A DNA stretch of 64,000 nucleotides, taken from contig CM034130.1 of assembly GCA_019914995.1 (NCBI GenBank), forward strand, positions 2,728,001 through 2,792,000, given 5' to 3'. Shown piece by piece: positions 1-64,000 of this stretch. Every line of letters begins with the position of its first letter. Positions within the stretch are counted from its first letter, which is position 1. The translations under genes and the position numbers were made by a program. Source of the stretch: Acanthochlamys bracteata. Lineage: Eukaryota > Streptophyta > Magnoliopsida > Pandanales > Velloziaceae. The notes beneath the pieces are model-generated. The model was not told where the DNA came from and ran no database searches. It worked only from the letters and a program-made list of their open reading frames with translations.

Positions 1-370
1 GAGAGATTTAAAATCATTCCATATATAGGAAGCACCAGTCGACACTTGATTTTATATCACGAGAGAAAACACTCGATGATTTCACACTTAAAATATGCAA
101 CCATGTATAATTCTGACCATGTTCCACCAATATCTAGACGAACTAGAACTTGTTCCTTTCCAAAGAAAGAAAGAAAATCTACCACTTGCAATTAAAGGAA
201 AGACAAATCTGATTCCTACTTCAGTTAGAAAATTAATCAATCAAAACTCAAAAGTTTAGCATAATAGATTTTGAAACATGCACATGCTGCTTTAATAATG
301 TTGTTACTTACCTCATCACCACTACAGAATGTCAGCACGCAACAAGTTGATCGATCAATTACCCAAACTT
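1..370. other. AT-rich intergenic DNA, nothing recognised
   Basis: I see no open frame of useful length, no RNA gene and no clear repeat end in this stretch. It is ordinary AT-rich plant intergenic sequence. Confidence 0.5.
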
Positions 371-596
371 AGTCTCTGTTTAGAATAGCTGAATTTAAAA
401 AAAAAAGTTTTAGAAAAAATATTTTAGAAAATATCTTCAATTTGTACCTATAATAATTTATAATTTATAATTTATTCATATTTTTTTAAATTTTTGAAAT
501 TTTTTTGTATAACACTATGCATAACTATTAAAAAAATAAAAAGATTGGTGTAAAACGGGATGCCAAATGCAACCTTAATTTTAAACAGAGATATCA
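371..596. mobile_element. Possible short MITE with TCTCTGTTT ends
   Basis: The left end reads TCTCTGTTTAGAA and the right end TTTTAAACAGAGA, an imperfect terminal inverted repeat. They enclose about 200 bp of AT-rich DNA rich in TAATTTATAA. No target duplication was confirmed and no protein is encoded. It could be chance pairing in AT-rich DNA. Confidence 0.3.
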
Positions 597-845
597 AGAT
601 GAGGTCTGATTTGCTTTCTGATTTAAAGGTAAATTCTACATATCTTGAAAGTCTTCTGGAAAGATTGAAGATGCATTGGAAAGAAGCGATAGCATTATTG
701 CATTGATATATTTTCTAATTTAATGCACGCAAGATAAAGAAAGCTAGCTAAGATTTAACATTCATCAATATTATTTAAAAGTACGAGGCATTTTGCTTCG
801 GTATGTACATGTCGTTTGATAGATAGATGGAGATGGGAATTTAGT

Positions 846-1102
846 GTGCGTTTGGGATTGCTTATTAAATAAAACTTTTGTGAAATGAAAGATATTTTTG
901 TCTTTTTTTTGAAAAACAAGCTCTATTTTTTTACTTCTAAAAAATAATAAAAATATGTAATAAAAAGATCTCACTCAATAGAATTTTTTTATACTTTCTA
1001 AATTTTTAAATAAATTTTTTATATATTTATAAAATATATATTAAAAAACGTGAAATGGAGAATTGAAAAATAGGATTGGGGATAAGCTGAACCAAACAGC
1101 AC
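846..1102. mobile_element. MITE, GTGCGTTTGG / CCAAACAGCAC ends
   Basis: The left end GTGCGTTTGG and the right end CCAAACAGCAC form an imperfect terminal inverted repeat. They flank an AT-rich core that includes a stretch on GAAATGAAAGATATTTTTGT. The same core recurs at 16,638-16,900 and, less completely, near 35,650-35,910 and 56,660-56,930, so this is a dispersed family. Superfamily not determined; no coding capacity. Confidence 0.6.
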
Positions 1103-1464
1103 CTTAATTGCAGCTTGCTAGCTTAGGGTTTCATTCAATTTTTTTATTTAAAAATATTGCAGGAACATTTACTCCTGGCTTCCGGCAAATATTATTGCAA
1201 CAGCAAATATAGCGTCGCATAAAATAATTATATAAAATATTTTAAATAAAAAATAGTTTTATTTTATTTTTAAAATATTTTTATATTTTATTAAAATAAT
1301 AATAATAAATTTTAGAATGAAAAATAATAATAAATAGAAAATTTATTAAAAAATATAAATTAAAAAATTTGAAAAGTGTTTTGTCATAGAGCATTCTCAA
1401 AACGCGGTACACTTTCTATTTTCGGAAAAAGAACAAAAAATTCATCCATTCATTCATCTTCTTC
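1103..1464. other. AT-rich spacer upstream of the MIR156 promoter
   Basis: No gene is visible. The stretch is dominated by runs of A and T up to about 1380 and presumably holds distal promoter sequence for the miRNA locus. No specific regulatory element could be recognised. Confidence 0.4.
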
Positions 1465-1471
1465 TATATAA
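1465..1471 (+). promoter_or_regulatory. TATA box of the MIR156 primary transcript
   Basis: TATATAA sits about 170 bp upstream of the first miR156 arm, followed by a CT-rich stretch (CCCCTCTCCTCTTCTTCC) typical of plant transcription starts. The expected RNA polymerase II start is near 1495-1505. Inferred from position and motif only. Confidence 0.6.
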
Positions 1472-1614
1472 GCCCCTCTCCTCTTCTTCCTTTGTTCATC
1501 AATACAAATAAGAAAGAGCTAGCAATACAGAAGCTCTCTCAATGTATATCCACTGGCTTGATTTGTTCTTCTTTAACTAGTTAGTTTGTTGTTAAATTAG
1601 TTAGTAGACCAGAG

Positions 1615-1740
1615 GAGAAGGGTGATGGAGATGAGAAAGTTGACAGGAGAGTGAGCACAGATAGTTCTTTTCTAGCATCAAATGGTTAAGATGTTGGAAG
1701 CCATTTGTGCTCACTCTCTCTCTGTCACCCACCATTCATT
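1615..1740 (+). ncRNA. MIR156: miR156 hairpin 1, shortened miRNA arm
   Basis: The 5' arm at 1640-1658 reads TTGACAGGAGAGTGAGCAC. Compared with canonical miR156 it lacks two bases in the centre (ACAG-GAGAG instead of ACAGAAGAGAG). The 3' arm at 1709-1729, GCTCACTCTCTCTCTGTCACC, is full length and pairs with the rest, leaving a two-base asymmetry. The loop is about 50 nt. The product would be 19 nt, or a duplex with unequal arms. It may be a decaying copy or a variant with altered processing. The fold was judged by eye. Confidence 0.75.
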
Positions 1741-1817
1741 GCTTCTCCATGGACTGCCCGTATTTATGTGTTTACGCGTTTCATATTTTATGCATATTGG
1801 TTTATATGTATGTGATC

Positions 1818-1935
1818 TGAGAGCAGATGGGTGACAGAAGAGAGTGAGCACAGATAGGTTTTTCTTGCATCAACATGATGCTAGAAGCAATTTGTGCTCA
1901 CTTCTCTTTCTGTCACCTGTTTCATGTCTCCTCCA
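1818..1935 (+). ncRNA. MIR156: miR156 hairpin 2, canonical
   Basis: The 5' arm at 1832-1851 is exactly the canonical 20-nt miR156, TGACAGAAGAGAGTGAGCAC. The 3' arm at 1896-1917 (GCTCACTTCTCTTTCTGTCA then CC) is a classic miR156 star. Pairing continues below the duplex (GATGGG with CCTGTTTC). The loop is about 44 nt. This is the most certain functional hairpin of the cluster. Confidence 0.93.
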
Positions 1936-2059
1936 TAGATCATATATCGTATCAAATATGTTAAATTAAGCCCTAACATTAGATAATTGATTTTTGCATG
2001 TGCATATATATGCATGCATTTGACATTGTTATATGTTATTATGCGCTCCTGATAGTTTT

Positions 2060-2195
2060 CAGAGGAGATGGGTGATTGAGGCAAGTTGACAGAAGAGAGT
2101 GAGCACTGATGGTTTTTCTCTGGCACCAAAGGAAGGTGCTGGAAGCTCTTTCTGAAGTCATCAGGCATTTGCACTCCTTCTTCCATGGGGATATA
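2060..2195 (+). ncRNA. MIR156: miR156 hairpin 3, canonical miRNA with divergent star
   Basis: The 5' arm at 2087-2106 is exactly TGACAGAAGAGAGTGAGCAC, preceded by T. The terminal stem is longer than in the other two: CTGATGG pairs with TCATCAGG at about 2158-2166, and GGCACC at about 2122-2127 pairs with GGTGCT. The star arm falls at about 2169-2186 (GCACTCCTTCTTCCA) and pairs with several small bulges. The mature sequence is unchanged, but processing efficiency is uncertain. Judged by eye, without energy calculation. Confidence 0.75.
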
Positions 2196-2399
2196 GTTTG
2201 CATCATGCTCCGCAATTTCATATGTTCTTTTTTTTTGGTGCATATTCAACTTAATTATGACAGAAGGAGATTCTTGCAGATGGATATAATTGGGAATTAT
2301 TTTCCATTTCCTACAGCTAGATATGATGATGATCAATTGAAATTAAAGTTCTTCAATTTGCATGCGCCTCAATTTAATTTGAAGTAGATTCTGATGAAT

Positions 2400-3250
2400 A
2401 TAGAGAATCAAATATCTTATTTCAAGTTATGTGAAAAAACTAAACTATGTTTACAGGAAGATTAGAGAAAGCAATTCATTATCAGTGGTTCACTATTTGA
2501 TAAGGGATATGTCAAAACAGTCTAACTACGATTATGTAGAGCACAAATTACTTACTTCGAATATGATAGCCTCCCTAAATAAAAAAGCTAATTAACAATC
2601 TTCTTTGACTTCTTTCCTGTAATTAGTTTTAATTTATAGGTCTTTTCGAGTTAGAATGCATGCAGAATGCATCGATCAATTGCACTTGAGGAATTAATCT
2701 TGCTTTAGAGGGCCTTTGGTCTCAGTTGAAGAACCTCTGTTGCATTGCATGTTGTGATCGCAAGAATTATATATTATGTACTATCATTACACTGTATAGG
2801 CTTTGTTGAAGCCTACAAAATTTGAAACAAGCATCGAATGCATGTACTTCATTAGGGTTCAATCCAATTGTTTATCTAAACCTTCTCAGATCATTAATCA
2901 TCTATAGACCATCATTAGAAGGTTGGTGAGTGTGTAGTGTGAGTTTATTATGATGAATTTGTTTGATAAAGTCTCTCAATATTCATCGTTTCGAATAGTT
3001 CATCTGATCAAATCTTATTGCTTGGAATATCGAGATCTGATCAAAAGCTTGGAATTTAGGCATTATAATTTTCGTGGCGGTGTATCTTCTGTACAAGTTC
3101 CTTTTATTATGGAAAAGTGAATCTTCCTACAATGTACTCATCTAATTGTATAATTACAAGAGTTGAAAATCACTTCCAAACATCACCGATCTTTATATAT
3201 ATGTATATATTCCTGCCATTATAATAAGTTCATGTATACATCAAGCACTA
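2400..3250. other. Intergenic stretch after the miRNA cluster
   Basis: No protein gene, RNA gene or repeat end is recognisable. Part may be the 3' portion of the primary miRNA transcript. The sequence is less AT-extreme than its surroundings and shows no duplication elsewhere in the window. Confidence 0.4.
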
Positions 3251-3256
3251 ACACTA

Positions 3257-3937
3257 CTACAAAAAAATCTTTACCAACTAAATATTACCGACTGACGAAG
3301 GTCAGTGGGTAAGTTTTTTGTAATCTACCGATTAAATACATAACAGTTCGCGACTCAGATAAAATTACTGATTGACATACATTTCGGTCAGTATTTTAAA
3401 AAAATTACTAATTAAATACAGCAAGTTGTAATTATTTTAACAAATTACCGACTAACATTCTAACTAATCGGGAATTATTAATTTACCGACTACATAAGTA
3501 ATCAATCGGTAATTAGTTTAACACTTTGCCTATTGGACACTTATCCGGTCAGTAATTAGGAACAATGCCGACTATAATATTCAGTCGGTAATTGTCTTAA
3601 CGAATCCGATCGAACCACACTCATTCCCTTCCTGCGTAGCCCTAACAACGAAATAGTCGGTAGTTATCGACTATGAACCAAGTCGATATCTACCAACTAA
3701 AGTGGTGATTTCTAAAGACAAGTGAAGTCGATAAATACCAACTAATATATCCGGCGGTAATTTTTTGATCAATATTTTAGTCGGTAATTGACGATGATTC
3801 TTTTGAGTCGGTAATTTACTGTAAAGTACCGACTAAATAATATACTCGATCGGCAAATAGTTTTGACCAATACTTTACCGACTAAAAAAAATAAATTACT
3901 GACTGATTTTGTCGGTCGATGAAGCTATTTTTTGTAG
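3257..3937. mobile_element. CACTA-like non-autonomous DNA transposon
   Basis: The ends are CTACAAAAAA and TTTTTTGTAG, flanked on both sides by CTA, a 3-bp target duplication. The left side reads CACTACTACAAAAAAA, like CACTA (En/Spm) ends. The interior is packed with short motifs in both orientations (ACCGACT and its complement, TCGGTAATT). This is the subterminal-repeat architecture to which CACTA transposases bind. No transposase is encoded, so it would need an autonomous partner. About 680 bp. Confidence 0.7.
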
Positions 3938-4087
3938 CTAATTATAATTAGCTTTATTAATGATATTATAGTTGCGACTATTCCACTTGAGTGAGAGATT
4001 GCGGGTCTTTTGCAAGCGAGTTTCTAGATTACAGTTCTATTTGAGATCAAACTATATGAAAATTATATTTTAGAATAGTTTTATTTA

Positions 4088-4315
4088 GAATGTGTTTCAA
4101 ATGTACCTAATTTAATTTTTCAAAAATGAAAAATTAAAAATGAGTTTAAAATAATATTTAACTTTTATATTTTAATTACTTTTGAAGCGGGTTAAAATTG
4201 AATAACAATAATTTTAAAATATAGTAATAAGTCTAATTTAAATTTGAAATATATGAAATATCTGAAGTTTCAATTTTGACTAGAAAACTTAAAGTTCGGA
4301 CATTTTAAAACACGC
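4088..4315. mobile_element. MITE with GTGTTTCAAATG ends
   Basis: The left end TGTGTTTCAAATGTACCTAA and the right end ACATTTTAAAACACGC form an imperfect inverted repeat. Relatives with the same ends lie at about 48,667-48,955 and, more diverged, at about 28,723-29,020. Non-coding, AT-rich core. Confidence 0.55.
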
Positions 4316-4590
4316 ACTTAGACGCGCGAATGTGGGAAACCAGTACATAAGCCAAGCCATGATTGGTGCTTCTCCATTAAAATATAACACAAACAAACAA
4401 AAGAGCTTCAGAAAATTCCATACAAGAAACAAGGAAAGCACTTGCTTTTCATCATGCTCTCCAAAATTTGTTTCTTAACAATTACAAAATAAAAAATAAA
4501 GAAAAGAAAAAGCTCTCTACCACGTTCAAAAACTTTAACTATACAAATACCTGAAACGCAACCCAGCTCGTCCCAAATTTAATTAGTAGT

Positions 4591-4599
4591 TATAAAAGG
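4591..4599 (+). promoter_or_regulatory. TATA box of the coiled-coil gene
   Basis: TATAAAAGG lies about 210 bp upstream of the start codon and is followed by a CT-rich leader (CTCTCTCTCTTTTTTC just before the ATG), usual for a plant 5' UTR. Inferred from motif and spacing. Confidence 0.55.
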
Positions 4600-4804
4600 C
4601 CCAAATAACCGAAAAGCCTCAACGGTCCATTAAGTATCTAGTCTCCCAACGGTCTAAATTCCTGTCTTTCTCCCAAATTTCAAATCTCTCTCTTATCCTT
4701 TTCCTTAAAAAGGAAAATTTTTTCCAATTTCTCTCTTTCGAAATTCGAAGCAATCTCTCTCTCTTTTTTCATTCGATTCCTCGCGCGCTCTTGTTGAATC
4801 GATA

Positions 4805-7432
4805 ATGTTGTTGAGAAGCAATCGAAAGATTAATCAACCGTTCGATAAATCAACGGATGGTGGTTCGCCTCCGGCTGACCCGAAGCAGTGGAAGAAAATC
4901 TTTCGGGCGATGGTGGGAATCGTACAGGAACAGAAATCCCAAATCGAATCTCTAGTAGCTGATCGACGGTTTCTTGAAGACTACGCTAACCTTCAACATC
5001 GTTGCTGGGCTGATCGGACACAACGATTAACATCCCAAATTCAACAGGTTAGATTCTTGTAGGTTTAATTAAACCCTAATCTTTGATTCTTTTTGGTTCC
5101 GATTGCTAAAAATTCTAATTTTGGGTTTGGGTTTTTTGGTAGATGAAGAAAGAGGAGAAGAAGCAGCGGAGAGTCCAGGCGGCGGCTGTGGACCTCGCAG
5201 TAGGGTTGAAAGAGCGCCAACTAGCTTGTTACAAGAAGCAGTACGGTTCGTTTCTGGAAATCTTAGTTGATAGTTGTGTTTGAATTTTCTTACTTTTTCG
5301 TATGCTGCTATGTTTTTAAGAATTCGCTTCTTTCTGTGTTCAAATTTAATTACTTCCACGGACTTGCATCTGTTGGTTTTTTTATGTGATCTTTCTAATT
5401 TTCTGAGAACTTTTGAAATGGATGATGATCCGTTTGTGGAACTACTATAGAATTTTGGGGTTGTGACTAGAGGAAGAAGGCATGTATATGTTGTTGGAGC
5501 TTCCGCCAATTCAGTTTCATACTTTTTTTTTTTTTTTTGAAGAAGTTGCACTTATTATTGAGCTAATTTCTGTACATCTTTTTTTTCCTTAATGTGCATC
5601 GGAATCCTATGACAGAACTGGCAGAGTGTGATCTATCAGATTTTCATGAATGTGTTGAGACATTGAATGGCCAAATCTTGGAGCTAAAGGTATTTTCTGC
5701 TAGATAATATTTTTTTGCTAAATCTTGTTGGTAGTGAATTTCTTTGTTATTTCCATTGCCTCTGCTTGTTGGTAGTGAATTTGTTTGTTTATGCTTTCTT
5801 CAAAATTTAGGGAAACTTAGTTCTGGAGAAAAGCACATCATCTGATAAAAGGATGGAAAAAACTTGTAACACAAAGTCTGAAGTTAATTTAAAGGAAGAG
5901 CATCAGTCCGTCAAGGCCCTTGAAGCTGAGATAAGAAAATTAAAAAATGCCTACAAAAAGCTCAATTCAAAGAAGGAAGCAGAGGTTTCTGCATTAGTGT
6001 CAGAGAAGGACTTTGTGTGGAATCAGTTTAAGAAAATGGAGTGCGACTATACTGCTATCATCAAGAGCAAGAGAGTAGAAGTCGATCAAGCTAATGAAAG
6101 CATTGAGAAACTGCAAATGGATCTAGCTAAAATACAATCATTGTTAAGTCAGAAAGATGAAGCAATTGCCAAACTAGAAGCTGAGAGGTCTAGTTTTGAA
6201 CTTGATAGGATGAGAGGCAACAGTGAAGTGGAGAAGGCCAAAGGAAAGATAGACGAGCTCCAGCAAAATGTGGATGAGTTGGAGTTGTCATGCAAGGAGA
6301 AGGATCTTGTGATTGCAGGATTGAGAAATGACCTCGCTAAGCTCGATGTGGATTCAAAGAAATCAACTTCTGGACCTTCTAAAGTTTCAGGTATTTCACT
6401 TTCAAGAAGAAACTTGAGAAGTGCTTCAGCTACTTCTGCCAAGAGCCATGTGAGCAGGACATCAGGAAGGCATAGATCAGAAAGCGGTAACAGTCAGAAA
6501 AAGCGAAAGAAAGTACGCCTCACTGAAGATGCCTCAGGTTCACAGGCTATGACTACTGTAAGTACCATGGTGTTCTAAACTGAAAGGTGCTTGTCATTTC
6601 TTAAAGTTCTGGGATTTATGTTTTCATATTAGTGCTTATAATCAACTACTTATAGGAAAGGGTATCATTGTTGCATAACTTTTCTATGCATTTAAGGAGG
6701 TCTACAGTTACCCAAGTTGAGACCATTTTCTCCCTCAATATAAATTCTAAATAAACTTCACTAAGATGACTTTTTTTTTAATCTTCGGTGACATTGACTT
6801 GTGCTATTCTGGATTATGCACATAGAACTGTTGAGATTTGGAAGACATACTGCATTTATTCCATCATTCTCATCTGTTATAGGTCATACTATCGTTCTTT
6901 TCTTGAAAGTGAACTTATATGCTGTTTTTGTAACTATATAAGTTGCTGAGGTTCGCTATCTGAGTATGGTTGAATAACAGCTTCTTTTCTTATTAGCTAA
7001 GTCGCTGTTATCTTTGCTTAGCTACTTTGAGGACCCCCCCATTTTGTCTTGACACCGTGCTTTATTTATGTTCTTTCAGTTAGCTGTTTATTTGCTTTTT
7101 GTATGTGCTTTTAGTAATTGCTATGATGCTAATTTAGATGTCACTTTGTAGTTTGAAGTAGTTGGTCTATGGATGAGGCATTCCCACACTAAAAACACCT
7201 TTTTTGAAGAAATGGCTTACATCATACTTGGTTGTCAGCATTTGGAATGAGTGTTTGATTGAATTCTGAAGTTATGCCTAACATATTGTTCCACTCATTT
7301 TTTCAGAGACTACAGAGATGTTCAAATGCAGAGGGTAATAGAAGCATCCTGGCAACAGGGAGTCCCAGGTTGTTCTCTGCTAATTTTAAGGTTCCGAGAC
7401 TTAAAGACTTCTCTCCTGCTCCTGACTCATGA
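4805..7432 (+). CDS. Coiled-coil protein of unknown function, five exons
   Basis: The exons I assign are 4805-5047, 5143-5245, 5616-5689, 5811-6557 and 7307-7432. All junctions are GT-AG and the frame stays open throughout, giving 430 residues that end at TGA 7430-7432. Residues 1-81 carry a basic start (MLLRSNRKINQ) and a conserved-looking block, DPKQWKKIFRAMVGIVQEQKSQIESLV. Residues 82-140 are charged and helical. About 155-320 is a long heptad-type coiled coil rich in E, K and L, including VSALVSEKDFVWNQFKKMECDY. The tail is Ser/Arg-rich with a nuclear-localisation-like QKKRKKVR at about 369-376. Exon 5 ends in RLKDFSPAPDS. It looks like a plant-specific coiled-coil family with no established role. 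It has its own TATA box and no operon-like neighbours. The last exon is the least certain; read-through of the fourth donor would end the protein six codons later. Confidence 0.85.
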
Positions 7433-8482
7433 GATGAACTTCTCTAATTGATTGTGTATTTGTTTCTTGTTTTAGGAATATTCTGTCCCTTATGTCTGGT
7501 GTAGAGAATGTGTGCTAGGTCCACATTGCAAATATATGAAGTTACTATGTTGTTTATTTCAATGTCAGGATCTTGAAACAGCTTAGTTCAGATTCTGTTG
7601 TACAAAAGAGTGAGGAGAGCCCACAAATATTGAGCTGCTGCTCTTGCATATGTAATGTATGTGCCATTCATCTTGAATCTAGATCTTCTGTTTAGCGACC
7701 AATGTGTCAGAAATCTTATAATGACTTTTGATTTTTGGTTTGATTCAGTGCTACACAGCTAATTGTACTGTGCATCCAAAATGGGTTTTAGTCATTACCA
7801 TACACTATTGTGGATATGAAATTATGGATTCTACTTGGTTAACCTATTCACGGTTTAGCTATCTATATAGTGATGAAAATTTGCTTGTGAAAATTGTTTC
7901 TCAAAGATGCTTCTTCAGGTAAGTTGCATTTCAAGTATAGGAGTCTTCATGTTGCGGTGGCATCTCGTTTTTGGCCTTCACAGCTGTGCCTTAAGTTGAT
8001 ATTTCACAGTTTTGCTGGAGCAAGATGAGAAGCACACTAGATAGTGCTGATGACAGAACTACAGAAGCAGTATTTCAGCTATTTGGTTCCATGGAATTCA
8101 AATGGACTCAACTGCGGGTTTGAATCTTGGAGGTCATTTTCTAGTACTGGAGATAGAACTGATATCACTATGGCTTATTACATGAACTCTTGAAAAGTTT
8201 TTACTTTGTCCATTGATGTAACGAGTGCTAGAACTTTAAAGACATCAAATTTAAGAACTTAGCTTTCAACTACATCTGGTTCGTTTTATACATTACTTTA
8301 TACTGCCGATGTTTTCTGCATAAAACATGTCCTTAATTTTATGAGCAAAAAAGAAAGAGTTTTGGTTTCTTGTTTCTGGAACATTTTACGGAATCGTTTG
8401 GCGGTGTTTATAATAAGAAGCTTGACTTTTTTAATTAAAAAATAATAAAATTATATATATAATGAATGGAGCCACTTTTTTT
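7433..8482 (+). other. 3' flank and probable 3' UTR of the coiled-coil gene
   Basis: This stretch is less AT-rich than intergenic DNA and contains several possible splice sites, so it probably includes 3' UTR sequence, perhaps spliced. No conserved open frame is seen. A 64-codon frame at 7728-7922 has no recognisable composition or domain and is treated as chance. Confidence 0.4.
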
Positions 8483-8808
8483 TCGGTTTGTGACTAGAGT
8501 GATGTTCAAATTTAATCTTTACCGTTAGATATGAAGGACTATGAGTTAAAAATATATCAATAAAGTTTTAACTTAATCGGACCACGTATTTAACTTTATT
8601 TGGTCACTTGATTAAGATGATAGAAAGTAAAAAAATTTAAAAATATATATATTGTATTATTTCTGTTATCTTCATCTAAAAAAAATCGGATGGATATAAA
8701 TTCGTTGTCTGATTGAGCTGAAATTTTATGAATAGATTTTTAACTCATAATTTTTCATATCTAACGGTAAAAATTGAATTTGAAAATCATCCCGATTATA
8801 AACTGAAG
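8483..8808. mobile_element. Fold-back MITE with long inverted arms
   Basis: Arms of more than 100 bp are inverted copies of each other. The left carries TTTACCGTTAGATATGAAG and ATGAGTTAAAAAT; the right carries the complements ATTTTTAACTCAT and TCATATCTAACGGTAAA. The outer ends are TTCGGTTTGTGAC and ATAAACTGAAG. The loop between the arms is about 100 bp. Non-coding. If transcribed it would form a long hairpin suited to DCL3 processing. Confidence 0.65.
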
Positions 8809-9044
8809 AGAGAATGTTCAAAAGTATTTTTAAAAAATAAATATTTTTATTTCTTTCATATATATATATTATATTATGCTTCTGTTCTTTCTGCTTTTTG
8901 GTATTGAAAGTGATTACAGTACATCATGACAATACAAAAAAAGATATATGACCACATATTCTTTGGCAGTTGAATAGTGTGCCAGATAGGAAAAGGAGTC
9001 TCCCAGATAATCAACAACGTGACCCAATGTGGCAATACTCAACT

Positions 9045-10470
9045 GAGCTCGTGACCTACGAGGCTTGGCTAGCCCCAAAATCGGCAGTCTTCGGATTAAA
9101 GGAAGAGTCTAGTAGTATGCTTTCAGGCTTGATGTCTCAGCGTATGATGCAGTCTCTGCATTCCTCGTGAAGATAAGCCAAGCCTCTCACAGTGCCAAGA
9201 GCAATCTTATACCTTATGTTCCAATCCATCACTACGTCTTTCTTATAACACAACTGATGATATAATGAACCACTGTGGGCATAATCATAGACTAACACAA
9301 TCTTCTGTTTTCTTCGGAACAGAAACCGCGGAGACGAACAAGATTGACATCCTGGATTGTCCAATATTCCTAACCTTTGCGCGGAGTTGCTTCTCGCCAG
9401 GTGGAGACCTTCAAGCTTCTTAACTGCAGTTGGTATTTGATGTTGAATCCCGCAATATTAGGTCCACTTCGAACACTGATCTATATCCTCTGCAAGTTTG
9501 TCAGCGAAGTTGTTGTAACATGTTTCAGCTCTGTACACCACCAAGTTCTCTACCTTAGATTTGAATATCAAGCTTCCAAGCATTCATTGTTTCTGAATGA
9601 TCCAACAACAAACAATAGCTAAGAAAATTAGCAGATGAACCGCATCACAACAGCTAGTGTTATTATCTTTGCCTTGTTATGGTCAGAATAACTTGGCAAG
9701 TCATAAGCTAGTACTCTGGATAATAGATGGTGCTACCAGTTGCATACTTGCATCATTCATTGCACAAGGTTGAACAGATCTCCCGACCACAGCTAGCAAC
9801 TAGTGCTGTATATATGAATAAGCAGTACAAGGGCAATTGTTCAGACAAGCTGATTTACATATATCAGAGTTGGTGAGTTCTAGCATCTGGAGATTAACAT
9901 CGGGCAATCTCATCTTGTAGAACATGTCGGTTGAGGCAGTTGTGTTGCTTTGACATTGCAATGCTCCTCTTGCAACCAAATATTTGGTCACCCAGCATCC
10001 AGAACTGAGGTTTCATATACAAAATAATCAAACTTGTTGTTTAACAAATTCAAGGAAAACCATACTGTGAGTATGCATAGATTACCTGATGCAGCTGCAG
10101 GGAGGTGAGACTCCATCATTTCAAATCCGGAATGGACTACAAAAGCCACAAGCAGCTCCTGGTATTTGGGATCTGATCAGAACTGAATCCAATCGTTGCG
10201 TCATTCGGCACCAACTTCTGGCCACCCCATACCATTGGATCCATGCGCAACATTCTCTAGAACCATCGCCAACATAGTAAGTGAAGTAGCTCCCTTTCTC
10301 GTTACTGCTATATGTAAAATCACGCCAAGATAAGCATACAATCTGTGCGCCATTTCAGGCACATTGCTGAAGGTAACGCCGTTCTGTTATCTAGAAGTCC
10401 GGTAGACTTTTCACAATTGCCACCTAAGGTGAACTAAGTTGATCGTTACTTTTGTTGAATGAATGAGTGG
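9045..10470 (-). pseudogene. Partial S-domain receptor kinase, second subtype (copy A)
   Basis: Read on the minus strand, this segment runs in order through part of the S-locus glycoprotein domain, the EGF-like end with its intron donor, the PAN domain (LQCQSNTTASTDMFYKMRLPDVNL), a degraded transmembrane segment and the kinase N-lobe to the catalytic-loop region (LVYDYAHSGSLYHQL, WNIRYKIALGTVRGLAYLHEECRD). The bulb-lectin N-terminus and the C-terminal kinase half are absent, and frames break several times. It is clearly more diverged than copies B-E. Its intron-side sequence is shared with the fragment at about 46,720-46,970, so both belong to a second subtype of the cluster. Not expected to give a working receptor. 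Confidence 0.8.
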
Positions 10471-10937
10471 TGCTTCTTTAGATTAAATAAACTATACAAC
10501 AAAAGAAAAAAGCAAGTAGAAAGTTTTGAAAGGTCTTCAGATACATAAATGTTATTTATGGCCTAAATTTTGATATATACTTTATTTGCTTTGATCAGTG
10601 AATAGCATTTATCTAGGAATTATTGACTAAAAGAGCCACAACGCATCAAAACCATCTTCCGTACCTCAAATTCGTGGCCTCAGTAAAACCAAATGATTAG
10701 TATTCCTTATATTAGGTAACTTCATTGAAGCAATTTTCTTGACCTCCATAGAGTTATTGTTTCTTATACAACAAAAGATTCATTCTTTTAATCTAATATA
10801 ATATATAATGATTGCTACGATTCCTTTGGACAGATTGAAGATGCCCCAAGTTTGGTGCCAGCGTCTGTTGAGCTTTGAGATGATCAGATCGAGTCACTTC
10901 AATCTGGATTGCTTTTGCCCTTCTGCATTGATCATGA
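10471..10937. other. 3' flank of receptor kinase B
   Basis: A non-coding block repeated downstream of the other copies (about 16,950-17,399, 21,230-22,346 and 43,090-43,610). Shared markers include a stretch on AACCAAATGATTA and the run TTGATCATGACT just past the stop codons. It is part of the tandem duplication unit and probably contains 3' UTR and polyadenylation sequence. Confidence 0.6.
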
Positions 10938-13454
10938 CTACACCAGCTGAAGAGTTCTCGGAATTGGAGGAGTTTCAACATCTGAAACCTTCTGCAATAT
11001 CTGAACAACTTGTCCCATGGTGGGCCGTTCACGTTCATCGTCTTGAATGCACCAGCATGCCACCAAGCATGCTCTTTCAACTTCTTCAATATCGGCTTCA
11101 CCCTCCAGTCTCTTGTCCAACAAAGGAAAAGTATCTCCTGCTTGCACTTTACACGCTGCATACAAGGGATAGTAAATTGAACTGTTATTATCGTCACAAT
11201 CAGAATTCCTCTTCCCTGATATGATCTCAAAAAGCATAAGCCCATAGCTATAAACATCAGCTTTGGCAGTGATTGCCATGCCTGAGATCCATTCTGGTGC
11301 CACGTAACCAAAAGTGCCGCGAAATGTTGTCAAGACCCTACTGAAATCCCTACCCATGAGCTTTGCCAGCCCAAAATCTGCAACCTTTGGATTGAACGAG
11401 GAGTCTAGCAGGATGTTTTCGGGCTTGATGTCACAGTGTATGATTCGGTCCCTGCATTCCTCATGAAGATAAGCTAATCCTCTTGCAGTTCCGAGAGCAA
11501 TCTTATACCTTGTGTTCCAATCCATAACAGCATTCTTGTTATGAAACAACTGCTGATCAAGAGAACCATTGGGAACATATTCGTATACTAGCAACCTTTT
11601 GCTTCCTTCAGAGCAGAAACCACGGAGGCGGACAAGGTTGATGTGTTGGATTGTGCCAACTGTGCTAACCTCGGCACAGAACTGCTTCTCACCTTGGTGG
11701 AAACCTTCAAGTTTCTTCACTGCAACGGGCACTGGAGATGAATCAGGTAATTTCAACTCCCCTTTGAACACTGAGCCAAACCCTCCTTTGCCAAGCTTGT
11801 CAGAGAAATTCTTGGTAACATGTTTGAGCTCTTCATAGCTGTACAGTACCAAGGTCTCTTTTATGGCCTTTGACATCAAGCTTCTGTGTATTCGTTGTCT
11901 CCGAATGATTGAAAGGCAAATAGTGCTAAAGCAAATAAGTACAGCCAGTGAGCTAATAGCAACAACCATAGTAGTGCTTGTTGCCTTTCTAGGCTTAGAA
12001 TAACTTGCTAAATCATAAGCAGATACTCGTATATAGATGGCGTTACCAGTTCCGTCACTATATTGTTGAAGGTTATAAAGATCTCCATACCATAACATGC
12101 AAGTACTATTGTAGGAATAAGCAGTGCATGAGCAATTTCTCAGACAAGCAGACTTGCATCTGCTAGCAGTGGCCAATGTTAGTGTATGAAGATTGATATC
12201 GGGCAACCTCATATAGTTCATCTGAAAGAACACGTCTGTAGAAGCGGTAGTGTTGGTTTGACATTGCAACGCAGTGTCCCTCTTGCAACCGAAGCTTTGG
12301 TCACCAAGCCTCCAGTATTTTGGTGATGCTGGGCTAAAACTTCTAGTCTCATCAATGTCAGAATTAGTTAAAGCTACAATTCAATAACTACTCTTACAAG
12401 TAGTTTAAGTGAGATAAAAATGTATTGCCTTTAATCCTTTGCAGGGAAAATGTTAATATCTCTTGTACCTGATGCAATTGCACGGCGGGGAGACCCCCTC
12501 ATTACAGATTCCAAATGGGCCACATCTGCCATAAACATAGCACTGGAACTTTGGTTGTTTGTAGAAGAGAGTCCAGTTGCTTCCGTCATTGGGCATCAAC
12601 ATCTGTACAAAAAAATCCCCTGAACTGTGCACCACGGATTCGAGTATAAAATTCATGCTCTTTACTTCATTGTTAATCGAATAAGTGAAGTAGCTCTCAT
12701 TCGCGTTGTCGACAAAAGAAAAATTAACCATGTGATCAGGATCAACAGTCATCATCTCCGGGGTGCTGCTGAATGCTTGGACTCTCCAGAATCCCGTGGT
12801 CCAGTAGGCTTTCGACGATCGCCACTTCAAAAAGAACTGGCTCGTCCCGTTCGGGTCAATTGGCATAGAGTACGGCCCGGGTGATGGATCGTCGCTGGTA
12901 TTCCATGAAGTCAGCTGCTGTACATTCTTGGTTAGTTTGTTCTTTCCCATCTTTACTCCGGGCAACAAAAGATGCGTTGGGTGGTCGAAGCTTTGCCATA
13001 TCACACTACCGTCATCATTGATCAGAAGAAGATTTCCGGTGTCTCTTAGTATTACAGCAGTAGTATTGGGTTTGGATATTGAAGTTATGTCGGTGGACCA
13101 TATCAAGGTTTTGGACTGTGAAACAAAAAGAACTAGATTGCCGTCGTCGGAGATTTTGAACTCGATTCCTTTTGGATCGGAAAGTGGTGTTTCTCTGTTG
13201 GCGATCCAGACTACATTGAACTGGGTTTTGGGGAGATTGTTAAACCAAATACCGAGGTAGTACCTGGACGAGTTACCTGGTTGGAAGAAGCCAAAAGCAA
13301 AGGTCCCATTGCCGGAAACCAGAGTCTTGTCGGCAGAGAGAGATTGGTTATATCTTAAAGTATCTTCATACGCAGAAGCAACTGCAGCGTGAGAGTAGTT
13401 AGTAATAAGACAGTTCAGAGCTAAGAAGAGCATGAAGCTGGTTTTTGCTAACAT
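10938..13454 (-). CDS. G-type lectin S-receptor-like Ser/Thr kinase, copy B
   Basis: Exon 1 is 13,454-12,469, exon 2 is 12,342-10,938, and the intron is 126 nt with donor CAG|GTACAAG and acceptor GACTAG|AAG. The join rebuilds CNCIR|SFSPASPKYW in frame, giving 796 residues, normal for the family. Domains: signal peptide about 1-24; bulb-type lectin about 33-175; S-locus glycoprotein about 205-315; EGF-like cysteines about 305-329; PAN about 353-445; transmembrane helix 454-475; kinase about 505-785 with glycine loop GKGGFGSVFKG, lysine in VAVKK (about 538), HCDIKPEN (about 631) and DFGLAK (about 651). HCD instead of HRD makes it a non-RD kinase, a class common among immune receptors. It is closest in style to Arabidopsis At2g19130. 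It is a plasma-membrane receptor; its ligand is unknown. A TATA box lies about 100 bp upstream. All motifs are present and it looks functional. Confidence 0.92.
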
Positions 13455-13550
13455 ATTTGGCGTCTTGGTAAGAAATTTTTTTTTTTCTAGACTGTAGCTA
13501 GCTACTAGAGAAGGAAATCTATTTCATTTTTTCTAAACATGTGGTTGTAG

Positions 13551-13560
13551 TCTTTATATA
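13551..13560 (-). promoter_or_regulatory. TATA box of receptor kinase B
   Basis: On the minus strand the sequence reads TATATAAAGA, about 100 bp upstream of the ATG at 13,454. It is conserved at the same position before copy C (about 20,025-20,034). Copies D and E no longer have it at that place. Confidence 0.6.
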
Positions 13561-13830
13561 TTTTGTTTTGTCAAAAGATAATTGCAGCGCCGTGCTTGAG
13601 CTTGCAGAGTGGATTATTGGTTGTTTAGACTTTAGATTCAAGCTGAAAGGAACAAGCAAAGACTTCAAATTTCTATGAAGACAACAAGGAGAGACTTGAA
13701 AATTTCTTTACTTTCTGGTCTCGAACCGCATAGCGTAAGCTCTGAAGGTTAACAGTTGACACGGGAAGAATAAGTCAACCTTCCGTTTATTATTCTTCCA
13801 TTTTGACTGTGTCCTTATAGAACTCTTATC
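13561..13830 (-). promoter_or_regulatory. Conserved upstream block of receptor kinase B
   Basis: This block recurs almost unchanged before copy C (about 20,040-20,300), and in part before D (about 29,510-29,660), E (about 46,290-46,660) and the stub at about 48,600-49,030. It includes, on the minus strand, GGTTGACTTA (13,771-13,780). That contains TTGACT, a W-box core bound by WRKY factors, which would fit a defence-responsive promoter. The regulatory role is inference. Confidence 0.45.
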
Positions 13831-14290
13831 AATATTTGATATCATTGCCGTCAATTGGCACCAACCTCTGGGCACCACATATCACCGGAATAATGCACAG
13901 CTGCTTCGGATTGCTTTCGTCAAATTTTTTCTTTCAAATTTTTTAAATAAATTTTTTATAATATTTTATTTAATATTTAAAAATTTTTAAATTTAAGAAA
14001 ATTTATACAATTAAATTTTATTACTATTTATTTTATAATTTTTAACTAATAAATAATTTTATAAAAAAAAATACTGCCAAACATTTCGTACTACGACCGC
14101 CAATATAGTTCAAATTTATGACATATGTTAATCAGGCCGGGTAAGCATGCAATTTCAGACACATTAGTAAACTTTCCATAACTCAGCAGTTCAGTAGACT
14201 TTTGAGTATTGCCACTGTAAAATGAACTTCATTGATCGTTACTTCTGTTGAATGATTGAATTGTGCTCGTTTAAATTTAAATGAACTATG
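13830..14290 (-). pseudogene. S-domain fragment of the second subtype, upstream of copy B
   Basis: Two short pieces match the S-locus domain of the diverged subtype: around 13,840-13,910 (related to the LMPNDGS region) and around 14,140-14,285 (minus strand reads like FYSGNT-KSTGL-SYG-FSNV-E, aligned to WRSSKAYWTTGLW). AT-rich filler lies between them. Equivalent fragments sit upstream of C and D, so the truncated piece was already part of the unit that was tandemly duplicated. Confidence 0.6.
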
Positions 14291-14907
14291 CAATAAAGAT
14301 GGACAAGTGGAAGTTTTTAAAGTTTTTAAAGTCTAGTTTTGGTTTGTCGCAGAGTCTCAAGTAACTGCAAAGCTGGCGGCAGTTGACAAAAGAGAAGGAA
14401 TAGGGAAGACAATCGAAGCTGATATATGGAAGAAAAGAAGAAGTTGAGAGTGCAACGGTTTTGGCTTTAAGCTAAATTGCATTGGTCAATCATAGCTATC
14501 TTAAGATTTATGAAACATTGACTTTAGTGTATTGTAGTCCTAAGATATTTGTTTTATTAGAAAAGAAATATTACTTGTTTCGAGCTTTGACGAATGAAGT
14601 TCACTGAATCGCATTGTTATCATTGAGAGGTGTTACTTACCGTGCTTGTATGGTTTAGAAAGGAATTCCTTTGGCGTTAATTAGGTTATTTTCACTGTTT
14701 TTTTCATTCTATATTCTTTAATAAATTTAAACAATATTTTATAAAATTATTTAAAAATTTAAAAAAATTAAAAATTTTCTATTGTACTATTATTTATTTT
14801 TATAACTTTTAAAATAAATAAAAATACTTTTATTATAGAAAATTTTATTTTATAATTATTTTTAAATATGTCTAAGTGACGAAGCATCTGATTTGTTTTC
14901 AAATAGC
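14291..14907. other. Shared flank of the duplication unit
   Basis: No gene. The part at about 14,340-14,640 (marker GCAAAGCTGGCGGCAGTTGAC) recurs at about 20,865, 30,250 and 47,355, and so belongs to the repeated unit. The remainder is AT-rich. Confidence 0.5.
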
Positions 14908-15494
14908 TATAGTTGTAAAAATCGGATCGGACATTGAACCGAAAAACTGTCTGAGTCAACGGTTGAACCGTTATTATTAAAGATATCAATGTATTGACGG
15001 TAGCACAAACGCTTATTATTTTTCTTTATTAGAAAGCATGAAAAAAAAATAAACTAACAAAATATATATAAAAAAATATTTTAAATAATAAATTTTTAAA
15101 AAAATTTTTTTGTTTTGAAATAATTTTATTATTTTTCTTACAATTTAATAAAATTAGTAATATAAGAATTTAAAAATTACTAATAATAAATATTTACAAA
15201 TAAAATACAACAAACTTATTTTTTTGCATTATCACAACCAAATGTAAAATCTAAATTACATATTATATTTCAATATAAGACTACTAATAATTATTTTTGC
15301 ATCAATATATCATAAACTTTAAATTTTTTAAAATTTAATTTAATCCGGTTTGATCCGGGCGAGCGGGTCGACCGGGTTGAAGCGAGTCGGAATGAATCAA
15401 AGCGGGTCGATTGTATAAACGATTTTATTACAAATTCGGACCGATTTATGCTCTGGGTCGACCCGGGCGGGCCGGTCCGGGTTTTACAACTATG
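14908..15494. mobile_element. hAT-type MITE, copy 1
   Basis: The ends are TATAGTTGTAA and TTACAACTATG, flanked by CAAATAGC and GAAATAGC, an 8-bp target duplication with one mismatch. Subterminal sequences are GC-rich (GGACATTGAACCGAAAAACTGTC; GGGTCGACCCGGGCGGGCC) around an AT-rich core. It is of the same family as the elements at 15,544 and 21,544. An 8-bp duplication points to the hAT superfamily. Non-coding. Confidence 0.75.
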
Positions 15495-15543
15495 GAAATA
15501 GCCTTCATAATTCTTTTATATTTAATTTATGCCGTGTTTACCA

Positions 15544-16352
15544 CATAGTTGTAAGAATCGGATTGGACATCGAACCGAAAAACTGTCCGGGTCACGGTTG
15601 TCGGGTTGAACCGTCGGATCAACCGGTCGAACCGTCGGGTCAATAATATTAAAATATTTTTAACTAATAATAATAATTATAGTAAAAAATTTACTGCTAA
15701 TGATATTACTAATAATAATAGTTATAGCAATCATAACAAAAATTTAGATTATTTTTATTATGTCATTACTATCAACAACAATAGTAATAATAATCACAGC
15801 AAAAATTAAAATATTGCCACTATAATTACCACCACCAACAATAATAATAACAACTAAAATTTATAAATAGAAAATTTTAAATAAATTGGGAGATTAGAAA
15901 AAAATAAAACCATAAAATAGATAAATCATAAAAGAGATATAACTAACTTTTTTAGGTATACATATTTGAGTCTAAATATTTTATAATATAAAAAATTTAA
16001 AAATCACTAATAATTGATATTTACAAATAAGAAATAATCAATTATATTTTTTGCATTATCACATCCAAATGCTAAATCTAAACTACATATCATTTTTCAA
16101 CATAATGCTATTAATAATTATTTTTACATTAAATATATCATCAATTTAAAATTTTTTAATTAATTTAAAAATTTTTTTTTAATTCGGTTTGATCCGGACG
16201 GGCGGGTTGACCAGGTTGAAGCAGGTCAGAACGGATCAAACCGGGTCAAAACGATTCGATTGCGTCTTTTTGCAAACCCAAACCGGTTTTACCGTCCGGA
16301 TCGATGATTTTCGGATCGATCCAGACGAGTTGGTCCAGATCTGACAACTATG
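15544..16352. mobile_element. hAT-type MITE, copy 2
   Basis: The ends are CATAGTTGTAA and GACAACTATG. The flanks are GTTTACCA on both sides, a perfect 8-bp target duplication. At about 809 bp it is longer than its relatives because of an expanded AAT/AAC-rich interior (about 15,650-15,850). Its short open frame of Asn/Ile/Lys repeats is not a gene. Confidence 0.8.
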
Positions 16353-16360
16353 GTTTACCA

Positions 16361-16637
16361 ATATCCCAAATTCACTTTTAATATAAAATACATACAATAA
16401 TTAAAATAATTTTTTTTATTAATAATTTTTTTAAAAATTAATTTTAAAACTTATTATAAATATTAAATTAATATATAATATTATTTTTTATTAAATATTT
16501 TTAATTAAATATTTTAAATTGATTTTTAAAAAACTCACTTAATTTTTAAGATAAACACGACCTTAAATTCACAAAAATATGCGACGACCAAACAAGAGCC
16601 TCTCAAAAAACGAGACGCACTGACACTAAACTCAGGA
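16361..16637. other. AT-rich spacer
   Basis: Low-complexity A/T runs; no gene or repeat end could be defined here. Confidence 0.4.
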
Positions 16638-16900
16638 GGCGTTTGGGATTGCTTATGAAATGGAGTTTTTGTAAAATGGAAGATATTTTTGTATTTTTTG
16701 GAAAACGAGCTATATTTTTTTTATTTAAAAAAAAATAATAAAAATATGCAATAAAAAGATCTCACTTCGTAGAATTTTTCTACACTTTCTAAATTTTTAA
16801 ATAAATTTTTTATATACTTATAAAATATATATTAAAAAACGTGAAGTGGAGAAAAATTAAGAAAAGCTGATAAGCAGCTTATGAAACGCGCTGCCAAACG
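16638..16900. mobile_element. MITE, GGCGTTTGGGATTGC / CTGCCAAACG ends
   Basis: Second copy of the family at 846-1102, with a better preserved right end (GCAGCTTATGAAACGCGCTGCCAAACG). The same AT-rich core is present. It lies in the 3' flank of receptor kinase C and is absent from the corresponding place downstream of copy B. Confidence 0.6.
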
Positions 16901-17399
16901 TAACCTCAAGCCAGCACTAAAACCTTATACTTCGTACTTTCAAATTAATAATCAACCATAAAATATTTTAAGATACATAAATGTTAATTTTGGCCTAAAT
17001 TTCATACATATTTTATGTGTTTGATCATGGAACGGGCAACACCACCTAATTCGTCCATTTAAGAAGCATTAATCTAAGAACTATTCACAAAAAGAGCCAA
17101 AACTCATCAAAACCTCTGCCATACCTATATTATTCGTGGCCTCTGTAAAACCATATGATTAATTTCCTATTATTGGGTTAACTACATCGCAACAATTTTC
17201 TTGACCTCCTTATTGAATTATGGCTTTTCTTATACACCAAAGGTTCATTCATTTCTAATAATATAATAAATCTAATGATTGCTATGGTTCCACTGGACTG
17301 ACTGAAGATGACCTTAAGTTGGGTGCCGGCATCTGTTGAGCTTTGAGATAATCAGAGTGAGTAACTACAATTTGTATTAATTTTGACTATTTGCATTGA
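16901..17399. other. 3' flank of receptor kinase C
   Basis: Non-coding and homologous to the flanks downstream of copies B, D and E (shared TTCGTGGCCTCTGTAAAACCA and CATTGATCATGACTTCATGA). It probably contains the 3' UTR. Confidence 0.6.
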
Positions 17400-19929
17400 T
17401 CATGACTTCATGAGTTGAAGAGTTCTTGGAACTGGAGGCATTTCAACATCTGAAACCTTCTCCAATACCTGAACAACTTGTCCCATCGTCGGCCGTTCAC
17501 TTTCATCGTCTTGAATGCACCAACATGCCACCAAACATGCTCTTTCAACTTCTTCCATATCTGCTTCGCCCTCCAGTCTCTTGTCCAACAAAGGAAAAGC
17601 ATCTCTTTCTTGCAATTTACGTGCTGCATACAAGGGATAGTAAAATGAACTGTCGTTGTCGTCACAGTCAGAATTCCTCTTCCCTGATATGATCTCAAAA
17701 AGCATAAGCCCATAGCTATAAACATCAGCTTTGGCAGTGATTGCCATGCCTGATATCCATTCTGGTGCCAGGTAACCAAAAGTGCCGCGAAATGTTGTCA
17801 AGACCCTACTGAAATCCCTACCCATGAGCTTTGCTAGCCCAAAATCTGCAACCTTTGGATTGAACGAGGAGTCTAGCAGGATGTTTTGGGGCTTGATGTC
17901 ACAGTGTATGATTCGGTCCCTGCATTCCTCATGAACATAAGCCAATCCTCTTGCAGTACCGAGAGCAATCTTATACCTTGTGTTCCAATCCATAACAGCA
18001 TTCTTGTTATGAAACAACTGCTGATCAAGAGAACCATTGGGAACATATTCGTATACTAGCAACCTTTTGCTTCCTTCAGAGCAGAAACCGCGGAGGCGGA
18101 CAAGGTTGATGTGTTGGATTGTGCCGACTGTGCTAACCTCAGCCCGGAACTGCTTCTCACCTTGGTGGGACCCTTCAAGCTTCTTCACTGCAATGGGCAT
18201 TGATGATGAATCAGGTAATTTCAACTCCCCTTTAAACACTGAGCCAAACCCTCCTTTGCCAAGCTTTTCAGAGAAATTCTTGGTAACATGTTTGAGCTCT
18301 CCATAGCTGTACAGTACCAAGGTCTCTTTTATGGCCTTTGACATCAAGCTTCTGCGTATTCGTTGTCTCCGAATGATTGAAAGGCAAATAGTGCTCAAGC
18401 AAATTAGTACAGCCAGTGAGCTAATAGCAACAACCAGAGTAGTGCTTCTTGCCTTTCTATGCTTAGAATAACTTGCTAAATCATAAGCAGATACTCGTAT
18501 ATAGATGGCGTTACCAGTTCCGTCATTATATTGTTGAAGGTTATAAAGATCTCCATACCATAACATGCAAGTACTATTGTAGGAATAAGCAGTGCATGAG
18601 CAATTTCTCAGACAAGCAGACTTGCATCCGCTAGCAGTGGCCAATGTTAGTGTATGAAGATTGATATCAGGCAACCTCATATAGTCCATCCGAAAGAACA
18701 AGTCTGTAGAAGCGGTAGAGTTGGTTTGACATTGCAACGCAGTGTCCCTCTTGCAACCGAAGCTTTGGTCACCAAGCCTCCAGTATTTTGGTGATGCTGG
18801 GCTAAAACTCCTAGTGTCATCAATGTCAGGATTAGTTTAAAGCTACAATTCAATAACTACTCTTACAAGTAGTTTAAGTGAGATAAAATTGTATTGCCTT
18901 TAATCCTTTGCAGGGAAAATGTTAATATCTCTTGTACCTGATGCAATTGCACGGCAGGGAGACCCCCTCATTACAGATTCCAAATGGGCCACAGAGGCCA
19001 TAAACAGAGCACTGGAACTTAGGTTGCTTGTAGAAGAGAGTCCAGTTGCTTCCGTCGTTGGGCATCAACACCTGCACCACAAAATCCCCGGAGCTGTGCA
19101 CCACGGATTCGAGTATATGATTCATGCTCTTTAATTCATTCGTAATTGAATAAGTGAAGTAGCTCTCATTCTTATTGTCGACAAACGAAAAATTAACCAT
19201 GTGAGTATATGAAGGGTTTCCAATCATCATCTCCGGGGAGCTGCTGAATGATTGGCCTGTCCACAATCCCGTGGTCCAGTAGGCTTTCGACGATCGCCAC
19301 TTTAAAAAGAACTGGCTCGTCCCGTTCGGGTCAATTGGCATAGAGTACGGCCCGGGTGATGGATCGTCGCTGGTATTCCATGAAGTCAGCTGCTGTACAT
19401 GCTTGGTTAGTTTGTTCTTTCCCATCTTTACTCCGGGCAACAAAAGATGCGTTGGGTGGTCGAAGCTTTGCCATATCACACTACCGTCATCATTGATCAG
19501 AAGAAGATTTCCGGTGTCTCTTAGTATTACAGCAGTAGTATTGGGTTTGGATATTGAAGTTATGTCGGTGGACCATATCAAGGTTTTGGACTGTGAAACA
19601 AAAAGAACTAGATTGCCGTCGTCGGAGATTTTGAACTCGATTCCTTTTGGATCGGAAAGTGGTGTTTCTCTGTTGGCGATCCAGACTACATTGAACTGGG
19701 TTTTGGGGAGATTGTTAAACCAAATACCGAGGTAGTACCTGGACGAGTTACCTGGTTGGAAGAAGCCAAGAGCAAAGGTTCCATTGCCGGAAACCAGAGT
19801 CTTGTCGGCAGAGAGAGATTGGTTATATCTTAAAGTATCTTCATAAGCAGAAGCAACTGAAGCGTGAGAATAGGTACTAATAAGACAGTTCAGAGCTAAG
19901 AAGAGCATGAAGCTGGTTTTTGCTAACAT
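17400..19929 (-). CDS. G-type lectin S-receptor-like Ser/Thr kinase, copy C
   Basis: Exon 1 is 19,929-18,938 and exon 2 is 18,810-17,400, with a 127-nt intron at the same codon as in copy B (donor CAG|GTACAAG, acceptor CACTAG|GAG). The product has 800 residues. The layout matches copy B: signal peptide, bulb-lectin, S-locus, EGF/PAN, transmembrane helix about 456-477, and a non-RD kinase with GKGGFGSVFKG, IAVKK, HCDIKPQN (about 633) and DFGLAK. It differs mainly in the S-locus region (GNPSYTHMVNFSF) and at scattered kinase sites; for example KPQN replaces KPEN. The first 330 bp of the B-lectin comparison are near-identical to copy B, pointing to recent duplication or conversion. Intact and likely expressed from its own TATA box. 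Ligand unknown. Confidence 0.92.
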
Positions 19930-20024
19930 ATTTGGTGTCTTGGTAATTAAAAATTTTTTTTCTAGACTGTAGCTAGCTACTAGAGATGGAAATATATTTC
20001 ATTTTTCTAAACGTGTGGTTGTAG

Positions 20025-20034
20025 TCTTTATATA
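20025..20034 (-). promoter_or_regulatory. TATA box of receptor kinase C
   Basis: Minus-strand TATATAAAGA, about 100 bp upstream of the ATG at 19,929. Same position and sequence as the TATA box of copy B. Confidence 0.6.
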
Positions 20035-20039
20035 TTTTT

Positions 20040-20310
20040 TTGTCAAAAGATAATTGCAGCGCCGTGCTTGAGCTTGCACAGTGGATTAGTGGTTGTTTAG
20101 ACTTTAGATTCAAGCTGAAAGGAACAAGCAAAGACTTCAAATTTCTATGAAGACAACAAGGAGGGACTTGAAAATTTCTTTACTTTCTGGTCTCGAACCG
20201 CAGAGCGTAAGCTCTGAAGGTTAACAGTTGACACGGGAAGAATAAGTCAACCTTTCGTTTATTATGCTTCCATTTTCTACGTCCTTAGAAAATCGCTATA
20301 TCACATTATA
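20040..20310 (-). promoter_or_regulatory. Conserved upstream block of receptor kinase C
   Basis: Nearly the same as the block before copy B, including the minus-strand GGTTGACTTA with a W-box core. Part of the duplicated unit. Confidence 0.45.
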
Positions 20311-20324
20311 ATATGCATCAATCC

Positions 20325-20800
20325 GTCATTTGGCGCCAACCTCTGGGCATCCCGTATCACCGGAATGATGCACAACATTCTCTAGAATACAGCCAACCCA
20401 ACTCATTGCTGACATATTTTGAAATGTCTTGAAGTTCTTATAAAAATTTTCTTTTAAATAAAAAATATGTTTATTTTATTTTAAAGAAATATTTTTTATT
20501 TATAAATAATAAAATAATAAATAATAAAAATTTATAATGCCCAGATAAGCATGCAAATTCATGCCCAGATAAGCAAAATTTAAAAAATTATAAAAAAATA
20601 GAAAAAGTTTAGTCAAATCGTATCCTTAATCATGCCCAGATAAGCATGCAAATTCATGCGCCATTTCGGGCACATTACTAAACGTTCCATAACTCGGTAG
20701 TCCAGTAGACTTTTCGGTATTGCCACTGTAAAATGAACTGGATTGATCGTTACTTTTGTTGAATGAATGAATGGTGCTTGTTTAGATTTAAATGAACTAT
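20325..20800 (-). pseudogene. S-domain fragment of the second subtype, upstream of copy C
   Basis: Fragments at about 20,325-20,400 and about 20,630-20,790 match the same S-locus pieces as the fragment upstream of B. The second reads, on the minus strand, like FYSGNTEKSTGLPSYGTFSNVPEMA. A small internal duplication repeats ATGCCCAGATAAGCATGCAA. The open frame here is a remnant, not a gene. Confidence 0.6.
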
Positions 20801-21535
20801 GCAATAAAGATGGACAAGTGGAAGTTTCAAAAGTCTTTAAAGACGAATTTTGGTTTGTCGCAGAGTCTAAGTAAGTGAAAAGCTGGCGGCAGTTGATAAA
20901 AGAGAACAGGTTGAGAGTGCAACGGCCTTGGCTGGTAAGCTACATTGCATTAGTTAATCATAGCCATTCCTGTGATTTTTTTATTTTTAATAATCTGTTT
21001 TTTTAAACGATTGACTTTAGTGTATTGAAGTCAGTAAAAATTTGGTTTTTATGGAAATAATTTTGCTTATATATTCCGAGACTTGACGAATGATTTTAAG
21101 GTCGAGTATAAGTGGACCAAAAGAGTATGACTCAATTTTTCAAATAGTCATCATAATTTTTCTATATTAACGATTTTGGTTTCACAAAAATATGAGACTG
21201 TGATTGACCGTCTGAGACAAGTAGGTGCTCGGACCCTCTACCTCAAGCCAGCACTGAACCTTATACTTCGTACTATCATATTAAAAACTAACCATACAAT
21301 ATTTTTTTAGATACATAAATATTATTTATGGCCAAATTTTCATACATATTCTATGTGTTTTGATCATTGAACGGGCAATACCAATTAATTTCGAAGCATT
21401 TATCTAGGAACTATTTACTAAAAGACACAAAACGAATGAAAACCATCGGCCGTATCTAAAATTCGCGGCCTCTGTAAAACCAAATGATTACTATTTCTTT
21501 TATTGGGATAACTTCCATCTGGTAAATTTTTTAAC
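20801..21535. other. Shared flank of the duplication unit
   Basis: No gene. It contains the marker around AGCTGGCGGCAG, then sequence homologous to 42,841-43,425 (TTTTAAACGATTGACTTTAGTG and onwards). It preserves the empty site of the 12.5-kb Copia-type element: AATCATAGCCATTCCTG at about 20,955-20,971 is uninterrupted. Confidence 0.6.
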
Positions 21536-21543
21536 CTTTTCAG

Positions 21544-22152
21544 CATAGTTATAAAACCCGGATTGGCCCGTCTGGATCGACCCGGAAATCGTCGATTCGG
21601 AACGTAAACCGGTCCGGGTTTATGATAAAACTGTTTATACAATCACCCATTCTGATCCGCCTCAATCCGGTCGATCCGTTCGTCCGGGTCAAACCAGGTT
21701 AAATTAAACTTTAAAAAATTTAAATTTGTAATATATTGATGCAAAAATAATTACTAGTAGCCTTATATTAAAATATAATATGTAGTTTAGATTTTACATT
21801 TAGATGTGATAATATAAAAAAATAAATTTGTTATAGTTTATTTATAAATATTTATTATTAGTATTTTTAAGTTTTTATATTACTAATTTTGTTAAATTGT
21901 AAGAAAAATAACAAAATTATTTTAAAACAAAAAATTTCTTTTGAAATTTATTATTTAACATATTTTTTTTATTTTTCTATATCTTTTTTGTTAGTTTATT
22001 TTTTCTTTTAAAATAATAAGCGTTTGCACTACCGTCAACGCTTTAGTATTTTTGACATAACGGTTCAACCCATTGACCCGACGGGTCAACCCGTGACCCA
22101 TTGACCTAGACAGTTTTCCAATTCAATGTCCGGTCCGACTTTTACAACTATG
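21544..22152. mobile_element. hAT-type MITE, copy 3
   Basis: The ends are CATAGTTATAAAA and TTTTACAACTATG, flanked by a perfect 8-bp duplication, CTTTTCAG (21,536-21,543 and 22,153-22,160). The homologous flank of copy E has the empty site (AACCTTCTCAGAGTTATG at about 43,417-43,434), which confirms the boundaries and shows the insertion came after the D/E duplication. GC-rich subterminal parts (GGTCGATCCGTTCGTCCGGG) surround an AT-rich core. Confidence 0.88.
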
Positions 22153-22346
22153 CTTTTCAGAGTTGATGCATTCTTATACAACAAAAGATTCGTTCATTTA
22201 ATGTTAATATAGTATCTAATGATTGCTATGATTCTTTTGGACTGACTGAAGATGACGTCGAATTTGGTGCGCCTGTTGTCTGTTGAGCTTTTGAGATGAT
22301 CAGATTGGTTGACTACAATCTGTATCACTTTTGTCTTTTGCATTGA

Positions 22347-25300
22347 TCATGACTTCATGAGTTGAAAAGTTCTTGGAATTGGAGGAGTTTCAACATCTGC
22401 AATCTTCTCCAATACTTGAACAACTTGTACCATCGTCGGCCGATCGCTTTCATCGTCTTGGATGCACCAGCATGCCACCAGACATGCTCTTTCAACTTTT
22501 TCCATATCTGCTTTGCCCTCCAGTCTCTTATCCAACAACGGAAAAGCATCTCTTATATGATAGTAAAATGAACTGTTATTGTCGTCACAGTCAGAATTCC
22601 TCTTCCCTTATATGATCTCAAAAAGCATAAGCCCATAGCTATAAACATCAGTTTTGGCAGTGATTGCCATGCCTGATATCTATTCTGGTGCCAGGTAACC
22701 AAAAGTACCGCGCAATGTGGTCAAGACCCTGCTGAAATCCCTACCCATGAGTTTTGCTAGCCCAAAATCTGCAACCTTTTGTTAGAAATTGTAAAGCCAA
22801 TATGTAAATTAGTGGTTCATTAGAATGCGATAAGTTAAATGTGCATTCATATTGTAATGCCAAAGATCAAGGAAGACGAATCATCACCCAAAAAGTTGGA
22901 AAGCCAACGGTAAAGGATTTTGAAGCATCTTTTGGAAGATGGAAGACCAAAAGACTTAGACAATTAATGGGAAGATGAAAGGACAACCGTTTGGAAGTTT
23001 AAGAGTCTCCTTTAGGCATTATATGTATGAATAAGAGGCATTTGTTTGGAAGAGAAAACAAGATAGAAATAAGAAAGAATCATTCTTACATCAAGTGTAA
23101 GAGATATAAACAAAGCATTCTAGTGAGAGTTCTCACTTTAAGTGTAACACAAGATTTTGTAATTGCTTTGGTTTAATGATTTCCTTGAAGGCTAGTTTGT
23201 CTTCCCGTGGGGTTTTTTTCGTTTTCTCCATGTAAATCTCTTGTCTTTGTGATTGTCTTACTCTTGTCTCAATTCTCGTATTGCTTAAGTAAGATCTTTG
23301 AGTGTGTTTGATATTTTCGCTGGGTCTATCGACAACTGAACACACTCGTTATTTTCATCAAGTGGTATCAGAGTCATTTGTTTGTTGCAGTGACAAGCAA
23401 GTACGAGATTAAAAAAAAAATACAAGACTATGACAAGTAAGGTTGGAGGTGCGAATCCCTTGAATGTCCATTGTGTGACGTACTGATGATGGTGAGGCTC
23501 TAGTAGGAGAGACAATAGTTGCTCCATGTGACAGATTTTGAAGTTGCTGCAGTCAGTTCCATCAAATTTATGACAAATGATGGAAGGGGATGCATCATCA
23601 GTAAGGTATGTTCTATTTTTTGTCTTACGAAAAATTTGTTATCTGTAGGATAATTGGATGACTTGGACTGCAAGATTCGTGGTGGAGGCGAGATCATTGA
23701 GGTCATCAAGGACGGGTTAGAAAAACTGAAGGTTAAAATGATCGACTCAAATCTTCATAAGGTGCGTGTGGTGACAAGGTGCAGAAGATGCTTGTATTGC
23801 ATCGGACAATATTGAGGATATCACGCAAATGTGGCACCTGAAATTTGGGCACATCTCGGGGCGTGATTTGAAGATCCTCAACAATCGGAAGTTTCTAACA
23901 GAACTGTCCGAGGTAAAGTTGTCATTCTGCGATGAGTGTATCACCGTTGAGCAGTACTGTGAAAGATTTAAAGATCATTTTCAGTTTAAAGACAATCTCG
24001 ATTTGTTTCACTCGGATTGGAAAACTTATATGTTTCTAATCCGAAGGAAGTCAGATATTTTTTGGGGTATTCAAATTCTTTATAATCCGGGCGGAATTTA
24101 ATTCAGCAGCAGGATTAAGTTCGGAAGATGTCTATGACATGCTGAAGATGTTTGGGGTATTACCTATGAGATCCCACTGTCCATACGGTTATCTTCAGCA
24201 GGGATGTCATCTTTGCGGAAGACGAATTACAAAGAGTGACTGAAGGCGATGATGTAAGGGAGAAGGAGGCATCACTCCCAGCGGTGACTACATCGATACT
24301 AGAAGAGAATGATGGGAAATACAATCCTAATCTGGAGTCTGAACCAGCTGATGAGCACATGGAAGAGGATGGAGTCCCTAGGCCTACATCCCTTAGGTGT
24401 TCGACTCGTAAGAGAAACACACCTGAGAGGTATGAGGATTATTTTATGAAATTATCTCAATCTGTATATTGATTATTCACAGAAGAAGGAGAGTCATTTT
24501 CTCTCAAATAAACACTGGAGAGTCCAGATGCGTCTATGTGGATGGAAGCTATGCAGGAAGAGCTTGAGTCACTTCATAAAAATAGAACATGAGAGCTGGT
24601 CCCTCTGCCACAAAGTCGTAATGCTATTGGGAATAAATGAATCTACAAGATCAAGCGAGACGGGAATGATCAAATAAGACGGTATTGTGCTCGGCTGGAG
24701 GTGAATGGCTATGCCCAGAAGAAAGGGATCGACTTTGATAAGATCTTCTCTCCAGTGGTACGTTTTAATGTGGTCTTAGCGCTGTGTGCATCATCAGTTC
24801 TCTATCTTGAAAAGCTTAATGTCAAACAATATTTTTGCACGGGGAGCTTGAAGAGGAGAAATATATGGTCCAGCCAGAAGGCTTTGCCGTGAAAGACAGA
24901 GAGGATCTGGTTTGTCGATTGGCCAAATCTCTTTATGAGCTTAAGCAAGTACTATGATATTGGTATAAGAGATTTGACTCTTGTATCGGGAGTCTTGAAT
25001 ACAGCAAGCTGGTCTCAAATTCTTGTATGTACATCAAGAGATTTAAGGGAAGTGAGTTTGTCATCTTGCTGCTGTATATGGATGATATGCTTGTGGCAGG
25101 TCCAAGCATGGATCGCATCCAATAGTTGAAGGCTCAAATGGCTAGTGAATTCGATACCAAGAACTTGGGACCGGCAAACAGAATCCTGGGGATGCAGATA
25201 TGGCGAGATAGAGGCAATAGAGAGATTCAGCTGTCTCAGACTAGTTATCTGAGTAAAGTATTGGAATGGTTCAACATGTATGTGGTAAGTCGATGTCTAC

Positions 25301-28300
25301 CCCACTCTCTATTAGTCTTAAACTATTCTCTTTGTTATCCCCTAGCTAGAAGTAAGAGAGGATAGAGATGTCTCGTGTACCATATGTATCAGCAGTGAGA
25401 AGCCTAATGTATACCATGATTTGCACTCGGCCTGACATTACATATGCAGTGGGAGTGATAAGTAGATTCATGGCATGTCCTGGCATTGAGCATTGGAAGG
25501 CGATAAAAAGAATCCTTCTGTATGTGAAAAGAACTTTGAATGCTGCATTGTGTTACAAAAGATCTAGGTCTATTGTCAAAGGGTTTATTGATATAGACTA
25601 TGCATGTGATTTGGATATGATATTTTTTTTTTCAGTGTGAGCATTGATACGCTCAAGATTTCTACCAAAGAAAATCATGCGGATGCCTTAACTGAGGCGG
25701 TAACCCTTGACATATTTTTTATGTTGTAGATTTCTATATAGAAGCATAATGGGGAACAGTATTGGATGTGACCATTGTCACAAAAAAGTCGAAAGAAAAT
25801 CACTTCGAGATAGCAATGTAATCGGGAGAAAATAGGCAACGGTATGAGGTAAAGGAAGTCAGCTAACATGCGTGCTAGCCATGCTCCTCTCAATCGTATC
25901 TATTTTCAGTGTCATCGAATTTTGACACTTATGTATCGATTTCTTGTTATTATTGAATTGCAATTTACAAAGTGTCTTTAAGTGAAAGATTTGTTAGAAA
26001 TTATAAAGCCACTATGTAAATTAGTGGTTCATTAGAATGCAACAAGTTAAATGTGCATTCATATTGGAATGCCAAATATCAAGAAAGACGAATCATCACC
26101 CAAGAAATTGGAAAGCCAACGGTAAAGAACTTTGAAGCATCTTTTGAAAAATGGAAGACCAAAAGACTTAGACAATTAGTAGGAAAATGAAAGGACAATC
26201 GTTTGGAAGTTCAAGAGTCTCCTTTAGGCATTATATATATGAATGAGAGGTATTTGTTTGGAAGAGAGAACAAAATAGAAATAAGAAATGATCATTCTCA
26301 CATCAAGTGTGAGAGATATAAACAAAACATTTTAGTGAGAGTTCCCACTTAAAGTGTAACACAAGAGTTTGTAATTACTTTGATTTAGTGATTTCTTTGA
26401 AGACTAGTTTGCCTTCCCGTGGGGTTTTTTTCATTTTTTTCCACGTAAATCTCTTGTCTTTGTGATTGTCTTGCTCTTATCTCAATTCTCGTATTGCTTA
26501 AGTAAGATCTTTGAGTGTGTTTTATATTTCCGCTGTGTCTATCGACAACCGAACACACTCGCTATTTCCATCACCTTTGCATTAAATGAGGAGTCTAGCA
26601 GGATGTTTTCAGGCTTGATGTCACAGTGTATGATTCGGTCCCTGCATTCCTCATGAAGATAAGCCAATCCTCTTGCAGTGCCGAGAGCAATCTTATACCT
26701 TGTGTTCCAATCCATGACAGCATTCTTGTTATGAAACAATTGGTGATGGAGAGAACCATTTGGAACATATTCGTATACTAGCAACCTTTTGTTTCCTTCA
26801 GAGCAGAAACCGCGGAGGCGGACAAGGTTGATGTGTTGGGCTGTGCCGACTGTGCTAACCTCAGCCCGGAACTGCTTCTCACCTTGGTCGAAACCTTCAA
26901 GCTTCTTCACTGCAACGGGCACTGGAGATGAATCAGGTAATTTCAACTCCCCTTTGAACACTGAGCCAAACCCTCCTTTGCCAAACATGTTTGAGCTCTC
27001 CATAGCTGTACAGTACCAAGTTCTCTTTTATGGCCTTTGACATCAAGCTTCTGCGTATTCGTTGTATCCAAATGATGAAAAGGCAAATAGTGCTTGAGCA
27101 AATTAGTACAGCCACTGAGCTAATAGCAACGACCAGAGTAGTGATTCTTGCCTTTTTATGCTTAGAATAACTTGCTAAATCATAAGCAGATATTCGTATA
27201 TAGATGGCGTTACCGGTTCCGTCATTATATTGTTGAAGGTTATAAAGATCTCCATACCATAACATGCAAGTACTATTGTAGGAATAAGCGTTGCATGAGC
27301 AATTTCTCAGACAAGCCGACTTGCATCTGCTAGCATTGGGCAATGTTAGTGTATGAAGATTGATATCGGGCAACCTCATATCGTTCATCTGAAAGAACAC
27401 GTCTGTAGAGGCGGTTGTGTTGGTGTGACATTGCAAGATAGTGTCCCTCTTGCAACCGAAGCTTTGGTCACCAAGACTCCAGTAGTTTGGTGATGCTGGG
27501 CTAAAACTCCTAGTGTCATGAACGTCAGAGTTAGTTGTCAATAAAGGTAGGATTCAACAACTCCTATATCTAGTGTTACTTCTATTGAGATTAAAAACGA
27601 ATTGTCTTAATTTCCTTCGCAGGGAAAATCTTAATGGCCCTTGTACCTGATGCAATTGCATGGCGGCGACTCCCCCTCATTACAGATTCCAAATGGGCCG
27701 CAGCGGCCGTACACGGCGCACTGGTTCTTTGGAGCTGTGTAGGTGACAGCCCACTTGCTTCCGTCATTCGGCATCAACATCTGCGTCAGATAAACCCCGG
27801 AACTGTGCAAAACGCTTTCGATTGTAACATCAGTTGAGTAAGTGAAGTAGCTCTCATTCGCATTGTCGACATATGTAAAATTAATCACGCCAACTTGAGC
27901 AGGGACTCCAAGCATCATCTCTGGCATATTGCTGAATGCTTTGCCTGTCCACAATCCCGTGGTCCAGTAGGCTTTCGACGATCGCCACTTTAAAAAGAAC
28001 TGGCTCGTCCCGTTCGGATCAATTGAGAAAGAAAACGGCCCGGGTGATGGATCGTCGCTGGTATTCCATGAAGTCAGCTGCTCTACATGCTTGGTTAGTT
28101 TGTTCTTTCCCATCTTTACTCCGGGCAACAAAAGATGCGTTGGGTGGTCGAAGCTTTGCCATATCACACTACCGTCATCATTGATCAGAAGAAGATTTCC
28201 GGTGTCTCTTAGTATTACAGCAGTAGTATTGGGTTTGGATATTGAACGTATATTGGTGGACCATATCAAGGTTTTGGACTGTGAAACAAGAAGAACTAGA

Positions 28301-28614
28301 TTGCCGTCGTCGGAGATTTTGAACTCAATTGCTTTTGAATCGGAAAGTGGTGTTTCTCTGTTGGCGATCCGTACTACAGTGAACTGGGTTTTGGGGAGAT
28401 TGTTGAACCAACTACAGAGGTAGTACCTGGACGAGTTACCTGGTTGGAAGAAGCCAAAAGCAAAGGTCCCATTGGCGGAGACCAGAGTATTGTCGCCAGA
28501 GAGGGATTGGTTATATCTTAAAGTATCTAAATACCCTGAGGCAACTGCAGCGTGAGAATAGGTGCTAAGATAGTTTAGAGCTAAGAAGAGCATGAAGCTG
28601 GTTTTTGCCGACAT
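22347..28614 (-). pseudogene. S-domain receptor kinase pseudogene, copy D, split by a Copia-type element
   Basis: Exon 1 (28,614-27,647, MSAKTSFMLFLALN...CNCIR) is open and like that of B, C and E. The intron donor is at 27,646 and the acceptor before 27,509. Exon 2 is broken. About 23 bp are missing just before the glycine loop (near 26,983), shifting the frame. A 3.8-kb Copia-type element (22,780-26,573) interrupts the kinase right after the [12 protein letters not shown] region. A further deletion of roughly 28 bp lies near 22,553, in the part that matches YYPLYAARKLQERD of copy E. The C-terminal piece (22,347-22,538) still reads LDKRLEGKADMEKVERACLVACWCIQDDE. Its promoter carries two MITEs. 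No full kinase can be made. The host gene had the same layout as copies B, C and E. Confidence 0.9.
22780..26573 (+). mobile_element. Copia-type LTR retrotransposon, broken, inside copy D
   Basis: Complete ends: 5' LTR 22,780-23,360 and 3' LTR 25,992-26,573 (about 580 bp each, TGTTAGAAAT...CATCA), flanked by the 5-bp duplication CCTTT (22,775-22,779 and 26,574-26,578). The primer site next to the 5' LTR is of the initiator-Met type (TGGTATCAGAG). Recognisable parts in order: GAG-pre-integrase-like (about 23,830-23,950), reverse transcriptase pieces (about 24,700-25,290) and an RNase H-proximal part (about 25,368-25,610, with CTRPDITYAVGVISRF). This order is Copia; the lineage may be Tork-like, low confidence. 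The interior is short for the family and broken in several places. By hand the LTRs differ at about 50 of 580 sites, roughly 8-9 percent. At 1.3e-8 per site per year that suggests some 3-4 million years. Confidence 0.9.
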
Positions 28615-28722
28615 TCTTGGTTTCTTGATAAGAAAATGTTCTAGTTTGTAGCTAGCTACTCGAGAAGGAAACATAATATAATAGTTTTGTTGAATGTTTG
28701 GGTGGTAATGTTTTCAATTTTT
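28615..28722 (-). promoter_or_regulatory. 5' leader of pseudogene D
   Basis: Shares the leader motif GTAGCTAGCTACT with copies B, C and E directly upstream of the ATG. No TATA box is visible at the place where copies B and C have one. Confidence 0.4.
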
Positions 28723-29020
28723 GAGCGTATTATAAATATTCGTAATTTTATTTTTTTTTCAAATTTTAAATTCTGAATAATTAATATGTTTTAATTATAT
28801 AAAAAATTTTAGAATTTTATTTTTATATATAAAATTTTAGTTTTAACTTGCTTATTTATATACTTTTAATATAATATATTTTAATTTTTAATAAATTTTT
28901 AAAATCTATTGAAATATAAATACTAAACTTTATTTTTATTTTATTTTTCAAAAAATTTTATTTTTTATTTTTTATTTTTTATTTTTATAAAATTCAGATT
29001 ACGATTATTTAAAATACGTT
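28723..29020. mobile_element. MITE in the promoter of pseudogene D
   Basis: The ends GAGCGTATTATAAATATTCGTAAT and ATTACGATTATTTAAAATACGTT are imperfect inverted repeats, related to the elements at 4088 and 48,667. It sits where copies B and C carry the TATA box and leader, judged from the flanking GTTTTTTGTCAAA shared with their promoters. Confidence 0.55.
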
Positions 29021-29071
29021 TTTTGTCAAACCGTAATAGCATCGCTGTGATTGCGCTTGCCTAGTGCATTT

Positions 29072-29316
29072 GGCCGTGTTTATCTAGTCTTGAAAGTAGA
29101 TGAAGTAAAATTTTTAAATAGTAGATTTAAAAAATTAAATTAAAAATTAAAAATATTTAATAAAAATTAATTTTTTATATTAATTTTATATTAATAGTAA
29201 ATTTTAAAATTAAATTTAAAAAAATTTGATAAAAAATTATTTTAAATTTTTTGTTAATTTTATATTAAAAATAAGTTTAAAAAATATTAAATTTAAAGTA
29301 TTGATAAACACGCTCC
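29072..29316. mobile_element. MITE, GGCCGTGTTTATC / GATAAACACGCTCC ends
   Basis: Inverted terminal sequences flank an AT-rich core. The promoter of copy C shows the unbroken site (around 20,070-20,100, GCTTGCACAGTGGATTAGTGGTTGTTTAG), so this is an insertion specific to unit D. Confidence 0.6.
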
Positions 29317-29660
29317 TAGCGGTTGTTTAGATTCAGTGCATGTTGACATTACGTTTTCACGTGTTTTTACATTTCATCTTAATTTTGTTTTAATAAAACT
29401 TTTACACTATTTTAATTAGTTTTAAAAAATTTAAAATATAATTAATTACACAGTAATATATATATGTAATAATAATAATAACGATAATTTGAAATGATCT
29501 CTGAAGCTGGAGTGAAAAGAAAAAAGAAAAACTTCAAATTTCTAAAGCAAAGACGTCAAATTTCTGTGAAGGCAACAAGGAGAGACTTGAAAATTTTCTA
29601 GTCTCAAACCGCAGAGCGTAAGAAGTCAACCTTCCGTTTTTTTCTGCTCTCCTTTTCTCT
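29317..29660. other. Remaining upstream block of unit D
   Basis: Homologous in part to the upstream blocks of B and C (marker GACTTGAAAATTT and AAGTCAACCTTCCGTTT, W-box core on the minus strand), interrupted by AT-rich sequence. No gene. Confidence 0.45.
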
Positions 29661-29669
29661 GGAGGAATC

Positions 29670-30165
29670 GCATCAATATATGGCACCAAGCTCTGGGCAC
29701 CACGTACATATCACCAGAACAATGCACAACAGTTTCTGGACTAAGGTGCTGCTTGAAATTGCTTTCATCTATTTTTTTATTATAAATTTTTTATAATATT
29801 TCATCTAATTTTTTTATAATATTTCATCTAATTTTAAAAAATTATTACTATTTATTTTTATCATTACTTTTAAATAAAAAATATAGTATATATATATATA
29901 TTTTTTATATTTAATAATTTTTACATAGAATTTTTTTTTTCAAAAACACTTCAAATAGTCACTACTACGGTCGCCAATATAGTTCTAATTTTTGACATGT
30001 TATTCACGCCGAGATAAGCAAGCAATTTCAGGCACATTACTAAACGTTCCATAACTCAGTAGTCCAGTAGACTTTTCGGTATTGCCACTGTAAAATGAAC
30101 TGGATTGATCGTTACTTTTGTTGATTGAATGAATGGTGCTCGTTTAGATTTAGATGAACTATGCA
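29670..30165 (-). pseudogene. S-domain fragment of the second subtype, upstream of copy D
   Basis: Pieces at about 29,675-29,760 and about 30,010-30,150 match the same S-locus segments as the fragments upstream of B and C, with AT-rich DNA between. The frame at 30,056-30,340 on the minus strand is this remnant running into flank sequence. Confidence 0.6.
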
Positions 30166-30382
30166 ATAAAGATAGATGGACAAGTGGAATTGTGAAAGTT
30201 TTAGAAGTCTTTAAAGACGAACTTTGGTTTGCCGCAGAGTCTAAGTAAGTGCAAAGCTGGCGGCAGTTTGACAAATGAGAAGGAATAGGTAAGACAATCG
30301 AAGCTGATATATCGAAGAAAAGAACAGGTTGCGAGTGCAACGGTCTCGGCTGGTAAGCTAAATTGCATTAGTTAATCATAAG
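30166..30382. other. Shared flank cut by the large Copia-type element
   Basis: Carries the unit marker AAAGCTGGCGGCAG and ends AATCATAAG at 30,382, where the large element begins. In unit C/D this flank continues directly into CCATTCCTGTG, now found at 42,845 on the far side of the element. Confidence 0.6.
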
Positions 30383-33300
30383 TGTTGTTCAAGCCTGTAC
30401 AACTAACTTAAAAAAAAAGAAATAAATTGAATTAGTAATTAAAAAATTTAATACAATATTTTTAATTAATTAGAGTTTAATTTTTTATAAAATAACAGCA
30501 CTGTAGTCGACTGAACGTTAACAGATTTTCTATTTAATATTTTCTGTTTAATTCAAATGCAAGCAATATAAAAAAATTATTCAACACATAAGTACGCAGG
30601 ATTTATGTGATTCGGCAAATAAATTTGCCTATATCTACGGCCACTCTTCGTCAAGAGTAATTTTCACTATTCTTGTCAAGTTGGTACAATACTAAAATAA
30701 TATGTTTAGCTAAATATTATTGTCTTAACCGGTTACTTTTTTGAGATAAACCACCAACAGTCTACTAGACTACAAGTTTTTTCGACCGTTAACACACAAG
30801 CCTTAGCCAAGGTCTTGTGCAAAATATAGCTTCTTACAAGACTAGCACAATTGAGAAGGTTTAGCCAAATTCTTCTCACCGGATGTGTTTGTTATAACTA
30901 ATTTTAAAACATAAAATCTCTCTCACAAGATTGTATTTAACCTTAGTAAGATAACGAGATGATTATAAGAAATACTGATAGTGTTATCTCAGTAAAACTT
31001 CGGTAGTTGGTGGAGAGTGATAATATATTTTCTCTATATAAGAATTTTATTTTATGTATATCTTTGCTTTGGCTCCATAGTTTCTCTCTCTTATTTTATT
31101 TCTCTCTGCTTCTTCCTCTTATATTCTTCTCTTATTCGGCTGAAGAATTTTCGAATTTCCTAAATGTAGAAAATTTTTCCGTTGTCTCCTCCGTATGCTT
31201 GCTACAGTAATGCCAACTTGCTCTTATATGCCGCAGCCATTCGGATTCATCAAATAGGTTTTCAACGGTTAGATCAACTTGTTCTTAATGGAGGTTAGTA
31301 AAATATCCTTACAACTAGCACTTAAATCTTAATTATTCTGCTAGTATGGTTTGATTTGATCTTTCTTTTGTATCATTAAATAAGCTTGTCGTAATTTATT
31401 CTTCCCGCTTGTGCTTCTCTATTTTTTTTGTAATGTATTTTTCTTCATTATAGTGGCACCCAGTATGAAGATGATGATCTGATCAAGTGATTGGAGTGGC
31501 TCAAGTTCAACTTCAAAATTTTCTTCATAGTTCATCGATCAGTAAGGTGATGTTCCCGTAGAGTATTCATTGGCTTCATGATAACTTCAGCTCACCTTAG
31601 CTTGCTGTGAGCTTTAATGTGTAGGCTTGTAAATGCTAATGATTTGAAATCTGTTATCGCCTTAGTATTCCAGCAAGATCAAGTATAATATATAGTGAAT
31701 GGATGCTTGAATTTTATCTTGTGCATCTTGAAGCTCTTTGTAGAGTATTCTTTTTATCAGCTTTACTATTTAGATTGTTTTGTGTAGCAGTTTCATGTAG
31801 CATGTTATCGTGATGTGTCGTTGTAGCAATATAGTGGATCATGGGTATGTATGCTACTTGTAACTAGATCCATGGTTTTTTTTTGTATAAAAATTGAAAT
31901 TCAATTTCTTAATTCAAATCTTATATGCTGACGGAATAATTCTGATGGCATTTTGGTATTATATTTTTGACCTTCATTTGTTGTAATTTATGCTGTACTT
32001 GAAGTGTATGATAGTGGATTTGAACAATATGTCTCAAATATTAGCTTCAAACGGATGAGAAATCTTAATCAAACTTCTTCTAAAAAATAGGCTTCAATGT
32101 TGTCTGATTTTCTACAATGCATGTTTTTGAATTTTTTTCCAATATTCTATGAATTTTCTGAGCTTCTATAGATCATAATTTGATGAACTCTTTAGTCAAG
32201 ATTGTTGTATGCATGTTGTCATACCTATGGTAAAATTATTATGCTCAAACTGAATTTGCATCACGATTGAATCTGCCTCTGAAATTTGTAAGATGATCAT
32301 TTTCTCTGATCATGATCAACGGCAATCTAATCGGTTGTTATTCGTGAAACTTCTCTATTCTGCTCTGATCGATTTGCTATGTTCTGCTGTTTCAACACTT
32401 AACCGATTTTTTTTTGTGCCCGATGTAAAGTTTCTATAAAATAGCTGGCTGGACTATGACTATTTATTAGAAAGAATTTATGCTTTCAATTTTGGACAGC
32501 TAAGTTTAAACTATTAGTCCACTTAACTCATAAACTATAATTTTTAATATTTGTTATTAATATAAACAAAACCAACTAAGAAAAATGCAGTAATTGTATC
32601 CTAGTCTATCTCGCAAGTGCACGGTTGTCGTCTACCGTATAGCAGATAACGAGTTTGTTCTATAGAGATTGTTGTTAACTCTAATTCAAATTTTTAAGTA
32701 ACAAAAATTGTGTTTGTGAAAGCTAATCAAAAGTGTACGAGAGCTAAGAACGAAAAATAACACACGAATCGAGAGAACAGATATGCAAACAATTAGAGTT
32801 TTAGAATCCACAACTAATGACTCTAATTTAATCTTTAAATAAATATGATAATAGATTATGATGATTGTGAAGACTTTGTATCTAACATCTTGGTCCAGTT
32901 TTTAGGTACAATTTCTAATTATGACTTCAACTTTGGTCCAGTATAAAATCACTTATCGCTAGTGATATTATAACTCCTTGTTTAGAAAATACTAACGATA
33001 CATTAGATCCTGCAAAATTATAAATCATATAGTTGCATTCACTTGGATCTAGTAAATACTAAGTACAATTATTAATCTTGTAATTCGTAAATTATGTTCC
33101 GATTGGTCCTCGTAAACACAATCAATATAATAATTTAGATATTAAACTCAATGTTGATTATGCATGCAAATTTAACATCTAAATATTCTTTCAAACAAGA
33201 ATTAACAACTCACATAAAATCAATAATCCATACGTCACATAATATTCAAGAAATAAATTAAATTTATTAGAGTTTCATCCAAACTTAATTTTAGAGAATT

Positions 33301-36300
33301 TAGCCACTCATATTAATATTACACACAATAATATTGTATAAAAAATAAAATATAAAAAAAAAAAGAAAAAAGTAAATTTGAAGAATTTTTCGTTTTTAAT
33401 CTGATCTTTCTTCTGTCTCTCGTTCGGCTCTCGACTTCTCTCCGGATTGCTGTCAGTAGTTTTTACCCAATCCTATTGCTTTTTTCTTCCCCCCTTTCCT
33501 CACTTCTGGCCGTTCTTCTTTTATGGACTCCAAAATCCTCTCTACAAGAAATACTTATGAAATAGAGCTTTTTTATCTTTCAAAAAAATAAATTCTATTT
33601 TTTTATCTTTCAAGAAAGATAAAAATAATTTATTATTACTTATTAATTACAGGTTAATTCAGACGTTATTATTAATTATGATATATTAATCTCGAGGAGG
33701 CTGCAATCTGTGCGGCGGACAGGGAGGAATACCTGCCGGAACCCCACCACGTGCGAATGTTCGAAACTGAAAACCCTAGTAACTGACTCTTTTCCGGGTC
33801 TACATTTTATACAGAAACTGCTAGTAGAAAAATGAAAAAAGAAATTACGCAAACCAACAAATTAGGTGTTGCTGAAATCAAAGGTTTGGAATTATTTTAA
33901 AAACTTCTACAAAAATTATAAGTTTTTTTAAAATAAGTTTACTTTTCCTATTTAGAAAAGCTATATATATAATAATTATATGGCATATAATTTATTTTAA
34001 AAAGATTTCAATATTTTAAGATATTGTAAATTTTTTGAAAAATAAAATCTAAGAACATAAGTTGAAAAAATTATTATCGAATAATTCTTAAATTTGAAGT
34101 AAATAATTTTATAAAACGTTTGAAAGTATTTATAAGAATAATTAATAAAAATAAGCTTGTAAGAATCTAATTTTATAAATATTTAAAAATAAAAGTATGT
34201 ATAATTATTTCATAAATTATAATTTATACATATATTTTAAATTTATAAAAACAATTTTAGAAAATTGTACATAAATTTTATAGAGTTGAGAAAAAGTTTT
34301 CGGTAGTGATAGAACTCTCAGAAAAGCTAACTATATTATAAAAAAACTTTCTAATATTATAAAGTATAAGTATTTAAAAAACTCAAACAAATATCTTTTC
34401 CTTAATTGTTTATATAAGATCAACAGAACATTCACTCAAACCCCACCCATGTGAGCGGAACCAAATCCCTCGTCTCCTCTCTAAAAAGTATAATAAAATT
34501 TGGAGTTCATGCAACAGTTGGGTTTCTTTTTTTTTTTTTAAATGCTTCATGCAACAAGCGACCAAGGCTTTCATGCTCCTTCGATTAATGAATAACAAAT
34601 TAACTTTTCTACATATAATAATTAAAACAGAAACAACAAATTAACTTGGAATCCTATACTTCCCACACTAGGCTTCTCCGCCGCTAATTCAGCAACTCGT
34701 CCAAATATTCTACGCTATTTTAGTATTTATACTATATGGTAATGCTAAATATAATAGTTAACCAAGTAGGTGTTTATTTTTTTAAAATTGAACCTATCAC
34801 AAAGTTCAACTTCGGCGATGAAATTATTGGGTTTTTGTTTTTCTTAGTTTCCTAATCCAATGCAAAGAGGTAGTGATTCCTTTGGTCATGCTAGCTGAGT
34901 ACTTATTCACCATACCTGCTATTAAAATAATCTGCATTATTCTAACAATAATACAGGTAAGTAGCAACTGCGCGCAGAGAGACAAACTACATTGATCGGT
35001 GATAATGTTGTTTAATTAACTAGCTATAACTACTAGAAGAAGTTGGCAAAGGTGTCAAAAAGGTTAAAACTTGATACAACTGTTACATGTTATCGATGCT
35101 TAATTGATTATTATAAATACATCTATACCACTTTCTAGTTAGTGTCTACTTAGTTTGTAGTACTAAAGTCAATTGATTAATCGCAATGAGTGCAGACATA
35201 AAGTTAAAAGTTAAAACCCACTCGTGAAGCCTTAAAATTGTCGTTTTATACTTGTAATCGTAGTACGGATAGAACAGAGGTACAGCTCTCTATTGACTAT
35301 TTTAGTATTTATGAGCTCGCACAGTTGCACTGCATATGCTTTAATTTAATTAGAGAAAAATTTTCATTTACAACTTGACAGTCTGCTAATTATGATATGG
35401 TTGAAATAAGAAATAAAGCATACTTGTCACAACCCGATGCATATAGGTCAATGTAGAAACCGTTCGTCTGTAATTTAAATTGGTCCGGACCTTGAAGTAA
35501 CATATCTATGCAGTCTATTCGAATTGATTCGGATCAATCCGGCATCCGATCGAATATGTCAACTTGAGAGTTTTAACTTTAAAAAAATGGAAGAACTTAC
35601 AAGTAATAAATTGAATAACCTACAAGCAATAAAACCAATTCATCGCGGTTGTAGAATTTTTCTTTTTTGAAAAATAAAGACATTCCAAAATATTTTTATC
35701 TTTTTTGAAAAACGAACTCTATTTTTTTTTACTTTCAAAAAATAATAAAAATATGCATAAAAAAATCTCACTCTGTAGAATTTTTCTATATTTTCTAAAT
35801 TTTTAAATAAATTTTTTATATATTTATAAAATATATATTAAAAAATATAAAATAGAAAAAAATTGATAAGCGATTTTGAAATCTTTGCATACAAATGCTC
35901 ATCGAACAGAGAAATCCATGCAATAATCCTCTTGCTTCTCCTCTTTTTAATTTTCTTTGGCCCCATGATATCTTTCTTTATTTCCTTCTTCTTTCTTTAA
36001 TGTTTTTCTTATTTTGATTTCTTTCTCTTCTTTACCTACAAAGCATATAAAATTTAGCTTATAAAATATAAAAATCAATCTTAAGCTATATCAAAAGATA
36101 TTAACAAGCATATATAAAATATATGTTTATCAATTATCATCAAAACCATCAAAACTAACATCAAATTCCAACAATTTTCTCCTTTTTTGTGATGGCAAAA
36201 TAAATTAAAAATTATTGATTTATGATTCTACAAAGCATAATGATTATTCATTACAAACAAAAGAGAGATTGTTTTTGTTACCAAAAAGAGTGTAAGAATT

Positions 36301-39300
36301 CTTTCGATTCTCTTTTAATAAATTATCCTCCTTACTGAATGTATTATTGGCACTTCTATTTTTCTGCGTATAATAATTCTTTTCTCTCTCCTTTTTTTTG
36401 TCATCACAAAAAGAGTGGAAGATTATTGAGCAATTTGTAATATTTACGTAGAATCATAATTGAGATAAGATGCTCATGAAAGATTTATAAAGCATATAGT
36501 TATAATGCATAAGAAATGTATTCATATAATTTAGGAAGCAACATGGCTGTATATTTTACCTTAATTTATCTTTGCTGAAAAGGATATACCTCACCATATC
36601 TTGCTGATAAAGATTTGTCCTCATGTTTATACTTGAGAAAAACATGTTGAATTTCTACCCCTTACAAGTGTAATGTATGCCTTACTTCTTATTATATTCT
36701 TATATTTGTGTTGATGGTGCACAATAAGAGCAGCTCTTGGTTGTACAGAATATTTAATAAAAAGTTATTTCTTCTCTATTTGAGCTGCAGTTGGTTATTC
36801 TTCGACTATTTTTGTATATAAATATATTTCCTCACTGTTTTCATCCAAAATATATTACTACAAATATCTCTTCTCGGCCATGAATTAGCTCAATATAGTG
36901 CAGTAAATATAACTAAAAAAGTGCAAAATAAAATTTTCCTTCAGATTTTACAAACATAACTCAAATTAGTAATATTTATCAAACGAGAAACTTATTTAAA
37001 AACTCATTAAAATCATCATTTTAAAAACAATTTTACGATACATCCAGATCAATACGATAATTTATAAAATTATGTCATACAAATTCACAATGTTATGTAG
37101 CAATTGCATTCAACAATTGGCCAAAAAGAGTCAAGAGAGAATTTTATCCATACCTTATTTGTGCTTTATTGTTTTACTTGACAAAGAGAATTTTCGTGTG
37201 ATATATGTCAACTAATCCCTTTTACAGTCATCAACTATTTGATTTTGAATCAATAGAAACTTTTCAAGCAAGTTTAGCAATCCATTTTTAGAAAATTCTT
37301 TCTTACAGAAGATGACACTTTACTACCAGTAAGAAGAGCGTTGCATGTCCTTGTTAGCACACAATAGATCCAGTAAATATTTATTGACTTGCAGAGAAAA
37401 AATATCTCATATAGATCATATTTTTCTTTACCAGGACATTTGGACTTCTCTTCCTTAATATGTGCTTTCATTGTACAAAGGCATAATCTTCTTATTGTTG
37501 ATGTACTTAATAACCTCTCATCTCAATAAAAACCTGCGTATAGAAGAATTAGTAAGAAATTTTTCCAGCAAGCAAGTTGTAATTCTAGCAAAGTGCTTTG
37601 CTTTTGATGAAGTAGGCATTTGTTTTTTCACTTGCAAAGGCATTCAGTTACCTAAAATTAAATAGCATTTCACAAGACATCAGACTCATAGCATTTCTCC
37701 TGCAGGAACCAGTGTGAGTTCACATAAATCTCATTATATTATATGTATACTTTCCTCATTCTTTGACTTTGGTTCCTCATTTTGCCATAGCTAGATGATA
37801 GTATATATGTATCCTTATTTCAACAACATGATAGATTCTATAACTACTTTCTTATTCTATAGAATATAATTTTAATACTTTCACTTAATTTATTTCTTTT
37901 AGCATCAAAAGATCTTCAATAAATATTATTATGCACAAGGGCTCACAACTTTTTTAACGATTTACCATTTGATGAATAATATCTTCCACAAAAAATATAT
38001 ATTATCATAAGCTTTCAATAAGTTTTCAGAACACATAAGAAAGCACATTTATAGCTCACTTGAAAACAAAACCATTAATTAAACATACTTTTCAAAGATA
38101 ACGAATTCATGAAAATTTATACTAGCAAATAAAGTATGTTCGTAAAATCTTTTCGCAATATTCACAATTATTTTGAAAGATTCATTCACACTCTAAAAAT
38201 AATTATGCATCAAGGCCATGAGATCTTGACATATCTCAAAAATTAATATAAGGACAATATACTTACTTTTTGATTGAGATATATATTTTTTTATTTTTAA
38301 ATAATAAATATATAGGGTACATGTTGATGACTTTTTGTGAATATTACTGAACTTAAACTTGAATACAAATGATGTAATTTGGAAAGACTCATTGCATTTC
38401 AATGGTTTCAACAGAGAGTTGTTAATATTCTCTTAAGATTCCAGTTGGCTATTCATTTGCTGAAATGTACATTTCTTCATTGTTTTCAACTAAACCTATA
38501 AAACAGCTCTCATATAGGCGTCGCAGGGGTTTTCAGATTTGATTTTTATTTTAATTAGACCTTTGATAAAAATAAATCTTGAAGGCTTGGAAATGATATT
38601 TTGAATTGTAGAATCTAAGTCTCTATACCATAGATGTCCACTTTTCTGCAAGCTTTCAACTAGACAATTTTATGGTTAGAAAATCATCAATATATGACAC
38701 ATATGTCTTACATTTTCTCTTACAGTAAAGTGCTTCTATTCAGATGCAATTTCGTTGATAATTTTTTGTTTATCAAGGTAAAAGATCAATCATCAAAGTT
38801 TGCGCAATATTCTAATGATTTACACATTGTTGGACACTAGTGTTGCCACAAATTATACTTTCTTTACTTTGTATTTCTCTTGCAACTATTAGTAGCATAT
38901 ATACCAAATAAAAAGGTTCTAAAACATCATTAACACATACATTAATATCTATTAAAAATTTGGATATCCAAGATTCATAAATTTCAGTCAAAGATGAATT
39001 GCAATAACTTTCATTTATATTTATAGACTAATAACATCAAATAATTTGGCAATCATCAAAGTCATTATAGGAATGAATTACTTACATCACCGTTGAAGAG
39101 TTTATAGAAAAAAACTTATCTAATTGGTATATAAAATTTTTTATTTCTAAAGTGTTGATGATTTTGAGAGTTTTTTTACATCTATATTTTTTTATTTAGA
39201 CCATAGTTTTTCGTTAATTTGGAATGATGAGTTACATATTCATTATTGCTTACAACATAAGAGGTGGATGGATTACCTTTCAAAATAATCAAATGTTTAG

Positions 39301-42300
39301 TAGTAAAGCATTTAGCACTTGTATTAAAGGGATTGTTGCTTACCTCTTTCGAAAACAGTTGCTCTAAGGAACCAATGTTCCTCTTACCTTATTATTTTCA
39401 TACCAATAAGAACTTCCCTTATGACCCTTTCTACTATAATGAAAATACTTAATCAAGGAGATAGAAGATATCTGCAAAACAGTAGAATTATTAGCATTAG
39501 AGCAACTAGTTGTTTTAGTATAAGAATAATATTTTACTTTTTCCGCAAATGGTTGCTACTGCGATGATGTCTATTGCCGTTACCTTTCTTTCTAAATGAT
39601 CTTACTAGATAAGCATCTTAATGTGTTTTCTTTGCTTTCAGTTGCCTTACCTCGTCTTTTAACATCATAGATTTCGTGAGATATGATTTGTTGGCCATAT
39701 AGACCTTGGTCAGCTCCTCATTCAAGTCGTTGCATTTTGCATATAATTCACCATTTACTTCTTCCAACTTATAGATCTTATCATATATATTTTCGGAGGT
39801 TGAAGCACATGAAGGGCCAAAGGTACTAAAATATGAGCCATCAATCTTTCATGCAGCCTGGCATTTTGTTCAATCAGTCCTCTATTTTCAACTTGAAGTG
39901 CATACACTTTAACAGTCATATGATCATAATCAACACTTAATGAATCATTTATAACATTTATCTTATCTTCAAGAATATCTTTTAATGTGAATTCTTTTTT
40001 AATTAATATTGCATTCTTATCATTGATTTCATTCAAGCAATGTTTCATAATTCTATTTTTGCTGTTCTCATCTATGTATTGCATACAAATTATAGAACGC
40101 TTTTTACAAATCAATATTTAAATCATCACTTTCAGAAGAGCTTACCTCAGAGGAGTATTCACTATTGACCATCATACAATGAATCATTTCGTCTTGCTGA
40201 TTTCTTATGATTATGCCTACATCAAAAAATGCTTTATTTTTATCATGCTTACTTGGTTCAGCAAGTTTCTCACTACATTTCTTCATGCATTTCTTCCAAT
40301 TTGTATCGTATTTCTTTACCTATACAATAAAGATAAGTATGATTAAATAGTTCAGAATTCAAAGTACGACAGAGTAATTACATAGCATAAGAATTCAAAA
40401 AAGTAAAGTTATGGTTTTCTGGAATTTGTTTGGTACCTTTAACTCCTTTTACAATCATCCATAACATGTAATTTTGAGCCTTTAAAATTACTGTCATTTT
40501 TATCTTCCATTGCAGGTTGTTGTTTTGGTCAAACAATGGAGGGCAATCAAGTGATCTTGCTAATTTCTCAATAAGAGTTAAGTTTGTCATAGGATCTTTT
40601 CCTCAAGGTGGTTAAACTTTTTGTTTGAAGGCCCGCTTGATTTTAATTGTTGTTTAAATCTGTACAACCAACACAAAAAAGGAGGAGTGAATTGAGTTGG
40701 TAGCTAAAAAATTTAATATAATATTTCTAACTGAACAGAGCTTAATTTTCTACAAAATAGCAGCATTACAATCGACTGGACTTAAATAAATTTTCTGTTT
40801 AGTATTTTCTGTTTAGCTCAAGTGCAATTAATATAAGAAAATTATTAACACATAAATACGCAGGATTTATATAGTTTGGCAAATAAATTTGCCTACATCT
40901 ACGGTCACTTTTCGTTAAGAATAAATTCCACTAATCCTTGTCAAATTGGTACAATATTAAGGTAATGCGTTTAGCCAAACATCATTGTCTTAATCGGTTC
41001 TCTTTTTGAGATGAACCACCAACAGCCTACTAGACTCACAAGTCTCTCCGACCGCTAACACACAAGCTTTAGCCAAAACTTTGTGCAAATATGTAGCTTC
41101 TTATAAGACTAGTACAGCTAAAAAGGTTTACCCAAATTCTTCTTACCGAATGTGTTTGTTACAAGCAACTTTAAAGTACAGATTCTCTCTCACAAGATTG
41201 AATTAAACTAAAATAAGGAGAGGATCAAAAGAAATACCGATAGTGTTATCTCAGTAAAGCTCTGGCAGTTGGTGGAGAGTGATAGTGTGTTTTCTCTATA
41301 TAAGATTTTTCTTCTATATAGCTCTGTTTTTTACTTCTTAGTTTCTCTCTCTCATTTTATTTTTCTCTTCTTCTCCTATTATATTTTTCTCTTCTCCGAC
41401 TAAAGAATTTTTGAATCTCTTAGCGGTAGGAAATTCTTCGATTGTCTCCCCCGTGTGCTTGCTAGAGTAATATCAATTTGCTCTTATACGCCGCAGCCAT
41501 TCGGGTTCCATCAAATAGTTCTTCAACGGTTAGATCAACTTGCTCTTGATGGAGGTAAGTAAAATATCCTTCCAGCTAGCACTTATATGTCAATTATTCT
41601 GCTGGTATGATTTGATTTGATCTTTCTTTTTATCATTAAATAATCTTGTCGGTAATTCAATTCTTCCCGCTTGTGCTTCTCTATTTTTTCTGTAGTGTAT
41701 TTTTTTCTTCATTGTAGTGGCACTCGGTATGAAGATGATGATCCGATCAAGTATTGGAGTGGCTCAAGTTCAATTTCAATTTTTCTTCTTAGTTCATCGA
41801 TCACCAGTGATGTGTTAAGTAAAGTATTCATTGGCTCTATGATGGCTTCAAAGAATGAACTTGCTTCTTGTGAGGTACAATGTGTAGGCTTGTAAATGCT
41901 AATAATTTGAAATCTATTATCATCTTGAAATTCTAGAAAGATCAACTCTAACATGCAAAGAAGGGATGTTTGAATTTTATTTTGTAAATTTTATATGAAG
42001 CTCTTTGTAGAATATTTTTTTATCAGCTTTACTGTTTAAATCATTTTGTGTAGTAGTTCTATATAACATGTTATTGTTATATGTCTTTGTAGCAACATAG
42101 TGAATCAAGTGTATGTATGCTATTTGTAATCAATCTTTTACTTTTCTTGTATGAAAATTGAAATTTAATTTTGAGTTCAAATCTTATATGATGATAGAAT
42201 GGTTCTGATGGCAACTTGGCACTATATTTTTTTATGATTTTATATTGTACTTGAAGTGTATGATAGTGGATATAAAGTTCAAAATGTCTTCAAAAATTGG

Positions 42301-42840
42301 CTTCAAACGGATGAGAAAATTTTGATCAAACTTTTTCTGAAAATAGGCTTCAGTGTTGTTTGATTTTCTACAATGCATATTTCTGAATTTTTTTCCAATA
42401 TTTTATAAATTTTTTGAGCTTCTATATATCATAATTTGATGAAATCTTTAGTAAAAATTGTTGTGTATGTTGTTATACCTATGGTAAAAATATCATTCTC
42501 AAACTGAATTTGCATCACGATCAAAACTGCCTCTGAAATCTGTAAGATGATTATTTTCTCTCGAATCAGGATCAGCAACAATCTAGTCAGCTGTTATTCG
42601 TGAAACTTCACTGTTCTGCTCTGATCGATCTGCTCTGTTCTGCTGTTTCAACACTTAACTGATTTTTTCTTGTGCCCGATGTAAAGTTTCTATAAAGTAG
42701 CTGGTTGAACTATAAATATTTATTAGAAAGAATTTATGTTTTCAATTCTGCACAGTTCAGTTAACCCATTAGTTCATATAACTCATAAAATATAATTCTT
42801 AATATTTGTTATTATCAAAATCAATATTGGAATTCCAACA
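30383..42840 (-). mobile_element. Large composite Copia-type LTR element, broken
   Basis: Minus-strand element of about 12.5 kb between ATAAG (30,378-30,382) and ATAAC (42,841-42,845), a near-matching 5-bp duplication. The 5' LTR is 40,648-42,840 (2.19 kb, TGTTGGAATT...AACA). The 3' LTR is 30,383 to about 32,588, clearly diverged (roughly 10-15 percent by eye, so several million years old). A degenerate initiator-Met primer site lies next to the 5' LTR. A gag-like region is at about 39,750-40,590 (FDQNNNLQWKIKMTVILKAQNY; UBN2-like), followed by a zinc-knuckle-like trace and faint pol remnants. A polypurine stretch with an LTR-like start lies at about 36,165, with gene-like and AT-rich sequence beyond it. 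The element therefore contains nested or captured DNA. Long LTRs and this gag style suggest SIRE/Maximus, low confidence. Broken many times; no working protein. Confidence 0.75.
32589..36164. other. Nested or captured DNA inside the large element
   Basis: No intact gene. About 32,590-33,540 resembles decayed retroelement sequence (TCTCGCAAGTGCACGG motif). About 33,690-33,830 is unusually GC-rich and, read on the minus strand, has TATAAAA followed by ACTAGGGTTTTCAG and a short open stretch, like the promoter and 5' end of a plant gene. About 34,400-35,600 is unassigned. About 35,650-35,910 is a MITE of the 846-1102 family. Its presence inside an LTR element points to nested insertion or transduction. 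Confidence 0.45.
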
Positions 42841-43454
42841 ATAACCATTCCTGTGATTTTATTTTTAATATTCTGCTTTTTAAACGATTGACTTTAGTGT
42901 ATTTAAGTCATAAATTCTGGTTTTTTATGGGAAATAATTTTACTTATATATTCGGAGACTTAGACAAATGATTTTAAGGTCAAGTATAAGTGGACGAAAA
43001 GAGTCTGATTCAATTTTCTAAATAGCCATCATAATTTTCCTGTATTAACGATTTTGGTTTCACAAAAATATGCGACTGTGACGACCAAGAAAAAATTGAC
43101 CGTTTGAGACAAATAGGTGATCGGACTCTCTACCTCAAGCCAGCACTGAACCTTATACTTCGTACTATCGTATTAAAAAGTAACCATAGAATATTTTCAG
43201 ATACATAAATATTATTTATGGCCAAATTTTCATACATATTTTATGTGTTTTGATCATTGAACTGGCAATACCAATTAATTTCCAAGCATTTATCTAGGAA
43301 CTATTTACTAAAAGAGCCACAACGAATGAAAACCATTGGCTGTACTAAACTTCGCGGCCTCTGTAAAACCAAATGATCCTTTTATTGGGGATAACTTCAC
43401 TACGGCAACTTTCTTAACCTTCTCAGAGTTATGCTTTCTTATACAACAAAAGAT
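33627..43454 (+). repeat. Left arm of a 9.8-kb inverted repeat
   Basis: This stretch is repeated in reverse complement at 49,103-58,933. It contains most of the large Copia-type element (5' LTR, interior and foreign DNA) and about 615 bp of the 3' flank of receptor kinase E. Sample comparisons along the arm show very high identity, around 98 percent or better, with differences grouped in short patches. The outer end is near AATTTATTATTAC (33,627) and the inner end ATACAACAAAAGAT (43,454). This arm is the source: it lies in its ancestral context between units D and E. Confidence 0.9.
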
Positions 43455-43610
43455 TCATTCATTTAATGTTAATATAGTATCTAATGATTGCTATGATTCC
43501 TTTGGACTGATTGAAGATGATCTTGAGTTTGGTGCACCTGTCGTCGGTTGAGCTTTGAGATGATCAGATTAGGTGACTACAATCTGTATCACTTTTGCCT
43601 TTTGCATTGA
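42841..43610. other. 3' flank of receptor kinase E
   Basis: Non-coding; homologous to 20,962-22,346 downstream of copy D but without the hAT MITE. It shows the empty site of that MITE at about 43,417-43,434. Its first 615 bp are included in the inverted repeat. Confidence 0.65.
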
Positions 43611-46160
43611 TCATGACTTCATAAGTTGAAGAGTTCTTGGAATTGGAGGAGTTTCAACATCTGCAACCTTCTCCAATACCTGAACAACTTGGCCCATCGT
43701 CGGTCGATCGCTTTCATCGTCTTGAATGCACCAGCATGCCACCAGACATGCTCTTTCAACTTCTTCCATATCTGCTTCGCCCTCCAGTCTCTTGTCCAAC
43801 AAAGGAAAAGCATCTCTTTCTTGCAATTTACGTGCTGCGTACAAGGGATAGTAAAATGAACTGTTATTGTCGTCACTGTCAGAATTCCTCTTCCCTGATA
43901 TGATCTCAAAAAGCATAAGCCCATAGCTATAAACATCAGCTTTGGCAGTGATTGCCATGCCTGATATCCATTCTGGTGCCAGGTAACCAAAAGTGCCGCG
44001 CAATGTGGTCAAGACCCTGCTGAAATCCCTACCCATGAGTTTTGCTAGCCCAAAATCTGCAACCTTTGCGTTGAACGAGGAGTCTAGCAGGATGTTTTCA
44101 GGCTTGATGTCACAGTGTATGATTCGGTCCCTGCATTCCTCATGAAGATAAGCCAATCCTCTTGCAGTGCCGAGAGCAATATTATATCTTGTGTTCCAAT
44201 CCATGACAGCATTCTTGTTATGAAACAATTGGTGATGGAGAGAACCATTTGGTAGATATTCGTATACTAGCAACCTTTTGTTTCCTTCAGAGCAGAAACC
44301 GCGGAGGCGGACAAGGTTGATGTGTTGGATTGTGCCGACTGTGCTAACCTCAGCCCGGAACTGCTTCTCACCTTGGTGGAAACCTTCTAGCTTCTTCACT
44401 GCAATGGGCATTGGTGATGAATCAGGTAATGTCAACTCCCCTTTGAACACTGAGCCAAACCCTCCTTTGCCAAGCTTGTCGGAGAAATTCTTCGTAACAT
44501 GTTTGAGCTCTCCATAGCTGTACACTACCAAGTTCTCTTTTATGGCCTTTGACATCAAGCTTCTGCGTATTCGTTGTCTCCGAATGATTGAAAGGCAAAT
44601 AGTGCTTGAGCAAAGTAGTACAGCCGCTGAGCTAATAGCAACAACCAGAGTAGTGCTTCTTGCCTTTCTATGCTTAGAATAACTTGCTAAATCATAAGCA
44701 GATACTCGTATATAGATGGCGTTACCAGTTCCGTCATTATATTGTTGAAGGTTATAAAGATCTCCATACCATAACATGCAAGTACTATTGTAGGAATAAG
44801 CAGTGCATGAGCAATTGCTGAGACAAGCCGACTTACATTCGCTAGCATTGCCCAGTATTAGTGTATGAAGATTGACATCGGGTAACCTCATATAGTTCAT
44901 CTGAAAGAACACGTCTGTAGAAGCGGTAGTGTTGGTGTGACATTGCAACGCGGTGTCCCTCTTGCAACCGAAGCTTTGGTCACCAAGCCTCCAGTATTTT
45001 GGAGATGCTGGGCTAAAACTCCTAGTGTCATGAACTCAGAATTAGTTATCTATAAATTAATAAAGCTACGTACGATTCAACAACTACTATAAACATAATT
45101 TTACTTTTTTGAGATAAAAAGAGGATTTCCTTAGTTTCCTTTTGCCCGGAAAATGTTAACATCTCTTGTACCTGATGCAATCGCATGGCGGGGAGGCCCC
45201 CTCATTACATATTCCAAATGGGCCACAGCGGCCATAAACGGAGCACTGGAACCTTGGTCCTTTGTAGAAGAGAGCCCAGTTGCTTCCGCCGCTGATCAAC
45301 GCCTGCCCCAGATAATCCCCTGAACTGTGCGCCACGTCCTCGAGTATAAAATTCATGCTCTTTAATTCATTGGCAACCGAGTAAGTGAAGTAGCTCTCAT
45401 TCGCATTGTCGACATATGTATATGTAATATTAATAGGATACGCAGGTGGTACTTTAATCAGCATCTCCGGAATGTTGCTGAATGATTGGCCTGTCCACAA
45501 TCCCGTGGTCCAGTAGGCTTTCGTCGATCGCCACTTTAAAAAGAACTGGCTCGTCCCGTTCTCGTCAATTGACAAAGAAAACGGACCGGGTGATGGATCG
45601 TCGCTGGTATTCCATGAAGTCAGCACTTGTACTTGCTTGGTCAGTTTGTTCCTTCCCATCTTTAAACCGGGCAACACGAGATGCGTTGGGTGGTCGAAGC
45701 TTTGCCATATCACACTACCGTCATCTTTAATCAGAAGAAGATTTCCGGTGTCTCTTAGTATTACAGCAGTAGTATTGGGTTTGGATATTGAAGTTATGTT
45801 GGAGGACCATATCAAGGTTTTGGACTGTGAAAGGAAAAGAACTAGATTGCCATCATCGGAAATTTTGAACTCGGTTGCTTTTGGATCGGAAAGTGGTGTT
45901 TCTCTGTTGGCGATCCAGACTACATTGAGCTGGGTTTTGGGGAAATTGTTCAACCAAATGCCAAGGTAGTAGCTGGACGAGTTACCTGGTTGGAAGAAGC
46001 CAAAAGCGAAGGTCCCATTGCTGGAGACCAGAGTCTTGTCGCCAGAGATAGATTGGTTATGTCTTAAAGTATCTGCATACCCAGAAGCCAGTGAAGTTTG
46101 AGAATAGGTAGTGAGACAGTTTAGAGCTAAGAAGAGCATGAAGCTGGTCTTTTCCAACAT
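43611..46160 (-). CDS. G-type lectin S-receptor-like Ser/Thr kinase, copy E
   Basis: Exon 1 is 46,160-45,172 and exon 2 is 45,021-43,611, with a 150-nt intron at the shared position, giving 799 residues. It has a signal peptide (MLEKTSFMLFLALNCLTTYSQ), bulb-lectin, S-locus, EGF/PAN and transmembrane helix (about 455-476). The kinase has GKGGFGSVFKG, IAVKK, HCDIKPEN (about 632) and DFGLAK, non-RD as in its paralogues. It is the most diverged of the three intact copies in the extracellular half (VPPAYPINITYTYVDNANES), where ligand contacts would lie, while the kinase stays close to B and C. It sits alone in the 5.65-kb spacer of the giant inverted repeat, so recombination between the arms could flip it. 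No TATA box is seen at the place used by B and C, so its promoter may differ. Otherwise intact. Confidence 0.92.
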
Positions 46161-46680
46161 TCTTGGAATCTTGGTAAATAGAAAAATGTTCTAGTTTGTA
46201 GCTAGCTACTAGAGAAGGAAATATATAACATTTTGTTTTTTGGTTGATGTGTTGTCATCGTATTTTTCTAATTTTCAGTCAGCAGATAGTAAAAGCAGCT
46301 TAATTAGTGGGCGGGTGGTTGGTTTAGATTCGGCGTGCTCGGCAAGGAATAAGGAAAGACTTGAAGATCTCTACGCGCATGCGTAGTGGACGGGTTGTTT
46401 GTTTAGAATTTAAAAGAAGGGTCGTTTGCAATTACTTATTTTAAAAATATGATTTTTTTAAAAATAAATAGTTAAAAAGTAAATGATATAATAAGTTTTA
46501 AAAATTATCAAGTAGTCCCAAAACTGAACGAAAGACTTGAAATTTCTACTGAAGACTAAAACCGAAGTTTGAGATCGTACGCGCTGAACGGTTGACAAGG
46601 GAGAAAGTAAGTTAACCTTCTGTTTTCTGTGCTCGCATTTTCTACCTCCTTAGGAAATCGCTATATGACATTATAATATG
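46161..46680 (-). promoter_or_regulatory. Upstream region of receptor kinase E
   Basis: Shares the leader (GTAGCTAGCTACTAGAGAAGG) and scattered blocks with B and C. It is shorter and rearranged, with an insertion of AT-rich DNA around 46,430-46,520. The block with AACGGTTGACAAGGGAGAAAG at about 46,597 is kept. The TATATAAAGA of B and C is not. Confidence 0.45.
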
Positions 46681-46689
46681 CATCAATAT

Positions 46690-46970
46690 ATGATATTCGA
46701 ATGGGATGGGCTAGCTTCTAAGGTTTCAAATACAAAATAATCAAACTTGTTTGTGAATAATTCAAGGAAAACCATACTCCATCGTTGCAGACTCCGAACG
46801 GGACCGCTAAGGCCATAAACAACACACTGAGATTTGGGCTCTGACGAGAACTAAATTGAATCATTGCTGCCGTTAGGCACCAACATTCTTTAGAATACCA
46901 ACGTGAACCTACCAAGCGAAGTAGTTCTCTTTCTCATTGTTGACATATGTAAAATTAATTACGCAGATTA
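46690..46970 (-). pseudogene. S-domain and intron fragment of the second subtype, upstream of copy E
   Basis: The minus strand reads through NGSNDSI and SEPKSQCVVYGLSGPFGVCNDGVW, the end of the S-locus/EGF part, then sequence shared with the intron side of copy A (ACAAAATAATCAAACTTGTT, AATTCAAGGAAAACCATACT). It is longer than the equivalent fragments upstream of B, C and D and is the clearest link between those fragments and copy A. Confidence 0.65.
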
Positions 46971-46972
46971 TG

Positions 46973-47330
46973 TTAAATATCGTAAAGTTATTTTGTTAAA
47001 TATTAACAAGTAGTTTATTAAAATATAACAGATTATATTCATAATGGAAGGCTAAAAATTCAGAAAAATTAATCATTAATCAAAAAGTTGAAAAATCAAT
47101 GATTAAAAATTTTGAAATATTCTTTGAAAGACGAAAAATAAAATAATTTGAATAATTAATGAAAAAATAAAAGATTAATTATTTAGAAATTCAAAAATGT
47201 AGCTATACACACTATATATATGGATGAAAGATATTTTTTTAAAACATCATTCACAATAGTTATAACATTAAATATGAGAAATAAAATAAAATATTCTAGT
47301 AATAATTTTTACTTATGTGATTATTTCATT
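46973..47330 (+). mobile_element. Decayed LTR related to the 22,780 Copia-type family
   Basis: Aligned with the 581-bp LTR at 22,780-23,360 it shares the order of blocks (ATTCATA-TG-AA-GC, AAAAAGTTG-AA--CAA-G, the AATTAATG-GAA-A-GAAA-GA stretch, TATATGGATGA-AGA-ATTT). It is much more AT-rich and heavily changed, as expected from long-term methylated-C decay. It is a fossil LTR fragment, older than the element in copy D, sitting within the second-subtype flank. Confidence 0.5.
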
Positions 47331-48140
47331 TTTTGTTGTAGCAGAGTTTTAAATAACTGCAAAGCTGGCGGCAGCTGACAGAAGGAAGGAATAAATATGA
47401 GATCCAAAGTTGATTTCTGATAAGATAAGAACAGGCAGAGAGTGTAACGCTCTTGATTGGTTAACTTAAATTGCATTAGTCAATCATAGTTATTCCTGCG
47501 ACTTTATTTCTAATATGCAGTTTTACAAAACATTGACTTTAGTGTATTTTAGTCCTAAGAGTTTTTGTTTTTTATTGGAAAATATGTACTTGTTTCGATT
47601 TTTGATGAAAGATGTTCACAGAATGGCATCATTATCATTGAGTGGCGGTAGATGTCCTAGAAGCAACTGCAACTCTGCAAGCGTGAGAATAGATGAGATT
47701 ATCAAACTTCTCAACTAAATATAAACTTTTATGATTATATACCATTAAAATAATTTAATGTTTAATAAAATCGGTAGAATTAATTTTTTTTAGAATTTTA
47801 TGAGTTTATTTTTGAGAGAATTTTTTATAATTACTAAAAGTTGAAGGTTTTCTGTAAACTTTAAAGAAGTTTTTTATAAAATTTAATGACATTTTGTACG
47901 AAAGTTTAATTGTGAGGATTTTTTTGTAAAATATAGAAGAGTTTCTTATAAAATTTTAAAAAAATTATAAATATACTACAAAAGTTTTAAAATATTAAAA
48001 CAATTTTAGAAAATATTAAAATATTTGTAAAAGATTTTTAATAGTATTACAAAAATTTATATAAAATTATTGATATAAAGTATTTTATGATTTTATTTTA
48101 AAATTCTAATTTAATGATCTATTTAAGCTGAACGATTTTA
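47331..48140. other. Shared flank of the duplication unit and AT-rich filler
   Basis: About 47,335-47,690 matches about 14,345-14,650 (marker AACTGCAAAGCTGGCGGCAG, then CATTGACTTTAGTGTATT). About 47,700-48,140 is AT-rich with AAAATTTTATA-type repeats and no gene. Confidence 0.5.
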
Positions 48141-48144
48141 TAAA

Positions 48145-48270
48145 AGATTTTGATTTTGACAGGACTGAGAAATAGGTACTAAGACGGTTTAGAGCTAAGA
48201 AGAGCATGAAGCTAGTTCTTGGTAACATTTTGGTGTCTTGCTAATGGTTTATAGCTAGTTACTAGAGAAG
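48145..48270 (-). pseudogene. 5'-end stub of a fifth main-type receptor kinase
   Basis: The minus strand from 48,228 reads MLPRTSFMLFLALNRLSTYF, the signal peptide of the main-type genes, preceded by their leader (AGTAACTAGCTATAAACC). Homology stops after about 24 codons. The rest of the gene is absent, replaced by AT-rich DNA. Confidence 0.75.
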
Positions 48271-49102
48271 GAAATATATAACTTCAGATTATGTGAAGTC
48301 TAAATGTAAATACTTGAAATTTGTATGAAGACTAAAAAAGCAAAAGTAGATTATCTAGAGCGTATTTTAAATGCACGCTAATTAAGTTTTATAAAATTGA
48401 ATTTTATTAAAATTAAATTCGATAAAAGTGAAGTTCGATGGAATCAAATTTTAAATTGATATTTAAAATAAATGAAGTAAAGTTTAGAATTTAATTTTGA
48501 TAAAAATAAAATTTAATATTAAAGTAAAAATAAAATTTGGAGTGATAATTAAAATACATAAAGAAATCAAAATTAAAATCTAAACAATGAAAGTAAAATT
48601 GGATATTTTTTAAATAAACCTATAATCTCGAACCGCAGAGTGTATGCACTGAACGGTTAATATTTAGGGCGTGTTTCAAATGCCCGTAATTAAATTTCGT
48701 GAAAGTGAAAAGTAAGAAGTAGAGTTTCTTGAAAAATAAAATAGAAGTGGAGTTCAGTATTTATGTTTTAATAAGTTTTGAAAGTGTGTTGAAAATTAAA
48801 AAATATAGTTGTATTAAAAAGTATGCAAATAAAAAAATTGAAATTAGAGTTCCGCAAGTAGAAGTAGAGTTCTAAATTTTTTGTGTAATTGAAATATATG
48901 AACTATTCGGAACTCATAATCTGACTGAAAAAAATAAAATTATGGGCGTTTGAAAAACGGGAGAAATATTAAGTTAACCGTCTGCTTTGGTGCTCCCATT
49001 TTCTTCCCCTTAGGAAATTGCAATACGACATTATATTGTAATGGGCTGAGCTCGCTCAGTTATTCAAACCTAGCCCAATAATAACTTATGAAACAATATT
49101 AT
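48271..49102 (-). promoter_or_regulatory. Upstream region of the stub gene, interrupted by MITEs
   Basis: Homologous to the E promoter in two pieces (CTCGAACCGCAGAGTGTATGCACTGAACGGTTAA before 48,661; TTAAGTTAACCGTCTG...CTTAGGAAATTGCAATA from about 48,971). A MITE at about 48,667-48,955 separates them, and a second AT-rich insertion lies at about 48,364-48,600. The region ends abruptly where the right arm of the inverted repeat begins. Confidence 0.5.
48667..48955. mobile_element. MITE with GGGCGTGTTTCAAATGCCCG ends
   Basis: The left end GGGCGTGTTTCAAATGCCCG and the right end TATGGGCGTTTGAAAAACGG are inverted repeats. The element splits sequence that is continuous upstream of copy E (GAACGGTTGACAAGGGAGAAAG), so the insertion is supported by a paralogous empty site. 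Same family as 4088-4315. Confidence 0.65.
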
Positions 49103-49716
49103 ATCTTTTGTTGTATAAGAAAGCATAACTCTGAGAAGGTTAAGAAAGTTGCCGTAGTGAAGTTATCCCCAATAAAAGGATCATTTGGTTTTACAGAGGC
49201 CGCGAAGTTTAGTACAGCCAATGGTTTTCATTCGTTGTGGCTCTTTTAGTAAATAGTTCCTAGATAAATGCTTGGAAATTAATTGGTATTGCCAGTTCAA
49301 TGATCAAAACACATAAAATATGTATGAAAATTTGGCCATAAATAATATTTATGTATCTGAAAATATTCTATGGTTACTTTTTAATACGATAGTACGAAGT
49401 ATAAGGTTCAGTGCTGGCTTGAGGTAGAGAGTCCGATCACCTATTTGTCTCAAACGGTCAATTTTTTCTTGGTCGTCACAGTCGCATATTTTTGTGAAAC
49501 CAAAATCGTTAATATAGGAAAATTATGATGGCTATTTAGAAAATTGAATCAGACTCTTTTCGTCCACTTATACTTGACCTTAAAATCATTTGTCTAAGTC
49601 TCCGAATATATAAGTAAAATTATTTCCCATAAAAAATCAGAATTTATGACTTAAATACACTAAAGTCAATCGTTTAAAAAGCAGAATATTAAAAATAAAA
49701 TCACAGGAATGGTTAT

Positions 49717-52700
49717 TGTTGGAATTCCAATATTGATTTTGATAATAACAAATATTAAGAATTATATTTTATGAGTTATATGAACTAATGGGTTAACTGA
49801 ACTGTGCAGAATTGAAAATATAAATTCTTTCTAATAAATATTTATAGTTCAACCAGCTACTTTATAAAAACTTTACATCGGGCACAAGAAAAAATCAGTT
49901 AAGTGTTGAAACAGCAGAACAGAGCAGATCGATCAGAGCAGAACAGTGAAGTTTCACGAATAACAGCTGACTAGATTGTTGCTGATCCTGATTCGAGAGA
50001 AAATAATCATCTTACAGATTTCAGAGGCAGTTTTGATCGTGATGCAAATTCAGTTTGAGAATGATATTTTTACCATAGGTATAACAACATACACAACAAT
50101 TTTTACTAAAGATTTCATCAAATTATGATATATAGAAGCTCAAAAAATTTATAAAATATTGGAAAAAAATTCAGAAATATGCATTGTAGAAAATCAAACA
50201 ACACTGAAGCCTATTTTCAGAAAAAGTTTGATCAAAATTTTCTCATCCGTTTGAAGCCAATTTTTGAAGACATTTTGAACTTTATATCCACTATCATACA
50301 CTTCAAGTACAATATAAAATCATAAAAAAATATAGTGCCAAGTTGCCATCAGAACCATTCTATCATCATATAAGATTTGAATTCAAAATTAAATTTCAAT
50401 TTTCATACAAGAAAAGTAAAAGATTCAGTTACAAATAGCATACATACACTTGATTCACTATGTTGCTACAAAGACATATAACAATAACATGTTATATAGA
50501 ACTACTACACAAAATGATTTAAACAGTAAAGCTGATAAAAAAATATTCTACAAAGAGCTTCATATAAAATTTACAAAATAAAATTCAAACATCCCTTCAC
50601 TGCATGTTAGAGTTGATCTTTCTAGAATTTCAAGATGATAATAGATTTCAAATTATTAGCATTTACAAGCCTACACATTGTACCTCACAGTAAGCAAGTT
50701 GCGCTGAAGCCATCATAGAGCCAATGAATACTTTACGAACACATCACCTGACTGATCGATGAACTAAGAAGAAAAATTGAAATTGAACTTGAGCCACTCC
50801 AATACTTGATCAGATCATCATCTTCATACTGAGTGCCACTACAATGAAGAAAAAAATACACTACAGAAAAAATAGAGAAGCACAAGCGGGAAGAATTGAA
50901 TTACCGACAAGATTATTTAATGATAAAAAGAAAGATCAAATCAAATCATACCAGCAGAATAATTGACATATAAGTGCTAGCTGGAAGGATATTTTACTTA
51001 CCTCCATCAAGAGCAAGTTGATCTAACCGTTGAAGAACTATTTGATGGAACCCGAATGGCTGCGGCGTATAAGAGCAAATTGATATTACTCTAGCAAGCA
51101 CACGGGGGAGACAATCGAAGAATTTCCTACCGCTAAGAGATTCAAAAATTCTTTAGTCGGAGAAGAGAAAAATATAATAGAGAAGAAGAGAAAAATAAAA
51201 TGAGAGAGAGAAACTAAGAAGTAAAAAACAGAGCTATATAGAAGAAAAATCTTATATAGAGAAAACACACTATCACTCTCCACCAACTGCCAGAGCTTTA
51301 CTGAGATAACACTATCGGTATTTCTTTTGATCCTCTCCTTATTTTAGTTTAATTCAATCTTGTGAGAGAGAATCTGTACTTTAAAGTTGCTTGTAACAAA
51401 CACATTCGGTAAGAAGAATTTGGGTAAACCTTTTTAGCTGTACTAGTCTTATAAGAAGCTACATATTTGCACAAAGTTTTGGCTAAAGCTTGTGTGTTAG
51501 CGGTCGGAGAGACTTGTGAGTCTAGTAGGTCATTGGTGGTTCATCTCAAAAAGAGAACCGATTAAGACAATGATGTTTGGCTAAACGCATTACCTTAATA
51601 TTGTACCAATTTGACAAGGATTAGTGGAATTTATTCTTAACGAAAAGTGACCGTAGATGTAGGCAAATTTATTTGCCAAACTATATAAATCCTGCGTATT
51701 TATGTGTTAATAATTTTCTTATATTAATTGCACTTGAGCTAAACAGAAAATACTAAACAGAAAATTTATTTAAGTCCAGTCGATTGTAATGCTGCTATTT
51801 TGTAGAAAATTAAGCTCTGTTCAGTTAGAAATATTATATTAAATTTTTTAGCTACCAACTCAATTCACTCCTCCTTTTTTGTGTTGGTTGTACAGATTTA
51901 AACAACAATTAAAATCAAGCGGGCCTTCAAACAAAAAGTTTAACCACCTTGAGGAAAAGATCCTATGACAAACTTAACTCTTATTGAGAAATTAGCAAGA
52001 TCACTTGATTGCCCTCCATTGTTTGACCAAAACAACAACCTGCAATGGAAGATAAAAATGACAGTAATTTTAAAGGCTCAAAATTACATGTTATGGATGA
52101 TTGTAAAAGGAGTTAAAGGTACCAAACAAATTCCAGAAAACCATAACTTTACTTTTTTTGAATTCTTATGCTATGTAATTACTCACATTTATTTCTTTGA
52201 ATTCTGAACTATTTAATCATACTTATCTTTATTGTATAGGTAAAGAAATACGATACAAATTGGAAGAAATGCATGAAGAAATGTAGTGAGAAACTTGCTG
52301 AACCAAGTAAGCATGATAAAAATAAAGCATTTTTTTATGTAGGCATAATCATAAGAAATCAGCAAGACGAAATGATTCATTGTATGATGGTCAATAGTGA
52401 ATACTCCTCTGAGGTAAGCTCTTCTGAAAGTGATGATTTAAATATTGATTTGTAAAAAGCGTTCTATAATTTGTATGCAATACATAGATGAGAACAGCAA
52501 AAATAGAATTATGAAACATTACTTGAATGAAATCAATGATAAGAATGCAATATTAATTAAAAAAGATTCACATTAAAAGATATTCTTGAAGATAAGATAA
52601 ATGCTATAAATGATTCATTAAGTGCTGATTATGATCATATGACTGTTAAAGTGTATGCACTTCAAGTTGAAAATAGAGGACTGATTGAACAAAATGCCAG

Positions 52701-55700
52701 GCTGCATGAAAGATTGATGGCTCATATTTTAGTACCTTTGGCCCTTCATGTGCTTCAACCTCCGAAAATATATATGATAAGATCTATAAGTTGGAAGAAG
52801 TAAATGGTGAATTATATGCAAAATGCAACGACTTGAATGAGGAGCTGACCAAGGTCTATATGGCCAACAAATCATATCTCACGAAATCTATGATGTTAAA
52901 AGACGAGGTAAGGCAACTGAAAGCAAAGAAAACACATTAAGATGCTTATCTAGTAAGATCATTTAGAAAGAAAGGTAACGGCAATAGACATCATCGCAGT
53001 AGCAACCATTTGCGGAAAAAGTAAAATATTATTCTTATACTAAAACAACTAGTTGCTCTAATGCTAATAATTCTACTGTTTTGCAGATATCTTCTATCTC
53101 CTTGATTAAGTATTTTCATTATAGTAGAAAGGGTCATAAGGGAAGTTCTTATTGGTATGAAAATAATAAGGTAAGAGGAACATTGGTTCCTTAGAGCAAC
53201 TGTTTTCGAAAGAGGTAAGCAACAATCCCTTTAATACAAGTGCTAAATGCTTTACTACTAAACATTTGATTATTTTGAAAGGTAATCCATCCACCTCTTA
53301 TGTTGTAAGCAATAATGAATATGTAACTCATCATTCCAAATTAACGAAAAACTATGGTCTAAATAAAAAAAATATAGATGTAAAAAAAACTCTCAAAATC
53401 ATCAACACTTTAGAAATAAAAAAATTTTATATACCAATTAGATAAGTTTTTACTGCAGAAACTCTTCAACGGTGATGTAAGTAATTCATTCCTATAATGA
53501 CTTTGATGATTGCCAAATTATTTGATGTTATTAGTCTATAAATATAAATGAAAGTTATTGCAATTCATCTTTGACTGAAATTTATGAATCTTGGATATCC
53601 AAATTTTTAATAGATATTAATGTATGTGTTAATGATGTTTTAGAACCTTTAGCTGGTATATATGCTACTAATAGTTGCAAGAGAAATACAAAGTAAAGAA
53701 AGTATAATTTGTGGCAACACTAGTGTCCAACAATGTGTAAATCATTAGAATATTGCGCAAACTTTGATGATTGATCTTTTACCTTGATAAACAAAAAATT
53801 ATCAACGAAATTGCATCTGAATAGAAGCACTTTACTGTAAGAGAAAATGTAAGACATATGTGTCATATATTGATGATTTTCTAACCATAAAATTGTCTAG
53901 TTGAAAGCTTGCAGAAAAGTGGACATCTATGGTATAGAGACTTAGATTCTACAATTCAAAATATCATTTCCAAGCCTTCAAGATTTATTTTTATCAAAGG
54001 TCTAATTAAAATAAAAATCAAATCTGAAAACCCCTGCGACGCCTATATGAGAGCTGTTTTATAGGTTTAGTTGAAAACAATGAAGAAATGTACATTTCAA
54101 AAAATGAATAATAAACTGGAATCTTAAGAGAATATTAACAACTCTCTGTTGAAACCATTGAAATGCAATGAGTCTTTCCAAATTACATCATTTGTATTCA
54201 AGTTTAAGTTCAGTAATATTCACAAAAAGTCATCAACATGTACCCTATATATTTATTATTTAAAAATAAAAAAATATATATCTCAATCAAAAAGTAAGTA
54301 TATTGTCCTTATATTAATTTTTGAGATATGTCAAGATCTCATGGCCTTGATGCATAATTATTTTTAGAGTGTGAATGAATCTTTCAAAATAATTGTGAAT
54401 ATTGCGAAAAGATTTTACAGAACATACTTTATTTGCTAGTATAAATTTTCATGAATTCGTTATCTTTGAAAAGTATGTTTAATTAATGGTTTTGTTTTCA
54501 AGTGAGCTATAAATGTGCTTTCTTATGTGTTACTGAAAACTTATTGAAAGCTTATGATAATATATATTTTTATGTGGAAGATATTATTCATCAAATGGTA
54601 AATCGTTAAAAAAAGTTGTGAGCCCTTGTGCATAATAATATTTATTGAAGATCTTTTGATGCTAAAAGAAATAAATTAAGTGAAAGTATTAAAATTATAT
54701 TCTATAGAATAAGAAAGTAGTTATAGAATCTATCATGTTGTTGAAATAAGGATACATATATACTATCATCTAGCTATGGCAAAATGAGGAACCAAAGTCA
54801 AAGAATGAGGAAAGTATACATATAATATAATGAGATTTATGTGAACTCACACTGGTTCCTGCAGGAGAAATGCTATGAGTCTGATGTCTTGTGAAATGCT
54901 ATTTAATTTTAGGTAACTGAATGCCTTTGCAAGTGAAAAAACAAATGCCTACTTCATCAAAAGCAAAGCACTTTGCTAGAATTACAACTTGCTTGCTGGA
55001 AAAATTTCTTACTAATTCTTCTATACGCAGGTTTTTATTGAGATGAGAGGTTATTAAGTACATCAACAATAAGAAGATTATGCCTTTGTACAATGAAAGC
55101 ACATATTAAGGAAGAGAAGTCCAAATGTCCTGGTAAAGAAAAATATGATCTATATGAGATATTTTTTCTCTGCAAGTCAATAAATATTTACTGGATCTAT
55201 TGTGTGCTAACAAGGACATGCAACGCTCTTCTTACTGGTAGTAAAGTGTCATCTTCTGTAAGAAAGAATTTTCTAAAAATGGATTGCTAAACTTGCTTGA
55301 AAAGTTTCTATTGATTCAAAATCAAATAGTTGATGACTGTAAAAGGGATTAGTTGACATATATCACACGAAAATTCTCTTTGTCAAGTAAAACAATAAAG
55401 CACAAATAAGGTATGGATAAATTCTCTCTTGACTCTTTTTGGCCAATTGTTGAATGCAATTGCTACATAACATTGTGAATTTGTATGACATAATTTTATA
55501 AATTATCGTATTGATCTGGATGTATCGTAAAATTGTTTTTAAAATGATGATTTTAATGAGTTTTTAAATAAGTTTCTCGTTTGATAAATATTACTAATTT
55601 GAGTTATGTTTGTAAAATCTGAAGGAAAATTTTATTTTGCACTTTTTTAGTTATATTTACTGCACTATATTGAGCTAATTCATGGCCGAGAAGAGATATT

Positions 55701-56392
55701 TGTAGTAATATATTTTGGATGAAAACAGTGAGGAAATATATTTATATACAAAAATAGTCGAAGAATAACCAACTGCAGCTCAAATAGAGAAGAAATAATT
55801 TTATTAAATATTCTCAGACAACCAAGAGTCTCTTATTATTGTGCACCATCAACACAAATATAAGAATATAATAAGAAGTAAGGCATACATTACACTTGTA
55901 AGGGTAGAAATTCAACATGTTTTTCTCAAGTATAAACATGAGGACAAATCTTTATCAGCAAGATATGGTGAGGTATATCCTTTTCAGCAAAGATAAATTA
56001 AGGTAAAATATACAGCCATGTTGCTTCCTAAATTATATGAATACATTTCTTATGCATTATAACTATATGCTTTATAAATCTTTCATGAGCATCTTATCTC
56101 AATTATGATTCTACGTAAATATTACAAATTGCTCAATAATCTTCCACTCTTTTTGTGATGACAAAAAAAAGGAGAGAGAAAAGAATTATTATACGCAGAA
56201 AAATAGAAGTGCCAATAATACATTCAGTAAGGAGGATAATTTATTAAAAGAGAATCGAAAGAATTCTTACACTCTTTTTGGTAACAAAAACAATCTCTCT
56301 TTTGTTTGTAATGAATAATCATTATGCTTTGTAGAATCATAAATCAATAATTTTTAATTTATTTTGCCATCACAAAAAAGGAGAAAATTGTT
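49717..56392 (+). mobile_element. Partial copy of the large Copia-type element in the right arm
   Basis: Plus-strand copy of the element described at 30,383-42,840: one LTR (49,717-51,907), the primer-site region, a gag-like part (about 51,965-53,300, with a zinc-knuckle-like trace) and decayed downstream sequence up to a purine-rich stretch before an LTR-like start at about 56,393. It has the same state as the left-arm copy, broken many times and non-functional. It arrived by segmental inverted duplication, not by transposition. Confidence 0.75.
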
Positions 56393-58933
56393 GGAATTCT
56401 GATGTTAGTTTTGATGGTTTTGATGATAATTGATAAACATATATTTTATATATGCTTGTTAATATCTTTTGATATAGCTTAAGATTGATTTTTATATTTT
56501 ATAAGCTAAATTTTATATGCTTTGTAGGTAAAGAAGAGAAAGAAATCAAAATAAGAAAAACATTAAAGAAAGAAGAAGGAAATAAAGAAAGATATCACGG
56601 GGCCAAAGAAAATTAAAAGAGGAGAAGCAAGAGGATTCGGTGGCGGATTTCTCTGTTCAAGGAGCATTTGGCGCAGCATTTCAAATACTGCTTATCAATT
56701 TTTTTCTATTTTATATTTTTTAATATATATTTTATAAATATATAAAAAATTTATTTAAAAATTTAGAAAATATAGAAAAATTCTACAGAGTGAGATTTTT
56801 TTATTGCATATTTTTATTATTTTTATGAAAGTAAAAAAAATAGAGTTCGTTTTTCAAAAAAGATAAAAATATTTTGGAATGTCTTTATTTTTCAAAAAAG
56901 AAAAATTCTACAACCGCGATGAATTGGTTTTATTGCTTGTAGGTTATTCAATTTATTACTTGTAAGTTCTTCCATTTTTTTAAAGTTAAAACTCTCAAGT
57001 TGACATATTCGATCGGATGCCGGATTGATCCGAATCAATTCGAATAGACTGCATAGATATGTTACTTCAAGGTCCGGACCAATTTAAATTACAGACGAAC
57101 GGTTTCTACATTGACCTATATGCATCGGGTTGTGACAAGTATGCTTTATTTCTTATTTCAACCATATCATAATTAGCAGACTGTCAAGTTGTAAATGAAA
57201 ATTTTTTCTCTAATTAAATTAAAGCATATGCAGTGCAACTGTGCGAGCTCATAAATACTAAAATAGTCAATAGAGAGCTGTACCTCTGTTCTATCCGTAC
57301 TACGATTACAAGTATAAAACGACAATTTTAAGGCTTCACGAGTGGGTTTTAACCTTTTAACTTTATGTCTGCACTCATTGCGATTAATCAATTGACTTTA
57401 GTACTACAAACTAAGTAGACACTAACTAGAAAGTGGTATAGATGTATTTATAATAATCAATTAAGCATCGATAACATGTAACAGTTGTATCAAGTTTTAA
57501 CCTTTTTGACACCTTTGCCAACTTCTTCTAGTAGTTATAGCTAGTTAATTAAACAACATTATCACCGATCAATGTAGTTTGTCTCTCTGCGCGCAGTTGC
57601 TACTTACCTGTATTATTGTTAGAATAATGCAGATTATTTTAATAGCAGGTATGGTGAATAAGTACTCAGCTAGCATGACCAAAGGAATCACTACCTCTTT
57701 GCATTGGATTAGGAAACTAAGAAAAACAAAAACCCAATAATTTCATCGCCGAAGTTGAACTTTGTGATAGGTTCAATTAAGAAAAATAAACACCTACTTG
57801 GTTAACTATTATATTTAGCATTACCATATAGTATAAATACTAAAATAGCGTAGAATATTTGGACGAGTTGCTGAATTAGCGGCGGAGAAGCCTAGTGTGG
57901 GAAGTATAGGATTCCAAGTTAATTTGTTGTTTCTGTTTTAATTATTATATGTAGAAAAGTTAATTTGTTATTCATTAATCGAAGGAGCATGAAAGCCTTG
58001 GTCGCTTGTTGCATGAAGCATTTAAAAAAAAAAAAGAACCCAACTGTTGCATGAACTCCAAATTTTATTATACTTTTAGAGAGGAGACGAGGGATTTGGT
58101 TCCGCTCACATGGGTGGGGTTTGAGTGAATGTTCTGTTGATCTTATATAAACAATTAAGGAAAAGATATTTGTTTGAGTTTTTTAAATACTTATACTTTA
58201 TAATATTAGAAAGTTTTTTTATAATATAGTTAGCTTTTCTGAGAGTTCTATCACTACCGAAAAACTTTTTCTCAACTCTATAAAATTTATGTACAATTTT
58301 CTAAAATTGTTTTTATAAATTTAAAATATATGTATAAATTATAATTTATGAAATAATTATACATACTTTTATTTTAAATATTTATAAAATTAGATTCTTA
58401 CAAGCTTATTTTTATTAATTTTTCTTATAAATACTTTCAAACGTTTTATAAAATTATTTACTTCAAATTTAAGAATTATTCGATAATAATTTTTTCAACT
58501 TATGTTCTTAGATTTTATTTTTCAAAAAAATTTACAATATCTTAAAATATTGAAATCTTTTTAAAATAAATTATATGCCATATAATTATTATATATATAG
58601 CTTTTCTAAATAGGAAAAGTAAACTTATTTTAAAAACACTTATAATTTTTGTAGAAGTTTTTAAAATAATTCCAAACCTTTGATTTCAGCAACACCTAAT
58701 TTGTTGGTTTGCGTAATTTCTTTTTTCATTTTTCTACTAGCAGTTTCTGTATAAAATGTAGACCCGGAAAAGAGTCAGTTACTAGGGTTTTCAGTTTCGA
58801 ACATTCGCACGTGGTGGGGTTCCGGCAGGTATTCCTCCCTGTCCGCCGCACAGATTGCAGCCTCCTCGAAATTAATATATCATAATTAATAATACGTCTG
58901 AATTAACCTGTAATTAATAAGTAATAATAAATT
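56393..58933. other. Outer part of the right arm: MITE, unassigned DNA and GC-rich gene-like end
   Basis: Mirror of 33,627-36,164. The MITE end is better preserved here (GCATTTGGCGCAGC) than in the left arm. At about 58,735-58,870 a TATAAAA, an AGGGTTTT motif and a GC-rich open stretch resemble the start of a plant gene, cut off at the arm end. No full gene is present; the mirrored short open frames are chance. Confidence 0.5.
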
Positions 58934-61900
58934 AACAATTTTTTGATTAATTATTGGATTAAAAAGTTATCATTATTAAAATCTATGAATAGATTATAGA
59001 TATAATGTTAAAATGAAACTCTAAAATTTTGTTAAAGTAAACTTCTAATGTAAATACATACTGAAGATAACTTCAATAACACCAACTTAAATTATTCCTC
59101 AAATAGAGTTTCCACAAATTTCTCGAGTAAATTTAAAGCTTAATGAGTAACTATGAATATCAAGAACATTACCACTATATTTAGTAGAAGCTACTTTATT
59201 TCAACTTCTTATTTTTAATAAATATTTGAAACTTATATTAATTTTTTTAAAAAAATTAAAAATTAAAAATTATATATATTATAATTTTTATTATTTTTGA
59301 ATTAATAAATTAAACTTATTTTTAAAACTTTTAAAATAACTTTTCTAAAAATTTTATATTTTAAGCATTCTTAAATATTTTCTTATTATTTGACATGAAG
59401 AACTCTTTCAGGTAATTTATCTATTTGTTTGGGACGTTCCGGTCCTCCGGATCTATTTTGAATGTTTGTGACAGCCCCTAGTTTTTATCGTTGGACAACA
59501 ATTCAAACGTCTTAATAAAAATATTAATATCTTACTTTTGTTCACTATTAATGTAGAAAATTTATTGTACTGGACTTTTTGAACCTCTGTACTCTGAAGT
59601 TGCTGGCAGATTACGGTAGCGTTTAAAAGTATTTATAAAATAGAATTTTTTTAAAAATAAAAATAATTTTAGAAATAAATTTTATTTGTTCTATTTTTAA
59701 AAAAAATAAAAATATGAAATAAAAAAATTACTATATAAAATTTTTTTGTATTATTTAAATTTTTAAATAAATTTTTAAATATTTATAAATTATAATTAAA
59801 AAATAAAAAACTTATTTTTTGATAAATTAAACCAAAAGCTCTCTACACCAAACACTTACGTTTATATTTAGAATACTTATAAAATAAAATATTTAAAAAA
59901 TATTTTTAAAAAATTATTATTATTTTATAATAAAAATTAGTAAGAATAAAGTTTTATGATAAAGAATTTTTTTATATTTTAGAATTTTTTTGAAGTAATT
60001 AAAAATTTATTAAAAATTTTAAAATAGAATTTAAATGCACGGTCAAACGGTGCTTTATTAGGGCGAGAAAATGTAGTCAATAGGTCTGTTGAAAAACTTT
60101 CCCGCTAATAACTAGCACAATTGACTCAACTGGCGCTGAGGTGCATCTTATCTTTCTTTTTCACGTAAAATCATGTGAATTGAAACCAAATAGCAAATTC
60201 AAAATGAATTCGTAACAAAATTGAACCCACTGCACTACTGAAATTTGGCAGGAAGAAACAAAATGATCTGATCTATAAGCCTTTTTTACCCGACACTCCA
60301 CGAGCGCACGCAACATTTTGAATCTGAACAAACTTCACAGTCCATCATACCCAGTTTAAAGTGAAATTTTCTTTCAAAAAAATGAACTAACCTTACACAA
60401 TCGTTCAAGTTTCTTACTTTATCGCATTCCCGTTACCGCCTTCCGCATCACCGCAGCAGGTTTCAAAAGTTAAATGCGCTACGTTTTTAGCGGTAATGTT
60501 ACCTAATACGGTAATTGCATAACAAAAAGCTGACAGACAGATAGCCGCGGTGTGTTACTTTTCCCTCCTCGAGCTACGGATTCTAAATACGACTCGTACG
60601 CAAATGGTACGCACCACTAACAGCTACCAATTCTAATTTATTTTTACAATTTTCACCCATTAAGTTAGAATTTGACATGATTTGTGATACTGTTTTTATT
60701 TTAAAAAAATTTCGTATAATTTCTTAGTGTATATTTGTTTTTCTAATAATTTAAAGTATAAATAAACTATATGACATATAATTAATAATTATAGTTAAAA
60801 AAATATGACTTAATTTCAAAATAAATGTAATCATAAAAAACCTTTTTATTTAAGTACTTACAAACTTGGTCTGTGGCACAATCCAGTAGTGCTTTTCAGA
60901 AATTTTTATCTAACTCTTTATCCAGTAGTGCCAAAACATTTAAGTAAAAACGCGTTTCGAATTGGATTGGTTAAACCCAATTTGACCTAAGACATTTGGT
61001 TGGATTTAGAAAGTACTTGCCATTTCATTTGAGAAAAATAGTTTTTTAATTTTTTAATTTATATTTATATATATATATATTTAAATTTTAGAAAATTTAT
61101 TTTAAAATATAAAAATATTTTACATATTAAATTTTTTATTTTTTATTTTTATTTTTTTAAATAAAAAACTTAGAACTCATTTTTTAAAAAAATAAAATTA
61201 TTTTTTATTTCAAAAATAAATCTATTCTAAAAAGTATTTTCAAACGACTTGTTTAGAGTTTAGATACCCCATAAATCAACTCATGAAAAATCTAATGAGT
61301 AACTATTATATATTTAATCCAACCAACTCTAAATTATCAATTATTCCACCCACTTTGTAAAATATAAAAAGGATAGCCGATCCGAAACCCAAACCTAAAC
61401 GGATTGGACCACATGAAGACAAAAGTTTTTATTAAGTTAGGTTTCGTTCAATCAAAAAATTCTATTTGAGTTTCTGCTGTTTGTTTAAGCTTTATAAATT
61501 TTTTATTTAAATTTTTATTTAAGTTTTCAATATAATTTTTTGATAATATTATATAAAAATTTAAAATATATTAAAAATTTTACATAATAAAAACTTGTTC
61601 TTATTTATTTTTTATTATTTATATAAAAAAAGAATTTATTTTAAAAAAATTTAGAATATTTTTATTGCATAAATTTTTTTTTTTCAAAAGTACTCTTATA
61701 TGATCCCATTGTCACTTATAATATAAGAGATATTCGGAGTGCTTTGTTAAAAGAAGTTCTTTTTAAGTAAAAGACACTTCAAAAAATTTTTAAATTATGT
61801 TTTATTTTTATTAATAAATAATAATAAACTAATAATAATAGTTTATCAAGTAAAAGTTTTATTTTCCAAAATTTTAAAATTTTTATGCAGCATTATTAAA

Positions 61901-62433
61901 AATTTATTAGAAATGTGAAATTAAAAAATTAAAATATACTAAAAAAATATTAGAATATGAAATTAAAATTCTAAAAAATGAGTTGAAAATTTTTTTCAAA
62001 CACAACCAAAAATTATTTAGATATTTTAATGGCTCCTTTCTCTGTTATAAATAATTCAGTCACTCCACCGAATAACGAGCAAATCATCTTTTTTATGGTT
62101 CCATAATTAACATTTTCAAATTAACTTAACTATAAATTTTCAGGTTACATAACAAAATAACTTCAAACGAGCATCGCTTGTATTTCAATTTGATTTTCTT
62201 CTTTCTAATTATTCTATTATCTGTTGTTGTCTTGACTTTTTGTGCTTACCAAATCCAAGGAACATCCACATCATTGTCATGGTATACGCACAGAATATTG
62301 GTTTGCTAAATTTCATTTTCTGTTTTTGTGGCTGGATTATGCAAAATAACAGGTATTTTAACTTGACATCACTCTACTGGTCTTCTTCGTAATAACAACG
62401 AAAACATACGGTCATTTTGATACATGCTGCCCT
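58934..62433. other. AT-rich intergenic region upstream of the SAUR gene
   Basis: No gene or RNA is visible. It holds several AT-rich stretches with the TTTAAATAAATTTTT core seen in the MITEs of this window (about 59,620-59,860 and 61,470-61,700), probably decayed members. A less AT-rich part at about 60,060-60,640 (GTACGCACC, CCGCGGTGTG) is unassigned. The last few hundred bases are presumably SAUR promoter; no auxin-response element was identified with certainty. Confidence 0.45.
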
Positions 62434-62441
62434 ATATATAC
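62434..62441 (+). promoter_or_regulatory. TATA box of the SAUR gene
   Basis: TATATATA about 170 bp upstream of the chosen ATG, followed by a CT-rich leader (CTCTCATCTTCGTCTCC). The expected start is near 62,465. Confidence 0.65.
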
Positions 62442-62609
62442 CAGCCTCTCATCTTCGTCTCCTTCCCTTTACCTACCTCTCTTTATCCTCTTTTCTACAG
62501 AGTCAGAAAAAAGTGAATTCTGATTCAAGGAGGTTTTCGTATTTACACAGAGAGAGAGCGAAGGGTTTCCGAAGTTCGGTTGCCTCTCAGAGGAGCTGTT
62601 GTTGTTTTA

Positions 62610-63023
62610 ATGGGGAAATGCAGCAAGATCAGGCACATAGTTCGACTCCGTCAGATGCTGAAGCGGTGGCGGAGGCGAGCAGCTGTAGCAGCCGCATCAT
62701 TGGGGCCACCAGCGGACGTTCCGTCTGGACACGTTGCAGTATGCGTGGGAACAGCTCCACGGCGGTACGTTATTCGCGCGGCATACCTTAACCACCCTCT
62801 GTTCGGTAAACTTCTCGCTCAGTCGGAGGAAGAGTTTGGCTACTCCGCCGCCGGACCGCTCGCTCTTCCTTACTGCGATGAACAGGTTTTCGAAGAAATC
62901 CTTAAACAAATCTTGTCTTCGTCTTCGTCGGGGAAGTCTTGCTCAGGCAATGCTGGAGCGAGATGGCAGACGGAGTCGCTCCCGTTGCTTAGAACACTCG
63001 CCGATAAACCATCTGTCTGGTGA
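62610..63023 (+). CDS. SAUR-family auxin-responsive protein
   Basis: Single-exon gene of 137 residues, usual for SAURs. The start is taken at the ATG of MGKCSKIRHIVRLRQ, the family's typical beginning. An in-frame ATG ten codons earlier (62,580) adds residues unlike SAURs. The basic N-terminus (RLRQMLKRWRRR) is followed by the SAUR core at about 36-102: DVPSGHVAVCVG, RRYVIRAAYLNHPLFGKLLAQSEEEFGY, LALPYCDEQVFEEILKQI. SAURs inhibit PP2C.D phosphatases and so keep plasma-membrane proton pumps active and promote cell expansion; this role is known for the family, not shown here. The coding part is GC-rich against very AT-rich surroundings, common for intronless SAURs. It has its own TATA box and no close neighbour. 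The C-terminal Ser/Gly tail is variable in the family. Overlapping frames on both strands are shadows. Confidence 0.93.
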   Translation: MGKCSKIRHIVRLRQMLKRWRRRAAVAAASLGPPADVPSGHVAVCVGTAPRRYVIRAAYLNHPLFGKLLAQSEEEFGYSAAGPLALPYCDEQVFEEILKQILSSSSSGKSCSGNAGARWQTESLPLLRTLADKPSVW

Positions 63024-64000
63024 TCGATCGATCGATGGACCGATCTAGATTTCTTGTTCATTTCAGATTCAATTGAGTTAGGCGATTGATGATTTTGCTT
63101 CTTTTATTTTGCGGGGTTGAATATATTTTGAATCTCGATCGATTGATTTGTTTGCGCTCCAGAAATGGGAAGAGAGATGGCGTCGAATCTTTGCGAAGGT
63201 CATCCCTCCTCGAATTGGAGAATTTGTATGAATCGAATCTCAAATCGAAGTGTAAGAGGAGGGAATTATAATTTATTATTATTGAGCAGAAACTAGGAGC
63301 TGCTGCTTCGCTGCTTTATCTTTTGTAAATATTAATTTGTTTACACTTTTATGTATTTTTTCTTTTCAAAAATACAAACAAAAAGTTGCTCCCTCTGATT
63401 TTTTTTATCAATGTAATTTCAACAAAGTTACATGAGAGAATGTAATAATGTGGGTGAGCAGGAAATAAACAATTTATTAAAATAAATAATATATTTCATA
63501 AATATATTTCAAAACTTACAAATTAAGAATGGTATTTGAATGAATAAGTGATTATAGAGTAACCATACAAAAGTGATTGAAATAATTTTTATTATATACT
63601 GATCGATATCACAAAATTGTTGTATGCAACTTATATTTTTATTTAAAAATTATTTTGAAAAATTATTTTTGATATTGATTAATTTAGAGATATTTCTTTT
63701 TATAAGTAAACAATTTCAAACACTAGTTACATAGCATGGAGTTCATTTAAATTTATCTCAAACTGACCTATCCAATATTGAGAGTAATAATAAGCTATGT
63801 TATGTTTTTTCTGTAATTATTGATTGATGACAGTCAGTGCTGTGCAGTTGGAAGGCGTACAACTTTTCAGCCATTCAAGGGGACATGTCCGATTACTTAT
63901 AAAATAATACTTTTTAAAATAAAACATATTTAATATTTTTTTAAATAGATTTAATTTTTATAAAAACTTATATACAATATTTTATAATATATTTTTAAAG
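63024..64000. other. 3' flank of the SAUR gene
   Basis: The first 300-400 bases are likely 3' UTR (TTTTGTAAATATTAATTTG near 63,321 is a plausible end region, and AATAAA lies at about 63,463). The rest is AT-rich without gene or repeat signals. Confidence 0.45.

Follow-up and report, generated by a model that had tools for sequence, protein, structure and literature searches.

Two nearly identical inverted arms of about 9.8 kb flank an intact G-type lectin receptor-like kinase gene (gene E) of Acanthochlamys bracteata, and this arrangement probably reflects a genuine segmental inverted duplication of recent date, produced by templated repair synthesis. It lies in a stretch of 64,000 nucleotides, hereafter the window, on contig C5 (10.8 Mb) of an assembly of 195.5 Mb in 557 contigs. 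When the window was compared with itself by BLAST, positions 33,626-43,454 were matched on the minus strand by 58,934-49,103, with 98.874% identity over 9,856 columns, 60 mismatches and 45 gap openings; in a global alignment the same arms differ by 80 substitutions and 35 indels in 9,809 aligned bases, the counts varying with the alignment used. The left arm measures 9,829 bp and the right arm 9,832 bp, a match whose length and likeness are beyond chance. According to BLAST, the spacer between them (43,455-49,102; 5,648 bp) is unduplicated, and near-identical inverted arms around an unduplicated spacer are the arrangement of a segmental inverted duplication. The window contains no N. A search of the 195.5-Mb assembly, made with two queries jointly spanning the left arm and scoring the best candidates only, returned full-length matches at these two places only among the matches listed. 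The initial annotation, which had described reverse-complementary arms around an intact receptor kinase, is thereby borne out, its coordinates being right to within one base.

Gene E occupies 43,611-46,160 on the minus strand, inside the spacer, and no coding part of it enters the arms. Its exons (46,160-45,172 and 45,021-43,611) are separated by a 150-bp GT-AG intron, and the spliced frame is open over 799 aa. The exon frames, scanned separately, contain B_lectin and S_locus_glycop, then PAN_2 and a kinase domain, so that all four domains of a G-type lectin receptor-like kinase are present in a single open gene. It is one unit of a minus-strand tandem array of such genes, with BLAST placing the units at about 10.6-13.9, 17.1-20.4, 22.2-28.7 (split) and 43.1-46.2 kb. 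The split unit (22,153-28,691) is interrupted at about 22,779/26,573 by some 3.8 kb bearing direct repeats of 584 bp that are 91% alike in BLAST (22,778-23,360 and 25,990-26,573); a domain scan of 55 pieces from 1-26.7 kb found RVT_2 in two and gag_pre-integrs in one, hits counted over that whole stretch, and the interruption is likely a Copia-type element. Elsewhere in the window, an open frame at 62,517-63,020 has an Auxin_inducible domain (SAUR-type, auxin-responsive; E 1.9e-25), and the stretch 59,620-61,246 has inverted ends of 200 bp, 74% alike, which recur genome-wide; sequence related to this stretch is found at 35,687-35,864, 889-1,062 and 16,680-16,858.

To judge from the edges of the arms, the left one (33,626-43,454, the plus-strand source) is ancestral and the right one (49,103-58,934, minus strand) is its derived, truncated and inverted copy. 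The left arm consists of part of a nested insert, the interior of an LTR retrotransposon, a single LTR and, from the 3' side of the gene, 0.6 kb of flank. BLAST alignments run without a break across its inner edge, 43,454: one pairs 43,132-46,234 with 16,903-20,005 and another pairs 43,285-46,234 with 10,604-13,530. Its outer edge, 33,626, sits in the nested insertion, with the remainder of the element to the left. The right arm begins at the copy of a point in the 3' flank of gene E, 157 bp from the stop codon, and terminates in the nested insertion. It is this combination, an inner left edge lying in continuous paralogue alignments and a right arm cut both in the gene flank and in the insert, that shows the right arm to be derived. 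The arms stop within the LTR element, in its nested insert, and within the 3' flank of the gene, and not at the ends of a transposon. Two independent LTR insertions are rejected, because the right arm has one LTR and shares the 0.6 kb of non-element flank. The earlier proposals that the right arm lacks a second LTR, that it starts within a receptor-kinase flank and that a single segmental event rather than two insertions took place all agree with these results: of the two LTRs only that at 40,644-42,814 falls in the arm.

The element itself is an old LTR retrotransposon (30,383-42,840, minus strand) with TG...CA ends and flanks ATAAG and ATAAC, identical at four of five bases; its empty site is kept in a paralogous flank as ATAGC (20,960-20,964), which, as the left arm lies largely in this element, also speaks for that arm as the original. 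In BLAST its LTRs (30,379-32,559 and 40,644-42,814) are 83% alike, as against 98.9% for the arms, and the copying is therefore much younger than the insertion of the element. In family copies the LTR is joined straight to the equivalent of about position 36,165, so that the stretch from 32,560 to 36,164 (about 3.6 kb), which separates the left LTR from the interior shared with the family and includes the outer breakpoint at 33,626, has the look of a nested insertion with approximate ends. The exact complement of TGGTATCAGAGC, a motif which we take to be the primer-binding site for initiator tRNA-Met, is found at the right interior end in two of the three family copies examined (L059 and L064); it has two changes in the third (L053) and is decayed in the window's own element. 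At the left interior end lies a tract rich in pyrimidines, and so in purines when the minus strand is read, and the placement of these two features shows the minus strand to be that of the element. A domain scan of 24 interior pieces on the minus strand, each 30 aa or longer (E up to 0.05), detected no retroelement domain, and neither did one of 47 longer pieces taken from the region 29.6-63.3 kb, outside the right arm. Any comparison with large retrotransposon derivatives (LARDs: long LTRs, no gag/pol) is confined to the decayed copy that was scanned. Three Pfam hits in the interior pieces (E 0.011-0.023) bear non-retroelement names and were taken as chance.

The differences between the arms look like unpolished long-read consensus rather than ordinary divergence, clustered mutation being an alternative source. 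Of the 35 indels, 29 are of 1 bp, 14 of these in homopolymers of at least 3, and the ratio of indels to substitutions is 0.44, against 0.06, 0.07, 0.06 and 0.02 in four control pairs from the window (Fisher p 1e-10 to 9e-6). Divergence is higher in the control pairs (6.6-16.2% substitutions), two pairs consist mostly of coding sequence, where indels are kept rare, and one member of the LTR pair is the left arm's own LTR. Differences at 8 bp or less from the preceding one number 57 where 9.8 are expected, and such clustering is also seen in two of the four controls, though far weaker (143 against 101 and 239 against 202 expected). Of 58 clusters of differences, 38 could be compared with paralogues in the genome or the window and 20 had none. 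The paralogues favoured the left arm in 14 clusters and the right arm in 22, with two ties; among the 15 clusters of at least two columns the left arm was favoured in seven and the right in eight, 12 of them without any vote for the opposite arm, some of these votes coming from one or two paralogues and adjacent clusters being non-independent. The arm that departs from the repeat family thus switches block by block. The densest patch, 35,872-35,965, has 23 differences in 94 bp, mostly without a paralogue to judge them. It is the excess of 1-bp indels, the multi-base patches and the alternation of the departing arm that lead to the error-like reading, the pattern expected of long-read consensus where short reads have no unique placement. 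The initial annotation's concern about a misassembly is justified, and the differences suggest a poor base-level consensus in the arms. No more than 14 of the 29 one-base indels are found in homopolymers of at least 3, which counts against the explanation preferred here.

If the clustered differences are set apart, 15 isolated substitutions (more than 8 bp from any other) are left, or 0.15%, of which 12 are transitions, and the true divergence of the arms may be only about 0.15%. Substitution rates in plants are 0.7-1.3e-8 per site per year, which would place the duplication roughly 0.06-0.1 million years ago, or about five times further back if every substitution is real. Arm identity in noisy long-read assemblies may accordingly be underestimated, and ages derived from raw identity would then be too old.

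The course of events preferred here is as follows. The array would have been broken at about 49.1 kb, on the right-hand side of gene E, and one of the two ends would have begun synthesis in inverted orientation on the opposite strand, near 43,454, either by fold-back of its own resected strand or by invasion of the sister. Synthesis would have run leftwards for about 9.8 kb, stalled at a 12-bp hairpin (33,600-33,625) and been released, and end joining would have linked the released end with the remaining side of the break (58,935). The unduplicated spacer follows directly if the resected end folded back. The copied tract stops at the foot of the hairpin. Work by Wicker in 2010 reportedly describes break repair in plants by synthesis-dependent strand annealing with filler DNA. 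The junctions themselves are candidates, read from the assembled sequence.

Short remnants of another receptor-kinase 5' flank adjoin the inner right junction (48,253-49,035; 46,589-46,675 is 81% identical to 48,947-49,035), and they suggest that the break fell in the old array. By BLAST, the region 47,418-49,035 contains remnants of downstream and upstream receptor-kinase flanks with no coding match between them, and it is perhaps a deleted member of the array. Within it, 48,662-48,959 is a MITE-like repeat of about 300 bp with short inverted ends (48,657-48,697 and 48,932-48,972), found at 85-87% in at least 37 other places among the 40 best candidates scored. At the inner junction the arm match starts at 49,103 and the preceding bases simply differ; judging inverted microhomology there requires the sequence that followed 49,102 before the duplication. 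A target-site duplication around the right arm was considered and rejected: only ACAAT is repeated, at 49,093 and 58,935, with five bases between the first copy and the arm, and by a rough estimate this pair is within chance. No empty site for the right arm was present among the listed genome matches.

The hairpin at the outer breakpoint, perfect with a 12-bp stem and a 2-base loop, ends 1 bp from that breakpoint and is absent from the right arm. The window contains five perfect hairpins with a stem of at least 10 and a loop of at most 8, two of them with a stem of at least 12; first-order Markov resampling in 2-kb blocks gave 0, 0, 0, 1 and 0 stems of at least 12 in five windows and 2, 2 and 1 stems of at least 10 in three. 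With three breakpoints, the probability of finding one no further than 2 bp from a hairpin is 0.003 for stems of at least 12, 0.007 for at least 10, 0.031 for at least 9 and 0.075 for at least 8, in a test that was post hoc, made after 33,600-33,625 had been seen, and that is weak at the looser stems. No hairpin with a stem of at least 10 was found within 300 bp of the other breakpoints. The hairpin is a lead only, and we consider it doubtful that a chromosomal hairpin stopped repair synthesis and so determined how long a templated inverted duplication became. Were this a general rule, the far ends of such duplications in AT-rich plant genomes could be predicted from hairpins.

An assembly artefact, with a single real arm and a second inverted copy placed between the spacer and the right flank, is unlikely in our judgement. 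The error-like differences, with their high indel ratio and their close spacing, and the patches, present in both arms, in which only one arm agrees with the family, speak for it, and poor base quality would be expected equally from a false duplication. A true recent duplication that short reads could not polish uniquely would, however, give an identical pattern, and the artefact would have to combine two false joins, in a contig free of N, with error-like differences left in both arms. The unduplicated spacer, whose longest self-complementary stretch is about 80 bp, sets aside a simple fold-back read, and since error-like differences occur in both arms, a gap filled with one raw read is a poor account of the right arm. 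Conversion between inverted arms is established in other palindromes, and an older duplication homogenised from arm to arm, as in the palindromes of Y chromosomes, would also leave facing arms highly identical. We regard this as very improbable here: conversion is unneeded, since the 15 isolated substitutions are in keeping with a young event, and the patches can be put down to errors in alternating blocks.

Least credible of all is a selected regulatory hairpin, in which double-stranded RNA from the arms would silence the receptor-kinase family or the retrotransposon. In its favour, the 0.6 kb of gene 3' flank adjoining gene E is present in the arms in both orientations, but the arms are without coding sequence of gene E. 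Moreover, since the element runs on the minus strand, transcription from its 5' LTR in the left arm (40,644-42,840, minus strand) should run leftwards and that from the LTR copy in the right arm (49,743-51,911, plus strand) rightwards, both off gene E, so that the two arms should give same-sense RNA; a hairpin would need a single transcript of about 25 kb. The long double-stranded RNA by read-through that had been suggested for these arms is for these reasons not supported, and silencing from them is speculative. Because of the same orientation, we also set aside the idea that an LTR promoter drives gene E or an antisense transcript of it. Recombination between the arms could in principle invert the spacer. 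No sign of a function was seen in the sequence, and the duplication, which brought no new gene, is most likely a neutral scar bracketing gene E. If the templated duplication is real, it offers a young and datable inverted duplication in a receptor-kinase cluster, and the far end of that duplication carries a candidate stop signal.

In its form the locus resembles the human fold-back inverted duplications described in the part of PMC3907307 drawn on here, which share the inverted copy, the unduplicated spacer of a few kb and the sharp junctions; sequenced spacers there measure 766-70,466 bp, with a median of 3,428 bp, and of 21 junctions sequenced, 13 showed inverted microhomology of 2-8 bp. 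The human events, as that part presents them, are large, with loss of chromosome ends and dicentric intermediates, whereas the duplication in the window is interstitial, 9.8 kb long and rejoined. In yeast, the excerpt of PMC10622511 supports fold-back priming with fill-in by Pol delta. Among plants, the passages used describe synthesis-dependent strand annealing filler in copy-number variants of barley, where 162 insertions and deletions (54%) are shorter than 100 bp (PMC3706897), and break repair by synthesis-dependent strand annealing with filler DNA in rice (PMC4423477). The right arm is like the filler of these passages in being a copy of sequence from another place set at a break, with ends that carry no transposon signature, and unlike it in being long, local and inverted. 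Finally, the rearrangement hotspots in biotic-stress gene clusters of Arabidopsis also combine a tandem cluster of defence-type genes with recent duplication, and nearly all of their duplications are forward tandem, at least in the portion of PMC7033125 considered; against that background the locus looks like an ordinary kind of event that is less usual in being inverted.
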